Assembly (NCBI GenBank): GCA_947034885.2
Contig: OX344753.2
Coordinates: forward strand, 3,348,001 to 3,412,000
Direction: 5' to 3'
Source: Thuidium tamariscinum
Taxonomy: Eukaryota > Streptophyta > Bryopsida > Hypnales > Thuidiaceae
Length of the DNA stretch: 64,000 bases
Shown here: in pieces, positions 1-64,000 of the stretch
Layout: each line of letters opens with the position of its first letter
Numbering within the stretch: position 1 is the stretch's first letter
Translations under genes and position numbers: made by a program
Notes under the pieces: generated by a model
The model's database searches: none
Told to the model about the DNA's origin: nothing
What the model saw: the letters and a program-made list of their open reading frames with translations, nothing else

Positions 1-430
1 AATATTATATTGTATCTAAGCCTATCAAGTACACTTTGGAATTCTAGGCGGCAAATTCTACATAGTCCTATTATATCTACAATGTCATTTTGTACTTAAT
101 CAACCAAAGATGGGTAGATGTTGGCTAAAGTAAGCATGTCATTTTGGTCTTCATCAACAAACTAAATCACTACGAGCATGTCATAGTATTAGTAGATAAT
201 TTCTTTACATTACCCTGTTTGTTTAAGAAGCTTGTTAATCTTTGAAATTATGCCACAAGAAAGAGGTTGCAAATTAGTTCATTGTTTCTTCTTTGCAAGT
301 TAAAAAGGTTTGAGTCAAAGCCTGTATTTTTTTAATACCAGTGCAAATTTTGTAGTAGGAGGTTGATCTACTTGTAAGTATTGGATGAATGGCATTTGCA
401 AAGACATTGATTATACCTTGTATGGGCCCT
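1..430 (+). pseudogene. Decayed piggyBac transposase fragment (cut by window edge)
   Basis: From base 18 one reading frame follows the transposase at 30673-32412 almost residue for residue. It reads KPIKY...EF (there KPTKYGFKF), then a segment ending in VDVG, then EHVIVLVDNFFTLPCLFKKL (there KHVIVVDNFFTSPSMFKKL). This frame is broken by several in-frame stops. After a frame change, CKYWMNG near 373-393 matches CKHWVNG of the other copy. The VDNFFT motif carries the second catalytic aspartate of the piggyBac DDE nuclease (family knowledge). The N-terminal part lies off the window and the C-terminal end fades after about 430. It is a non-functional relic, more decayed than the 30-kb copy, and shows that more than one piggyBac insertion reached this locus. 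Confidence 0.85.
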
Positions 431-504
431 TGATTCCTATCCTTGGAATCGAACAAATACAACCAAATTCTATGTAGATTAAGTCCTATGGTTGTTTATA
501 TATT

Positions 505-603
505 CACTAGAAGAAAAGCCTCTGAATCTGCGTTTGTTTCAACATAATGCGTCAAGTGAGTTCTGTTGAAACAAATGTAGATTCTGAGGCTTTTCTTCTA
601 GTG
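505..603. mobile_element. CACTA-type hairpin MITE, 99 bp
   Basis: The element begins CACTAGAAGAAAAGCC and ends with its reverse complement. The arms are about 40 bp each around a short loop, so almost the whole element is a hairpin. The trinucleotide ATT sits directly outside both ends (502-504 and 604-606). CACTA (EnSpm) transposons are known for CACTA-like ends and 3-bp target duplications, so both hallmarks are visible. It has no coding capacity. Confidence 0.85.
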
Positions 604-606
604 ATT

Positions 607-1300
607 AAATCCAAGAGTGCCTTCTAAGTAATGGATCTTTAGTTCAAATTCTATTATGAACTTCAAGGGAAAGTTCCTTCTATTCTAACTTCTCTAAAAC
701 TACCGCAAAACCTAAAGTTAACTAGTTTTGAATGCCTAGAATTGATATCTAAAAGATGAAACATTGCCTTGTCTCTAAGCTTCTTTGAAGACTCTTCTTT
801 TCCTACCCTATTCTCTTCTTCTTTCTTAACTTCTTAACCTTGATTTCTACCTTTAAACCTAATCAATTTTAAGAATAGGTGTACAAACTACTACCCTAGA
901 AGAGAAAAGACCAAAGACATCTTGACTTTTGACCTTTCTATAAAAAATTGTTGATGGATGAAGTTTGACTAGTGACCAATTCTTCAAACTTCATCCAACT
1001 ATTTCTTAGACTTCTACTTTTGGAGTTGGCTTCTTTTTAAATTCTAATTTTAGCCTAGATTTTGATATTCCTTGATAGATTTCTATGCATGTGCCTTCTA
1101 CTTCTCACAAGGCTATTTTTCATCTAAGCATAACTTCGGGAGTTTTGATCTATTTTTTTAGTTTAGTACCTTCTTAGAAAACTATTTTGATTCAATAACT
1201 ACCTTATAGTTCAAATTCTAACTTTCTAATGATTACAAGGGTCTAATTCTAGTTTCAAATGCTAATACTAATGGTTGGGGAACAATGGTCAAGGAAACAC
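607..1300. other. AT-rich sequence, no gene recognised
   Basis: Only short, unremarkable reading frames are present. I see no domain, RNA gene or clear repeat structure. Confidence 0.6.
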
Positions 1301-1536
1301 GGTTGCTACTATGTAAGTGTACAAGTGTGAGCTTATGAGCCTCAAAGATGATGCACCTATAGTATAGGTGCTTATACTATAGAAACCTTCTATGATAAGA
1401 GTGTATTTATACTATAGGTATCTATATTATAGGTATTTTTATTATAAACACCTTCAAAGGTGGTAGTATATCTACTTATATACATATTAGAAGCTCACAT
1501 GCTTGCATGTTCATGTTGACATACTAGCATCGTTGG
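1301..1536. mobile_element. GTGAGC-family inverted-repeat element, copy 1
   Basis: The left end reads GGTTGCTACTATGTAAG followed by a GTGTGAGCTTATGAGCC block. The right end is an imperfect reverse complement (GCTCACATG... to ACATACTAGCATCGTTGG). Between them lie short palindromic motifs such as ACCTATAGTATAGGT. The same arrangement recurs at 8333-8570 and, in part, at 59212-59350, so this is a dispersed family. It is non-coding. I could not identify a target duplication, so the superfamily is unknown. Confidence 0.65.
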
Positions 1537-1805
1537 TCGGGGAAAAAGATCATAGGTACACTTCTTCTATTGCACCTTTTGTCCCTTTGTGTTCTTTAAA
1601 CACCCTCCAAATGTGTATGGTTTCCACTTTCACTTCTTCTAACGCCATAATGGATATTGAATCATTGGCTCAAATGTCTCTAAGCATGACGTCAAGGCTT
1701 CCTTCTTTGTCTACCATTCTGGAATTTGGTCATCCCCTTGGCAAGCCTTCTCTAAGTTTAGCTCCCCATTTAATTCCTAACCTCATCATCCTTGGTCTTC
1801 TATCT

Positions 1806-1808
1806 TTT

Positions 1809-1852
<44 letters not shown>

Positions 1853-1853
1853 T
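1806..1853. repeat. (CTTT)n microsatellite
   Basis: About twelve uninterrupted copies of TTTC. Both strands stay open through it in some frames, which produces low-complexity reading frames that are not genes. Confidence 0.97.
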
Positions 1854-1859
1854 TACTTC

Positions 1860-3620
1860 CAACTCTGCCATTCAAGACTTTCCTTCTTATACCTTTGATG
1901 GACGTGGTTGACTCTTTCAACTTCTTACTACTCCAAACCGTAAGATGAGATTCCAAAGACACTTCCTTTGACATTGAAAGATTTAATGGCACAAACTTCT
2001 ACTCACAAGATCGAATGTACTTCTATTCATAAGACACCATGACATATACCTCACATCTAGTTGAACAACCTAGCGTATCAAATTTATAATCTATTGGCTG
2101 AAAGTGATTCTTACAATCTCCTTCCTACCTACCTCATGTGGCTAAATACCCCTCAAGCCTCCTCATCCTTGAGTCTCTATTGTAGCCGTTGAGAATTGTT
2201 GGCATTATATAGAGCTTAAAAGCCTTCATGTGTAGAAAGAGGCTCGAAAAGCATTTAGGCTTTAAGAAACACTCATGTAGTTGTATCCAAAACTGTGTAG
2301 AGAAGCTTGATAATGAACAAGACTTAATAATTGAAAACTGACAATGGTCTCTATAGGCTTTTACAAGTCCATGCATCTGTATTGTTGTAGGTTTGACATC
2401 CCTTCTATCTTTAAATGCAAATGATTTTAAAAGCACCACATGTTTTTACTTTAGAATAACACATGTCAATCTCTGAAGTTTAGAGGTCAAAAATGGAGAT
2501 GCTTCCATTTTGTATATATGGTGGTTGCTTCAAGAACTTTTATGTACCATGTCAAAATCCAATTACTTGGTTTTAGCATTTAAATGCACTCCGTTAGTGT
2601 ATATTCTCATTCATTATGGTGTAGCCTATGAATTGTACTAGTGCCCTATACAATTTTGGCTTTCATATATCACAATTAATTCATTTCAACCAATTTTTTT
2701 TATTTAAGTGAACACTACAATGTTTAGTATTCTTCATCTTGGGAATAAATAGGAAAAATAACTAAATCATTTAATTTCCCTACATAAGCCAAAATTTCCT
2801 TAGATGGGCAATTACTAAGACTTCTCCCTTACTATTTAGTGTTCTACTGGCTTATTCTTGCCTTTATGAGAATTTCTTCTTCATCTTCACCTCAACAACC
2901 TACATCATACTTGATTCATGTGTTCATCTAAATCATGTTTTATCTTCCACAAATTCCTTAAGATTTATCATGCATATAAAAGCCTTGTATTTGTAAAAAT
3001 TGATATTCATCAAATTTTACAATCTACAAATTTACATGGTAGATTCTTTGGAAAAACTAAAGAATTTGAATTCATCAAGGAGTTGGTTTGAAGATGCAAC
3101 AATAAAAACTTGTAGAAATGAGTAGGATATAGGTAATTACAATTTTTCTAGGACATGCCAACAAGCTTGTTACTTACGTTGTATTCTTTTTGATGCACAA
3201 GCATTAAACACTCAAAACTTATAAAAAAAACTCATCTTTACTTAACAATTTAAGAAAATTAGATTTACATTAAAGAATTGTGATCACAAATATGGGCAAT
3301 TCTTTCAGCTTTTCAATAAGTCAATTTATGAGGAAATAAGTGCATGGTTTGAAACCATAATTTTTTTATTATAATATTTGTAAACTTCAAAGCTAATTTT
3401 TTTAAATCTACAAATACAAAGATTGGTTTTATTTGATCGATTATATCTAATTGAGAGGTCATAAAATGAAGAGTTTTGTTTGAATACAAGTGGGTTATTT
3501 ATATACTCAATTTTCACATTTCTCACAACCTAAATAGTACAAAGGTTTTATGATTTGCTACAACATTCCTACCATTGAAATTGGCACATTCCAATTATGT
3601 ATACATTGAATTTATTGAAG
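1860..3620. other. AT-rich sequence, no gene recognised
   Basis: No domain-bearing ORF, RNA gene or clear repeat boundary was seen. Reading frames of up to about 100 codons occur by chance and show no protein-like composition. Confidence 0.55.
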
Positions 3621-3934
3621 CATAAGAGGATTTTCAGCTGTTGTATAAGACTACGAGTTCCCAAACGGTGGGAACGCATTGGAAACTCTGGGAACGCGAT
3701 GTTGATGTGGTCGAGTGACTGCCACATCAATTTTAATTAAATATTAAATTTTTTTTAAATATTTTTTTTAAACATTTTTTTCTCTTTAATACATTCTGAA
3801 GTTTTTTGGAAATTTTTTTAAAAAAATTCAAAATTCAAAAATTCAGACCAGCAGGGGGCTGGTCTGCAGCAGTGGGAACAATTTCGGGGAACACCCCTGA
3901 GACAGTCTTTTGGGGGCCCAAAAATCCTCTTATG
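3621..3934. mobile_element. Inverted-repeat element, GAGACT family, copy 1
   Basis: The ends are CATAAGAGGATTTT and AAAATCCTCTTATG. Inside are paired GC-rich blocks (gagttcccaaacggtggg; gactgccacatca; gaccagcagggggctggtc; gacagtcttttggggg) around an AT-rich centre. The block order repeats at 44024-44353, 55265-55515 and 58519-58850, where the sequence differs but the inverted ends are retained. No clean target duplication is visible. It is non-coding, and the superfamily is not assigned. Confidence 0.8.
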
Positions 3935-3956
3935 TATCCTTTCCATTATCTTATAC

Positions 3957-4088
3957 CACTAGTAGAAAATGCGCTATAAATGACTATCCTAAATGACTAG
4001 AAATTTTCTATAATGATTGTAAATTTATCATTCAGGACTCGTTTCAATCATTGTAGATAGTCACTTAGGACAAGCTTTTTTACTAGTG
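3957..4088. mobile_element. CACTA-type MITE, 132 bp
   Basis: Starts CACTAGTAGAAAA and ends TTTTTTACTAGTG. TAC is present immediately outside each end (3954-3956 and 4089-4091), the 3-bp duplication expected for CACTA elements. The interior is imperfectly self-complementary (AAATGACTA, AATGATTGTAAA / TCAATCATTG). It lies only about 20 bp from the preceding element. Confidence 0.8.
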
Positions 4089-4091
4089 TAC

Positions 4092-7076
4092 ATTCATTTA
4101 CATTACAACTAATTAAAAAAGAAAACATAGTTTTCATTAGCTAAATCTTAATTCATAGATTTTTGAATAATTCTAATACATGATACTTCTCAACTCACAA
4201 TCAATAAATAATTATTCACTAAAAATGTCTTAAAGTAGAAACTTTACCTTTAGAAAGGATTAGAAGAAAGTGGTTGCAATACTTCTAATAGTAGCTATGA
4301 TCTTTGAGACACTTAGAAAGTAGGTTATGCAAATTGTTGGCAAAGTGAACTTATAGGTAAGATACAAGATTCTACTACTACATATTACCAAGAGATTACA
4401 TTCTACCTTGTTTTTAATAATATTTGATAGTAGGATCATACATGAATGAAGCATGATACAAATTGAAAAGAATATAATGAAAATGGTGTACATTTTCAAC
4501 AATTTCTCTCAATAACTTTCTCTATCGGTGATTTATTATACCTTTTTTCAACATCCATGTACAATCTACCTTCAATATTTGTTAGTTTTTCAATAAGTGT
4601 TAACATTGCATATGTGTTAAGGAAAATTGCATTGACCCTAAAACCAAAAAATACACTAGTAAGTGTTGATTGTTAAGAGAATCTATAAAAAATACCTTTC
4701 CTTCTTTGATAAATTCACCTTGATAATTGTTGATTCAAATGAAATTGAGGCTACAAAATTTTATAACTTTGGCTCATGAAATTGAGTTTTATCCATCATG
4801 TACTATACAAATTATGTTATGATTGTCATTAATAATAATGTATACAACTCACACTATCTTTATACATCATCCATTCTACATTCACTACACATTGTACATC
4901 ATGTAGGCAAGATTACCCATAAACTCCATCAATTGCTCTCACATGTGGAGTGTACATTAATAACTTTGAAACAATTTCTAGGACAAGGACCTGATGATGT
5001 TACACCTCTCATCCATAGCATTCAAACATTTCAAAAGGAAATACAATCATAGCATGTACATGAGTCTCATCAAACTACTTTAGATTTGCTCAAAATTTCA
5101 TTATACTTAGATATATGATGACATTCATATCTTATGTATTTTCATCTTTTATTTACACAAGTATCTATATTGTCAATTTCAAAGTTGCACATGTTTTATT
5201 CATGTGAATGTTACAAATTGTCTATGTTAAAGTATTGAAGTGCTAACAACATATAAGTATTAAAAGTTTCCGTGCTTTGAAATGTTTAAATCATGCTCTT
5301 GGCAATAGAAACAATATCAACATTCTAACGAGTACATAGTGTTTTGTAATTAACCTTTAAACATCAAGGAAGATGTTTTGTACTCGTGGAGGTTAAATTT
5401 GTGCTCCAATGCAATTGTTAGGAAGGTTGCAATTCCATGGCTAGGTGATTGCAAGAAACACTTGCCGATTTTGTTGTGTCTGGCTGATTTTTTTAGGAGT
5501 ACTTTAAGATTAGAAATGTATACACCTCTAAGACAAAGGTTTTCACCAAAGGAAATGGATAGAAAAATTCTCTAAGTAGGAAAATATGAAAAGTGCCAAA
5601 CCTCAAGAAAATACATATCTTCATGTTTTAATTAGGAAAAAATAGTAAAAATAAGTATTTTCAAAAAATAAAAATGTCCATTTGCAACAACTCTATAGTG
5701 ATAGTTATTCACTAAAAAAAACATCAAAATGATATTTTATATGTTTCAAAATACCAACATAAAGGAGCTCACTTTGTAGACCTCCACAATACATAAAATT
5801 AACTATTTTTGAAAAACCTTCCCCGAAGAGCTAGAGGTCTATTAAAAGACCATCTCATCTGAATTTCATCTCAAAATCATTAAAAAAAAAGGTATTCCAT
5901 AGTACTAAAAATCCCTAAACTACAAAGTGTGACATCCAATTGTGGTCTATTTTTGGATAGTAAATTATTTTTTAAAATTATGAAAAAATAGGGAAGGTTT
6001 AGTTATGAGTACCTTCCCTTCAAATCTTGAGTCAATTGGAGCAAAAACACAAAAGTTACGTCCAAAACATAGATCAACATATGTAGTGTGACACAAAATA
6101 GGACAAGTGTTTTTTGCAATCACCCGGCTTCAATATGTTATTGTAGTTGTGATTAACATTTTAGTTTTTTTGTTTGCCCCTTGAAGTGTCTCATGAAGTT
6201 TGAGATTCCTGGATCATTATGACGACAATGCCTTTTTGTCTAAAAAAGTCTAATTGTAAAAGCCTAGTTGGAAATCCAAATCCTGAAAAAGAAAGAGATG
6301 CTGAGGATTATAGATCACTCATTTTTCACACATTGCCTAAGAACCACCCTTGTTCATCTTTTGTAAATTGGCGGCACATTGGAGGGCCTCAACTAAAAAA
6401 AGTCTCTTTGCTATGCAAGCTTTGTTTCCAATCTTTTTGTTTGTCACTATAGGGCTTAGGGTCCACCTCCTTACATGTATCAGTGGACAAGAAAACTTCA
6501 TAAAGAGTACAATGTTAAGTAGTCTTTGCACATTTATATAGACCTAGTGGGTGGAGATGGATACAATAAGAAAAGTATATATATTAGATTCTCTCAAGCT
6601 TGACAAGTCTTTGCCAATGAGATTGTTGACCAAATTGGTGAAGCTTCTCATCTTCCATTCTTACTTGTCCACCCTAGCAAGACAATCACCGCAGAGGTGG
6701 TGAAGCTTCTTTTGTCTTATTGTTTGAACAAGCACTATGCTTGGCCATTGGGACAACTAGTGCTTGTTTTTTGTGCAATTTGTTGTCAAATTGCACCAAA
6801 TAATGGGCCATGCACAAAGCCCTTAGAACATAAACAATAAAATTTTGGATGAAACCACCAATAAACTTCAAATAAAAGAAAATATTGGATGAAATCACTA
6901 GATAATGGATGAAAACAAAATTATAGGTATGTAATATGTGCTAATATGATATTTTATATCCAATATATAAATGTATGTTAAAATTTGGAGCACCACTATA
7001 AAATTTAGTATTATTATTGTGAAATTTTGGCATTTTACAAAAAATGAAAAATGAAAATACCTTGGGCTAACATGTA
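4092..7076. other. AT-rich sequence, no gene recognised
   Basis: Contains only short frames without recognisable domains (for example 4798-5052, 5378-5575 and 6219-6452). Composition is the AT-rich background of the window. Confidence 0.5.
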
Positions 7077-8329
7077 AGGTAAAAGGTTCTAAAATGAAAC
7101 AAGCTCTAAAATGGAAAATGATCAAAAGGTACATTTGCACTCTCCAATGGACAAATTGTCTACATTTGAGGAGGTGGTTGATTTTAGATTCCATTGAAAT
7201 GAATTTTTTCCAACTTCAAGAATTTGTAACTAATTCCATGAAGGTTCAAAAAATATGAAACAACTTGAGTTAAATGTCAATTTTCCATTTTCTTTTTATG
7301 AAAAATTATTTGAAAATACTTCAAGGAGTGCCAGCTTATCTAAAATGCAAATCATTTGTTAACTCCGAAAGGCCCAAGGCCATTTTGGGGGTCAAAAAAC
7401 ACTCAAAACTACCATTTTTGTTGCATTCATCCAAGTGAACCAAAAGAATCTTTTTGGAATCCAATCATAACTAGGATCTTATAGTTTATTCTTTTGAGAT
7501 CATGTGGTAAAAATCTCATGAAGTTTGACTATATAGATTGGAATATATTTGTGTTCAAAGTTAGAAAAAAGAGTTATTTGTAAACATTGTCTTGCAATTT
7601 TAGATGACTTTGACTACTGTCTATTCAAAAATTTTGCACTTTAAACTTTGAATTAAGAAAATTTTGTATTGAAAAATTGAGTTGAAAGTCTAGGAATTTT
7701 ATTTTTAAATTCTTGATTTTCATTCTTTAAAAAATTATTAAATAGAGGTAGATTTGAAATTGAAAGAAAAACTAAATTGTTAAGAGGTCTAAGATGGGAT
7801 CAAAACACAATAATCCCAATAGTGTGATTATTATAGCAAGAAACTTTAACCTTGTCAACAATTTTTTTTTATAAATGATGAAAATTGCATTAAAAAATGA
7901 ATCCTATGAATTATTTCTTGGAGAAGATGTTCAAACTGTCCCCCAAATAAGATTCACAACTGCCTCCAAAACAAGATTCATAACTTTCACACAACTAATT
8001 CAAATGGAATGAGTCAAAGCTTCAAATGTAGACAAAAATATAATCTATGAGATAAAATTAATTAATTTTAATATCAATATTTTGTGGATTTATTTTTTTG
8101 CCTACCAAGTTGAAATTTTGGCTTTTTGTGGTGTAACTTTGCTTTCAGGCACCAATTGAAATACAAATTATATTCCCACATAGCTAATCAATTTTCCTAT
8201 CTTATAAAAAATTTTAAGAAAATTTCACTAAAAATTGAAGTCATTGAAACCTACTTGAACTCCAAATTGTCGCTTGAAGGGATGATGGGCTTTTAGGGGT
8301 TAAGTGGTCTATTTTAGGACTTCCTACCT
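7077..8329. mobile_element. TA-flanked MITE (~310-bp family) split by a TTAA element
   Basis: The left end is TA|AGGTAAAAGGTTC at 7075. The right end, CATTATAGGAC-like then TTCCTACCT, is at about 8304-8329. The two halves are separated by the piggyBac-like element at 7359-8303. Removing that insertion and one TTAA gives about 312 bp, close to intact relatives at 48274-48600, 54838-55142 and 35913-36209. Shared internal landmarks are a stretch like tatgaaacaacttgagtta and a ccaattccacttg-like stretch. It is non-coding. Confidence 0.8.
7359..8303. mobile_element. piggyBac-like non-autonomous element, TTAA-A family
   Basis: Bounded by TTAA at 7359-7362 and 8300-8303. Ends are TTAACTCCGAAAGGCCCAAG and its inverted partner GGGCTTTTAGGGGTTAA. 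The closest relative is 39417-40346, in the opposite orientation and nearly the same length; both contain an internal stretch like ctaggatcttatag and the gttgcattcatcc motif. TTAA duplication with CCC-rich ends is the piggyBac signature (family knowledge). No transposase is encoded, so it would need one supplied in trans. Confidence 0.85.
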
Positions 8330-8332
8330 CAT

Positions 8333-8570
8333 GGTTGCTACTATGTGAGCATAGAAAGTGTGATCCTATGAGCCTAGAGTCCTATACACCTATAATATAG
8401 GTATTCATAATATACACCTCAATGGTAATAGTATATCTATGTTCTAAATACCTATATTATAAATGTTAATTTTATAAACACCTTCAATGAGTGTAGGATA
8501 CTTACTTGTATTTAGGCTCAAGGCTCATAGGCTCACACTTCTATGCTCACATACTAGTGTTGTTGCCTCC
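8333..8570. mobile_element. GTGAGC-family inverted-repeat element, copy 2
   Basis: Left end GGTTGCTACTATGTGAGC, continuing agaaagtgtgatcctatgag; right end is the complement, ctcataggctcacacttcta then ATGCTCACATACTAGTG. The arms are about 40 bp and well matched, making this the best-preserved copy of the family also seen at 1301-1536. The interior contains ACCTATAATATAGGT-like palindromes. It is wedged between two other transposons. Confidence 0.75.
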
Positions 8571-8574
8571 TACC

Positions 8575-9551
8575 TTAACCCTTCATTGCCTAAGCTCCAA
8601 ATGGGTCTAAAAGCATCTTTGCTTTTCAAGCCTTATAAAGTTAAATGTCAATAAAATATGAAAATCTCAACTATACAATCTTGTAGTGTGCATGTTGTAG
8701 ATGATGTGGATAAAATTTGGAGTCATTTGACTGCATAGATTGTAAGATTTTAATACTTTAGTCTTAAAAAAGATGCTAATTTTTTCCCTAAAAACACATT
8801 TGGAGGTGAAATCTGAATCCTAAACCTACTCAAATGAACAAATTTTAAACTACAAAGTGATTCAAAACCAAAATACAAACACATTGGTGAAAAAAATTTC
8901 ATTCAAATGCTTTGAATTATTTGCAAAATGACTTTGAAATGTCAAAGAAATAGTAAAAAAATGTGCAAAAAATGCATCTATTATTACACCTCCTACTAAA
9001 ATGTTTCTCTGTCACTCATAACTTCTTGGATTGATATGACATTTTAGTCACACCAACTGGATTGGAATGTGTAACTTTTCCAACAAAAACGATTAGAAAT
9101 AAGTATTGTATGAAGAAGAAACAAGCCGCCAAAGTTCATTGTAATCAAAAAATGTTTGGCTTTTGAACTTTGAATTGTTCCCTAACATTCAAAACAACTT
9201 GGATTGCCATGAAAATTTGACCACAGTAACTAGATTTCTTGATTAATATAATTCAACAAATTTTATTGAAAACAAACATTGGATGAAGGAGATACAAGCC
9301 CCCAAAGTTGCAATCATCAACTGCAATTTAGTGAACTCAAAATGAACCTGTAAACTTTGACTGGCTCCCAAAATATTTGTACATCTTGTATTGGTCTTAA
9401 AAATTTTCCACACAAACTAGACTTGAATGTGCAACTTTCCCAGCAAAAATTTATTGAATTTGGACATTGAATGCAAAAGTTATAGCAATTTCAATTAGAC
9501 TGCCAGATTATGGGAGGACACTTTTTGTCCCCTTAGGCGATGAAGGGTTAA
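8575..9551. mobile_element. piggyBac-like non-autonomous element, TTAA-B family
   Basis: TTAA flanks at 8575-8578 and 9548-9551. Terminal inverted repeats are TTAACCCTTCATTGCCTAAG and CTTAGGCGATGAAGGGTTAA, matching at 19 of 20 positions. Length is 977 bp. The partner copy at 38122-39123 shares long internal blocks, including cataacttcttggattgata. It has no transposase reading frame. Confidence 0.88.
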
Positions 9552-9976
9552 CTGATTTGCCATCATGTACATCTATAATTAGAATGCAATGGACATTAAA
9601 AATACAACCAAAGTTTATATTGTGATAAAATATTCAATTTTATGAATTGGAGAAGAAACTAGAATAGGAGACCTCCATTTCATAAGTTGGGCTCAATCTC
9701 AAAAAATGGCATTTTTAAGGGGAAATTTCAGATTTACTCAATTTCTCAAAATACACTAAAATGGCAAATTTTGCCATCTGTTTTTCTTAATTACTTCTCA
9801 ACCACATGAAAAAAACACATCAATTAGACTAAGAATTCAATAGGACACTCTTCGTAACTCAACATGAAAGATCATTGAGAAAAAAATAGGTGGAAAAACT
9901 ACTCTTGAGGCCTTTTGCTGGCCCAACGAAGTCAGCCGAAAGCCACAAAATGGCTCCCCTAGCACTATTGGGTTAA
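9552..9976. mobile_element. piggyBac-like element, TTAA-D family, left-truncated
   Basis: Matches the right half of the complete element at 47193-47928. Shared blocks include ctcaaaatacactaaaatgg, the gccatctgtttttc-like stretch and a right end CACTATTGGGTTAA (there GGCATTAAGGGGTTAA). The left half is missing and is replaced by the TTAA-B element, whose right boundary it abuts. The right TTAA (9973-9976) is shared with the next element. Confidence 0.75.
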
Positions 9977-10202
9977 CCCTGTAACGTTGCGGTGGACCAC
10001 TCTGGTCTGATGGATGACAAAGACTTCTTGCATGTAGGACAGAATTGCAATCATTCATCCTCGGTTTTAGGAGTGAAAAGTCAAGATCTTCTATAGTTCT
10101 TTGACTTCAAATGAGTTTTTTTGAATATTTTATTAGCAATGATTCCCACGGTTTTAAAAATCATGAATTTCACATAGACCCCCCGCATCCTTACAGGGTT
10201 AA
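9973..10202. mobile_element. piggyBac-like MITE, TTAA-E family, 230 bp
   Basis: TTAA at both ends (9973-9976, 10199-10202). Ends are TTAACCCTGTAACGTTGCGG and CCGCATCCTTACAGGGTTAA. The second copy is 25034-25251; both contain a gatgacaaagac-like stretch and the agatcttctatag / ctttgacttc block. It lies directly against the TTAA-D fragment and shares its TTAA, as expected if it inserted at that element's flank. Confidence 0.85.
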
Positions 10203-11481
10203 ACACACCTTATATTCAGAGGGTGCATTGCAGATGCTCTACAGCAATCGAGGGTGGGCTGTGTATGTTGATATTTGGACACAGTTGATACCCGGTTGTC
10301 ATCCATGGTCAAACCTCATCCAGAACATACCCCACTGGTCAATCTGGGCAACTCTGGATTCCTCGCCTGCTGTACCTGCCTCAAGTTCTGTAAGTATATT
10401 CAAATAGAAAAACAATTTGCTAGCTCCGCTCTGCACTGGCTGGATTCTTCTCTTTGAATGGTTTCAACGTAGATTGGAAACATAAATTTACGTTGACCAC
10501 CCCTGCGTTTTTATTTTAATTTACTTTTAAAATATAAGTTCTTCTCCCTCTTGTACCCACCGCAAGTACTCCCTTGCCTCAGAGTGTTGTGCTCTGAACA
10601 GACCATGTATTCAGTGCTTCAGTGCTCTCCTTCGTTTGCGTTTGTCCTTATCCTTAATTTTTGTCTTAAAAAGTCTTGGCAATGGAGACCATAGTTCTCT
10701 TTCACACCCTAAAATTAAAAAAAACATACCAATTCAATCACTGCAAAGTCGAATCAATAAAATAAAGTTCATTTCAGGATGCGTACACCCATGCAACGAC
10801 GAGGCCTCATCGTGCGCATCCCTGAACTGAAATCAAATGGTCTCTTCAGAGACCAACACTTTGAGGCAAGCAAGCGCACTGCGTGTCCACCCCTCCGACC
10901 ATCCGTCCGTCCCGGCCCACCCGACCCCCGGGACCCCCCGGACCCCGGTGGGTGGGTGGGCAAGTACCCTACTTGCCCATTACGCTGCACATGGACGTGA
11001 GGTGGCCACGGGAGTTTTTCTTGAATTATGAAAGACCATCAGTGGCAAAGTGGGGAAAGAAAACACATGGATTCACCGGCACTTGCATTATTTGGAGTTC
11101 AAAAAACGCTCCCAATCTGTTTAAAAATGCCTTCAAAAGCTGGTGCCTGGTGGTGGCAGGAGTACGGGACTTGGATTCCAAAGTTTTGGGAAAGAGCGCC
11201 AAACAGCAGCTCCTTACTACGAGTCCAGCTGCAGGAGACCGAATAAGTTAGGAATTGACCAGACAAAAGGCTCTGCTGCGACTCTAATTATGAGGATCCA
11301 AAATTTGGACGGGTGCGGAGCCTCCATACTTGCTCATTTAAGTTTAAGCGTATTACTTCTGCATTGCTCCATCAGTCCGTCTGTCCGAGACGAGGGCCAG
11401 TGACAGAAAGGGCTGTGGATAACCTTAGTTTTCATTTTTATTTTATGGAAACAAATGCAACAAAATTTCACTGCTAAGTTA
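10203..11481. other. GC-richer island, no gene recognised
   Basis: Between about 10550 and 11410 the DNA is clearly richer in G+C than its surroundings. Around 10885-10960 it is dominated by C-rich repeats (ccgtccgtcccgg, cccccgg). A 9-bp-arm palindrome, GGGCAAGTA-ccc-TACTTGCCC, lies near 10957-10978. Several overlapping frames stay open on both strands because of the base composition, but none shows a domain. It may be a host low-copy sequence or gene relic between transposons. Confidence 0.4.
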
Positions 11482-11799
11482 AGGGAGGAGGTCCACAAAG
11501 TGCCCATCATCTAAGAGCTGAAACTGAATTTTGGAGAGGTGAAACTTCTTTAATTCTTTTCTCCTCAAAAGACAAGTACAATTGGCATCTGACCCAAATT
11601 GTTTCATATTTTTTGGAGCTCTTTGGAATTAGTTATGAAATTTTGAAGTTGAAATGACATAAGACTCCAAACTGCCACCCCCCTCTAATGTATTGATTGC
11701 TTGTACATTCATGTAAAGATGAAAAAAAAACATGTGTAAACAATGTACATTTGAGAAGGTGCGCAGTTTTAGAACCGGAGTTTTTGAGCCTCCTTACTT
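11482..11799. mobile_element. TA-flanked MITE, ~310-bp family
   Basis: Left end TTA|AGGGAGGAGGTCC and right end GAGCCTCCTTACTT|TAG, with TA outside each end. The interior matches other copies, for example aagagctgaaactgaatttt and gttgaaatgacataagactc. It is non-coding. Confidence 0.75.
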
Positions 11800-12261
11800 T
11801 AGTTTAATTTTGATGAATCATGGACTGCTTGGACGTGCACAGAAAAAAGCCCACCACTGTCAAAGTGCAAGCATGGGGCCTTGGGAAAAGGCCCTTAGCT
11901 TTATTTAATTATGCTCACTGCTTTTTGCATACAGAACAGATTGCAGGCTGGTATTATATGTGATTCCTTTTTCGAGGTGCAAGCTATATTTTTTGGTTGA
12001 CACAAACAAATGAAATGCAATTTCACCGCAAAGGATAACATTCAGTACTGTAGCATGCCATGCCTCAACAGTGATGCGGAGGCATATTTCACACCCAAAC
12101 AATTAGTTATTGATGAACACTGTTGAGTGTGGCATATTTCACACCATCACTGTAGAGCCAAAGCAATGCCAACCTTGCTAGTGAATGTTATGAGGATTGA
12201 GGTGCAAGTTATCTTACATCAAATCAACCGCTAGAAGCCCTAATTAATTTCATTGCTCAAC

Positions 12262-12564
12262 TGATAGATTTCGTCTAAGAGCTAAAACTGAATTTTGGGG
12301 AGGTGAAACTTTTTCAGCAAATTTTTCTCGATAGGTAAGTGAAATTCACATCTAATCCAAGTCGTTTTATAATTGGGGGTGGGGGTGCGGGGTGGGTTTG
12401 TGGAATCAGTCACGGATTTTTGAAGCTGAAATGGCAAAAGGTTTTAAATCACCCACCTCTCAATTGTACATTGTCTTTACATTCTTGTAAAGGTGAAATA
12501 GCAATATGTAAAGACAATGCACAATTGAAAAGGTGAGCCTAACTGGAGTGAGAGCCTCCTCTCT
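12262..12564. mobile_element. TA-flanked MITE, ~310-bp family, left end damaged
   Basis: The interior (taagagctaaaactgaattt, atctaatccaagtcgtttta) and right end GAGAGCCTCCTCTCT|TAA match the family. The left AGGTAG end has been lost. A G-rich run (gggggtgggggtgcgggg, 12375-12393) is peculiar to this copy. Confidence 0.65.
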
Positions 12565-12665
12565 TAAATACAAATTTAACTATTTAGGATAGTTTCCCAA
12601 AAAGCAATGCTAAGTATCTACATAGCATGGATAGCATAGAGATGATTACATTAGATAATTTTAAT

Positions 12666-13440
12666 TTAACCCCTAAAGTTTATTGACTATGTTTTCACCA
12701 AAAAGACTCCAAAACTATCATTTTTAGTAACAAATAAAGAGAAAAAAACAAAACATTTTTGGACACATGAAACTATAGGATCTTGTAGTACACTAGTTTT
12801 AGAGGGTGTGGAAAAAATTCTAGAAATTTCTACCAAGTGGGTTGCAAGATACTAGCATTTGAACCCACAAAAGTCCTTTTTATGACCCATGCAAAAACAA
12901 GGAAGTTGCACTTTACAAGGTCACATTCATATGAGAAAATGTCGATGTTGGTGATGCTTTTTTGGATTCCTTCTTTGAGATTGGCTACATACTTGAAAAA
13001 ATTTAAATCATTTGAAATTGTACAACATATAAAAAGAATTGGTAAGTAGAATAAAATGGAGAATGATTCAAAATACTAAATTGTTAAAAACTTAAGTATG
13101 GTATTGAAAGATGTTGATTCAAATGTTTGTAATGTTGTAATAAACAATCTACATCCTATGATTTTTTTTCCAAAAAAATATTGAAAACTTAATTGAATGA
13201 AGGACTTCAAAGTTTATTATAGAGTATATAATCTATCATTGCATGCCAACTAAAACTCATCATAATTCTCATCTCATCAATTACAATGGAATGATTCAAA
13301 GTGTTATATATATATATATATATATATAAATCTTAAGAACCAATTTCAAATTTTATTCCAAAACTATAGTGAAAATTGTTGGGTCTTAAAATGGCATTAT
13401 CTATTGATGGGTATAATAGGGAAAACCCCTTACATGTGAA
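12666..13440. mobile_element. piggyBac-like element, TTAA-A family, right end unclear
   Basis: Starts TTAACCCCTAAAGTTTATTG, the same start as the 7359 and 39417 elements, followed by a ttcaccaaaaagactcc block. Sequence near 12830-13180 also matches parts of 51190-51420 and, inverted, 52010-52235. I could not find a convincing right end, so the end coordinate is approximate. Confidence 0.5.
13304..13328. repeat. (TA)n microsatellite
   Basis: Uninterrupted TA dinucleotide run. Confidence 0.95.
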
Positions 13441-13481
13441 AAGTCAATACCTAAGGTAGAAGGCGGTGAATGGATAGGATT

Positions 13482-14110
13482 TTAACCCCTAAAGTTCCAA
13501 GGTCCTTTTTTTCATCAAAAAACATTCTAAATTGTCGTTTCTATAGCAAAGAGTAAAAAACAACTTAATGTTAATTTTGCATATTCAATAATAGGATCTT
13601 ATACTAGACTAGTGTAAGAATGCATGCAAGAAATTTTAGAAACTTTGACCATGTAGATTGCAAGATATTTGCATATAAATTGAAAGAAAAAAAATTCATC
13701 TTGTTCAACTAATTTTTTTGGCTTTGAACCTTCTTAGCTTAAAATAATAGCTCTACCAATTTTGAATTTTTAACTTTATATGATGAAGAGTTGAGTCGAG
13801 AATCTAAGATAAAAATTATTTAAAAAAATAACTTAGTTTTTATTCATTAGAGAATTGTCATGTAAAAGTAGGTTCAAGATTGAAGGAAAAACAAAATCAT
13901 TAATAGCTCTAAGATGGAATAAAATTACACTAGTCTTAGTGACAAGATTTTTCTTGCAAAGTTGCAATAGATATTAAAGTTGTGAAACTTTTTTTTGAAA
14001 AATTGTGAAAATTGAGTTCTAAAGTGAGTCCTACAAGTTATTTGATACCAAGAATTCTAGAACAAAATGAGAATAATTAAGTAGTACAAATCTGAGGGCC
14101 GCACTTTGGA
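13482..14110. mobile_element. piggyBac-like element, TTAA-A family, right end lost
   Basis: Starts TTAACCCCTAAAGTTCCAAG, then a tttcatcaaaaaacattc block and ataggatcttatac, as in the 7359 copy. A TA-type MITE end (TA|AGGTAGAAGGCGG at 13452) lies only 28 bp to its left, suggesting insertion into that MITE. No right terminus is recognisable, so the end is approximate. Confidence 0.5.
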
Positions 14111-14639
14111 GAAAATAATCATAAGTATACAAACAACACACAAGTCACATAAAACTATATGAAGGACTTGCATAAGGGATTTTTCATGTTCCAAGGGACA
14201 AATTTGCTAGTCATGTTACCAACAAATGGAGTCCTAAACCATGTCATATTTCTGAAATTTTTTATGAAACTTATTAGATTTAGTTGGGTACTTGTTACAT
14301 GATCACAACAATGTTGAGACCATAGGAACCTATTCAAAATCCATTTTGTTCTATAAGGGGACATTGAGACTTTAGAGGTTAAAATGTTTTGACGTTCCAA
14401 TAGAAATCATGAATTGATGAAACATAGATGATCATCAACAATACATGTGAACCATTTTAGAACCTGATTTGTTGGACTACCTTCTACCTTACTATACTTT
14501 GAAAAAATAAGTAGAACTTTGAAATCTTCAATTTATTTATACAACATCCAAATAGAAAATAAACATCTAATACCTTGAATTATTTCATAATTAAGTGAAT
14601 ACAACCAACTAATTCTTTGTCTCCTTAACAATAGAAGTT

Positions 14640-15029
14640 ATACTCAATAGATGAAAGTCACATCAAGGATGGAGAATTTTCTTAACCCTATAAGAACAGC
14701 TTGGTTTCTATGGAAATCATGCATTTTGAACCTATGTGAATCATCTACTTAAAAAATTCAAAAGTATTTATTGAAGACCAAACTATTGTTCATGACCTCC
14801 ATTTTTGCACAAAATTTCAAGGATGAACAATTGTAGTTATGTCTTATATACAAGAATCCTTTATCATACATCGGTCACTTAGTGTATACAACAACGTTAC
14901 ATGGTTAAACATAGTTCACTAAATAGACCACCATTTTCTTTCATTCACATACTAGGAGTATTAAATCCCAATTGAAGAGTTATAAGGCTAAATATGGGAC
15001 ATATAGAGGGACCCAAGGGCATTTTAAGA
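14640..15029. repeat. Dispersed repeat flanking TTAA elements
   Basis: Blocks such as atttcaaggatgaacaattg and the sequence before it recur near 53920-54120, 35780-35870 and 56940-57060. The stretch tatagagggacccaagggca just before 15030 matches the left flank of the element at 41908. The repeat is non-coding and its class is unknown. Confidence 0.5.
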
Positions 15030-15960
15030 TTACCCCCTAAATGCCCAAGGCTTGTTTTGAGCTTCTTGGAATTTGCTCTAAGTTGAACAAAATGCCAATA
15101 TTTTGATAAGTTGTATCAATTTTTTTTGGAATTGTACCTGTACAAGTTCAAACCAGACATGTTAGAGGTAGCATAGGAAAAGAAATCACAACCATATCTC
15201 TTATGGGGTGAAAGATTATAATGTTTGACTATGAGGATGTTAAAATTGCAAAAGTGATGTGAAGTCTTTCTATCCTCTTTTTGCAAGTCAAATTTGAAAA
15301 GTTGGTGACCAAAAAAATATGAGGTTAAAGGGCCTAACATGCATAACTTCAATCAATTTATGGCTTTTCCAAATTTACTTTACAATTTTTGTAAATGAAT
15401 TTTGAATGTGATTTTCTCTCCACAATTTAGAGTATTTCAGGCTCATTTTTAAGAGCTCTCAACACTATGGGAAGTCAAGATTGCAATGGGTCCCCTTGCA
15501 CAAAATCTTGAATAGAAAAATCACTATTATTCATTTCCCACATCGTATTTTTGACATTGAAACTAGATTTCTAGAAGAACTTTTCAAAAATATAAACTAC
15601 TAAAAATAGCAACTTGATTAGGTTTTATTTAACTTCAAAGTTTTGCAAATACCAGATTCTAGTGTCTTGGGCATTTAAGGTGGCTACACCTAAAATTGCA
15701 CCTCACCTAAAAGTGCCATCTATAGTTGCAATACATTTCTAAATTCCATTATGTACCTATTTGGCTGGAGTGCTTTCAGAAACAGACTTTAAACCTTAAT
15801 AAACTTTTGCATATTGTATCCAAATATTGCATTTTTTGGTGCATTGGAACATGCTTTCACTTGCCAAGAAGACTATATGAAAATTTGATCAGACTAGTAA
15901 TAGTTCCTAGGCACAGTACCAAAAAGTGGCACTTTTAGGTGTACCCACCTTAGGGGTTAA
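15030..15960. mobile_element. piggyBac-like element, TTAA-C family, interrupted
   Basis: Begins TTACCCCCTAAATGCCCAAG (first TTAA mutated to TTAC) and ends GGGCATT...TAGGGGTTAA. A 273-bp TA-flanked MITE sits inside its right terminal repeat at 15678-15950. Removing it restores GGGCATTTAGGGGTTAA, the complement of the left end. The related copy is 49899-51011; shared internal sequence includes aaagggcctaacatgcataa. It has no coding capacity. Confidence 0.82.
15678..15950. mobile_element. TA-flanked MITE, 273-bp family, copy 1
   Basis: Starts AGGTGGCTACACCTAAAA and ends TTTTAGGTGTACCCACCT, flanked by TA on both sides. Same length and layout as 46633-46905 and 58090-58362, including gtgcattggaacatgctttc and a gcgcc/ggcgc-bearing block near each end. 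It inserted into the right end of the TTAA-C element. Confidence 0.9.
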
Positions 15961-16225
15961 AACCAAACCTTGCAGATGTATTACAATCTTTATTTCCAAA
16001 AGTTTAGTATCAACTTTGGATGCACCCTGATTTCCCCAGCCATGTTTGAGGGAGATGGATGGTGATGCTCCACTGGTACGCCAAGCAAGCCAAGACTAAG
16101 CCTAGGCCACTGACTGACACTTGAGAAACAATTGCAGTCTGTTAGCGTTGTCATTGTGACCCTAAGCTTAGCTTTTTTGGTGGGGCTCTGGCACCCACGC
16201 TGTTGCCAGCCAGCTGATGCTCTTT

Positions 16226-16265
16226 GAATTTATTATTTTATTATTTTATTTTATTTTATTTTATT
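16226..16265. repeat. (ATTTT)n-like simple repeat
   Basis: Run of attat/attttattttatttt units. Confidence 0.85.
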
Positions 16266-16448
16266 TCTTGAATGCCCGTCTACAAAATCAAAAGAACCTG
16301 TGATTGCACAACTGAAGACAGCAAAAATACACAGGCCCCCGCCAGGGCGACTGACAGGTGACAAAATCTGCATTTTTTAAACCTTATTTTGACCAAAATA
16401 ATTTATTTAGTTTCTTGACCCAAATACAGTACTCTTTGAATTTCACTA

Positions 16449-16838
16449 AGGTAGGACCGCCCATTCCCGACCGGGGACCAATAACCAACCTGTGGATTGA
16501 TGTGTTTCCAACCATAGCAAAAAAGTGTTTTTTTCTCCATTTCAAAATTGGGACTTGTAAGTTATTGACATATGTTTCAATTTTGTGAGTCAGAAAGTAA
16601 ACAGCTATAAATAAAAAGGTAGTTTTTGAGTGATTAAAGTTAGTGATCGACGATAGGTCCGAAGCACTTTTTGCCTTTCAAAATTTCTAATTATTTCAAT
16701 TTGAGTGGTAAAATTACCAAAGCTTTTGCAATCCTCCTCATTTCTACAGATGCACCTCTGAAAATTTTTACTTTGCCTGGTACAATCCTAGATCATATCT
16801 CCAAGTGCTTATTTGGTCGACTATGGGTGGTTCTACCT
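16449..16838. mobile_element. TA-flanked MITE, ~400-bp family
   Basis: Left CTA|AGGTAGGACCGCCCATT, right ATGGGTGGTTCTACCT|TAA. Relatives are 44735-45136 and 60287-60709, which share a cactttttgcctttcaaaat-like stretch and an end of the form GGTGGTTCTACCT. It is non-coding. Confidence 0.82.
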
Positions 16839-17026
16839 TAATCTAACTCTACCTTTCAGAGGCATTCATGAATCTGATTGACGTTTTTTGCTCGGGGCCA
16901 GGAGGAGGAATCTGCCAGAGAATTTGAAGACCAAGGATTTTGAGGAAGTTCAGGGAAACAAGAGAGGGAGGGAGCAACGTTTTGGGGACGGAATTTTTTG
17001 GAGTCTTACTGACTAAGGTAAGAGGC

Positions 17027-17565
17027 TCAGAAACCGCTCATTTAAGGGCTGGTCCGCCTTTATCATGTACTTTTGCTTATTTTTCAGTGATAGAGAAATA
17101 AATGAGGAGTCTAACTCAAGTCGTTTCATAATTTTCAAAGCATTTATGAATTACTTATGAATTTTCAAACAAAATCTAGCATAGGTCTCTATTTGAGATT
17201 TGTAGGCTTTGGAAATCCACATATGCTTAGTTTGTTTTTTTTAAATTTGGTTTTGTTCAAAAACTAGCATTGCAACATGTAAAAAGTAATAGAGATGGTT
17301 TCTAAATGGGACCCTTTCTAATACTGAAATGAATGCTTGAATCAATCATTATTTCAGGTTTTTTATCATTTGTACGAAGGTAGTTGGACTACCAATTCTT
17401 ATTTTGAATAAAATTAGTAGACACCTATCCACTTAGTTAGGAAAGAATCCATTGTGGCTCTTAAACCATCCATTGATGAAGTATAAACCAAATCTTATCA
17501 TGTTCTGGTGTAATCAAGAGGCCATTTTCCACAATCAAGTATCCATTTCATAGCCTCCTACTGGA
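17027..17565. mobile_element. TA-flanked element, ~550-bp family
   Basis: Left end CTA|AGGTAAGAGGCTCAG. Homology with 42899-43470, in the opposite orientation, continues through gtagacacctatccacttag to a right end near gcctcctactgga. The right terminal bases have drifted from CTACCT, so the boundary is approximate. The two copies face each other 25 kb apart. Confidence 0.7.
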
Positions 17566-20500
17566 CAATTGAAAATGCTCGCACTGTTTTAGAGTCCTCT
17601 CCTATATCTCCTACAAAGATGGCACCCTCCGTGTTTGGAAATCCTCCATCCCCACGTGAACAACAACCATTGATCTTCTAGAATTAAAAAAGAACCCTCT
17701 TAGCTACTGTTGATGTGGGAGGGACGGGAAAAATTTGCAACCATTGATTTTGCTTGACAATCAACAATTTAGGTTGTTCCTAGATTTTAGGTTGATCGGG
17801 TTTTCCTTTACTTTCTCCTCAACCATGTCGTTTCTTCTTGTCCACAAGGAGTGAGCTTTTTTGCCTGGGTGTTGGATTTGCATCAACGAGTATGTGAATC
17901 TGCAACAACAATGGGTTCATTCTTCTTCTTCTCCTTCTTGGTTTGTTTGGTTTCGTCACTTCTATTCTAGTCGCCTCTTTGCAAAGGGCTTTTCTTTGTA
18001 CAAATCGTGCTTTGCCGTCCTCTCTGTCTCATTGTCTCCTCTCCGTAGGAAGACTACCTTTCCTAATATCATGTTTTGCTAGTTTAACTATAACAAAATA
18101 TGGTAAAATAATCACACTCAAAATTAAGTTTTTTTTTCCTACCATAGTTTTGTATCGGCCAACTATGTACACAATCAACGTTTTTTGAAATTTCCTCTCT
18201 TTTGTTCCTAGGGTTTTGGTAGATGCTGCCCTTCATATTCATTTTGGTTGCCTCTTTGCAAGGTCTTGTATTTCATGTGGTTTCTTGAGATCGCATATGT
18301 CACATGTAGGGTTTTTGGTTAGCCCTCTTCCGTCTTCATGCGAAGGCTGGTGCTTCATCTAATGGAGTTTCTTCATTGAGCGTTCTTGTAAAAATCAATG
18401 ACTTTTTCATCATTTCTTTTGCAATTTTTGCAATTTTTATAGACCTTGTGATTATGTGTTACAACTTCGTATGTTTTTCTATTTTCTTAAGATTGTTTGT
18501 ATTGCAATAGCTACTCTAGGGTTTAAAAAGATTCGGGGTCACTTTGGTGAGGTTTGAGTGGCTTTTTTTTCTATTGTCTTTGTTTTTTCCTTCATTTTTT
18601 AAGTCTTGATTTTCCAATTGCAAGTGCTCCTACTAGCTACGGGAACTTTTACATACTCGCTAGTTGTTTTTCATGTATTATAGTATTTAGGTCTCCCCAA
18701 CAGTTTAGTTTTGTATATTGATTGTTGTTTAGGTAGATTAGAAAGAAATCAACACACTTTAGGATGGAAAAAAGAGTATATATTAGGTTTGCCTAAACTC
18801 TCTATCCTTGAATGAAAAACTTTTTAGCTTTATGGAAACAAAGTGCAATCTATTCTTTTTTCTTGTAATTCATTTGAGTGTACCCTTTTTGGAAAATTAA
18901 TATCTCTTTCTATGAAATGTGTCTTCATTGCATTGATGGGGCCGCCACTATCACAAAGTATCAAAGTTGTAGCCCAAAAACAAGTGGATTCTATAATGAT
19001 TGCTACTAATAGCCCCCAAAAAATAGATGGTGCAATAGTTTCAGGAATTCAGGTACTACTCCAAAAATTGCTAAGAAGTAGAAAGCAGTGACAAAACCTA
19101 TTTCCAAAAGCACTACAAAACATTCCTAGAAACCTCTTCTTGCACCTTCCATTCAAATGGGTGTTTGAGATGTGCACTTGCCAGTCCTTGGAGACGCCAT
19201 TGTTTCTCAAGCAAAAGAGGCTTTTGAGCTCTTACCACCTATATAGAACATGGCTAAATAATGTGAGGAAATTTTTTTCTAATTCTACCAAAGAAACTAG
19301 AACTCAGCATTATGATTTCAATTCGAGATGGGAATGTAGACATTCTATTGACATATTTGCAAAAAATGGAATAGCTCTTTGAAATTAACTGCATTAGTGG
19401 ATTGTCTTTAATTGAGAGGGAAAAAACTTTCCAATAGCTCCATATTCAAAATGTTTTTTGAATCATAGTATCCTCTATTGCTGTTATTAGCAAATGCATA
19501 AAGATTCATCTCGAACGGAATAAAGTTGTCACTACTCCTATAGGGCACCACATTTTGAATAAAACCCATCACAATACATGTCTCTATACATTCATTGGCA
19601 TGCTTAAGTATTGCGTTAAAGACAAGGGTAAAGATTGATAATTTTGATTGCATCTACCAAAATGTTACTCCTCAACAAATGGATGAAGGTGTTGAAGAAT
19701 ATATTGAATATAGTACATTGTTTGCAAAGAACCGCGTCATTCTAACACACAAGAATCTCATGAAGAGGGCTGATTGTTTTGGCAAATGCAAATTGACAAA
19801 AACAATTGGATAATACAATGACCAGTGTTTTCCTAACTATGCTTTGATTTGGTTAGTACATGCCTTTAGCTTCATTGATTTTACTTGCTTGACAAGGTAG
19901 AATGGAATATACCAAGCCTCTACATTGTGGAAGTGTATAATGAAACCAACCACTACTAGCATGGATGATGTGACACTAATTTTTATTAGCATACAAATTT
20001 TGGATCTTAACTGACAGATTGAGGGATGCATAGGCTAGTGGAGATTTCAAATAGCGCTCAAAAGGAGCTTCATGTGATTATGTTGTTCTAGATGAATTCT
20101 TAACAAATAATTACGTTTTCCTTCACTTGGTAGTTTTGCACTCTAAGAATCATGTGCAATTGTTTTTTTAATCAACTCGTATTGTTGCTCTCTAATATTG
20201 TTGTTGATAATGCTCAGCAGTCGCCAAATCATGTCATCATGGCTAATGCCTCTTAAGATGTAGTAGTGCTTTCTTCTCTCACTCTTTGGTGCATTGGATT
20301 GAAGTTGTGTTCATTCTCGTAGTCCACGATGACCGGGATAATCTCAATAGTTTTTGCATCTAAGGGATAAGGATTGATACACTTCTTGTGTTTACTATGG
20401 CGCATTTCAAGAACTTTGGCTTTTTGTTCGTCAAACTATCTTTGCCAATTTTGTGGATGTCTGTACTTCTTTGGTTCTGAAATTTGAAAAAAAAATTCAT

Positions 20501-21671
20501 TTATCTACATTCACATTTGAATTTTCATTTGTTTATGTGTTTGTCATCATTCTTGTATTCATATTTGCTTTTGCATTTTTTGTGTGGATTCTGTGTACAC
20601 AACGTTGGTTTACATTCAGGGGGGCGCTTAAAATGTTCTCACAATTTTGAATTTTGAACCTCTTGTGACTATTTTCCTCTTATTTCCACACTCAATTTTT
20701 TCTCCAAGTATGAAGTCTAGCTATTTTCTCTATTTTTCACTCAAAACAAAAAATTTGTAGACTTTTTCATCAATAATTTGTCAATGTTTTCAATTGCAAT
20801 TGTTTTTTATTTCCAATTCCACCTGCTAATATTGAACTAGCCACTAATCCTTCCCGAATATAGGAAGGGATTTGGAAATAGAGCTTGAAATGAAGCTAGA
20901 GAGGCACTAGTTCTCCTATGCTTCTTCAGCTTATTAAAAGATAATTTCTTGAATTTGCCTCATCACCATCATAATTAGCTAGCCTATGATTTTAATCTGG
21001 TACAATAAAAGCATGGCCACTATTAAGGTAGCCAAATTTTTACAATGAAGTCAATTTGGAAAGCCCGTAGAATTAATAGTGCTTAATGAGTACCACCTCC
21101 CCAAATATTGTTTGGTATTGTAGAGTTTGATGTTTATCCAGAAAAGTACAAGGCTTTTGGCTCTAGTAAGTGTTTGTGAAAAGTATAAAGATGCCAATGA
21201 CCTAAAAAACCCTTTTTCCTAAAGTAACTAGTCTCCAACAAAACTAACCACAACTCAATTTTGAACCTCAATTGTCAAACTTGTTAGATGTAGTAGTCAT
21301 CGAACCCCTCTTTAGTTTGCATACAACACTCTCTCAAGCTTAGAAGTACAACCTTCATAGGAACGAAAAACACAAAAGTAAACCAACCCTCAATAAATAC
21401 AATCGCTATAGTTGTACACAATGAGAATTATAAACCTCAATTGAAAGTAATTTCAAAATCAAATGGTAAAAAAAAAAACTAAGAATAGAAGAGAGCTCCA
21501 AAGATGAGAACCAAGCCTTCACATACTCCTTGTTTAGTTTGCTAAGAAACATAAAAGGCAAACTTAAAAACAACTATCAAATGACTTCTAAGTTACTAAA
21601 TTCATATTATAGAACTAATATTAAAATAAACTAAATGTCTAATTTAAACTAATAGACGGCCCACATCAATG
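17566..21671. other. AT-rich sequence, no gene recognised
   Basis: Contains some frames of 60-80 codons (for example 17861-18082 and 18843-19091) without recognisable domains. The phrase gcctctttgcaa with similar surroundings recurs at about 17970 and 18250, hinting at an old duplication. No RNA gene or transposon end was recognised. Confidence 0.45.
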
Positions 21672-22410
21672 ACGCTAGTTTGTGAGCTTAAAAGCATGAG
21701 CTTGAGAACTGTGAGCGTAAGTTTTGTGAGCCCAGAGAATTATCCAAAAAAAACTTTGAATTTTTTAAGCCAAAAGAAAAAAAAATCATTTAAAAAAAGT
21801 CTATTTATAGTAAAAATTTCAGCCCAATGACCATGGACCTATGACCGTGGAAGTGTGGTTAACATATTTTAAAATTTCAAATCCTACTATCTCCAAAGAG
21901 CCTCTCAATACCTTCCAATTTTTTTTGAAATTTTGAACTTTTGTTTAGGCCTAAAATCCAGAATCCAACAAGGGGTTTTCTAAAGTGATGGAGTTGCAAA
22001 TTTTTTTTAAAAAAAATTGCGACTTTATCACCCTCAAATTGGTCTCTCGGTACCGAGAGAAGGATTTGAAGGGTGAAAAGTTGCAAAAAAAGTGAACTAG
22101 TGCCATAGTTGCAAAAAAAACAAAAAAAATTGAAAAAATGAAAAAAAAGTTTTGAGAGCTCCAAAGCCCTTTACCTCTAAAACCCCTCTTGATATCAAGG
22201 GGTTTTGGAGAGTGATGGAGTTGCAAAAAAAGACTGAAAAAAATTGAATATTTCTTTTTTAAATAAAGAGTTTTGAAAGTCATTAATTTCAAATCCCACA
22301 TTCTTAAAGCACGGTAATAGGTCCACATTTTGAAAATTACTAAAAATTTCACCAAAAATTTTAGGCTCACAAGCTCATAGGCTCATGCTCGTAGGCTCAC
22401 AAAATAGCAT
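21672..22410. mobile_element. GTGAGC-family inverted-repeat element, long variant
   Basis: The left end (GCTAGTTTGTGAGCTTAAAA then GCATGAGCTTG) and the right end (CTCATGCTCGTAGGCTCAC then AAAATAGCAT) are inverted versions of each other and relate to the arms at 8333-8570. The interior has an imperfect direct duplication (gtgatggagttgcaaa at about 21985 and 22213) and a perfect 18-bp palindrome, TCTCTCGGTACCGAGAGA, at 22043-22060. Purine-rich frames across it are not protein-like. Confidence 0.6.
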
Positions 22411-23758
22411 CTCCGGGCCCACATCATAACATTAGTTTGAATAAGTAAGCGCTCTTCATGGCACTGAATTCCAATTTGTTTTTTTTATTGATAGTCATGA
22501 ACAAAGTCTTTTTGTATACACCAAGATTCATTGAAATGTTATTGATTGAACTTTTACTTTTTACTCAATAAATTGCCAAAAATATGTTTATGATATATAA
22601 TATTATTTAATATTATTGTAAATTTTTATTTTATTCTTTTGCAATTTTGGAGTATAAAATGGAAAATTCAAAATTTTAAGGTCAATTTTCAATCTTTAAG
22701 ATTTCAATGAATAAAAATCCTAAATTCATGAAACTTGTAATATGTGATTTAGGTCAAGATGTACATTCTTCCTTTAAAAAAAACAACAACATTCTGACTT
22801 CTTACAACAAGTTTATTTTTACACAAATACTTCATTCAAATAACATAAGAACTAAATATAGTATATTTTACTTGAAATTACACTTGAGAATAGACTCCCT
22901 TTTGTCCAACAATATATCCAAATTTCACTTCTTAATTCTAATTTTTCAATTTATAAGGGCAACTTATATAGTAGCCCGCTCTTTTTGTAAGTCACCTTAT
23001 CTATGTTCTTGGTCAAAATACTCATAAAGAGTAAGAACATTTTTAGTTTGGTTTAACTAAAAGCCAAAATAATTCATTATCTTCAATCAAGTAAGTGTAT
23101 ATATACATATATAGATAGAGAGAGAGAGTTTTTGAAATTTCTTCCAAACATTTCACACTAGCCTACTACAAAATCCTATAGTTGGATATGCAAATATATA
23201 AGTGTTTAAAATTTGTGTTGAAGATTTGCTTTGAAAATGGTGGGTTTTGACAAAAAAAAAGGCCTTGACCAAAATTGCATGGGTTCAATCAATTTGTGTA
23301 GGCCACACTAAAGACTATTGAACATTGAGAAGCTAGTCTCCTATATAAATTTCCCCCCATTATATGACAAAATGGAATGCCTTTTTCTCCTTGGTAGTGT
23401 TGTAAGATTTATCTTCTAGATTATGGCATGATTTCATATCCAATAGTGCAATGCTTAGAGCATCCTAAAGTCTAGCACAAAATTGAGGTGTAGAATTAGA
23501 CTTTTTAGCAAGCTCTTTTATGTGGATGGCTAATGTTGTAGTCATTTGCTCCATTGCAAAATTTTTAATGCCAACACTTCAAGACAGAGAAGCACTTTGA
23601 CCAAGAAATCCAATTTAATTTGCTTCAAAAAACCAAAAATGATTCAATTTTTAATTTTTTGAGGATTACCTCACACCTCATTTGTTTCCAAATTAAATGA
23701 AAAAAACTACCTCGTGTTGCCTCACAAGTATTTGCCAACTTAGATTGAATAACCAATG
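22411..23758. other. AT-rich sequence, no gene recognised
   Basis: No domain-bearing ORF. A short TA/GA simple repeat lies near 23100-23130. Confidence 0.5.
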
Positions 23759-24305
23759 GAGAAAAGAAAAGCGCCCTATGTCCACATAAGGTGGAAGGAA
23801 ATTCTCTAATCTATGTAGGTTATACGATAACATGAACTACTGAAAGTTCCTAATAGTTTATACTCTCACATATCCCACATAGATTGGAAGACCTTTGTCC
23901 ATCCCATGTCCATCCTATGTGGACATAGGAAGATTTGTATTTTCTATGAGAAAAAAGAAGCTCCCTATATGCACATGAGGTGGAAGTGGAAGTCTTCCAC
24001 CCCATATGATTAGTAAGCATGAACTAGAGAGAGCATGAACTAGCTCCCACTAGTTGATGCTCACTTATCCCACATGGATTGGAAGACCTTTGTCCATCCC
24101 ATGTGGATATAGGAAGATTTGTATTTTGATGAGAAGAAAGAAGCTCCCTATATCTACATGAGGTGGAAGCAGAAGTCTTCCAACCCATGTGATAAATAAG
24201 CATGAACTAGAGAGAACATGAACTAGTTCCCACTAGTTGATGCTTACTTATCCCACGTGGGTTGGAAGACTTCTTTCCACCCTATGTGGATTAGGGAGCT
24301 TCTCT
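23759..24305. repeat. Tandem repeat, three units of about 185 bp
   Basis: Unit starts, recognised by gagaa(g/a)aaagaagctccct and related forms, are near 23759, 23948 and 24131. Each unit holds agctccctatat...acatgaggtggaag, the block gcatgaactagagagag and tcccacatggattggaagac. The last unit ends in tatgtggattagggagct, the complement of its own beginning, so each unit is also a loose inverted repeat. Confidence 0.85.
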
Positions 24306-24711
24306 CCTCCTATGGCAATACAATTCAAGGTAGAAGATCACTTTCATCTTTATCTTTTAGATATAATAATTTAAGTTTCTTCAACTTTATTTGTGATGTA
24401 ATTAGCATTCCACTTGCTTCAAAAACAATAACAATAGGAATTTAGTGCTTTCAAAGGTTAGTTAGAAGTCAATACCTTGAAATTAGGGTAAGAAGGACAA
24501 TCGCCTCTATAGAAAACTTTGGTGAGGACACTTCATTTGGTCATCTCCCCTTCAAATTTGGTAGTGGCTGGTCATTGCCTTGGTGTTCTTGTTGTAGGGC
24601 ACTACCATAGCCCACATCAATGTGTTTGTGCCTCGTGAAGTGCAAGCGTGGGGATGCTCTTAACATAGGTGGAGCCTGTTCCTTTAGACCTTCCACTATA
24701 CATTATAGATA

Positions 24712-25278
24712 AGGTAGGAGCACCCATTAATTTCAATGTATCCACTGTTTGACACTAGTAAGAGTTCCCTTGAAAGTATCCCCAAAAGTACTTTGAAACC
24801 TTAATTTCGGTTGGTGGGCTTTGATTTTTTTAGATTTTGGTGTGAGGATTAAGCCACGTTTACGAGGAGTGGAAATTTAGGTGCTCCAGTGAGTCCTACT
24901 TTGAAAATTCATAGAAACTACATACCTTATCCAAAAACTCCTTTTAAAAAAAATTTAATTCATGATTTTCAGTTGCTATTAATGCAAAAATATTCTTGTT
25001 AGGAAAAGGTGCCTCCAACTATGCTGAAATTGCTTAACCCTTAAATGACGCTGCGGACTGCTGAATGACAAAGAATCTTTCCTTCCATGACAGAAATGCA
25101 ACTTTTCATCCTTGGTATTGGGGGTGGAAAGGGAAGATCTTCTACAATACTTTGACTTCCAATGCATATATTTGGTTTTCAAAGTAGGTGATGTCACACG
25201 GTATCAAAATGCATGGTTTCCGTGGCCACCGGTCCATCCTTCAAGGGTTAAATTGGCTCCTCAAAGGTGCTCCTACCT
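24712..25278. mobile_element. TA-flanked MITE, 353-bp family, split by a TTAA MITE
   Basis: Left end TA|AGGTAGGAGCACCCATT, right end GGTGCTCCTACCT|TAG. The interior is the reverse complement of 45335-45687 (for example tttggttggtggg-like and gattttggtgtgagg blocks). It is interrupted by the TTAA-E element at 25034-25251. Removing that element and one TTAA leaves exactly 353 bp, the length of the 45335 copy. Confidence 0.88.
25034..25251. mobile_element. piggyBac-like MITE, TTAA-E family, 218 bp
   Basis: TTAA at 25034-25037 and 25248-25251. Ends are TTAACCCTTAAATGACG and CATCCTTCAAGGGTTAA. The interior matches 9973-10202 (gaatgacaaagaatc, gggaagatcttctacaatac, tttgacttccaatg). It is nested in the TA-flanked element above. 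Confidence 0.88.
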
Positions 25279-25781
25279 TAGGTGTCCTGTACTCTGAAAT
25301 TGTGTGAGCAAAATTCTTCAGGTACTGGCTGGCTGCAGGTGAAATTTTATTTTCAGAATTTGAGAAATTGAGAAATGACATTGAAATATGGAGGGCTGTG
25401 TGGCTGGCTGGCAGGCAGGCAGGCTTGGGTGTGAGACTGTGAGTGCGTTAACTTACCCCTTAACTTTTGGTACCCAAAGCCTGCTGCTGGTGAGCCTGTG
25501 CCTGTCCACACTTGTGAAAGGGAGAGGTAGGTCCCCAGGAGCATGACACCAACTACTGCTGGCTGGCTGGTAAGGTACCTGGAACAAAGAAAGAAATGAT
25601 GAAATGCATGACCTGGTTTTCATCTTGAAAGTCAACCTCAGCACCCGAACTGAACTACCCACCTGGCTGGCTTTCAAAAGAAAAATTTTACGGCTCCATG
25701 TGCTTCAAGAAAAAAAACAAATAAAAATGAATAAAATTAAGGTACACGATCAAAAGAAGAAGAATACAGAAGTTATAACTA
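25279..25781. other. GC-richer stretch with GGCT/GGCA repeats, no gene recognised
   Basis: Simple repeats of ggctggctggcaggcaggc appear near 25400-25425 and again as ctggctggctgg near 25560. Open frames on both strands are compositional and carry no domain. Confidence 0.4.
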
Positions 25782-26091
25782 GGTAGAAGGCTCAGTAATC
25801 GCCCATGGAAGGGCTGAAACTGAATCTTGGGGAGGTGAAACATCTTGAAATATTTTTCAGTATATTCTCCTTTGAAGACAAGTGGAATTGACATCTAACC
25901 CAAGTCGTTTCATATTTTTTGGAGCTTTGTGGAATTAGTTATTAAATTTTGAAGTTGAAAGGGCATAGGGCTCTAAAATGGTACCCTGTCAATACACTGC
26001 TGAAGGCTATGAAAAAGCAACATGTATAAATATTGTACATTTAAGGTAGGGCACCATTTTAGAACCCGCTCCATTTAAGAGCCTTCTATCT
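25782..26091. mobile_element. TA-flanked MITE, ~310-bp family
   Basis: Left CTA|GGTAGAAGGCTCAG, right GAGCCTTCTATCT|TAG. Very similar to 48274-48600 (ctaaaatggtaccctgtc / gggcaccattttagaaccc, gaagttgaaagggcataggg). It is non-coding. Confidence 0.82.
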
Positions 26092-27044
26092 TAGTGAAGG
26101 AGGGGGGATTCCGTAGAGATTTTCGTTGTACTTTTATCAAAGTTGGATCCTATGGAATCCATTTGGACAACCCCTAGTTTGCATGAAAGACTTGTAGTGA
26201 AAGCCCAACTAAACTTAAGGGAAATTGGCTTTCTACAAAATCTGTTGAAGTAGAATGTAGAGTATGTATCTTTAGGGATTCTATTAACCCCTGTGTGTCA
26301 GGGCGGATGTTTTTCCGAGATGTTTTTCAAACGTAGGGAATTGAAACTCTGTTTTCCTTAGCGGATTGTTCATTTGCATTGGATTTGCAAATTAGGCACT
26401 ATTTAGGGTTCTCTGCAATGGTAAATCACGCTAGTGCATGTGCTGGATTGGCCTCAAGGTGCCATAATTGTCGATTGCTACATTCGGGGTACGCAATAAC
26501 AGTCTGAGTAGTGCATTTTGACCGGATATGGCTAGTGACTAGCCGTTGAAGGGAACTGTATAATTTGTAACAATGTTTGTTAGTGCTAAAAGAGATGGCT
26601 ACAAACTTGAATGTGAGGTCGTGGAGGTTAGTTTAGAATGATGTTTGCGGCAATTAGGACGGACACAAGTGAGAGAAGAGGTTCCCGCTTCTAACCCACT
26701 ACTTTCTTTCAACAGTCATATTGCGGAAAGACAAGTGCAACATTCTGGTAGCGATGGCATCTACTACCACTGTAAGAAAACAACAAATTTTGGGACATAA
26801 AACAAACGCGATTTCGTGTCAAAGACGATGTCACCTAAAATCCGTCAAAATGGACAAACAAAAAACATGGCGAAAAAAACGGAAAACACATTCTTTTTTT
26901 TTAGACATCCTTCAAGACAGGTCAATTTGAGGGCTCCAAATAGTGCCATTTGGCAGTGTGGGAAGGTCCACATCAGCAACTTTTGGGTGGGCAGTGCTAC
27001 CTATGATTTTTTTTCGTCCATTGCCTCATCCATGTTTTTTGTGA

Positions 27045-27139
27045 CGTGGACCTCCAAATTATGCTAACATGGGCTTCTAAATTATACTGACTTGGACCCC
27101 AAATTATGTTGACATGGAGTCCAAATTATGCTGATGTGG
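27045..27139. repeat. Minisatellite, ~4 units of 22-25 bp
   Basis: Four degenerate units built on (g)acatggactccaaattatg: gtggacctccaaattatgct, gggcttctaaattatactga, ggaccccaaattatgttgac, ggagtccaaattatgctgat. They lie inside the 5' part of the large piggyBac-like element. Confidence 0.8.
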
Positions 27140-28099
27140 CATGCTTTGTTAGCACACTTTTGGGTCACTTGAAAATTGTAATGGTGTTTTTTAAGATGTA
27201 AAATTAAACATCAGTTAGTACACTATATCTACAATTCCAAGTCAGAAAATAAATAATATTAAAATATAAAATAAAACAAAACAAAACAAAAAATTATTAA
27301 ATTAAAAAACTTAAAAAACTTACCACTTACCTTTTTGAGAATTTTTGATGGTGACATGAAAAGATTACTTCATTTAAAGTTAATGAAAATAAAGGAGAGA
27401 AAGAATATACTTATATCCTTTCTCAGCCTTAGCTGAGACAAAAGATATGGGATTTGAGAAAATGGTAACTTGACAATTGAATATGTTGATGTCATTTGAG
27501 ACATGTCACGTCATTTCAAACATCAAGATGTTTTCTTAAACATCTCAACATTATTTTTCCATATTCCATATGGATTGTCTTTCCTCCCACCACTGGACTA
27601 GTATAAAGACCACTTGTTTTCATCCATATTATGCATCCAAATCATCCATCCATTCCCTTTTTTTTTGCAAAACATGTCATGTGGCTGCCCTTTCTCTAAA
27701 TTTTTCACTTGTGGTCAATTTTTTACCACAAACCATAAATTTTTTAATTAATTTTTAAAAATTAGAATGAACTCTTTGCTGACATGGCCATCTATGTTTT
27801 TTTGGATGTTTGAAAAAATCTTACCATGTTCTATGTGATGTCCAAAAAAACATCCCTGTCTCAATGGACATATCCACATTGCACAAAAAACATGCAATGT
27901 TTCCAATGACATCTAATAAAATCCTACGAGCACTGTTGCATTTTTTAAAAACATGACGTGTTTTTGTTTTGATGACACAGAAAACGCAAGTTTCTTATAG
28001 TGGACAGTTGAGAATTGTGAGGCAAGACTAACATCTGAAGAAGAAGCTGTAATCTCCCAAAGACTATTTAGTTGAGCATACCATGAGCATAAGACAAAC

Positions 28100-29174
28100 A
28101 TTCAAACAGCACGCACAGTGACTAAGTGCTTGAATGAGGATTTCCTCTTCTCTCTTTCTACACCTTGGTTCAACCACTAGTGGCCAACAAGCTCATTTGA
28201 GCCCCATAATTGGCAATACTTATTCAAGAGGCAAGTAGGAAGGCTTTTACACTGGAGCAAACGATTCCCAAAGGGCAATCCACAAGGCTTCCCAACAGAT
28301 ATTGATACCTTCATTTTTGAGTTCTGGTAGCTAGATCGCAGTCACCATGAAAGAGCAGGCGCAACAAAAGGCGCAATCTTGATTGAAGGCAAGGCCTCTT
28401 CAAGAGAGAAGTAGAATCACACGTGCCCTTCCAAGCGCAAGAGAAACACATTCTCAGCCACCACAAGTCACGCCCGACGTCTGCGAGCAGCTTCACTTGG
28501 GGGATATCAAAGGCCAGCAAGAAACCACCGGGTAGAGGAACTCAACGACACCGCAAGTGACTCAGAGTCCACTTTGAATCAGAACCCTAATTCATGACAA
28601 CTTGTAGAATGGGGCGGGGCAAAGTTGAGGTGCATTGGGGGGAAGACGTGGAGGGAGGCGAGGTGGGAAGTTTGGGAATGCACCTATAGCAGCTCAGGGA
28701 GTGGTGGAGTCGACACTTTCTGTTCTGTTGCAACAAGACGGGCAAGATGAACAAGGTGAATGAGGCGGGCGAGGCGAACAAGGTAGGCCAGGCCAACCAA
28801 GTGAGTAAGGCGGGCAAGGCAGGCGTCAGGAAGGGGGCCGGGGAAGGAGTGCTCCTGATTCCTCACCGACGGCATGGCGTGCATTCCACATCACAGTGAA
28901 TTGACACTTACCACCAATTTTGAGGAAGCGTCCAACACGCAATCCATCCAATTGGAAAAGTCCCAATACTCTAATTAGAGTAGCTTCACAATGTGCGCGT
29001 TGAGGGGTGGGTCTACGGTCAGGGAGTCGGGAATTTGCTACGCATCCTCCCGTCGGAAGGGATGTGGCACACTCCGTTGATTTTACGACTAGGCAACCTC
29101 ATCCAACCAAGAACACTCAAGGAAGAGTAGCACAAAATTTAGCGGATTAATTTGAGAATGCTGCTTCTCTTTAA
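28100..29174. other. GC-richer internal part of the 7.2-kb element, no gene recognised
   Basis: Frames of 60-80 codons occur on the minus strand (28311-28520, 28587-28884). The latter is a low-complexity translation of a gcgggcgaggcg / caaggtaggccaggcc purine-rich array near 28735-28830. I see no domain. Its origin, captured host DNA or transposon sequence, is undecided. Confidence 0.35.
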
Positions 29175-30095
29175 GATTGGCTACATGGGTCAAATCACAC
29201 TGAAAGGTACCAAAGGCATTACTTTACTAGGACATGACTAGAGTCCTTTTTTTAAGTTTCAAAGCTTTAAATTACTTTGATGTTGTCATTTTTAAGAAAA
29301 AATAATAAATGGATAGTATTGCTATGGGTTCTTTTGATGATTTTGAAAAAAAAATTCATGAAAAAAATCCTTAAATAAATGTAAATCAGGCTAAATTTAG
29401 GAATTTTTTTACAATATAGCACTTAAGAAGGATTTTTTATCAGAATTTTTTATTCTTATCAAGTATATAGTTATAAAAAAGGATTTTATGAAAATGATTC
29501 TTAAACTAAAAATAGTATAATTTTTTAATCAATTAATTGATTATTGACAAAGTATTAATTTGTTCTAAGAACAAAATTAAACATTTAATTTCAAAAAATA
29601 ATAATACAGAGACCTAGATGTCAATAATATATACACTTTTTGTTTTGACACAATCATCATTTGGATTATTTTATGTATTGAAAAAAACGTTCAAAAATTT
29701 TTACTTCTGAATATTATAGAAAATAAAAATATAATCAATTTGTGTCAAAAATGTCCTTTTATGCTCTATCATATGAATATATACATATATGATTTTTTTG
29801 GATTCAATCACATTATAATTCATTAGAAATTAGACTCCTTTTTGTCCATTTAAAAAGCTAACGCATTGACAATTCAAGTACAATTGGATTTTTAGTAAAG
29901 AATTTTTCTTTTTTCTATGAATAAAATACTATTAGTCTTAACATGATTTGAAGTTCTAATCAAAAAGGACTAAAGTATTTAAAATTAGTAGATTAGCATT
30001 AGAAAACAATAGATTGAAAGAAGTTACATTGCAGATTTTGGTGTGTCTGACCTCTTTTGTGGTACATTCCAGTGTGATTTGACCCACATACAATC
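29175..30095. mobile_element. Inverted-repeat insertion with very AT-rich interior
   Basis: Left arm GATTGGCTACATGGGTCAAA then TCACACTG...GGTACC. The right arm is the complement (GGTACATTCCAGTGTGA then TTTGACCCACATACAATC). The arms match over about 35 bp with a few differences. The roughly 850 bp between them is much more AT-rich than the host element on either side. No target duplication or reading frame is evident. It may be a non-autonomous DNA element of unknown superfamily that landed in the piggyBac-like element. Confidence 0.6.
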
Positions 30096-30672
30096 ACGGA
30101 TTTGGAAAATAATGTTGATTTTACGGGTAGTGTGGACATCAAAACTCCTGTTGTAGCAACCACCGGAGCCTCACTTAGCCATGTTGGTTACTCGGCTACA
30201 ACACCAGGTGCCTCCGAGGTATGTATTATTATTGGAGATTGGCTCCCTCAGGCCCAATAGTGTGTCCCTGGTTTTGTCTATGGGCAATTTGGAGCACAAC
30301 TTTCACAAAACATTTGGGTGGACTTGAACATTCTTGGATTCGATGCAAGACAATGGAGAAATGTGAGGTCGTTTTTGGTGGGAAGATGATGTGCAATGGT
30401 TTGGAGTTGAATTCTATGCTCCAATTGGATGGCGGAAGGTTGCAGTGAGTGATTGCCATTCATTCGAGTTCATGGCACCAAGATTAGAGGGATACACCAG
30501 GCATGGTCCACATTCACCGCAACAGTCACCAAGACATGATGGGAGTGTTGACATTCATAGGAGCAATGGTGTCATAGCACCTTGTGTTTCAAAAGAGGTC
30601 AATATGCCTCAATGGAAGTTGCAACATCCCCCTAGTTGTAAAGAGCCAACTGGAGATTCAAATCAACCTTGA
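30096..30672 (+). other. Possible 5' coding relic upstream of the transposase
   Basis: From about 30101 to 30218 a frame reads TDLENNVDFTG...VGYSATTPGASE and meets GAG|GTATGT, a good match to a plant 5' splice site. From 30391 to the TGA at 30670-30672 a second frame reads QWFGVEFYAPIGWRKVAVSD... and ends in SNQP. The piece has a protein-like composition but I recognise no domain. It could be N-terminal transposase sequence, a second element-encoded protein, or chance. The splice site is inferred from consensus only. Confidence 0.3.
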
Positions 30673-32412
30673 AACTATAGTCCATTCATTGCATGGGATG
30701 GATTTACAAGCGACTTGATTGACTCAAGTTGGATGGCAGGATTTCGCGATTTCACAAGTAACAATTCCGACGACTTCAACCTTGACTTTGAATTAGAAGA
30801 TGAAGACAATATCCACTTGTTGGCACCTGAGTCGCTAGATGCCAATTTATATCGCCATTTTTGCATGGATGATGCTCGGGTGAGGGCTGATTATATCCAT
30901 CAGAAATATGATGATGCACATTGGGGTCAGAGTAGGGAGACGTTAGTTGGTGATTGCTCCACTTTCCTTAGACTTGAACTAGAAGCCTTACGTAGGTTGA
31001 CTCGAGCTACACAACTTGCAATCCATTTTTTCAATCTGTTTTTTTTATGATGCAATCATTCATTGTTTAGTACATGAAACCAATCGTTATGCAACCCAGA
31101 TATGTTAGAAGTATTTGGATAGGACAAACAGTAGAGAAGGTTGGCGTGACATTTGTGCTATTGAGACGAGAGCTTGGCTTGGGTGTGTCATACTAATGGC
31201 CATCAAGCAATTTCCGACCATTAGAGATTACTGGAAGATGGACTCTTTCTATAGGTGCACTATCAGTCCAAAAGTTTTTAAGAGAGAACATTTTGAATTG
31301 TTGTTGCGTTGTCTTCACGTAACAAACAACAACTCTTTGAAGACTGATAGGTCACAGGCCAATTATGATAAGATGGGGAAAGTTAGGTTCTTGGTTGAGT
31401 ATTTTGTGAGGAGATCCAAGGAGTTGTATAACCCTGGTAGATATATTACAGTGGACAAAATGATGGTAGCTTATAGAGGGCATTACTTCAGCATTAGGCA
31501 ATGCATGGCAGCGAAGCCTACCAAATATGGTTTTAAATTTTGGGTAGCTGTGTCGACAGAATCCCGTTACATTTCCAATATAATTCCTTATTTGGATAAG
31601 GGCGGAGAGGTAGATGTGGGGCAAAGTGAGCGTGTTGTTTTAGACCTAATCCGTGGACTTGAGTATCGGAAGCATGTGATAGTAGTAGATAATTTTTTTA
31701 CTTCACCCTCTATGTTCAAAAAGCTATTTGATCTAGGCACTTATACGACAGGTATGCTGAAGGGGCCAAGATTAGGTGTACTGTCTCTTCTATATGGCTT
31801 CAAGAGAGGTGAACATCCCCGCCCAACTCTCTTTTGGCTTATTCATGAGGACCACCATATGGCAGCAACAATGTAGTTCAATTCAAAGCTTGTGATGTTT
31901 TTGAGCACTAGTACTGATCCTATTGCACCTAGGCCACCTACATGTAAGCATTGGGTGAATGGCAGGTACGATGACATAGAGACCACCCCTCAACAATTAG
32001 AATATGCAAAGAACATGGGGGGGTTGACGTGGTAAATCAGATGAGGAGAGATTACACTTGCCAATTTCATAGTCATAAATGGTGGCATAAGATGTTTTTT
32101 TTCATTCTAGATTCCAGTCTTTACAACAGTTGGATACTTTTTGGTGAATACATATAGGGGAGGCAAGAGAATTTAGGAATGCACAAGTAATTTTACTACT
32201 AGATTGCCCAGACCCTCATAGAGCCCACTTTCCCTCTTCTTCGCACTATTCATCCGAGTGGCAAAAATCCAAACCTTGTGCACTTTCCTCAATCTCACAA
32301 AACCTTAGCTAGGCAATGCGTGAAGTGTGCTCGAAAGCAAAACAGTTACTGTGAAGCGTGCAAGAATGTGTATGTGCCGTAGAACTTGTTTCGTGCATGT
32401 TCACAATTGTAG
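30673..32412 (+). pseudogene. piggyBac transposase pseudogene
   Basis: In life this would be a DDE transposase that excises and inserts DNA at TTAA. Visible motifs in order are an acidic N-terminal stretch (DFELEDEDN), the domain entry near 31010-31100 (VHETNRYATQ), REGWRDICAIETRAWLG, VDKMMVAYRG (first catalytic D), KPTKYGFKFWVAVS, VIVVDNFFTS (second D), GTYTTGML, CKHWVNG, then MGGVDVVNQ (third D, with the usual fourth D replaced by N), and a C-terminal cysteine cluster (CVKC...CEAC...C) ending at TAG 32410-32412. Lesions seen: a one-base shift in the T run near 31040-31047, a TAG at about 31106, TAG in place of the expected W codon at 31874-31876, a one-base shift in the G run near 32016-32022, and further stops near 32156 and 32380. 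The longest open piece is 31115-31876. It cannot make an intact protein as written. Confidence 0.93.
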
Positions 32413-33454
32413 GACTTGGGCCCTCAAGGTAGCTTCCATGTAACAGTTGCTTGCTTGCATTTTTCAAGATTGGCTCATTAAAACTGATGAGGCCCATTCA
32501 CCTAGCACCTAGAGTAGTTGCCCCATGCCAAGAGCGGTTCGTGTGGCTTGAAACCTTGCAGAATGTCACCGATTTGCCACACCAAAGAGTCAATGGGTGG
32601 AAAACGTGAACTCTCTCCCAAGCGCCATTTTGCAAAGCATTGTCTTCGATGACTCCTCACCGACCTTGCTGTAGGGATTGCTCCATCAGAGTTTACCTTT
32701 TCGGAGGCTTATTCATTGTAGATACTTGATAGTTTTGAATAGTGAATTGCATTTTGCTACCCGTAGGTTCTTTTTTAATGTGTTAATTCTGTAGTGGTGA
32801 ATCCCTAGTACATAGACATTTCATAGTAGGCATGGCAAATTATTTTGAAACATTGATTTTCATTTTTAAGAAACTGATGTTGAAATTTTGAAACACGACT
32901 ATAATTTGTGCATGTTGCGTTTTCAGTCCTTTGCCCGTTAGGGCGGTTACTATTGCTTGCATCCCAAGCCAAGGACTTGTTGAAGTTTGGCCCGGGGTCT
33001 TGAATACTAGGTCTTCTAGGTTGTCGCAAGCACATGGACGTCCCGGCTTTGAATGAACTGGCTCTAGCCCGACCCTTTGTTGTCCGTACCGTAGTGGAAA
33101 GTGAATGTGATGTGAAGTTGTGCATGTTTTGGACGCACTTGCAACAAGAATGTTTCGACTTTTTCCAATTTTTTTCCCCTGTGATTGTCAGTTTTGTTGG
33201 CTACAACATACTTGATTCCTGGATGAAAGTGATTCTTGGTCTAGCATGTACAAATTCCCAAAGATTTGACATGGAGAAAAAGCACCCGGATTAACAAATA
33301 AGCTTTTGCATTAGACATTATAATCTTCTCATCAGAATAGTGGACTTTTGAGAAAATTGGAGCTCTACACTCAGGCTCTAGTTGGGTTCCCAATGCAACA
33401 GTGAATTTTTCAACAAAGCGGTATACTAAAAATGCTTGTCCCTTCTTTCGGAGA

Positions 33455-33474
33455 CCCCCCCCCCCCCCCCCCCC
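33455..33474. repeat. 20-bp homopolymer C tract
   Basis: An uninterrupted run of 20 C close to the right end of the 7.2-kb element. It may vary in length or reflect sequencing error. Confidence 0.9.
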
Positions 33475-33520
33475 TTGGCTTCTCACTTCTGCCAATCTTA
33501 ATGCGACATATAGGGGTTAA

Positions 33521-35229
33521 AGAATTCACAAAAGTATGAAGAACTATCAATCTTTTGTGATAATTTTTGTTTTGACTTTCTCTACAAATTATAACAATCC
33601 CTATTGAATTAAGTAGTTCTCCCTTGAAAGTCTTGGACTCCCCGAGAATATATAACTAGTACAAGCAATGTCAACAAAAGCCATAAGCCTTATTTCTTAT
33701 TTGACATTGTTAAATTTTCCGCCTATTGGATAGGTATCTATATCTATTAGTTTTGTTTGCTTGGGGTATGTATTGAAGTTGAATAGAATCAAAATTTCAT
33801 AAACAACAATTTATCATCCAATTTCAATGCTCACAATAAAGTTTACTTCATGTTATTTTAAATTAATCTTTATGATTTTCAACAACTAGAATATGGTTTA
33901 GTTGTTTTTAGAATGGCCATTTGTAGACTTAGAAATGTGAAAAAACACTTATTCTTGGGCTCCTTTTCTAGAGAATAAAGTTAACTATAAAGTGGTATAT
34001 TTACATAAAGAAGAAGATTTACTACTGAATTTATAAAATTTCCAAAGCATGGGTGGTTTAGAGGTCAAGAGTCAAAAAGTCATTAAATAGGGAATTCTAG
34101 CCAATGAAGCCAAGGCATGTTTTTTTAGCACTTCATGGTTTGCATCCAGCAACAACAACTAGAATACACATTTTGCATTTGGATTTGAGTGGTTTTCCAA
34201 AAAAAAAATCCTATTGTACATCTTTTCTTGTACTCTTTTATTCTACTATGTTTGATCTAGAATTTTGACTCCAAATTTGTGGCAAGTCTTTCATTTTTCT
34301 CATATTTAAAAAAAATTTAACAATGAAACAATTGCTATTACAAGACCATTTTTTCAATCATTTTTAATCTTAGAAATACAAGACTTGTTTCCATGCATGT
34401 GGAGCTTAGTTACCTTGATAATGAGCATAGGGGTGATTGCAAGAAAGGATTGTACCAATTGGCGTCACAATCCAAGTGATTTTCATGGCATTGGTTATAA
34501 CTTTTGGGGAATTAAGCCAATGTACTTGAAATTTTTATTGAAGATAGACAACTTTATAGTTATAAGATTACTTATTTTTCAGAAATTTCCAAAAATCATT
34601 TTCTAATTAAATTCTAATTTAGTTGATTTGTCAAACTTTGCGATTTAGGGTTTTTTAGTATTGTGGAGTATCCAAAATTAGTGATATAGACTTAAAATTT
34701 ATGTGGTCTATTCCTACACTAAAGATTCATGTGTCCACCAAAAAGAATTTAAAAAAACATTATTTTATATCCTCTACATTCATGCAAATAGGGACCTCTT
34801 GCACATGCAATTCTAAACATTGAGAATAGTTTCAAAATCATTTTTTTGGCGAAATCTCATTACCATAAGTCCTTTTCCAATTTCCAATTTTTAATTTTTT
34901 TAAAATGTCTTTTTCCTATTTTTTACAAATTATTATAAAAAAAAAATGTAAAAAAGCTCATTTTCATGATATTTTGTACTTTTGTAGTTCACCTACTTAG
35001 AAATTTTTCCTTCACTTTTCCTACATAGGATACCTTCTTCTTCAATAAGTATACATTGAAAATATTTTTCATTTAAAAAAAAAATTGTTTTTCTATTTTT
35101 AAAGTACTCCTGGAAAAAATGAATATTATTCCAAAACGAGACAAAAAATGGGAGGCCTTTCTTGCAATCACCCATAGGATGCCAACTTCTTAAGACTTTA
35201 TGTGTCTTTAAGAACCATTCAAAGCACAA
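33521..35229. other. AT-rich sequence, no gene recognised
   Basis: Short frames only (for example 34385-34606). Part of it may be the undetected left portion of the TTAA-A element that ends at 35632. Confidence 0.45.
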
Positions 35230-35632
35230 TTTTAGTTACACCCCAAAATGGAATTTTTGAAAACCATACCTACCCGCAAACTAAAATTGCTCATAACTGT
35301 TGACTCCTTAATCCAAATGGGATGAAACAAAGCTTCCCATGTCTGTAAAAACCTAAAGAATCAATTTGAAATTTCACTTTTGAAAAAAAAGTTTTTTTAA
35401 ATAAGTTTTTTCAGCTGCCCGGGCTGCCCTCCGAGTAAAGAAAACGACATATCATGCCATAACTTTTTAACCACAAAGTCCAAAGTTACGAAAATTGTTG
35501 GGCCTTAAAGCTACTCCTCGGGCACATCTTGTTTAAAAATTGCAGCGAAAAAAAATAAAAATTCCATTCGTAGTGAGCTGCCCCAAAAAATTTATAATGC
35601 CAAAAAATGCACTTGAGGGCTTTAGGGGTTAA
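35230..35632. mobile_element. piggyBac-like element, TTAA-A family, right part
   Basis: Ends GAGGGCTTTAGGGGTTAA at 35632. The interior matches other family members, for example aaatgggatgaaacaaagct (inverted in the 39417 copy). The left terminus was not found, so the start is where similarity becomes visible. Confidence 0.6.
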
Positions 35633-35909
35633 TCCAATAATTTGAGTAGTTTTGGTGACTACTTTAGTCAGAGGGTGCTATATCCTTTAAACCCTTGGAC
35701 GCCTAACTAGTGACTGTAGAAATGAGCCATTTTGGCATTCTATGACATCATCTATTTCAAAACAAAATTACTCATTGGAGGTCGAACTACTATGCAAAAT
35801 CACCCCTTTTAGCACAAAATTTCAAAGTTGAACAATTGCACTTCTATCCTTTAAAAAAGATTCTTTGTCATTTTAATAGTTGAAAAATGTTCAAAGCGTT
35901 CTTTATAGG
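35633..35909. other. Dispersed repeat fragment
   Basis: Contains caaaatttcaaagttgaaca and neighbouring sequence that recurs at 14690-14890, 53920-54120 and 56940-57060. No coding capacity. Confidence 0.4.
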
Positions 35910-35912
35910 ATA

Positions 35913-36209
35913 AGGTAGGAGACTTGAAATCTATGTAGGCTCTAAAACCACCCACCTCCTCAAATGTACATTGCTTGTGCATGTTGCTTTTTCATCTTAT
36001 AGGATTGTACAAACAATGTACATTTGTTAGTCTTAGAGTATAAGTGGATTCGACTTCAAAATTTCATAAGTAATTCTACGAAGCTCCAAAAAATATGAAA
36101 CGGATAGATACCAACTCCACTTGACTTTCAAGGGAAATTTACTGAAAAATATTTCAAATATTTCAAGAAGTTTCAGCTCTAAAATGAGCAGTTTTTGCCC
36201 CTCCTACCT
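35913..36209. mobile_element. TA-flanked MITE, ~310-bp family
   Basis: Left ATA|AGGTAGGAGACTTGAA, right end CCCCTCCTACCT|TG (flanking TA mutated). The interior includes cacctcctcaaatgtacatt and agctccaaaaaatatgaaac, shared with other copies in inverted orientation. Confidence 0.8.
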
Positions 36210-36965
36210 TGTGGGTTATGCAAGTGGGTGCTCAGTCTCAAATTCTTCAGTAGTTTGGCTGTCTGTTTCAACAAGTTACTTGGTTTCACTGGGATGTGCA
36301 TTGCAGCGTGTGACTCATGCACTGTGCTGTCCTCACTACTGCTTCCCAACTTAGTTTCAAGCTTGAAGCTTTCCAGCACTCATGACATGATCTTTGGTTT
36401 TGCAATTTTCATAAGAAAAAATTGAAAATTATTATTATTATTATTTACAAAAAATGAATACACATTTTTGAAACAAATGAAATGGAATTTCATTGCAAAA
36501 TAAAAGAAACTTGGAAATGAAAACAGCAGGACTGAGGAGGCAATACTGATAGGCCATCAGTACCTGTCATTTCAATAACAACAGGGAGACTCCAGAATGT
36601 GAATAATAATATTGAAGGCAATAAGAGAACTGACTAAATAATCTTCATGCCCATTGTTCCCAACTCTTTTTGTGGTCAACATCAAGGTGGGTATGGAACC
36701 ATCCATAGTTGACCACCACTTAAGTGATTTGCACATGTTCCGGAGCAGTATAAGGTAATGTAAAATTTTTACCATACAAGAATATAGAAATGAAGGAGAT
36801 TGACAAATTTTTGTGATTTTTTATTCCTCAATTCAAGTTACTCTGACATTTGGGAGCCAAAAGTTGGCCTAAACCCATTATGAATATATGGAACCTTCCA
36901 ATTCCGACCATTCAAGAACTACTTTCTTGGTCACTATTTCAAGACATGTGTTATGAACTTTACCA
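36210..36965. other. No gene recognised; (ATT)n microsatellite near 36430
   Basis: Holds an (ATT)n run at about 36429-36446 and a motif, gaaacaaatgaaatggaatt followed by tcattgcaa (36470-36498), that recurs at 12003, 61331 and 61399. Confidence 0.5.
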
Positions 36966-37356
36966 AGGTAGAAGCACCAGTAAAGACGATCATTTAAGCA
37001 ATTTTGGAGCAAATGGTGAAGAGTAAGAGCTAGTTGAAAATTTTCTCATGTATTAAGATAAGAAATATAGAGATAGAGAATTTTTCAAAATTCTATTCTT
37101 GAAATTGCAATTATTGTGAATTTTCAAAGACAAAAAGTACATTGGACCTATAACCACTATTTAGAGTCTCCTAGTTCCAATTAGTCTAGAACTACTTTCC
37201 TACTCACTACTTCCAGATATGTGTCATAACCTTATTAGTCCCAATCTTGATAAGGATAAAAAAAACATGCATGGCTTAATTTCTATCGTAAGGTCAGAAA
37301 TAGCACACCCTATGAGTTGGTTATTGGGCATGGTTGGTTATTAGTGCTTCTACCGT
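36966..37356. mobile_element. TA-type MITE, ~400-bp class, ends decayed
   Basis: Left CCA|AGGTAGAAGCACCAGTAA, right TTATTAGTGCTTCTACCGT|AA. The ends are inverted repeats of the AGGTAG class, with flanking TA lost on the left. The interior carries aagaactactttcttggtca repeated in altered form as agaactactttcctactcac, about 280 bp apart. A second terminal fragment (GGTGGTTCTACCAT at about 37470-37487) lies just outside. Confidence 0.6.
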
Positions 37357-37489
37357 AATCCCAGTCCACAGAAAGGGGCTAAAAATGCATTTTAAGCTTT
37401 GGTTGGAAATTTGTTCTAACCTTGACTGAAAATAGCTACACTTACAAGTTGAATATGGATCTCTGGTTGGCAATAGGTGGTTCTACCAT

Positions 37490-38121
37490 ACCCCTAAAAC
37501 CACTACTTCTTGACATTGAGCATATTTATTATTATTAGATCAAGGTGTTTTTTTTTGGCAATTTATCGCCAGCTTCTCACTTTGGCTCACCAATGTTCAT
37601 GGCTCCCTTCCAATATTGGCCTTTGGTGGGAGGCCATAGAGGGATTTACTATTCATCTATAGTACCCAAAAAAATCGTTGTATTAGATGAGTCAAATTTT
37701 CATTCATTTTCTTTTTGTTGACAAATGAAAGGAGGTTCGAACACACCAAAAAAACAAGGCATTTCAATACCATATGCAAAAATTATGAAGGTTAATTTTT
37801 TTTTATTCTAATTAGAGATTTTTAAATCATTTCTTCAACATATGCTCACATTGACATTGAGTTTGGAAGTGTATAGATAGGGATGATGACGGTTTTAGGC
37901 GTGGTGTACTTTTTGAGTGTACTCAATTTATATGAGCAATATAGTGTGCTAATAAGACTACATTAACTGATCCCATTTCAAAAATTGGAAATATAACTAG
38001 TATTGATCCATTGTGGTACAAATACATAGCAAGTGAATTTTGGCATACAAATAGGTTGGCTTGCCTTAGTTATTGTGAAAAATGGCAGATTTACTCTACT
38101 TAGAAGAAGAATTGCAATTAA
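37490..38121. other. AT-rich sequence, no gene recognised
   Basis: No ORF with a domain and no clear repeat boundary. Confidence 0.5.
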
Positions 38122-39123
38122 TTAACCCCTCGAGGCCCATGGTCATTTAGGGAAAGAAAAACATCATTGCTTTTGAAGTATTATAGATCACTAAGGTATA
38201 CAAATCTCAATCATATTAATAATGTTGTAGTGTACATACTGTAAATGACGTAAATCAAATTTGGAGTCATTTGTTCATATGGATTGCAAGATCATAATTA
38301 ATGTTTTAGTGTTGAAAAAGGTTGTCCCCCACGTTGTCTAAATTTTCCTAAAAATCCTTTTGGAGGTCAAATTTGATTTCTAAACATACTCAAATGAAAA
38401 TATTTTAATCTATAAAATGATTAAAAAAAATCATGCAAATATATTGATGAAAGAAAAATATCATTCAATTGACTTATTGTATTTGCAAAATGGTTTTGAA
38501 ATGTCAAAAAGTAGCAAAAATGTTGCAAAAATACATCTACAACTAAACCTTTATCTTCTAAATGCTTCTCAATAATTCCATAACTTCTTGGATTGATATG
38601 AAAATCTAACCACACAAACTAAACTAGTATGTACAACTTTTTTAAGTAAATTTATTGGAAATGGACACTATGTGAAGAAGAAATAAGCTCCTAAAGTTCA
38701 TTATAATCAAAAAAATGTTTTGATTTTGAACTTTCAATTGCTCCAAAAATTTCAAAAAAAATTAGATTGACATGACAAATTTACTTTGATAACTAAATTT
38801 TTTTTTTTAAATGATCCAACAAATTTTTTTTAAAAAAAACATTGAATGAAGAAGGTACAAGCTCCAAATTTGCACTTATAAAAATCTGGTTTGGGGAATT
38901 CAAATTGGGCCTATGAGCTTTGATTAGCTTCCAAAAATTCATTAAAATAAAAAAAAATTGGGTTTGAAATAAAAAATTTACCAAACAAGCTACAAGAAAG
39001 AACTCAAATTTTCAAACAAGTTTTGATTAAATTTGAACATTAGATGCAAAAGTTATAACACTTTGAATTTGACTTACATATTATGTGAGGAAACTTTAGG
39101 TCCCTTGGGCAATGAAGGATTAA
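38122..39123. mobile_element. piggyBac-like element, TTAA-B family
   Basis: TTAA at 38122-38125 and 39120-39123. Ends are TTAACCCCTCGAGGCCCATG and CCTTGGGCAATGAAGGATTAA. Internal blocks (cataacttcttggattgata, ttgcaaaatggttttgaaatg) match 8575-9551 in the same orientation. Length is 1002 bp and it is non-coding. Confidence 0.85.
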
Positions 39124-39416
39124 GTCTATTGTTGCAAAGAATCTCTAAGTCAATGAAGCTAAGTCCCGACAAAGTCTTTTCTTCTTCATTAACCACAGAA
39201 ATAGAATGCATTGTTCATTTTCAAGAGAGCTTCTGAGCCGCAATCAAGGTGCAATGCCTATTTATGTGGTTTGCCTATGTAATGGGTCATTAATTATGCA
39301 TTCTTCATCCAAATTGATGTGTTCATCTTATCGGTTTCATCCAAATTTTCTTACCATGGTTCTTATTGTGCAAAGCTTCTCATCATTAGGCATTGCTTAA
39401 TGAAAGAACCTCCTCA

Positions 39417-40346
39417 TTAACCCCTAAAGGACCATTGTCCCCTCGGGGGACAATTTGGAGTTCGGGCAGGTCCCGTAGACCTCAATTTTTAATGAATCTT
39501 TTTGAAACTTTCTCGTAAGATGGGAAAACTAATTATCTTCATAGGAATGTAATTTTTATTTCAATTGGTGACCGGGAGCAAAAGTTATACCACAAAAAGC
39601 CCAAATTTTCATTCGGTGGGCAGAATTTTCTTTTGCAAAAAGTCAAATTTTGATTTTCTTAAAAGAAAAATATAAAATAATATGTTTTTGCCTACATGTG
39701 AAGCTTTGATTCATTCTATTTGGACTTATAATGAGAAAGTTATGGACAATCTTGTTTTTCGGGCAATCTAAACAATTTCCTAAGAAAATAACTTATAGGA
39801 TTCATTTTTGAATGCAATTTTTACAATTTTTCAAAAAAAATTGTTGGACAAGGTTATGTTTACTTGCGAGAAAAATCTCACCATTGGAATTATTGTATTT
39901 CAATCCCATCTTAGAGTTATTAACCATTTAGTTTTTCTTTCAATCTTGGACCTACATCTACTTAACAATTTCTTAAAGAATGAAAATCAAGTGTTTTTTG
40001 TGTGAAATTTTTTTCTTAGACTCTCAACTCAAGTTCTTAACACAAAAAATTATATATTCAAATTCTATAGTGCAATTTTTTTTACAAATGACACTCAAAG
40101 TCATCTAAAATTGCAAACCACAGTTCAAAAAAACTTGTATTTCCAACTTTGAATGCTCATATCTTCCAATATGTAGGGTCAAACTTCATGAAATTTTTAC
40201 CACCTGATCTCAATAAAGTTAAGTACAAGATCCTATGGTTAGATTCTTAAAAAGTTATTTTTTTTGTTTTTTTGGGTGAATGCAATAGAAATGGCAGTTT
40301 TGAGAGGTTTTTGACAAAAAGAAGGCCTTGGGCCTTTAGGGGTTAA
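39417..40346. mobile_element. piggyBac-like element, TTAA-A family, most complete copy
   Basis: TTAA at 39417-39420 and 40343-40346. Ends TTAACCCCTAAAGGACCATT and GGCCTTTAGGGGTTAA are well matched over about 14 bp. Near the left end is a small palindrome (gtcccctcgggggac). It is inverted relative to 7359-8303. It contains only short frames and no transposase. Confidence 0.9.
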
Positions 40347-41279
40347 GCTCCACCTTCCTCGTCAACCCTTTCCATCATGCAATGTCCTTCTCCTCAGGTA
40401 TTGCCCTATATAAAAATTGCTCAAAATTGTAATTTCTTGTATAAAGAGACAAAATTTAGCTTCTTATATTTTTTTTACATACCTTATCATAAGATGTTTC
40501 AATAGACTAATATGAGGTTGCATAAAAGAAATTTTAAAAACTTTGACCACATAAATTACAAGATATTTGTGTTCAAAAAGAAAATATGATTTTTTGGGGC
40601 ATTGAGACAAACTAATTTACAAAACTTTGAATCCTCTTAACTTAAAACAAATACAAATTTCAACTTTCTAAAGATTTGTTAATATGAGTTGATTAGAAAA
40701 AGCTAGCTCTTCTGCTACATCAAAAAAAATATTGCAATTGAAAAATAAAATCTTCCTATTGAATCAACAATGATTGTTGATGTTGGTTTGAAGGTGAAAA
40801 AATAAAGAAATAAAATGTCACGACTTCAACACCATTCAATCACATGCTTAACTCTTGAAAATCTTGAAATCCCTTTGTGGCCATATAATACATAATGAAT
40901 TATGTTGTATTTGATCCAAAAGAACTTTGACTAAATAATTTTTTAGAACAAAGTAAACTAATGATCATGATAGTACTTAAATAACATTTTATTATAATTC
41001 ATGTACTAAATCATAACTAGTATACCTTGTATTGTTGCTAGAATCAAAAGGGAAAATAAATTATAATTTTTTCATTCAATAAAAAATTCAAAATCCAATA
41101 ACTTTCACATTGTAGGTTCCAATGCCATGAATTAAAGCTTATGCATCCTTCCTTGCCAACAATATTTCATCAATACCACACACACACAACCAAGGGACAC
41201 ATAGTTCACGAGATCTCAATATAACAAACAGACAAAAGAAACAAACATCCTATCTTAATCCCTAAGCGTTGAAAGGCTC
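40347..41279. other. AT-rich sequence, no gene recognised
   Basis: Some similarity to the interior of TTAA-A elements (for example aaaactttgaccacataaat) suggests an old fragment. No boundaries and no ORF of interest. Confidence 0.4.
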
Positions 41280-41660
41280 ATTTGTAGAATTGACAATTTT
41301 AGAAAAATCATCATAAAATACTATTTGGAAGAATATTTTGGAATTGAAATGCAAATAAAAGTTGTAGAGTTTGAGTTTTAGATTATGTCCATATAGTTAG
41401 ATTTACCAATGCTATCACCAATATTTTTCTATAAATTTTGAAAGGAAAATTTCAATATTACTTCAAAATGCAATTTCAAGCAAAATATTGTTATTTTTGG
41501 AGAAATTTTGTTGACATGGATTTGAAATGAGGTTCTCTTGACATGGTGAATTTTTGCAATTCTTGCATTCTTCAATTCTATGACATCATTTTTGCAATTC
41601 CAAGTTTGAACTAGGGTCAATCCAAGTCAACCACTTGACATACTTTCACATTTGTAATTT
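41280..41660. repeat. Dispersed repeat, inverted partner at 53580-53900
   Basis: The stretch containing ggaattgaaatgcaaataaa and cacttgacatactttcacat is found as its reverse complement at 53580-53900. The class is unknown. Confidence 0.6.
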
Positions 41661-41907
41661 TAGAAAAATATGTGCTCTAAAAACACCAAATTCAACCCTT
41701 GGATAGGACTACAACTTCATGAAGTATCTTTAAAAATTAGGAAGACTTTCATCAAAGCTATAATGAGAAAGAAATCTCATGAACATCTATGCATCATCCA
41801 AAAAATGGACATCATAGTGCTCCAAGGTTAATGGTACAGATGGATTGAAGAGTTGTTACAAGAATAAATATGGGTTGTATAGAGGGACACCAAGGGCCTT
41901 TCAATAG

Positions 41908-42729
41908 TTAATCCCTAAGTACCTAAGCCTTGCCAAGTGTGCTTTTCTTATTAAGAAAAAAGCATTGGCCTCTAGTAATCTCCAATGAAGCAAATTTTTC
42001 ATTTTTCAAAATCCAACCGCATAGATATTTTAAGAGCTTGCATATTAGTATGCAAAACAATTTTGAGTGTAAAATTGCAAAGAAGTTGTGAGATTATAAC
42101 AAGAAAAATGTGTATTTTCTATTTTTAGTATATTATCCCTCACTACGATGTATTAGAAATTTGTATTTTTTAAGTTTTTTGGAATTAATGGTAACATGAA
42201 CAACCACAAATAGTGTTAGCACACTAAAATGTACTTTCAAAAAACTTAAATTCACTTGAAAACCTATAAATTCATTAGACAATCCACCTTGCAATTGTTG
42301 AAGTACAATTTTTTTTCTATAACTAGAAATTGCAAATATCTTCAAACCAACACTTGCATGTTTAAATTTTCAATGGTGAAAATCATAAAAACACTATACT
42401 CTTTCTATTAGGACCATTTTCAAAGCATTTGGATAAGTAGAATTTCCTAAATCTCAAATCAAATGAAATTGACAAGTTATGCACAAAACCAAAAAATGAA
42501 ATAAAATTGGCAAGCTTTACTCTCTACAAATGTTACACACATGTCTTTGAAGACCCCTCAATAATAAAATATTTACTTTTTTCTGTGAAAAATGAAAGTC
42601 TTCAATAGTTAACTCTAAAAACTGCCCAATTTTTTTTTTGAACCGTCAAAGGAATTTAACTACCCATTGAGATTTGAGCCTTAAATTTGAGAGTGACCAC
42701 ATGTGGTCGCTCATGCAGATAGGGGTTAA
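41908..42729. mobile_element. piggyBac-like element related to TTAA-C, 822 bp
   Basis: TTAA at 41908-41911 and 42726-42729. Left end TTAATCCCTAAGTACCTAAG, right end GCAGATAGGGGTTAA. Its left flank (gtatagagggacaccaaggg) is homologous to the flank of 15030-15960, so both elements occupy equivalent positions in a repeat. A small palindrome, gaccacatgtggtc, lies near the right end. It is non-coding. Confidence 0.65.
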
Positions 42730-42898
42730 GAAGGATGGGTCAATTACTTGCTAATAATGGAACAAACAACATCTATATTCAAAAGAAAGAAAAAAAAATG
42801 TAAAAATGTTGCCAGGGCAACCTTGCCTTTGGTCTAGTGTATAAGAGAGGGCTCAAAAATGGTGTAGGGTTGTGGGGTTGTGGGCTTTTTGAACTGTC

Positions 42899-43470
42899 CA
42901 GTAGGAGACTCTGAAATGGATATCAGATTATGGGAAAATGAACTCTTAATTACATCAAAGCATGATAAGAGTTGTTTTTTACTTCTTCACTGAATGGCTT
43001 AAGATCTTAAATGGGTTCATTCCTAACTAAGTGGATAGGTGTCTACTAATTTTATTCAAAATAAGAATTGATAGTCCAACTACCTTGTTACAAATGTTAA
43101 AAAATCTGAAATAATGATTGATTCAAGCATTTATTTCAGATTTAGAAAGGGTCGCATTTTGAAACCATCTTGATTACTTTTTACATGTTGCAATATTAGT
43201 TGCTGAACAAAGTCATATTCTTCTCCAACCCAAGCATGTGTGGGTTTTCAAGGCCTACTAATCACAAACAAGGCCCTATGCTAGACTGTGTTTGAAAATT
43301 CATAAGTAATTCATAAATGCTCTGAAAATTATAAAACGACTTGTATAAGATTCCTCATCTATTTCTCTTTAACTTAAAAAAAAATGAGCTAAAAACATTC
43401 CCATCTACAAAAAGGCATTAGAAAAAAGGCAGACCAGCCCTTAAATGAGCGGTTTCTGAGCCTCCTCCCT
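42899..43470. mobile_element. TA-flanked element, ~550-bp family, inverted copy
   Basis: Reverse-orientation relative of 17027-17565. The left end is near gtccagtaggagactc, the right end is GAGCCTCCTCCCT|TA, and both share ctaagtggataggtgtctac and gatgttgcaat-like stretches. The left boundary is approximate. Confidence 0.7.
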
Positions 43471-43559
43471 TATTGTTTTCCATTCAACAGATATAGTCAC
43501 TTTTTTTCATTAAAAATGAGGACCGCCATGCAACTTATTTCAATATTTCAAAATCTCTT

Positions 43560-44023
43560 TTGTTTGTTTTGTTTGTTTTGTTTTATTTTTTCATGTTTCC
43601 TTTACAAATCTTTTTTCTTCTTCCAGCAAGTACACTGCAATAACTTGAATGTTGTGAGCTTATTGAAAGCGATGGCCCCTGGCTTCCTGATCCCACAGAC
43701 CCCGAGCCCCAACTAACTTAAGCTTGGGGCAGAGAGCACATCACCCACCCCACCCTGCCTGATCAATACGCATTCCGTCCGTCCCTCCAGGCAGATGGAT
43801 GGACGGATGGAGGGGACGTAGTTCTCTGGAGGAAGGCACATGACAACAGTCAGACTGCTCTGAACTCAAAGGCTGGAGTGGAGTGGAGTGGAGTGGAGTG
43901 GAGTGGAGTGGAGTGGAGTGGAGGGGACGGGCTCCAGGCTTCTGAGTTGGCTCTGAAGGCCACCACATGGAAAAGGAAAGGGCTCTAACTTAATAGAGAC
44001 TCGGCAACTCAGGGTTTCTCTCC
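43560..44023. other. GC-richer island with simple repeats, no gene recognised
   Basis: Contains (TTTGT)n near 43560-43585, cgtccgtccctcc / gatggacggatgg around 43775-43815, and the pentanucleotide array below. No domain-bearing ORF was found. Confidence 0.45.
43874..43923. repeat. (TGGAG)n microsatellite
   Basis: About ten perfect TGGAG units. A minus-strand frame reads through it as a repetitive peptide that is not a gene. Confidence 0.95.
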
Positions 44024-44353
44024 CATAAGAGGATTTCTGGCCCTTCTACAAGACTGCAAGTTCCCAAACACTAGGAGTAAAGTGGGAACTCTGGGAACCC
44101 CATGCTGATGTGTTCAAGTGACTGCCACATCAGATAATAGTAATTAATTAATTAATTAATTTTTTGAATTTTTGAATTTTTTTAAATTATTTTTTTCTTT
44201 CTAATACATTCTGAAATTTTTGAAAAAAATTAAATTAAATTATTTTTTTCAAAATTCAAAAATTCAGACCAGCAGAGGCTGATCTGCAACGTCGGAACAG
44301 TTTCATGGAATGGCCCTGAAACAGTCTCTTGGAGGCCCAGAAATTCTCTTATG
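44024..44353. mobile_element. Inverted-repeat element, GAGACT family, copy 2
   Basis: Ends CATAAGAGGATTTC and GAAATTCTCTTATG. Interior landmarks match 3621-3934 in order: gttcccaaacac, gactgccacatcag, ccagcagaggctga, gaaacagtctcttgg. An AATT/TTAATT-rich centre separates the halves. Confidence 0.8.
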
Positions 44354-44369
44354 CCTTTGGATCCCTTGG

Positions 44370-44725
44370 TTAATTTCCTGATCCTCGATTAATTGTGTGA
44401 TCCTTTGGTTAATTGTGCGATCCCTCGGTTAATTGCGCGATCCCTCGGTTGTGCGATCCCTCGGTCCCTTGGTTGTGTGATTTTTCCATCCCTTGGTCAT
44501 GCGATCCCTCGGTCCCTAAGTTGTGCAATTTTTCCATCCCTTCCTTGCACAATCCCGTGGTCCCTCAATTGTGTGATTTTTCCATCCTTCGGTCATGTGA
44601 TCCCTCAATCCCTTGGTTGTGTGATCCCTCCCTCCCTTAGGCAAGCAATCCCTCCATTCCTTGGTTGCATGATCCCTCCATCCCTTGGGTGCAAAATCCA
44701 TCCATTCTTTGATCACTCAATCTTA
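44370..44725. repeat. Degenerate minisatellite (GATCCCTCGGT family)
   Basis: More than 15 imperfect units of the form (t)gcgatccctcggt(cccttgg)ttg, with variants gatttttccatcccttgg. Plus-strand frames translate it as repeated CDPSVP / CAIPRSLG-like peptides. Frames are open on both strands, which indicates repeat composition rather than a protein gene. Confidence 0.88.
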
Positions 44726-44734
44726 TTAGCCTTA

Positions 44735-45136
44735 ACATAGAACCACCCATAACCAACCAGTATTCTATAGCCAATCTATCAATAGACATATTTCCAACTG
44801 AGGCTAGAATGTTGTTTTTTTCTTTTTTAAAGTTGGGACTAAAATGTCATGGCCTATGGCCCAAAGTAGTGTGCAAAAAAGTAAGAAGGAATGAGTAAAA
44901 AGTAGTTTTTTGTGTGATCGGAACTAGAAAAGTTCAATGATTGGTAATGGAATTAGTGCACTTTTTGCCTTTGAAAATTCATAGAAATCTCAATTCATGT
45001 AATAAAATTACCAACATTTATGCAATCCATATCATTTCTATCATTGCACCTCTAAAAATACTTGGTTTGCCTTACACTACATTAAATCATGTCTATAATA
45101 CCTTAAATGAGTATTGGTTTATCGGTGATTCTACCT
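44735..45136. mobile_element. TA-flanked MITE, ~400-bp family
   Basis: Left TTA|ACATAGAACCACCCATAA (expected AGGTAG drifted to ACATAG), right GGTGATTCTACCT|TAA. Internal matches to 16449-16838 and 60287-60709 include cactttttgcctttgaaaat and tttctatcattgcacctcta-like blocks. Confidence 0.75.
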
Positions 45137-45189
45137 TAAATCGATTCTTAGGCAAATTTAGATTAGGGATCAAAACTAGATTCACAAAA

Positions 45190-45295
45190 CCACACGACCA
45201 ATAGTATTGCTCTCAACCAATGGGGTGCACATCCTCAACCAATAAAATTGCTTTCAACCAATGGGGTGCATATTCTCAACCAATAGGATGCCTCG
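45190..45295. repeat. Short tandem repeat, 41-bp period
   Basis: Alternating ccaatagtattgctctcaa and ccaatggggtgcacatcctc units, about 2.5 periods. Confidence 0.85.
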
Positions 45296-45334
45296 ATTTC
45301 CAAAATCTCTTGGTTCTATACCATAGTCTAAGTA

Positions 45335-45687
45335 AGGTAGGAATACCCATTACTACCAATTTAAATAGTTTCACCATAGTAGGGGGCACCTTTTCCTAAA
45401 ACAAATATTTTTGTAGTATTGGCAACGGAAGATCATGAATTTAAAAAAATTCATTCATAGATAAGGCAAGTAATTTCTATGAATTTTCCAAGTAGGACTC
45501 ACATACTAACTTAAAGCACCAAAATTTGCACTCCAAGTAAATTTGCCTTGATTCTCACACCAAAATCTAAGAAAATCAGAGCCCACCAACCACAACTAAA
45601 GTTTCAAGGTACTTTTGGGGACACTTTCAAAGGAATTCTAGTGTCAACCTATAGATAGAGTGAAAATTGTTGAGTGCTTCTACGGCT
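45335..45687. mobile_element. TA-flanked MITE, 353-bp family, intact copy
   Basis: Left GTA|AGGTAGGAATACCCATT, right GAGTGCTTCTACGGCT|TAA. The reverse complement matches the split copy at 24712-25278 throughout, and both are 353 bp when the nested element is removed. It is non-coding. Confidence 0.85.
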
Positions 45688-45689
45688 TA

Positions 45690-46632
45690 AACCCAGTCTT
45701 AGTTTAACTTACTTAATGAATGATGCAAGACGTGACCGTATGGATGGAATTGGCGGCCTTTTGTTTGGTGAAAGTGGTATTCAGACTTGACTGATTGATC
45801 GCGGCCAGCATGACTGAGTTGGAATGTGTACGCGACAATGCCCACCAAGGGGTAAACACCGACCTGGCCATGGCAGCTGATTTCAGGAACCCTATTGATG
45901 GCAGAACATTAGGAACTTTCAAACTGACACCATTGCCGTTGTTATATCAATCTACAACTCCATTGCATTTGTGTAAAAAATTTTAAAAATTTTAACAAAA
46001 TGAAGAAGATGATGAATCATGACTCTCACTAGCTGGAAGACCAGTGTATGAAATTAAACGTGTTGGAGTATGATCTCTCATTCGAGTGGAAAGGAAGAAG
46101 GAAGAAGGAAAAAGATAAAAGGAAATCACTAAAACTACTATTCAAATTTTTTAATCAAACTTTTCAATGTAAATTGTAAGTTCCAATTGTTGTCCAAAAT
46201 CCAAGACTTAAGGTGTATAACTTGTTTACAACTAGAACCTAATTTGTGCAAAATAGGATGACCTGTTTGAATGAATTAGGGGAATACAATGTGGTCTTAA
46301 CAACTTCATTGTTGCGTGACAAATAAGACACTGGCACTTAATGAAGTTGCAAAGACCAGTTTTTAGTCTTAGCCTTTTTTGAAACATGTTTGCCATTACA
46401 TTGAGAATAAGTCAAATTGTAATCTACACTTCTATAATTTCTACTATTTCCAATCTCAATGAACATTTAGCAAAGAAAATAGTGCAATCTCCATTACTTC
46501 TACTCTTTCATTAGAAGAAAATCATCCCCCCTATCATTGCTCAATAAACATTTGCTACAATACTTTACATTAGGAGAAACATTTCACATACCTTAGAGCA
46601 ACCCCAAAGTTGCGATGTGAAGCAACAATGTA
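45690..46632. other. No gene recognised
   Basis: The first 270 bp is somewhat richer in G+C and open on both strands (45713-45922 and 45795-45986), without a domain. The remainder is AT-rich background. Confidence 0.45.
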
Positions 46633-46905
46633 AGGTAGGTACACCCAAAATGGCACCTGACCTTAAAGCGCCTTGTACAACGTGCATACATTTTCAAAAT
46701 CAGCCATGTACCCAGACTATAGATGGCGCTTTTAGAAACACACTTTGACTGCTTATAACTTTTGCATACGGTATCCAAATCCACTGTTCTTTGGTGCATT
46801 GGAACATGCTTTCACTCACCAACAAGACTGTAAAAAAATCTGAACAACATAATAACAAGAATTAGGCACAGTATGAAAAACTGGTGCTTTTCGGTGTACC
46901 TACCT
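46633..46905. mobile_element. TA-flanked MITE, 273-bp family, copy 2
   Basis: Left GTA|AGGTAGGTACACCCAAAA, right GGTGTACCTACCT|TAA. Same orientation as 15678-15950. Two gcgcc/ggcgc-bearing blocks (aaagcgcc, gatggcgctttt) lie near the left part. Confidence 0.9.
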
Positions 46906-47192
46906 TAAATGTTTTGCACCACTGATCTTCCTCTAAAGTGCAAAATATTTACAATGTTTTTTTGGGTTTTCTTTTCTTGAAACACATGAACATTTTCCAT
47001 TGAAAGGGGAAATTTACAATGTTATTTCACAGTGCAGCTGTGGGGTTGTGATAGATTGACAGTGGATAACTTAACTTACATCTTGTGAAGACAAAGAGAA
47101 TGATACCAAGGAACTGACTGATTCTCAGTCCCAGAGGAGTTTTTTACATGAAGATTCTCAGAAAACCCAGCCTGTGGGTTTGGGCCAGTTGT

Positions 47193-47928
47193 TTAACCCT
47201 TAAAGGACGGACCTATTACCACTGCTCTGAAGCTTCTCTGCTCATCACTTAGTTTGTTATCGTTTTGGAAGCAGATATGCCTGAAAATTTTTTATTTTAT
47301 TTTTCAGAGATGAAAGTACATGTCTTCTATACTCCACCAAAAAATTAGATTTTTTTGAGAAAAATTGATTCTTATGTGAATTTTTGAAGAAAAATTGAAG
47401 AAAAAATCATATCAAATAGAAAATTATCTCAAAAAATCTGAAAATTTCACCGTGTGTGTAAATTATAGTGACTAACATCATGATGGAAACTCAATTTCCG
47501 TGTACTTCTATAAATAGGATGAAATGGACATTAAAATTGCACCCAAATCTCAAAATGTAATAAAATATTCAATTTTACGAATTTTTTCAAAATTTCAATT
47601 GGAGTAGAAACTAGAAAGTAGGACCTTCATTTCATTAGTTGGGCTCAAACTCAAAAAACGTCATTTTCAAGGAGAAATTTCAGATTCAGTCAATTTCTCA
47701 AAATACACTAAAATGGCAAATTTTGCCATCCGTTTTCTCTAATTACTTCTCAACTACATGGAAACAAATAGTAGTTAGACTAAAAATTCAATTGGAGACT
47801 CTTTACAACTCAACGTGAAAGGTCAATAAAAAAAGAAGTGAATGAAAAAACTACTGTTCTGCTGTTCTTCTGCTCTTCCTCAGTCATCCAAACGCCAAAA
47901 AATGGCCCCTCAGGCATTAAGGGGTTAA
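47193..47928. mobile_element. piggyBac-like element, TTAA-D family, complete
   Basis: Left end TTAACCCTTAAAGGACGG at 47193. Right end CAGGCATTAAGGGGTTAA at 47928, immediately followed by a second gggttaa that gives an alternative boundary at 47935. The interior matches the truncated copy 9552-9976. No transposase frame. Confidence 0.8.
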
Positions 47929-48212
47929 GGGTTAAGTGAAGCATGATGGAGATGATCAGCTGATGGGGTTAAGTAACTTAAGTAAAGTAAAGCTGACATC
48001 AGTTTTCACAGAAATGGATGACAATATGATTGTTTTGGGGAGCAACGAGAACGTCAGCCCCCTGCACATGCACCGAAAGAGAAATGCCAATAATTTAAGA
48101 AGAGTTAGTTGGAAGGTTTTGAAAAGTGTCATGCTCGTACTCACTACGCAGTAGGCTTCCTCCCCTCCCCTCTAATGCACACTACAAGTAGGGTGACATG
48201 GAGAGTATAACC

Positions 48213-48679
48213 CACTCACTTACCATGTCACTAACTCGCTTACCATGTCACTGACTCACTTACCATGTCACTAAGGTAGAAGGCTCTTAAATGGAGCAGG
48301 TTCTAAAATGGTGCCCTATCTTAAATGTGCAACAGTTGTACATTTTTCTTTTTCATAGCCTTCAGCAGTGTACTCACAGTGTACATTGTAGCTAGGGCAC
48401 CGTTTTACAGCCCTATGCCCTTTCAACTTCAAAATTTAATTACTAATTCAAAAAAACTCAGAATAATATGAAACAACTTGCGTTAGATGTCAATTCTACT
48501 TGTTTTTCAAGGAAAATTTACTGAAAAATATTTCTAGAGGTTTTACCTCCCTGAAATTCTGTTTCAGCCCTTAGATGGTCCATTATAGGACCTCTTACCT
48601 TAACTGGCTTACCATGTCACTAACTCACTTATCATGTCACTAACTTGCTTACCATGTTACTAACTTGCTTACCATGTCC
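48213..48679. repeat. 21-bp minisatellite interrupted by a MITE
   Basis: Units of cttaccatgtcactaactcg run from 48213 to 48273 and resume at 48601 (taactggcttaccatgtcac) until about 48679. The array was continuous before the MITE at 48274-48600 inserted. Confidence 0.92.
48274..48600. mobile_element. TA-flanked MITE, ~310-bp family, inside minisatellite
   Basis: Left CACTA|AGGTAGAAGGCTC, right CCTCTTACCT|TAACTGG. Joining the flanks with a single TA recreates the minisatellite unit (gtcacTAactggcttacc versus gtcactaactcgcttacc). The interior matches the 25782 copy. Confidence 0.92.
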
Positions 48680-49898
48680 AGTGCAGGTTTTTTGGTTTTT
48701 TTCATTTATGAAGAAGTGCCATAGTGGCGATATAAAATGTTAGAGTGGTGCTCCAAATTGCAACATTCATCTGCTTATTGGATGTATAGTACAATTTTCA
48801 TTCACACTTAAGCAATTTCATTTAATTTTTAAAGATTTATTTCAAAGTTGTCTGACAATTTCATCCAAGTTTTTTGACATTTCTTAGTCATATTATTTTT
48901 TGTGGACGGTGCAATCTGGCACCAGAAAGCCAACCAAAAAAAAGAAGCCCTGGTCCAGTGCATGCCATTGAGGGGTATTAGTTCTGTAAGCCTCTTTCCT
49001 GAGCCTCTTCTTCACAAGCCTCTTTCAAATTAAAATGCCAGCTTAACACCCCAATGATTATGCTTACAACAATGAATAGTTAGTATCATGTGCACCAGTG
49101 GAAAATGAAATCATGTGATGTTGACAATGACTTTCAAATGGGAGGGCCACCTTTTGTACCCAAAATAAATAAATTACAAGAATCATGTGATGTTGCTTCA
49201 ATAATCATGGCTTGCAATGTTGACGTATATTTGTATCAACATTGTAGAATTGGTTCAATTATTAATAGCGAAAATTGCATCTAATCTAATTGATGAGTCC
49301 TTCTAAATTGACTTCAATTGGTAGTTCTAAGTAAGTTGGTAGGACTCTTGCAATTGGAATTGGGTAAGATTTCGTCAAATGCTCAATCTACATTTTGGTA
49401 AAGTAGTCATATTATGTTAATATGGTTTGATTTTCTAATCACTTATAGGCAAATTACAACTATACTTCATGATTACAACTTAACTTCATGCTTACAACTA
49501 AACTAATTGGAAGATCAAGAACAATGTTCAAATGTAGTATACTAAACTTACAAGAGGTGAACAAATCCTCCAAATCCATACTTCAATATCAATGTCCTAT
49601 TGTTGAATACCTTTCAACAAGTCTTTGTTTAATATCTAAATTTATTAGGACAACCTTTTGAATACAAGGTTTGTAACAAGGGATTCAATTGGTTGCTTGA
49701 TATCTTGCCTTGTCAAAATATCAACTTTCTAAGGAGTGAACCAAGACTTTCATTTTCTCCATGACTAAATTTCATGTAGAGTAATCAATGAAAATAATGG
49801 TGTTTGAAACTTTTTTCAAGCTATAATGAAGGGATTCATTTAAGAGTACCAGTTTGTGAGAAGATCCAAAGTGTGTTGATGGATTGGGTACAAAATAT
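48680..49898. other. AT-rich sequence, no gene recognised
   Basis: Short frames only. No repeats with clear boundaries. Confidence 0.5.
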
Positions 49899-51011
49899 TA
49901 ACCCCTAAATGTCGAAGGCATTTTTTGAGCTTCTAGGAATTTGTTCTAAATTGAACAAGGAACCACCATTTTGATAAGCTTCATTAGTTTTTTTGAAATG
50001 TAGTTGTACAAATTCAAACTAGAAATGTTAGAGATTATGTAGGAAATGAAAACACAACAATATCATTTATAGATTGAAAGATTATGATGTTTGATCAAGA
50101 GGGTGTCAAAATTGAAAAAGTAAGTTGACATTAGAAAAAGAATTAAACCCACGAAGAGGCTTTGAGTTTTCTTATTAATTTTAGTAAAAATTGAATGAGA
50201 CAATGAGTATGAAGGTGTCCACATCTTCATAACAACTTCCATGTAAGATTGTATGTAGCCACTTGGTTTGTAGATATTTGTGGGAGGCATTTGCTCCATC
50301 CTCTACGATAGAAACATCATGAGATTTTTGAGATTTTTGACATGAATTAGATAATGATGACAAATTTTTGAGTTCATCATGTAATTCTTGGCCTAATTAG
50401 TGAATTGAGAAGTTTCCTTGCACCTAAATAATTATGAGATAATAAAGATGGATTAGGTAATGATGATAAATTTTGGAATTTATCATGCAATTCTTAGTGC
50501 AATTAGTGAGTTAAGAAGGCTCTTCCCACTCAATCTTTTGCATTAAAAAGCAATCTCTTTGGGGGGTCAATTTTTCCCTAATAAGTGTTTTAGTCCTCTT
50601 TTCAAATGTCAAATCTAAAAATTTGGTCACCAAAAAATATGTAATTAAAGGGCCTAACATGCATAACTCAAAAATAAATAATTTATGACTTCTAAAAATC
50701 TATTCTACAATCTTTTTGAATGAATTTCTAACTTGTTTTTTCTCCAAGATCTAGTGTATTTGAAGCTCATTTCCAATAGCCCCAAACATTATGGAAAGTC
50801 AAGATTGCAACGGACACCCTTGCCTTCAAAATATTGAATAGAAAAATCATAATCAATCATTTTTAAGATTGGTTTTTTGATACTTAAACTAGACTCAAAA
50901 AATAAACTTTCAAAAATATAAAATACTAAAAATAGAAATTAGATTATATTTAATCTAACTGCAAAGTTTTGCAAACACTAGATTTTGGTGCCTTGGGTAT
51001 TTAGGAATTAA
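49899..51011. mobile_element. piggyBac-like element, TTAA-C family, expanded copy
   Basis: TTAA at 49899-49902 and 51008-51011. Ends TTAACCCCTAAATGTCGAAG and CCTTGGGTATTTAGGAATTAA. Matches 15030-15960 except for about 450 bp of extra sequence near 50130-50580, which contains an internal direct duplication (gatgacaaattt/ttgagttcatcatgtaattct and gatgataaatttt/ggaatttatcatgcaattct). Confidence 0.82.
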
Positions 51012-51189
51012 GGGTCGTGAACCTATTGAGGGGCAAAATTATATTAGCGGTGTACATTTCACAACATGAATGTACATCACCATTACAATTTTGCCCACAA
51101 TGAACTTGAATGTTCCCATTTTACCTACAATTAATGGGCTCACTTACTTGACTAGAATTTCCATGTGAAGGTTGGCCAATGGAGTATTT

Positions 51190-52235
51190 TCATTTCGAAA
51201 AAATGTTCAAAATAGTGGTTACTCTTTGAATTCATTCTTCAATGCAAGTTGGCTAGATGTTCAAAAAATTTCAATTCATTTGGAATTGTACAACATATAG
51301 GAAAAAAATAGAAAGTAGAAAGAAGTAGCAAATAATTCAAAATACAAAATTGTTAAGAATTTCTTTAATGAATTGAAAATGTCAATCCCAATAGTTGAAA
51401 TTTTGTAATAAAAAATTTTAATCCTATGATTTTCTTTTTGAAAATATTAAAAATTGAGTTTAATAAAAAAACTTCAAAGTTTATTTTAGAGTAGATGATC
51501 TATGATTGCCCACAAGCAAAAACTCATAAATTTTGATTCACTGATCAAAATGAAATGATTCAAAGCTTTCCACACAAATATAAATAAAGAAAACCAATTT
51601 CAAATTTTTGTTTTTGTAAAAGTGATTTTTTCTAATATGCTTGAACTGTCCATTAATGAAAAAAGCAACATATCAAGCCATAACTTTGACTCATATTTCC
51701 TAATGTCTTAATTTTTAGTACTCATCAAAGATAATCTTAGCCCCTATGTTCTATTAAAATTTGGGCTACAAATATCAAAATCTCCACTTTCACATACCTC
51801 TACAAAATTACTATGTTGCCAAATTTGGTAGGCTAATCCTTTAGAGGTTAATCCATTTCAAATCAAATGAGATCAACCAAGCTCATTGTGGGCTAAACTG
51901 TTTTAAAGATACATAATTTAGAACTTATAGAAACTCTACTCCACAAAAAAAAATTGAAATTCTTTATTTAATTCAATTTTTAATATTTTTGAAAAAAATT
52001 AAAAAATTGGTTGAAGATTGTTTATTACAATGTTACAACCATTGGGATTTTCATTTTTCATTTCCATAAAAAAAAATTTACAATTTAGTATTTTGAAGCA
52101 TTTGCTACTTCTTTCTACTTACTATTTTTTTCCTATATGTTTTATTATTCCAATTCATTTGAAAGTTTTTGAACATGTAGCCAACTTGCACTGAAGGATG
52201 AATTCAAAGGGTAACCACCATTTTGAACATTTTTT
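51190..52235. repeat. Large imperfect inverted repeat
   Basis: The arm at about 51190-51420 (aatagtggttactctttgaa, gtacaacatatagg, aaagaagtagcaaat) is mirrored at about 52010-52235 (atttgctacttctttctact, cctatatgtt, aagggtaaccaccatttt). A third copy, direct, lies at 12830-13180. A TTAA-A-type end (CCTTTAGAGGTTAA) falls between the arms at about 51836-51850. Confidence 0.7.
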
Positions 52236-52239
52236 CATG

Positions 52240-52832
52240 CAAATGTAGCCTTGTGAAGTGAAGCTACCCAAATTTTCATAGAGATAAAAAAAGATTTTTG
52301 CCAATTCAAATGTTAATATCTTGCAATCTATACAACATAATTTTTTCCCATGTCCTTTTCAAACCACCTTACTACAAGATCCTACACTTAGATGTGTCAA
52401 AAAATGTTTCCTTCTAAAATTTTGCACTTATATTAAAAATTGTAGTTTGGTAGTGTTTTTGGTGAAAACATAGTTATTTTTTCTACAAGTTATTTTTTCA
52501 AGAAGATGTTTAGATTGTTTGAAAAACAAGATTGTCCATAACTTTCACATAACTTATTCAGATAAACTAAGTCAAAGCTTTCCATGTAAACAAAATTTTG
52601 ATCTATAGGAAAAAAAACTTAAATAAATAATGAAAATTTATGAAGTTTTTCTACTCCTCAGTCTCATCAATTTTGAATATAACTTTTGTTTCCAAGCACC
52701 AATTAAACACACACATACATAATCAATTTTACTATCTTCAATTTTTTTTTAAATCATGACAAAAATTGAGACCATAGGTAATTGTTTGAAATCCAATTTA
52801 TCTAGTGGTACAAATGGTCCTTTAGAGGTTAA
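52240..52832. mobile_element. piggyBac-like element, TTAA-A family, right part
   Basis: Ends GGTCCTTTAGAGGTTAA near 52832, the complement of the 39417 start. The interior shares an aagatcctacactta-like block with the family. The left end is not recognised. Confidence 0.5.
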
Positions 52833-54210
52833 TTTTTTTTAATTCTTAAATTCTTTTTTCTAAATAGCTGCCTCCAACTATAGTATATTGCAATCCTTCT
52901 TTTGGATGCTTTTACCTTCTATCATACTCCTAGGAAAACAAGCCATTGCTTCTCATTCATTGCATTATTGCATTAGGGGTAGTCATGGCTCCTTCGAGCA
53001 CCCAGATTTCGCAGAAGAATGAAGGAAAACAGGGTCCAATCAGGAGTCGATTAGCATGAAGGAGCTGTGACACCCCTTTTGAGTGCGGTGAGCGTGTAGA
53101 ATCGGAATCATGTGAGATCAGCAACTCTAACGGTGCAATCGGCAGCTTCCGGTAACAACTTTGCTTGCTAACGGTTCTTCACACTGCTTATTCACCTCCG
53201 GAGTAGAATAAGCGACATGGCGAAGTCTTCACCGTTGAAGAATATTCCATCACATGTCGTCTCGCAAGAGCCAACTCTACGTTGCTACGACGAAAAACGG
53301 TGGTGAAGTTCAGCCCGGAAAAAGAGTTGTGACTACCTTTATTGTGTTGTGAGAAATTTTGGAGCCTTTGATGTTTATAATTTATCTATAGCAAGTTATT
53401 ATCCTTGGAGTGTTTTGACGTCCAATTTTTGGATGATGTACAAATTCAAATTCAAATTTCTCTCTCATTCCAACTTGGATGATGAAAGTCATCCTAATTT
53501 TGAGACATATTTTATGAAGTTATGGTCTTATTTAAGGGTTGGACTTGATGTTACTAGAACACATTTTTAAGAAAAATTACAAATGTGAAAGTATGTCAAG
53601 TGCTTGACTTAGATCGACTCTAATTCAAACATAGAACTACAAAAATAGGGTTATAGAATCAAAGAATACAAAAATTCCCAAAGATGACCACATTAGGAGA
53701 TCCTCATTTCAAATCCTTTCCAACAAAATTTACTCAAAAAATGACAATATTTTGCTAACTTTATGGATAGAATCTATAACTCAAACTCTACAACTTTGCT
53801 TTGTATCTCAATTCCAAAATTTTCTTCCAAACAATACTTTCTAATGATTTTTAAAAAAATTGTCAATTCAAGAGATGAGTCTTGACAGTTGGGACTTAAC
53901 CTTCCCAGAACAAATTGATCTAAACTATGAAAATCATCATTTTTGCAACAATGAAAATCATCTACTTTGAAAAGTTCAAAAATATTTGTTGGAGACCAAA
54001 CTAAGCTTATTGTTCCTAACCTTACCCTTTTTACAAAATTCTAAGGATGAACAATTGCACTTTCTATCTTTATATGCAAAAATCCCCTACCATCCACGGA
54101 ACCATTATAGTCAGCAACGTCCTTACAAGATGAAGCTCAATTGATACGTTACAAGCCCTTGGATTAAATTGTTTGTTGCATCAATGGCCAGCATGGCAAA
54201 AGGTAGAATG
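52833..54210. other. No gene recognised; dispersed repeat and possible LTR relic
   Basis: About 52975-53340 is richer in G+C and contains tgtgacaccccttttgagtg, reminiscent of a gypsy-type LTR start; this is weak. About 53580-53900 is the inverted partner of 41280-41660. About 53920-54120 repeats sequence from 14690-14890. Confidence 0.4.
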
Positions 54211-54449
54211 TTAAATCATACCATCAAAGGTGGGCCCAACAGGATAAATCTCATTTTACTAGGGGTTGACAAGGGTTTGGGGTTTATATTTGTGTTGGGT
54301 TTTTAGATATGTTCGGGGTCCCCCTCGCTAATTAGGGGTCTCTGATTCTGAATTTGAAAAAAATGCAAAATACAAAAAAATTTAAAATTTCAGTGTTTTC
54401 CTTGGGGTAAATCCAGCCTGCGGGGCCCACCTTCGATGGTATGATTTAA
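54211..54449. mobile_element. TTAA-flanked MITE with non-CCC ends, 239 bp
   Basis: TTAA at 54211-54214 and 54446-54449. Arms begin ATCATACCATCAAAGGTGGG and end in its complement (GGGCCCACCTTCGATGG then TATGAT), about 25 bp with one mismatch. The ends do not start CCC, unlike the other TTAA families here. Confidence 0.8.
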
Positions 54450-54837
54450 GGCTGGCCCGGCAAAAGTGTTCCAGCGTCACCGTGAGATCATCTGCTGGGG
54501 AAAACTGAGCATAACAAACTCCATTTCCCAACATGGACTGTTGCATGCATGTTGCAGCCAAATTTTAAAATCATAATGAATTCAGTTCCGTTTCTTCAAA
54601 AAAAACAGGAAGAAAAGATTTAAAATAATATCATTCAATTGGACCAGATTCTCTTCCGTCCATCCGGGCCTCATTCATCATTGTAAGTTAGTCCCAGACT
54701 CCCAGCGTGCCTGCTGCATTGAAAACTGCATGTAATAATTATGGGCATTTTCAAAGTCTCTCACCCATCAGAGGTTGTGCATTCTGCGACGGACATATGG
54801 ACGGACATATGCGGCATGCATACGCTAAGGTAGGAGA
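54450..54837. other. GC-richer stretch, no gene recognised
   Basis: Contains gacggacatatggacggac near 54789-54808. Frames are open but no domain is seen. Confidence 0.4.
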
Positions 54838-55142
54838 CTCGAACTCCAACAGGGCATTAAGAGCAAACAGGACTCGGAGGTACATTTTGTTTTCTTCAAT
54901 GTACCAAATCTGCACATTTCAAAAGGTGGTTGCTTCTGATGACCACAAATGAAACACTTTTTTTCAACTTCAAAAATTTGTAACTAGTTCCACAAAGCTT
55001 CAGAAAAATATGAAATAACTTGGGTTAAGTGCCTATTCCATTTATCTTTTAAGGAAAATTTACTGAATAATATTTCAAGATGGTTCACTTCTCTAAAATT
55101 CAGTTTGAGCCCTTCGATGGTCAATTTATGGACCTCCTACCT
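54838..55142. mobile_element. TA-flanked MITE, ~310-bp family
   Basis: Left GCTA|AGGTAGGAGACTCGAA, right GGACCTCCTACCT|TAA. The interior matches the family (gaaataacttgggttaagtg, gagcccttcgatggtcaatt). Confidence 0.85.
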
Positions 55143-55264
55143 TAACTTGTAACTTACTTGTTTTGATGGATACTAGGTCAATGAGATAAAAATAACAATT
55201 GATTGAAAAAAACACCAAAAAATCCAATAGACATTGAAATATGTTATGATGGTCATTAGAAAGA

Positions 55265-55515
55265 CATTGGAGGAGATTTGAGGCCTTTAGAAGACTACGA
55301 GTTCTTGAGTTGCGGGAACGTAGAATTGCATGAATCTAATGTGGTCGAGAGAGTGCTATGTCATTAATTTTTTTATTTTGAAAAAAAAAATTGGACATTT
55401 TTTCACATTTCAACCCCCCCCCCTCTTTTTTTTATAAATGCCAGCCTGAAAACAACTAACAGTTTCGGGAACAATACTGAAACGGCCCTATAGAGGCCTC
55501 AAATCTCCCCTAATG
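55265..55515. mobile_element. Inverted-repeat element, GAGACT family, copy 3
   Basis: Ends CATTGGAGGAGATTTGAGGC and GCCTCAAATCTCCCCTAATG. Interior agaagactacgagttcttga and a short atgtggtcgagagagtgc block align with copy 1. A 9-bp C run is at about 55416. Confidence 0.78.
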
Positions 55516-55528
55516 AAAAGTGAATATA

Positions 55529-55853
55529 AGGTAGGAAGTTCTAAAAGCACTCACATTCTAAAATGAGTCACCTCTTCAAATGTTTACTATTTGTACATGT
55601 TTTTTTTATAGCTTTCAACAATGTATAAATAGTGTATATTTTAGAAAGTGAGAAATTTTAGAACACCGAGCCATTTCAACTTCAAAATTATATAACTAAT
55701 TCCATAGAGCTCCAAATCATATGAAACAACCTCAATTACATGCCAATTCCACTTGTCTTCCAAGAAAAAAAATTTAAGAAGAATTTCAAAATGTTTCACC
55801 TCCCCCAAATTCAGCTCTATCCCCTAAAGTGTTGATATTAGAACCTCCTACCA
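55529..55853. mobile_element. TA-flanked MITE, ~310-bp family
   Basis: Left ATA|AGGTAGGAAGTTCTAAA, right GAACCTCCTACCA|TAT, with TA on both sides. The interior matches the family (cacctcttcaaatgtttact, catatgaaacaacctcaatt). Confidence 0.8.
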
Positions 55854-55955
55854 TATTACTCCATATACAATAGACAGAACCATTGATGTTCCATAGCTTC
55901 CATGGAGACCGGGGAATGTGAAACCCATCACATTCATGGCTGTTACAGCCACTTC

Positions 55956-55983
55956 ATGGTGCATAGTGAGAACTATGCACCAT
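55956..55983. repeat. Perfect 12-bp-arm palindrome
   Basis: ATGGTGCATAGT-GAGA-ACTATGCACCAT. It is followed by an AT-rich inverted repeat (attttt aattcaccc ... gggtgaattaaaaat) at about 56000-56095. Neither is followed by a T run placed like a terminator, and no flanking gene is seen. Confidence 0.85.
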
Positions 55984-56099
55984 GATTAATTTAAAAAAAA
56001 ATTATTTTTAATTCACCCGTTCTCCCCCCTCACAAAAAATTTTAAAATTTTAATTTTAGGGGGAGGGGGGGTGAATTAAAAATTAAAAATTAATTTATT

Positions 56100-57469
56100 T
56101 TACCTACCCACCCCCCTCTTGTACTTTTCACGGGGTGTGGGGAGTTGCAAACATTATGGGATAAATATGTATTTGTATTCATGTACGAATCTGTATTCAT
56201 ATTTTGTATTTATATATGTATACATATATATATTTTTATATCTACATACATATCTGTATCTATATTCGTATTTTATATACATATATATGTACATATCCCC
56301 ATCCAACGGCTCTTGATTTTTGGGGAGGGGGACCACAAATTGAAAACCTGGGGTGACAGGCAAGTCACCCCAGATAGTGAAACCCATCATTCCACTCATC
56401 AAGCTGCTCACTTGGTGGTCATCAACCTTTTTTTTCCAACACCGTGTGGCCAGATTGCACCATTTCAAATAAATGTCTTTTTTTCGCCAGATAAAAGTAA
56501 TCTTTTTTTTGCCAGAAAATTTTCAAATCTCTTTAAAATATGGATGAAGTTGCCAAATTTGGATGGAAAAGTGTATGAATGTGATGGAAAAGTGTTTTTA
56601 AGCCCAAAAGATGGATGATTGTCAAAATACAATGCTTCACCAAATTTGAAGTGATCGCCATGTTGGCACTTTCTCAAAAAGTAAAAAAAAAGGCTGGTGG
56701 CCATTCACTAGGTCTTACTTTTGAAGCAAGATGGCAGTGCAATCACAGGTTTGAAGAATTTTTTTGGGTGAATGGAGTAAGGGTCTAATAAGATTTGAGC
56801 ATGAAATCAAGGTTGATTTTGGCCATAAAACTAAATTTTTTTCAAGGCAAGTATTTGAAAGGGGTCAAACACCTTAAAAGGATGGATTAAGGTTGGTGAC
56901 CTCCCTTTTAGCATTATGTGAATAGTAGGTTAAAATTAATTCAAAAGCAATCACAAGATGCTAAACTAATGTACAAGACCTATCTTTTTCATGCAAATTT
57001 TCAAGGATGAATAGTTGCACTTTTATTCTACACTAAAAGATTTTCTATCGTTCATTGATCAAAAAGTGGCTACAACATCATTTATAAGTTATGTACACTA
57101 ATCTATTATATTAAGTACAGATGGTCATGACCCCTGTCAAGACCTAATGTCACAAAAATAGTCATGCTTTCATCCAAAATATTTTTCATCCAATCCATTT
57201 TCTCCTAAGTTTACATGGAAACATGTATGTGCTAGTATAATTTTGCTTGCAATAGTCTTGTTCTATTTGGCTTGTAGTGGGCTCACTCATCTTAGTTGCA
57301 TTGTTATAGTTTGATAGCATTATCTTATAGTGCAGGCTTATCTTTATTGGATCTTGATTGATTTAAAGTAGGCTTCACAAATGCTATTGAGTTTCAAAGC
57401 TGAATGACTACCTTCCTTGAAAAAAAGCTAATTTTACAAAGACATTGCTAGCTTCTTAGGGAATTAATT
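56100..57469. other. No gene recognised; TA-rich low complexity and a hairpin
   Basis: About 56165-56300 is a TAT/ACA-rich tract that translates as aromatic low-complexity peptides on both strands. A 10-bp-arm hairpin, CTGGGGTGAC-aggcaa-GTCACCCCAG, lies at 56349-56374. About 56940-57060 repeats sequence from 14690-14890. Confidence 0.5.
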
Positions 57470-57668
57470 CAAGTCAAGAGAAAAGGGTGCTTTAAGTATA
57501 GTCTTAGAGATAAGATTTTAAGTAATGACTTTTTTAGGAGATTTTCAGCTAGAATTTATTAAAAATGTGTGCATTTCTAATAAATTCTTGCTGAAAATCT
57601 TCTAAAAAGGTCATTATTTAAAATCTTATCTCTAGGACTATACTCAAAACACCCTTTCTCTTGTAGTG
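57470..57668. mobile_element. Near full-length hairpin element, possible CACTA MITE
   Basis: The arms of about 95 bp (left gataagattttaagtaatga, right tcattatttaaaatcttatc) fold back with few mismatches. The right end CTCTTGTAGTG is the complement of CACTACAAGAG. The left CAAGTCAAGAG has drifted. No matching 3-bp flank is visible, so the assignment to CACTA rests on the right end only. Transcription would give a long stem suitable for small-RNA processing (inference). Confidence 0.65.
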
Positions 57669-58089
57669 AAATGAATTATCCTAATTATGCATGTGACACT
57701 AATTCACCAATTTCAAACTAATTCAAGTCTGTATAGGTTGAAATATCAATGTATTGCTCTAATTACCTCAATTTTTTTGGTGGCAACACTCAATTTCTAT
57801 GTGACGCTATATTTTTCCTCTTCCTAATGATCAGTACAAATCACTGTAGCCTTGTTTGTTCTTAAGTAATTAATTTTTTTATTATACACGTGGAAGACCA
57901 AGTTGGTCTACAATAAATCAACTTGCACCATCCACCAGGCCATGGCTTGAGTTTTAATCTTTCCTAGTAGAAAGATGATCAGGCAAAATCTTTGGGATTT
58001 TCCTATACGCTAGAGCTGTGTCAGTTTCTTGGTGGACCTGTATCTTACCGCTTTGGAACTCTGAAACTTTAACAGCTGCAAATAAGTTA
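57669..58089. other. AT-rich sequence, no gene recognised
   Basis: Nothing recognisable. Confidence 0.5.
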
Positions 58090-58362
58090 AGGTAGGTACA
58101 CCCAAAAGCGCCACTTATTCATACTGAGCCTAGTTCCTACTATTAATTAGTTCAAATTTTTATGTAGTCTTGTTGGCAAGTGAAAGCATGTTCCAACGCA
58201 CCAAAGAACGTAGGATTTGGATACTGTATGCAAAAGTTATTAACAGTCAAAGTCTATTTCTGAAAGCGCCATCTACAGTCTGTGAACATGACTGATTTCG
58301 GAAATGTATGTGCGCTGTAGATGGCGCTTTTAGGAACAGGGCGCTTTTGGGTGTACCCACCT
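58090..58362. mobile_element. TA-flanked MITE, 273-bp family, copy 3 (inverted)
   Basis: Left TTA|AGGTAGGTACACCCAAAA, right GGGTGTACCCACCT|TAA. Opposite orientation to copies 1 and 2 but identical in length. It contains gaaagcatgttccaacgcac and gcgccatctacagtc / ctgtagatggcgc. The ends are the best preserved of the three. Confidence 0.92.
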
Positions 58363-58518
58363 TAATGCAAAGGACAATGGCAGTCAATTTTTTTCTTCAT
58401 TGCAATGGTTGAGAGTTGGCAATTGGTAAGGATTAAAATAAATAAAATGACTAAGATTGTTCACACTACACTAGTGTGTTGTTGTCACAACCAAAATAAA
58501 AGTAAAAATGGATTTTTA

Positions 58519-58850
58519 CATTAGATGAAATTTGAGGGCAAGAAGAGACTGCAAGTTCTTGAATTGTGGGAACTTTGAGAACAATGTCACATTAGTAGTT
58601 TAATGTGGTGGAGACTGTGTCATGTCAAATATTAATTTAATTAATTTTGAATTGATTTTGAATTTTTTGAACTCACTTTTTAGTTTCTTAATAATTCTTG
58701 AAATTTTAAAGTAAAAAAATTATTTTTTTTCTTCAAAAATTCTGAAAACTGGGTTGTTAGGATTGGGTTGCAATTTCTAGATAACATAGGGAACTGCTAA
58801 GGAAACAACCCCCAAAACAGTCTCTTCTTGACTTCAAATTTCATCCAATG
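58519..58850. mobile_element. Inverted-repeat element, GAGACT family, copy 4
   Basis: Ends CATTAGATGAAATTTGAGGG and TTCAAATTTCATCCAATG, with inner AAGAGACTG / CAGTCTCTT also paired. The interior gcaagttcttgaattgtggg aligns with the third copy. Confidence 0.8.
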
Positions 58851-60286
58851 ATTCATAATTTTTTTGATTGATTCACAAAAGCTTTGAAATTCTATAACTT
58901 TTGTATTGTAGGTCCATTTGCTCCCAAAAAAACACTTGTGCACTTTTCTTGGGAGAGAATTTTCTCAAGATACTAAAAATGTGATTGACAGATGTATGGG
59001 CTAGAGGTCTCAATATAACACACGAAAATAAAAACAAACAACCTTATTTAAGGTTTGGATGTGTAAGTCCATTTACAAAACTATTTGCTATTAACTGACA
59101 AATATCGAAATATTGATAAATACAATGTTTTTTTTAAAGGGGATCAAGCAATTTTATCCATTTCTTTATCTTGTTTGGAATACAATGCTTCGATTCCAGG
59201 AGGGGTGCTACTATGTGAGCCTAAGAGTGTAAGTCCGTGAGCCTAGAAGACTATACACCTATAATATAAGTGTTTATAATATAGAAATCTTCTATTAGTG
59301 AGGGTGTAAAATTATTGCCACCTACAAAATTAGTTATACTATGAAAATGTTAATTAATTTAGGATTTTGACAGTAAATAAATCACTTATCCTAAACCTTA
59401 AACCTTCGATGTTCGTCTATTTTTAACACTATAGTCACAAGACCACAAGATTGTAAGATAGACAATTCATTCATCAATTCATTGTTCATTCTAATATTCA
59501 ATGTTTGTTTGTGTAAATGAATTTTTATTATTTGACATTAATTATACTCTTTGCTATTTGATTTTATCATAAAGTACCCTTAAATTATATGAAGAGCATT
59601 CACTTGATTACTTGGTCAATTTTCTCTATATACTATGATTAATGATTGTATAACAAGTGAACTTCATTAAATTAGTATCCACTAAGAAAGCTACAAGGAA
59701 ACTCATATAATAAATTCATGGATTGAAAAAAGAGTGTATTACATGAATAAAAAATTATAGATGTGTTCAAAGATTTTCAATTAGTTACTATACATTTAAG
59801 AAAATAATCATCTTATCTTTAAAGTGAGTACTTTGGAGCTAAGCACTTACTCAATCATTTGTTTGTGATTATAATAAATGATCCATCTATATTGCTCTTA
59901 GTCACTTCCTCAACCTTTAACTGATAATTATATCCAGCTACAAAGGTTGAATTTTGCAAAGAAAGTTTAGGAAAATTCTTTTTGTATTCAACTGCATGTA
60001 TGAACTTTCTTAGTATTCTTCTCTTTGTTTTCACAAGATGCATCAATCAATTTAAGTATTGAATGTCAAATTACAATTGAAACTTGAAGGATACTTGAGT
60101 CTTTTATAGGAGAGCTTGATAATCCTTTTGAGCAGTGGCATGGAGTAGGGCATCTATCTTCCTTTGTGTTTTGTGTGCCTCCACCAAGCTACTTGTGGCT
60201 GGTTGGTTTGTATCCTTTTTTTATGCAATGACATTATGTTTCATTTGTGTTAAAAAAAGGAGAAAAAAATAATGACTCTGAGGTTA
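58851..60286. other. AT-rich sequence; partial GTGAGC-family copy at 59212-59350
   Basis: At 59212, gtgctactatgtgagcctaa followed by gtccgtgagcctag and acacctataatataag matches the left half of the 8333 element. The right half is absent. The rest shows no gene. Confidence 0.5.
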
Positions 60287-60709
60287 AGGTAGAACCACCT
60301 ATATCTAGTCAAGGACCCATATCCAACCTATAGGATGTGGCTATTTCCAACGAAGGCTAGAAGAGATTTACAATCAAAGCTTGGAATGTACTTTTCCCCC
60401 ATTTTCAAGGTTAGGACTAATAAGGTGATGACACATGTCCCAAAGTGTCATAAAATGTGTGGGAAGTACCAATTGGGAGAGTAGTCTTGGCTATGATCTG
60501 AATGAGAAGACTCTAGACATTGGCTATGGGTTCAAAGCACTTTTTGGCTTCTAAAAATCATAGTAATTTCAGTTTTGAGAAAAAATTTATGAAAAATTTG
60601 CAATCCCCATCTTTCTTATCTTGCTACATGGGAAAAATTTATATAGCCTCATATTCCTCATGATCTGTTCCAGAATTGCTTAAATGATCGGGTATAGGTG
60701 GTTCTACCT
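60287..60709. mobile_element. TA-flanked MITE, ~400-bp family
   Basis: Left TTA|AGGTAGAACCACCTATA, right TATAGGTGGTTCTACCT|TAC: 19-bp perfectly paired ends. The interior is related to 16449-16838 and 44735-45136. It is non-coding. Confidence 0.9.
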
Positions 60710-61288
60710 TACCCATGACCTTGAGGAAGGGCAGAAACTCATCATTGATTGGTCATTTGAACAAGCTGTAGTACACCATGCCCATTTTTAGGAAAGATTC
60801 TAAAATCCAAGATTGGTGGAGTAGCCCTCTCGGGACCTCGAATGTCCTTTTTCAGGGTTATATCCTTCATCATGTCCACAAATTCTTCATGCATCTGAGC
60901 ACTCTACACTTCTCTAGGCGGCTAAACCATAGCGAAGTTTCAGTACAGGAAGTACTCCGATCCTGGTAAAGTGATTGCTCCTGTACTTCCTCCTTGGCAA
61001 TGAATTTCCTTTCCTTTCCTTTTCCTCCTCCCCCGAAAAGAAAAGGAAAAAAAGAAAAAGAAGAAGAAAAGAAGAGGTTCAATAAGACAGTATCATCAGC
61101 CTAAGTTAAGTAGAATTCTAGTCTAGACTTAAGGTACAATTCCCAGTCACGCGGTCCCAAATCCTTCCAAAACTTCCAACCAACGCTGACAGAGCTTTCT
61201 TCTTACTGCACAAGTGCACATGAGGGTCGAAGTTGTGTGAAAGTGAAATTCTTTTCGTTCTGCACACGAGTGAATAAGATATATCAAT

Positions 61289-61449
61289 CCTTCCAAATTG
61301 GGTTCAATCGTTTTTTTTTTAATTTTTTAAGAAACAAATGAAACGGACTTCATTGCAAGTGAGAGTTCAATTGGGTTCAACCGTGTTTTTGTTTTTTTAA
61401 GCAAATGAGACGGATTTCATTGCAAGGGAGAGTTCCATTGGGTTCAATA
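61289..61449. repeat. Tandem repeat, ~70-bp period, about two units
   Basis: Two units containing aaatgaaacggacttcattg / aaatgagacggatttcattg, each followed by a gagagtt(c)-attgggttcaa block. Unit spacing is about 67-73 bp. Confidence 0.85.
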
Positions 61450-61479
61450 TTTCACTCATTCTTGTCCTTCGGAACACAG

Positions 61480-63489
61480 TTCATTTACAAGGATAATAAG
61501 TTCGAATTGCGAGGGACTTCTCCCTCCGATAGTCCGATCCCTCCCTCAGTTGACCTCCGTCACTGGTGATAAATAATCTGGATTATTGTTACGATTCTTT
61601 ATTATGGTGCGTGGTAGACAGCCGCAGCAGCAGCAGCAGCAGCACGCCGGGAAGCAGGAATCATGCAACGTGGTCTGCTCTGTCAGACTGCCTGCCCTGG
61701 TCTGACAGCAGAGATTGGCATGGCGTGGTCTGGCCATCATCCCCAGCTTGCTGCAGAAACTTAACTTTACTTAAGCTAACCAACAGTACTCCGCCTCATG
61801 AAATCCCCTGCCTGCTGATGACGGAGCTCTTTCTTTCTCTCTCCAATCTCCATCCCTCGCTGGCGGCCCCACAAGAAAATAAAACCCCCGAAAATCTACC
61901 ACACCCAACTAAGTTCGCCTCAGTCTCACAAGTTACAGGAAACGAATAAGAAAATATTTATGAGGTACTGCAAATGGAAGAAGAATTACAGTATATTGAA
62001 GAAGCAGCAGCAGCAGCAGCAACAGCCGCAGGAGAAGAAGGAGAAGGAGAAGGTTGAAGAAGAATCTTGCTCCTCGCCATTTGATTGTTGTTGCAGAGCT
62101 TCAAGGTCGGGCTGTTAATGTGGGCGCCCCCAGATGCACGCACTTGAGTGCTTGCCTTCCACCTTAGGTACCCTGTCGGAGCCGGCCCTTGCCTTCGTTG
62201 CAGGGAGGGCTTCAGCATCCGCTTGCTAGCTTGCCGTTAATGCGCGCAAGCCCACGCCGGGGCCTCTCGAGCGAGCTTGCTCCCCTTCAATTCACCAGAA
62301 ATTCGATATTCTTGGGTGTCGGTGTCCATCGCCGCCTGCATTGCTTGCAGCAGGAACTAATGACATATTTCCAGCGAGCGAGTCCGTAACCAGTACGTCC
62401 TTGAGACAGAGCGCGCGCGCGAGAGAGAGCTAGGATTTGGGGCTGTAGCTTAATTAGCTTGCTCTTATTACTCGTGACTGTTGTTGTCACCCACCGTGGA
62501 ATTAGTGGGAAGCAAACTCAGCTCACACAGCGGCCATTGCGTAGCCAGCGAGAGAGACGAATCGAAGCTCTTATAAAAAAACAAGCAGCATATTTGTATG
62601 CTCAGGTGTTGAGAAGCAAGCGCATTTTAGAGCTTCTAATGTCAGGTGGTGACGGCTCTGTTACTTGCGACGATCGAGTGGTTTTGGAATCTGCAGCCGA
62701 GACTTAAGGACGACTGCAGCTTGCTTGTGATCGATCGAGGTGAATAAATATTTGTTATTCGAGCAGGCTTGCGGCCTCTATTAGGCAGCTGACCGAATTG
62801 CTAGCTTCAGGACTGTATGTTTCGAGGTTCAGTGAATTTTGTAATATGCTAGCTCGCTGTATGTTACAGAGAACTTAGGTGCTTCCCCAAGTCTTTTTGT
62901 TTTGGGCGGTGCCCACTTTTGGGTACACCAATGTCAAGTGTTTCGTTACAGTGAGAATGCTGGGAGCGCATGCATGCACAAACTCTTCTCGTATGATTCC
63001 GGGATTCTGGCTATGGGTGACAGCCAGTCTTGGTGTATTGCAACAGCTACTAACAATAATATCGCGTTTTGCTAGGGTGGTGATGATGAGAGTGGGCCCA
63101 AGTTCGTAGACCCCCCTGCATCAAATGGTCATAAATTCCACCCCAGATACCAGATGTTTGCGTGTCCCCACTCAATCAGCGACCAAGGCTCCTGTGCTGA
63201 TGAGGGTTGCCGTCTCTAGCGAATCGCGGCTGGAGTACATGATCGAATGCGGAAGAGTTCCCAGATGCGTTTGAGCCACCGACAGAGTAGAGATCGATCC
63301 GCCTGAAATCAAGATTGAATCCAGTGTACGAGCCAGCAAGTCCAGTGGGAGAAGATGAAGACGAGAGCTGGCGGGCAATGGCAGCTGCTGGAATTCGTTA
63401 ATGTCTTTGGACTGCATATCTGAGATCGAAAGAACGGCGTCATTTAACAGTTTGTAAACCATCTAACTGTTTCCATATGATCTGGGGCA
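61480..63489 (+). other. GC-rich leader/promoter-like region of the LRR kinase gene
   Basis: G+C and CpG rise sharply here compared with the preceding 60 kb. It holds CAG/AGC runs (61622-61644, 62007-62029), GCGCGC followed by GAGAGA (62410-62428) and GAA-rich purine tracts. GA and CAG repeats are common in plant 5' leaders and promoters (general knowledge). A 27-codon frame, MEEELQYIEEAAAAAATAAG..., lies at 61974-62057; if transcribed as leader it would be a uORF. Frames at 62459-62707 (+) and 63172-63462 (-) have no domain I recognise. A TATA box or transcription start cannot be fixed from sequence alone. Confidence 0.45.
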
Positions 63490-64000
63490 ATGGCGGGGAA
63501 CACTATGCAAGCAACGTCAAGACGCGGAGGGGTAGTGGCCGTGGTAGCCGTATGGCTGTTGTGTGTCTGTGTGTGCACTTACATTGCGGGTGTGCACTCC
63601 CAGTCGAGCAACATCGACAAGGAAGCGCTGCTCGCGTTCAAGGACTCGCTCACCATCGGCGCGACCGACCCGCTCCCCGACTGGACCCACAGCAGCGGCG
63701 CCACCACCCCCTGCACCTGGACGGGGGTCACTTGCAACGCGCTTCACCAAGTTACGAATGTCTCCCTCTATGGGCTGGGACTCACTGGCACGATCTCCCC
63801 AGCACTCGCATCCCTCCAGCACCTCCAATCTTTAGACTTGAGTTTGAATTCCTTCCACGGCGCGCTTCCTGGTGAGCTCGCCCACCTCCAGCAGCTTCGT
63901 CTCCTCGACGCGAACACAAACTACCTCCTCTCCGGGACCCTCCCCGCCAGCTTCTTCACAGGGCTCCTGAACTTGGAGTATCTCGACGTGAGCTACAACG
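63490..64000 (+). CDS. Leucine-rich-repeat receptor-like kinase, N-terminal exon (partial)
   Basis: The 170 visible codons are open to the window end. Start ATG 63490 has A at -3 and G at +4 (gcaATGg), and an in-frame TGA at 63478-63480 excludes an upstream start; Met6 is an alternative. Residues 13-36 are hydrophobic after two arginines: a secretion signal, cut near VHS-Q. Residues 42-83 form the LRRNT_2 cap (DKEALLAFKDSL...DW...CTWTGVTC, Cys75 and Cys82 expected to pair). Then come repeats of about 24 residues: VSLYGLGLTGTISPALASL, LQSLDLSLNSFHGALPGELA, LRLLDANTNYLLSGTLPAS, and LEYLDVSYN at the edge. This layout is typical of plant plasma-membrane LRR receptor kinases of the large LRR X/XI-like classes; the kinase itself lies outside the window, so a receptor-like protein without kinase is possible. 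Ligand and exact subfamily cannot be told. Confidence 0.9.
   Translation, partial: MAGNTMQATSRRGGVVAVVAVWLLCVCVCTYIAGVHSQSSNIDKEALLAFKDSLTIGATDPLPDWTHSSGATTPCTWTGVTCNALHQVTNVSLYGLGLTGTISPALASLQHLQSLDLSLNSFHGALPGELAHLQQLRLLDANTNYLLSGTLPASFFTGLLNLEYLDVSYN

Follow-up and report, generated by a model that had tools for sequence, protein, structure and literature searches.

The feature at 26284-33520 of the window, a 64,000-nucleotide stretch of DNA (C5:3348001-3412000) within a 363-Mb assembly of 19 contigs, is almost certainly an old, inactivated insertion of a cut-and-paste transposon of the piggyBac superfamily whose unit was originally about 5.1 kb long. As we reconstruct its history, that unit inserted at a TTAA, bringing with it 12-bp terminal repeats that begin with CCC and one long gene, whose product would have joined a DDE core and a C-terminal Cys-rich finger to an N-terminal extension of about 700 residues. 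Two later arrivals, one CACTA-like and the other an inverted-repeat element of 0.9 kb, inserted into the piggyBac unit, and the frame decayed. We infer how long its gene originally was from relatives elsewhere in the genome. By analogy with piggyBac, the element would, while intact, have excised and reinserted at TTAA. The features of the window that bear on this reading are collected in Table 1.

Table 1 Features of the element at 26284-33520 and of related sequences in the window
Feature	Position	Strand	Basis and details
Full-length decayed piggyBac-like element	26284..33520	+	7237 bp; 5103 bp minus two nested inserts
5' TTAA and 12-bp terminal repeat CCCCTGTGTGTC	26284..26299	+	Rank 10 of 1001, weight matrix
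3' TTAA and 12-bp terminal repeat CCCCTATATGTC	33505..33520	-	Rank 6 of 1001, weight matrix
Nested CACTA-like insert, ends CACTGTAAGAAA / TTTCTTATAGTG	26768..28002	.	GC 33%; not in C1 copy
Relic of N-terminal extension, first part	28611..29183	+	tblastn, intact-frame residues 232-416, E 3.6e-4 (no low-complexity filter; weak alone)
Nested AT-rich insert, inverted ends GGGTCAAATCACACTG...	29187..30085	.	GC 23.5%; ACAT duplication; empty site GGCTACATACAATC in C1
Relic of N-terminal extension, conserved block and acidic region	30291..31044	+	Intact-frame residues 472-499 and 508-740; chained with core, E 1e-134
DDE transposase core relic	31049..32028	+	Pfam DDE_Tnp_1_7 and 6x67 alignments
C-terminal relic, Cys-rich finger CVKCARKQNSYCEACK	32020..32402	+	Intact-frame residues 1073-1189 align at 32020-32364
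Second, older piggyBac transposase relic	9..417	+	46% amino acid identity over 111 aa, E 6.3e-17
Non-autonomous TTAA element, family B, 977 bp	8575..9551	+	TTAA ends, differing flanks
Non-autonomous TTAA element, family E, 230 bp	9973..10202	+	Other copies at 14682-14908 and 25034-25251
Non-autonomous TTAA element, family A, 930 bp	39417..40346	+	Self-BLAST, borders at TTAA; other copies at 7359-8303 and 13482-14382

Ends, second copy and original size

Animal piggyBac elements target TTAA and have ends that start with CCC. The first-pass annotation had placed two such ends 7.2 kb apart around a recognizable piggyBac transposase relic. These ends, TTAACCCCTGTGTGTC at 26284-26299 (+) and TTAACCCCTATATGTC at 33505-33520 (-), are identical at 14 of 16 positions, and their inverted similarity stops there, with none detected further inward. 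Both have the short terminal repeats starting with CCC, and the ends of some relatives start with CCT or TCC. In this AT-rich window, 29 TTAA pairs match at 10 or more of 12 inner positions when no anchoring is applied, which makes the 26284/33520 pair weak when taken alone. Anchored on TTAACC, eight pairs matched at 10 or more of 12 positions, whereas 200 dinucleotide shuffles gave 0.095 on average and never more than 2; this excess comes partly from the repeated families of the window, the eight pairs being non-independent. TTAACCC itself occurs 25 times in the window, compared with 10.7 expected (shuffle maximum of 20). The ranks in Table 1 come from scoring 1001 TTAA half-sites outside the training set with a weight matrix that had been built from 19 ends belonging to other elements of the window.

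The decisive evidence comes from a second copy on contig C1. Searches of the genome with the 5' 300 bp and with the 3' 721 bp each found two places, the window and C1 (C1:28696481 and C1:28704555, respectively); these counts are lower bounds, and very common words were skipped in the search. The two C1 matches are parts of one single copy, the body of which aligns to 26319-26763, 28003-29186, 30086-31909 and 31904-33504 with 76-88% identity and is colinear throughout. Homology starts at TTAACCTCTATGCATC and stops at GCACGGGGATTAA, with TTAA on both sides and unrelated flanks. Because this colinear copy is bounded by TTAA, a single element extends from 26284 to 33520, and the proposed pairing, for which a search for both ends together elsewhere had been suggested, is confirmed. 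TTAA target duplications with unrelated flanks were likewise found in the C10 family and in all five copies of a young family described below. Only two members of the family of the window element were detected genome-wide, such that the evidence for its mobility is this one other insertion. Positions 33455-33474, towards the 3' end of the element, are 20 consecutive C, where the C1 copy shows six, a difference attributable to replication slippage or an assembly artefact.

The C1 copy also corrects the size of the element. It lacks the blocks at 26768-28002 and 29187-30085, and its empty sites are visible; these 2.1 kb therefore entered by later nested insertion, and the element measures about 5.1 kb, not the 7.2 kb that had been supposed. 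The C1 copy measures 5217 bp when an insert of its own is subtracted, and the size of the window element is further supported because it is close to those of the young family (5094 bp) and the C10 family (5391 bp). Body segments have a GC content of 42-49%, compared with the lower values of the two inserts (Table 1). Members of the CACTA superfamily have CACT(A/G)...TAGTG ends and make a 3-bp duplication. On these end motifs, we take the first insert to be CACTA-like: its ends fit and its empty site is seen, its flanks (TAC/GAC) are imperfect as a 3-bp duplication, and its transposase content was checked in one small frame only. The second insert has inverted arms of 27 nt that are 93% identical. 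The insert within the C1 copy, which is 3.55 kb long and lies in the coding part, has TG...CA-type ends and an AGCAC duplication (read by eye; joined coordinates of about 6630-10182) and looks LTR-retrotransposon-like.

A decayed transposase with a long N-terminal extension

Assignment to the piggyBac superfamily, also part of the first-pass annotation, was upheld by protein comparison. The segment 31109-31873 matches Pfam DDE_Tnp_1_7 (E 2.6e-46), and the relic matches the piggyBac structure 6x67 (E 1.3e-16) as well as the piggyBat structure 9c0f. In the alignment to 6x67, read by eye, Asp is kept at the equivalents of D268 (codon 31454), D346 (31688) and D447 (32026), with a weak alignment around the third (E 0.13; Pfam for that part gave E 5.7e-7). 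Stops at 31106 and 31874 interrupt the frame, which also shifts near 31048 and near 32020, among other breaks, and differences between the window and C1 cores are spread near-equally over the first, second and third codon positions (32, 27 and 28, of 253, 254 and 253, respectively), as expected of two dead copies. The window copy thus has no intact transposase frame, which argues against the autonomy once proposed for it. Domestication of the transposase was considered and rejected, given the broken frame and the lack of constraint between copies. The C-terminal Cys-rich finger is present by alignment in the intact relative and decayed in the window copy, where a 59-aa piece of it had no Pfam match. 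For the remaining frames of the element, Pfam matches stayed below threshold, Rfam and tRNA scans found nothing, and no relatives were found by a scan of viral and prokaryote contigs. The second relic, at 9-417, matches DDE_Tnp_1_7 with an E of 0.0017, which is under the curated cut-off.

Upstream of the core, the intact frame of the young family accounts for DNA that had been left unexplained. Its residues 742-1189 align at 31049-32364, and its whole alignment to the window relic, including the two segments of the extension in Table 1, is colinear; much of the 5' sequence is therefore decayed N-terminal extension. In the C1 copy, residues 368-499 are aligned in its chained match. The suggestion that the 5' DNA might include a second reading frame or captured host DNA was not borne out, and capture of a host gene was rejected as its origin because the sequence from 28611 onwards aligns with the extension of intact relatives. 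Outside the insert, 26284-28610 had no protein match to the intact relative.

Of 30 loci of relatives in the genome, 29 show some part of residues 450-720 of the extension (four of them only the last ~100 residues) and 13 show residues 35-450, the loci carrying just 1.5 kb of flank. In seven comparisons, differences within the extension amounted to 0.62-0.69 at third codon positions versus 0.32-0.53 at the first two, an excess from which we conclude that the extension behaves as a selected protein segment. It contains a conserved block, LPxxVWVxLxxLGxxxxQWGGLxxFxGE...VxVxDC. Pfam returned no family over the extension, with no match to the conserved block at E 0.1 in 12 of 12 members, and a profile of the block compared with solved structures gave nothing convincing (best E 0.016).

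Two other readings of the extent of the element were weighed against these data. The shortness of the end match, in a window full of TTAACCC ends, could mean that the two ends come from different, shorter elements and are paired across 7.2 kb by accident. This is extremely unlikely, as the C1 copy joins both ends through one colinear body, and no other TTAA end between 26284 and 33520 has a weight-matrix score above 1.0. Similarly, solved piggyBac transposases have 578-594 aa, for which a shorter unit would suffice, and together with the lack of a protein match at 26284-28610 this might point to a true element of about 3 kb that begins near 30.1 kb, with the 5' 3.9 kb being unrelated. We find that scarcely credible, since the same 5' DNA (26319-26763 and 28003-29186) is present on C1, where the inserts are absent, and since TTAA-bounded relatives are 5.1-5.4 kb long and carry an extension that aligns to 28611-31044.

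Young relatives and short TTAA elements

The decayed 5.1-kb element has relatives in the genome, two of which keep an unbroken frame. A search for the transposase, in which 149 of 581 first-look candidates were scored, gave at least 150 match rows, and 21 of the first 30 had no stop inside the match (counted by hand, window included). Five of these first 30 loci share 99.6-99.8% identity over 3744 bp. Two such young copies were read whole: they are 5094 bp long and 99.7% identical, lie between TTAA sites, have perfect 16-bp ends (TTAACCCCTCACCGCC) and each hold an open frame of 1214 codons. The other three have the same ends with TTAA, in different flanks, but around the match their frames stay open for 580, 916 and 463 codons, being broken somewhere. 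A genome search with the 5' 565 bp of the young family found these five copies at 100% and four partial matches. The intact relative covers the whole DDE_Tnp_1_7 model (E 1.6e-76). From the near-identity of its copies, the young family appears to have been active recently, its jumps seeming to be of recent date. A further family, C10, includes an element of 5391 bp that is bounded by TTAATCCCTAAACGTC / TTAACCCCTAAGTGTC, and has a copy on C8 with matching borders.

Short, non-autonomous TTAA elements surround the feature (Table 1). First-look candidates, unconfirmed as copies, number 3514 genome-wide for family B and 2278 for family E, with 40 scored in each case. For family B, identity is 80-91% in all rows other than that of the window copy itself, and 24 of 41 rows (window's included, counted by hand) span 1-977 exactly. 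The ends of families A, B and E did not group with the element at 26284-33520. The end of family B at 9551 matches the 5' end of the young family at 83% over 36 bp (z 9.8). Weaker likenesses were found for the end at 49898, to the 5' ends of C10 (z 5.1) and of the window element (z 4.0), and for the C-family end at 47928, to the 5' ends of C10 (4.8) and of the young family (4.2); most other pairings of ends scored below 3. In a self-BLAST at E 1e-4, no neighbour had the subterminal DNA of the feature, the only match being the transposase relic at 113-257.

These comparisons bear on the proposal that the 26284-33520 copy is itself the progenitor of the surrounding TTAA elements. It shares with its neighbours a TTAA-CCC(C/T)T end consensus, and the end at 49898 is weakly like its 5' end. 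Nevertheless, a role as their source is very unlikely: each of its ends was detected in two places only (lower bounds), its frame is broken and it shares no subterminal DNA with the neighbours. Moreover, the 49898 end is nearer the C10 family, the 9551 end is far nearer the young family, and no internal-deletion derivatives that keep both ends were seen in the end searches. We infer that the many short TTAA-ended elements were mobilised by transposases of the same clade, encoded by families other than that of this copy.

Other repeats lie in the same window. At 25034-25037 (families D and E) and 9973-9976 (families C and E), adjoining elements seem to share one TTAA, as if one element had inserted at the border of another. 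A small repeat family with palindromic ends (TTAAGGTGGGTACACC / GGTGTACCTACCTTA) occupies 15675-15952, 46631-46918 and 58088-58365, with 74-83% identity between copies and a target duplication of TTA or TTAA. The repeat pair at 3621-3934 and 44024-44353, with ends CATAAGAGGATTT...AAATCCTCTTATG and unrelated flanks, is a further inverted-repeat element.

A piggyBac clade in a moss-like plant

That the host is a plant, as the first reading of the window had assumed, is supported by two sets of genes. The last gene of the window (63481-63999, +), which runs off its edge, is the start of a leucine-rich-repeat gene with an LRRNT_2 domain (E 1.5e-11) and LRR repeats, an arrangement typical of land-plant receptor kinases. 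Contig C19, which appears to be a plastid contig, has adjoining PsaB and PsaA frames without stops, and their best solved relatives are 8htu, 6l35 and 7ksq, presumably moss (Physcomitrium) photosystem I structures. We therefore regard the host as probably a moss.

Compared with 6x67 and 6x68, which we take to be the piggyBac transposase of Trichoplusia ni origin, the elements described here have the same DDE core with three matching Asp residues, C-terminal Cys finger, TTAA target and CCC-starting ends, but the 594-aa chain of 6x67 contrasts with a 1214-codon frame in the intact relatives. The DDE core of piggyBat (9c0f) aligns to the intact relative with an E of 3e-27 and its C-terminal finger aligns weakly, whereas the N-terminal extension lies wholly outside the alignment. 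The piggyBac element is given as 2472 bp in PMC10140906, compared with 5.1-5.4 kb here.

Accounts of the superfamily in plants are brief in the literature searched. Its occurrence in plants is stated in passing (PMC10140906, PMC10813416), and two plant genome papers (PMC8319324, PMC13084152) use the word piggyBac. The repeat table for Ceratopteris richardii (PMC6890710) has a PiggyBac row with 1230 annotated stretches totalling 122 kb; it likewise applies the piggyBac label in a land plant, but to annotated stretches, whereas the present genome offers complete elements whose ends are defined, frames without a break, and short derivative candidates in the thousands. In Daphnia, Pokey and its MITEs (PMC3849761, PMC4912750) also combine autonomous and short non-autonomous groups of the piggyBac superfamily, but in an animal host and with rDNA as the target in part. 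A search of the open-access literature for piggyBac, mosses and transposable element returned only PMC10619864, in which the matching text reads "piggybacking". No description of a young, amplified piggyBac clade with an extension of ~700 residues in a moss-like plant was found in the open-access literature searched. The superfamily is already known; the young amplified clade with its long extension in a moss-like plant is the new part.

On balance, we consider it rather more probable than otherwise that this genome is home to a very successful piggyBac clade that was active recently and bears a large N-terminal extension absent from Pfam, and that this clade seeded thousands of short TTAA-ended elements; the extension may act in targeting or chromatin binding, as a module specific to the clade. 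If this is true, piggyBac would be a main builder of the genome of a moss-like plant. Animal transgenesis relies heavily on piggyBac, whereas the literature searched says very little about its members in plants. Copies that are nearly identical and keep unbroken frames would make it possible to ask whether plants host active piggyBac elements, what role the ~700 added residues play and how one clade fills a genome with short derivatives, and the young family would offer a natural system in which to test seamless TTAA excision in plants.
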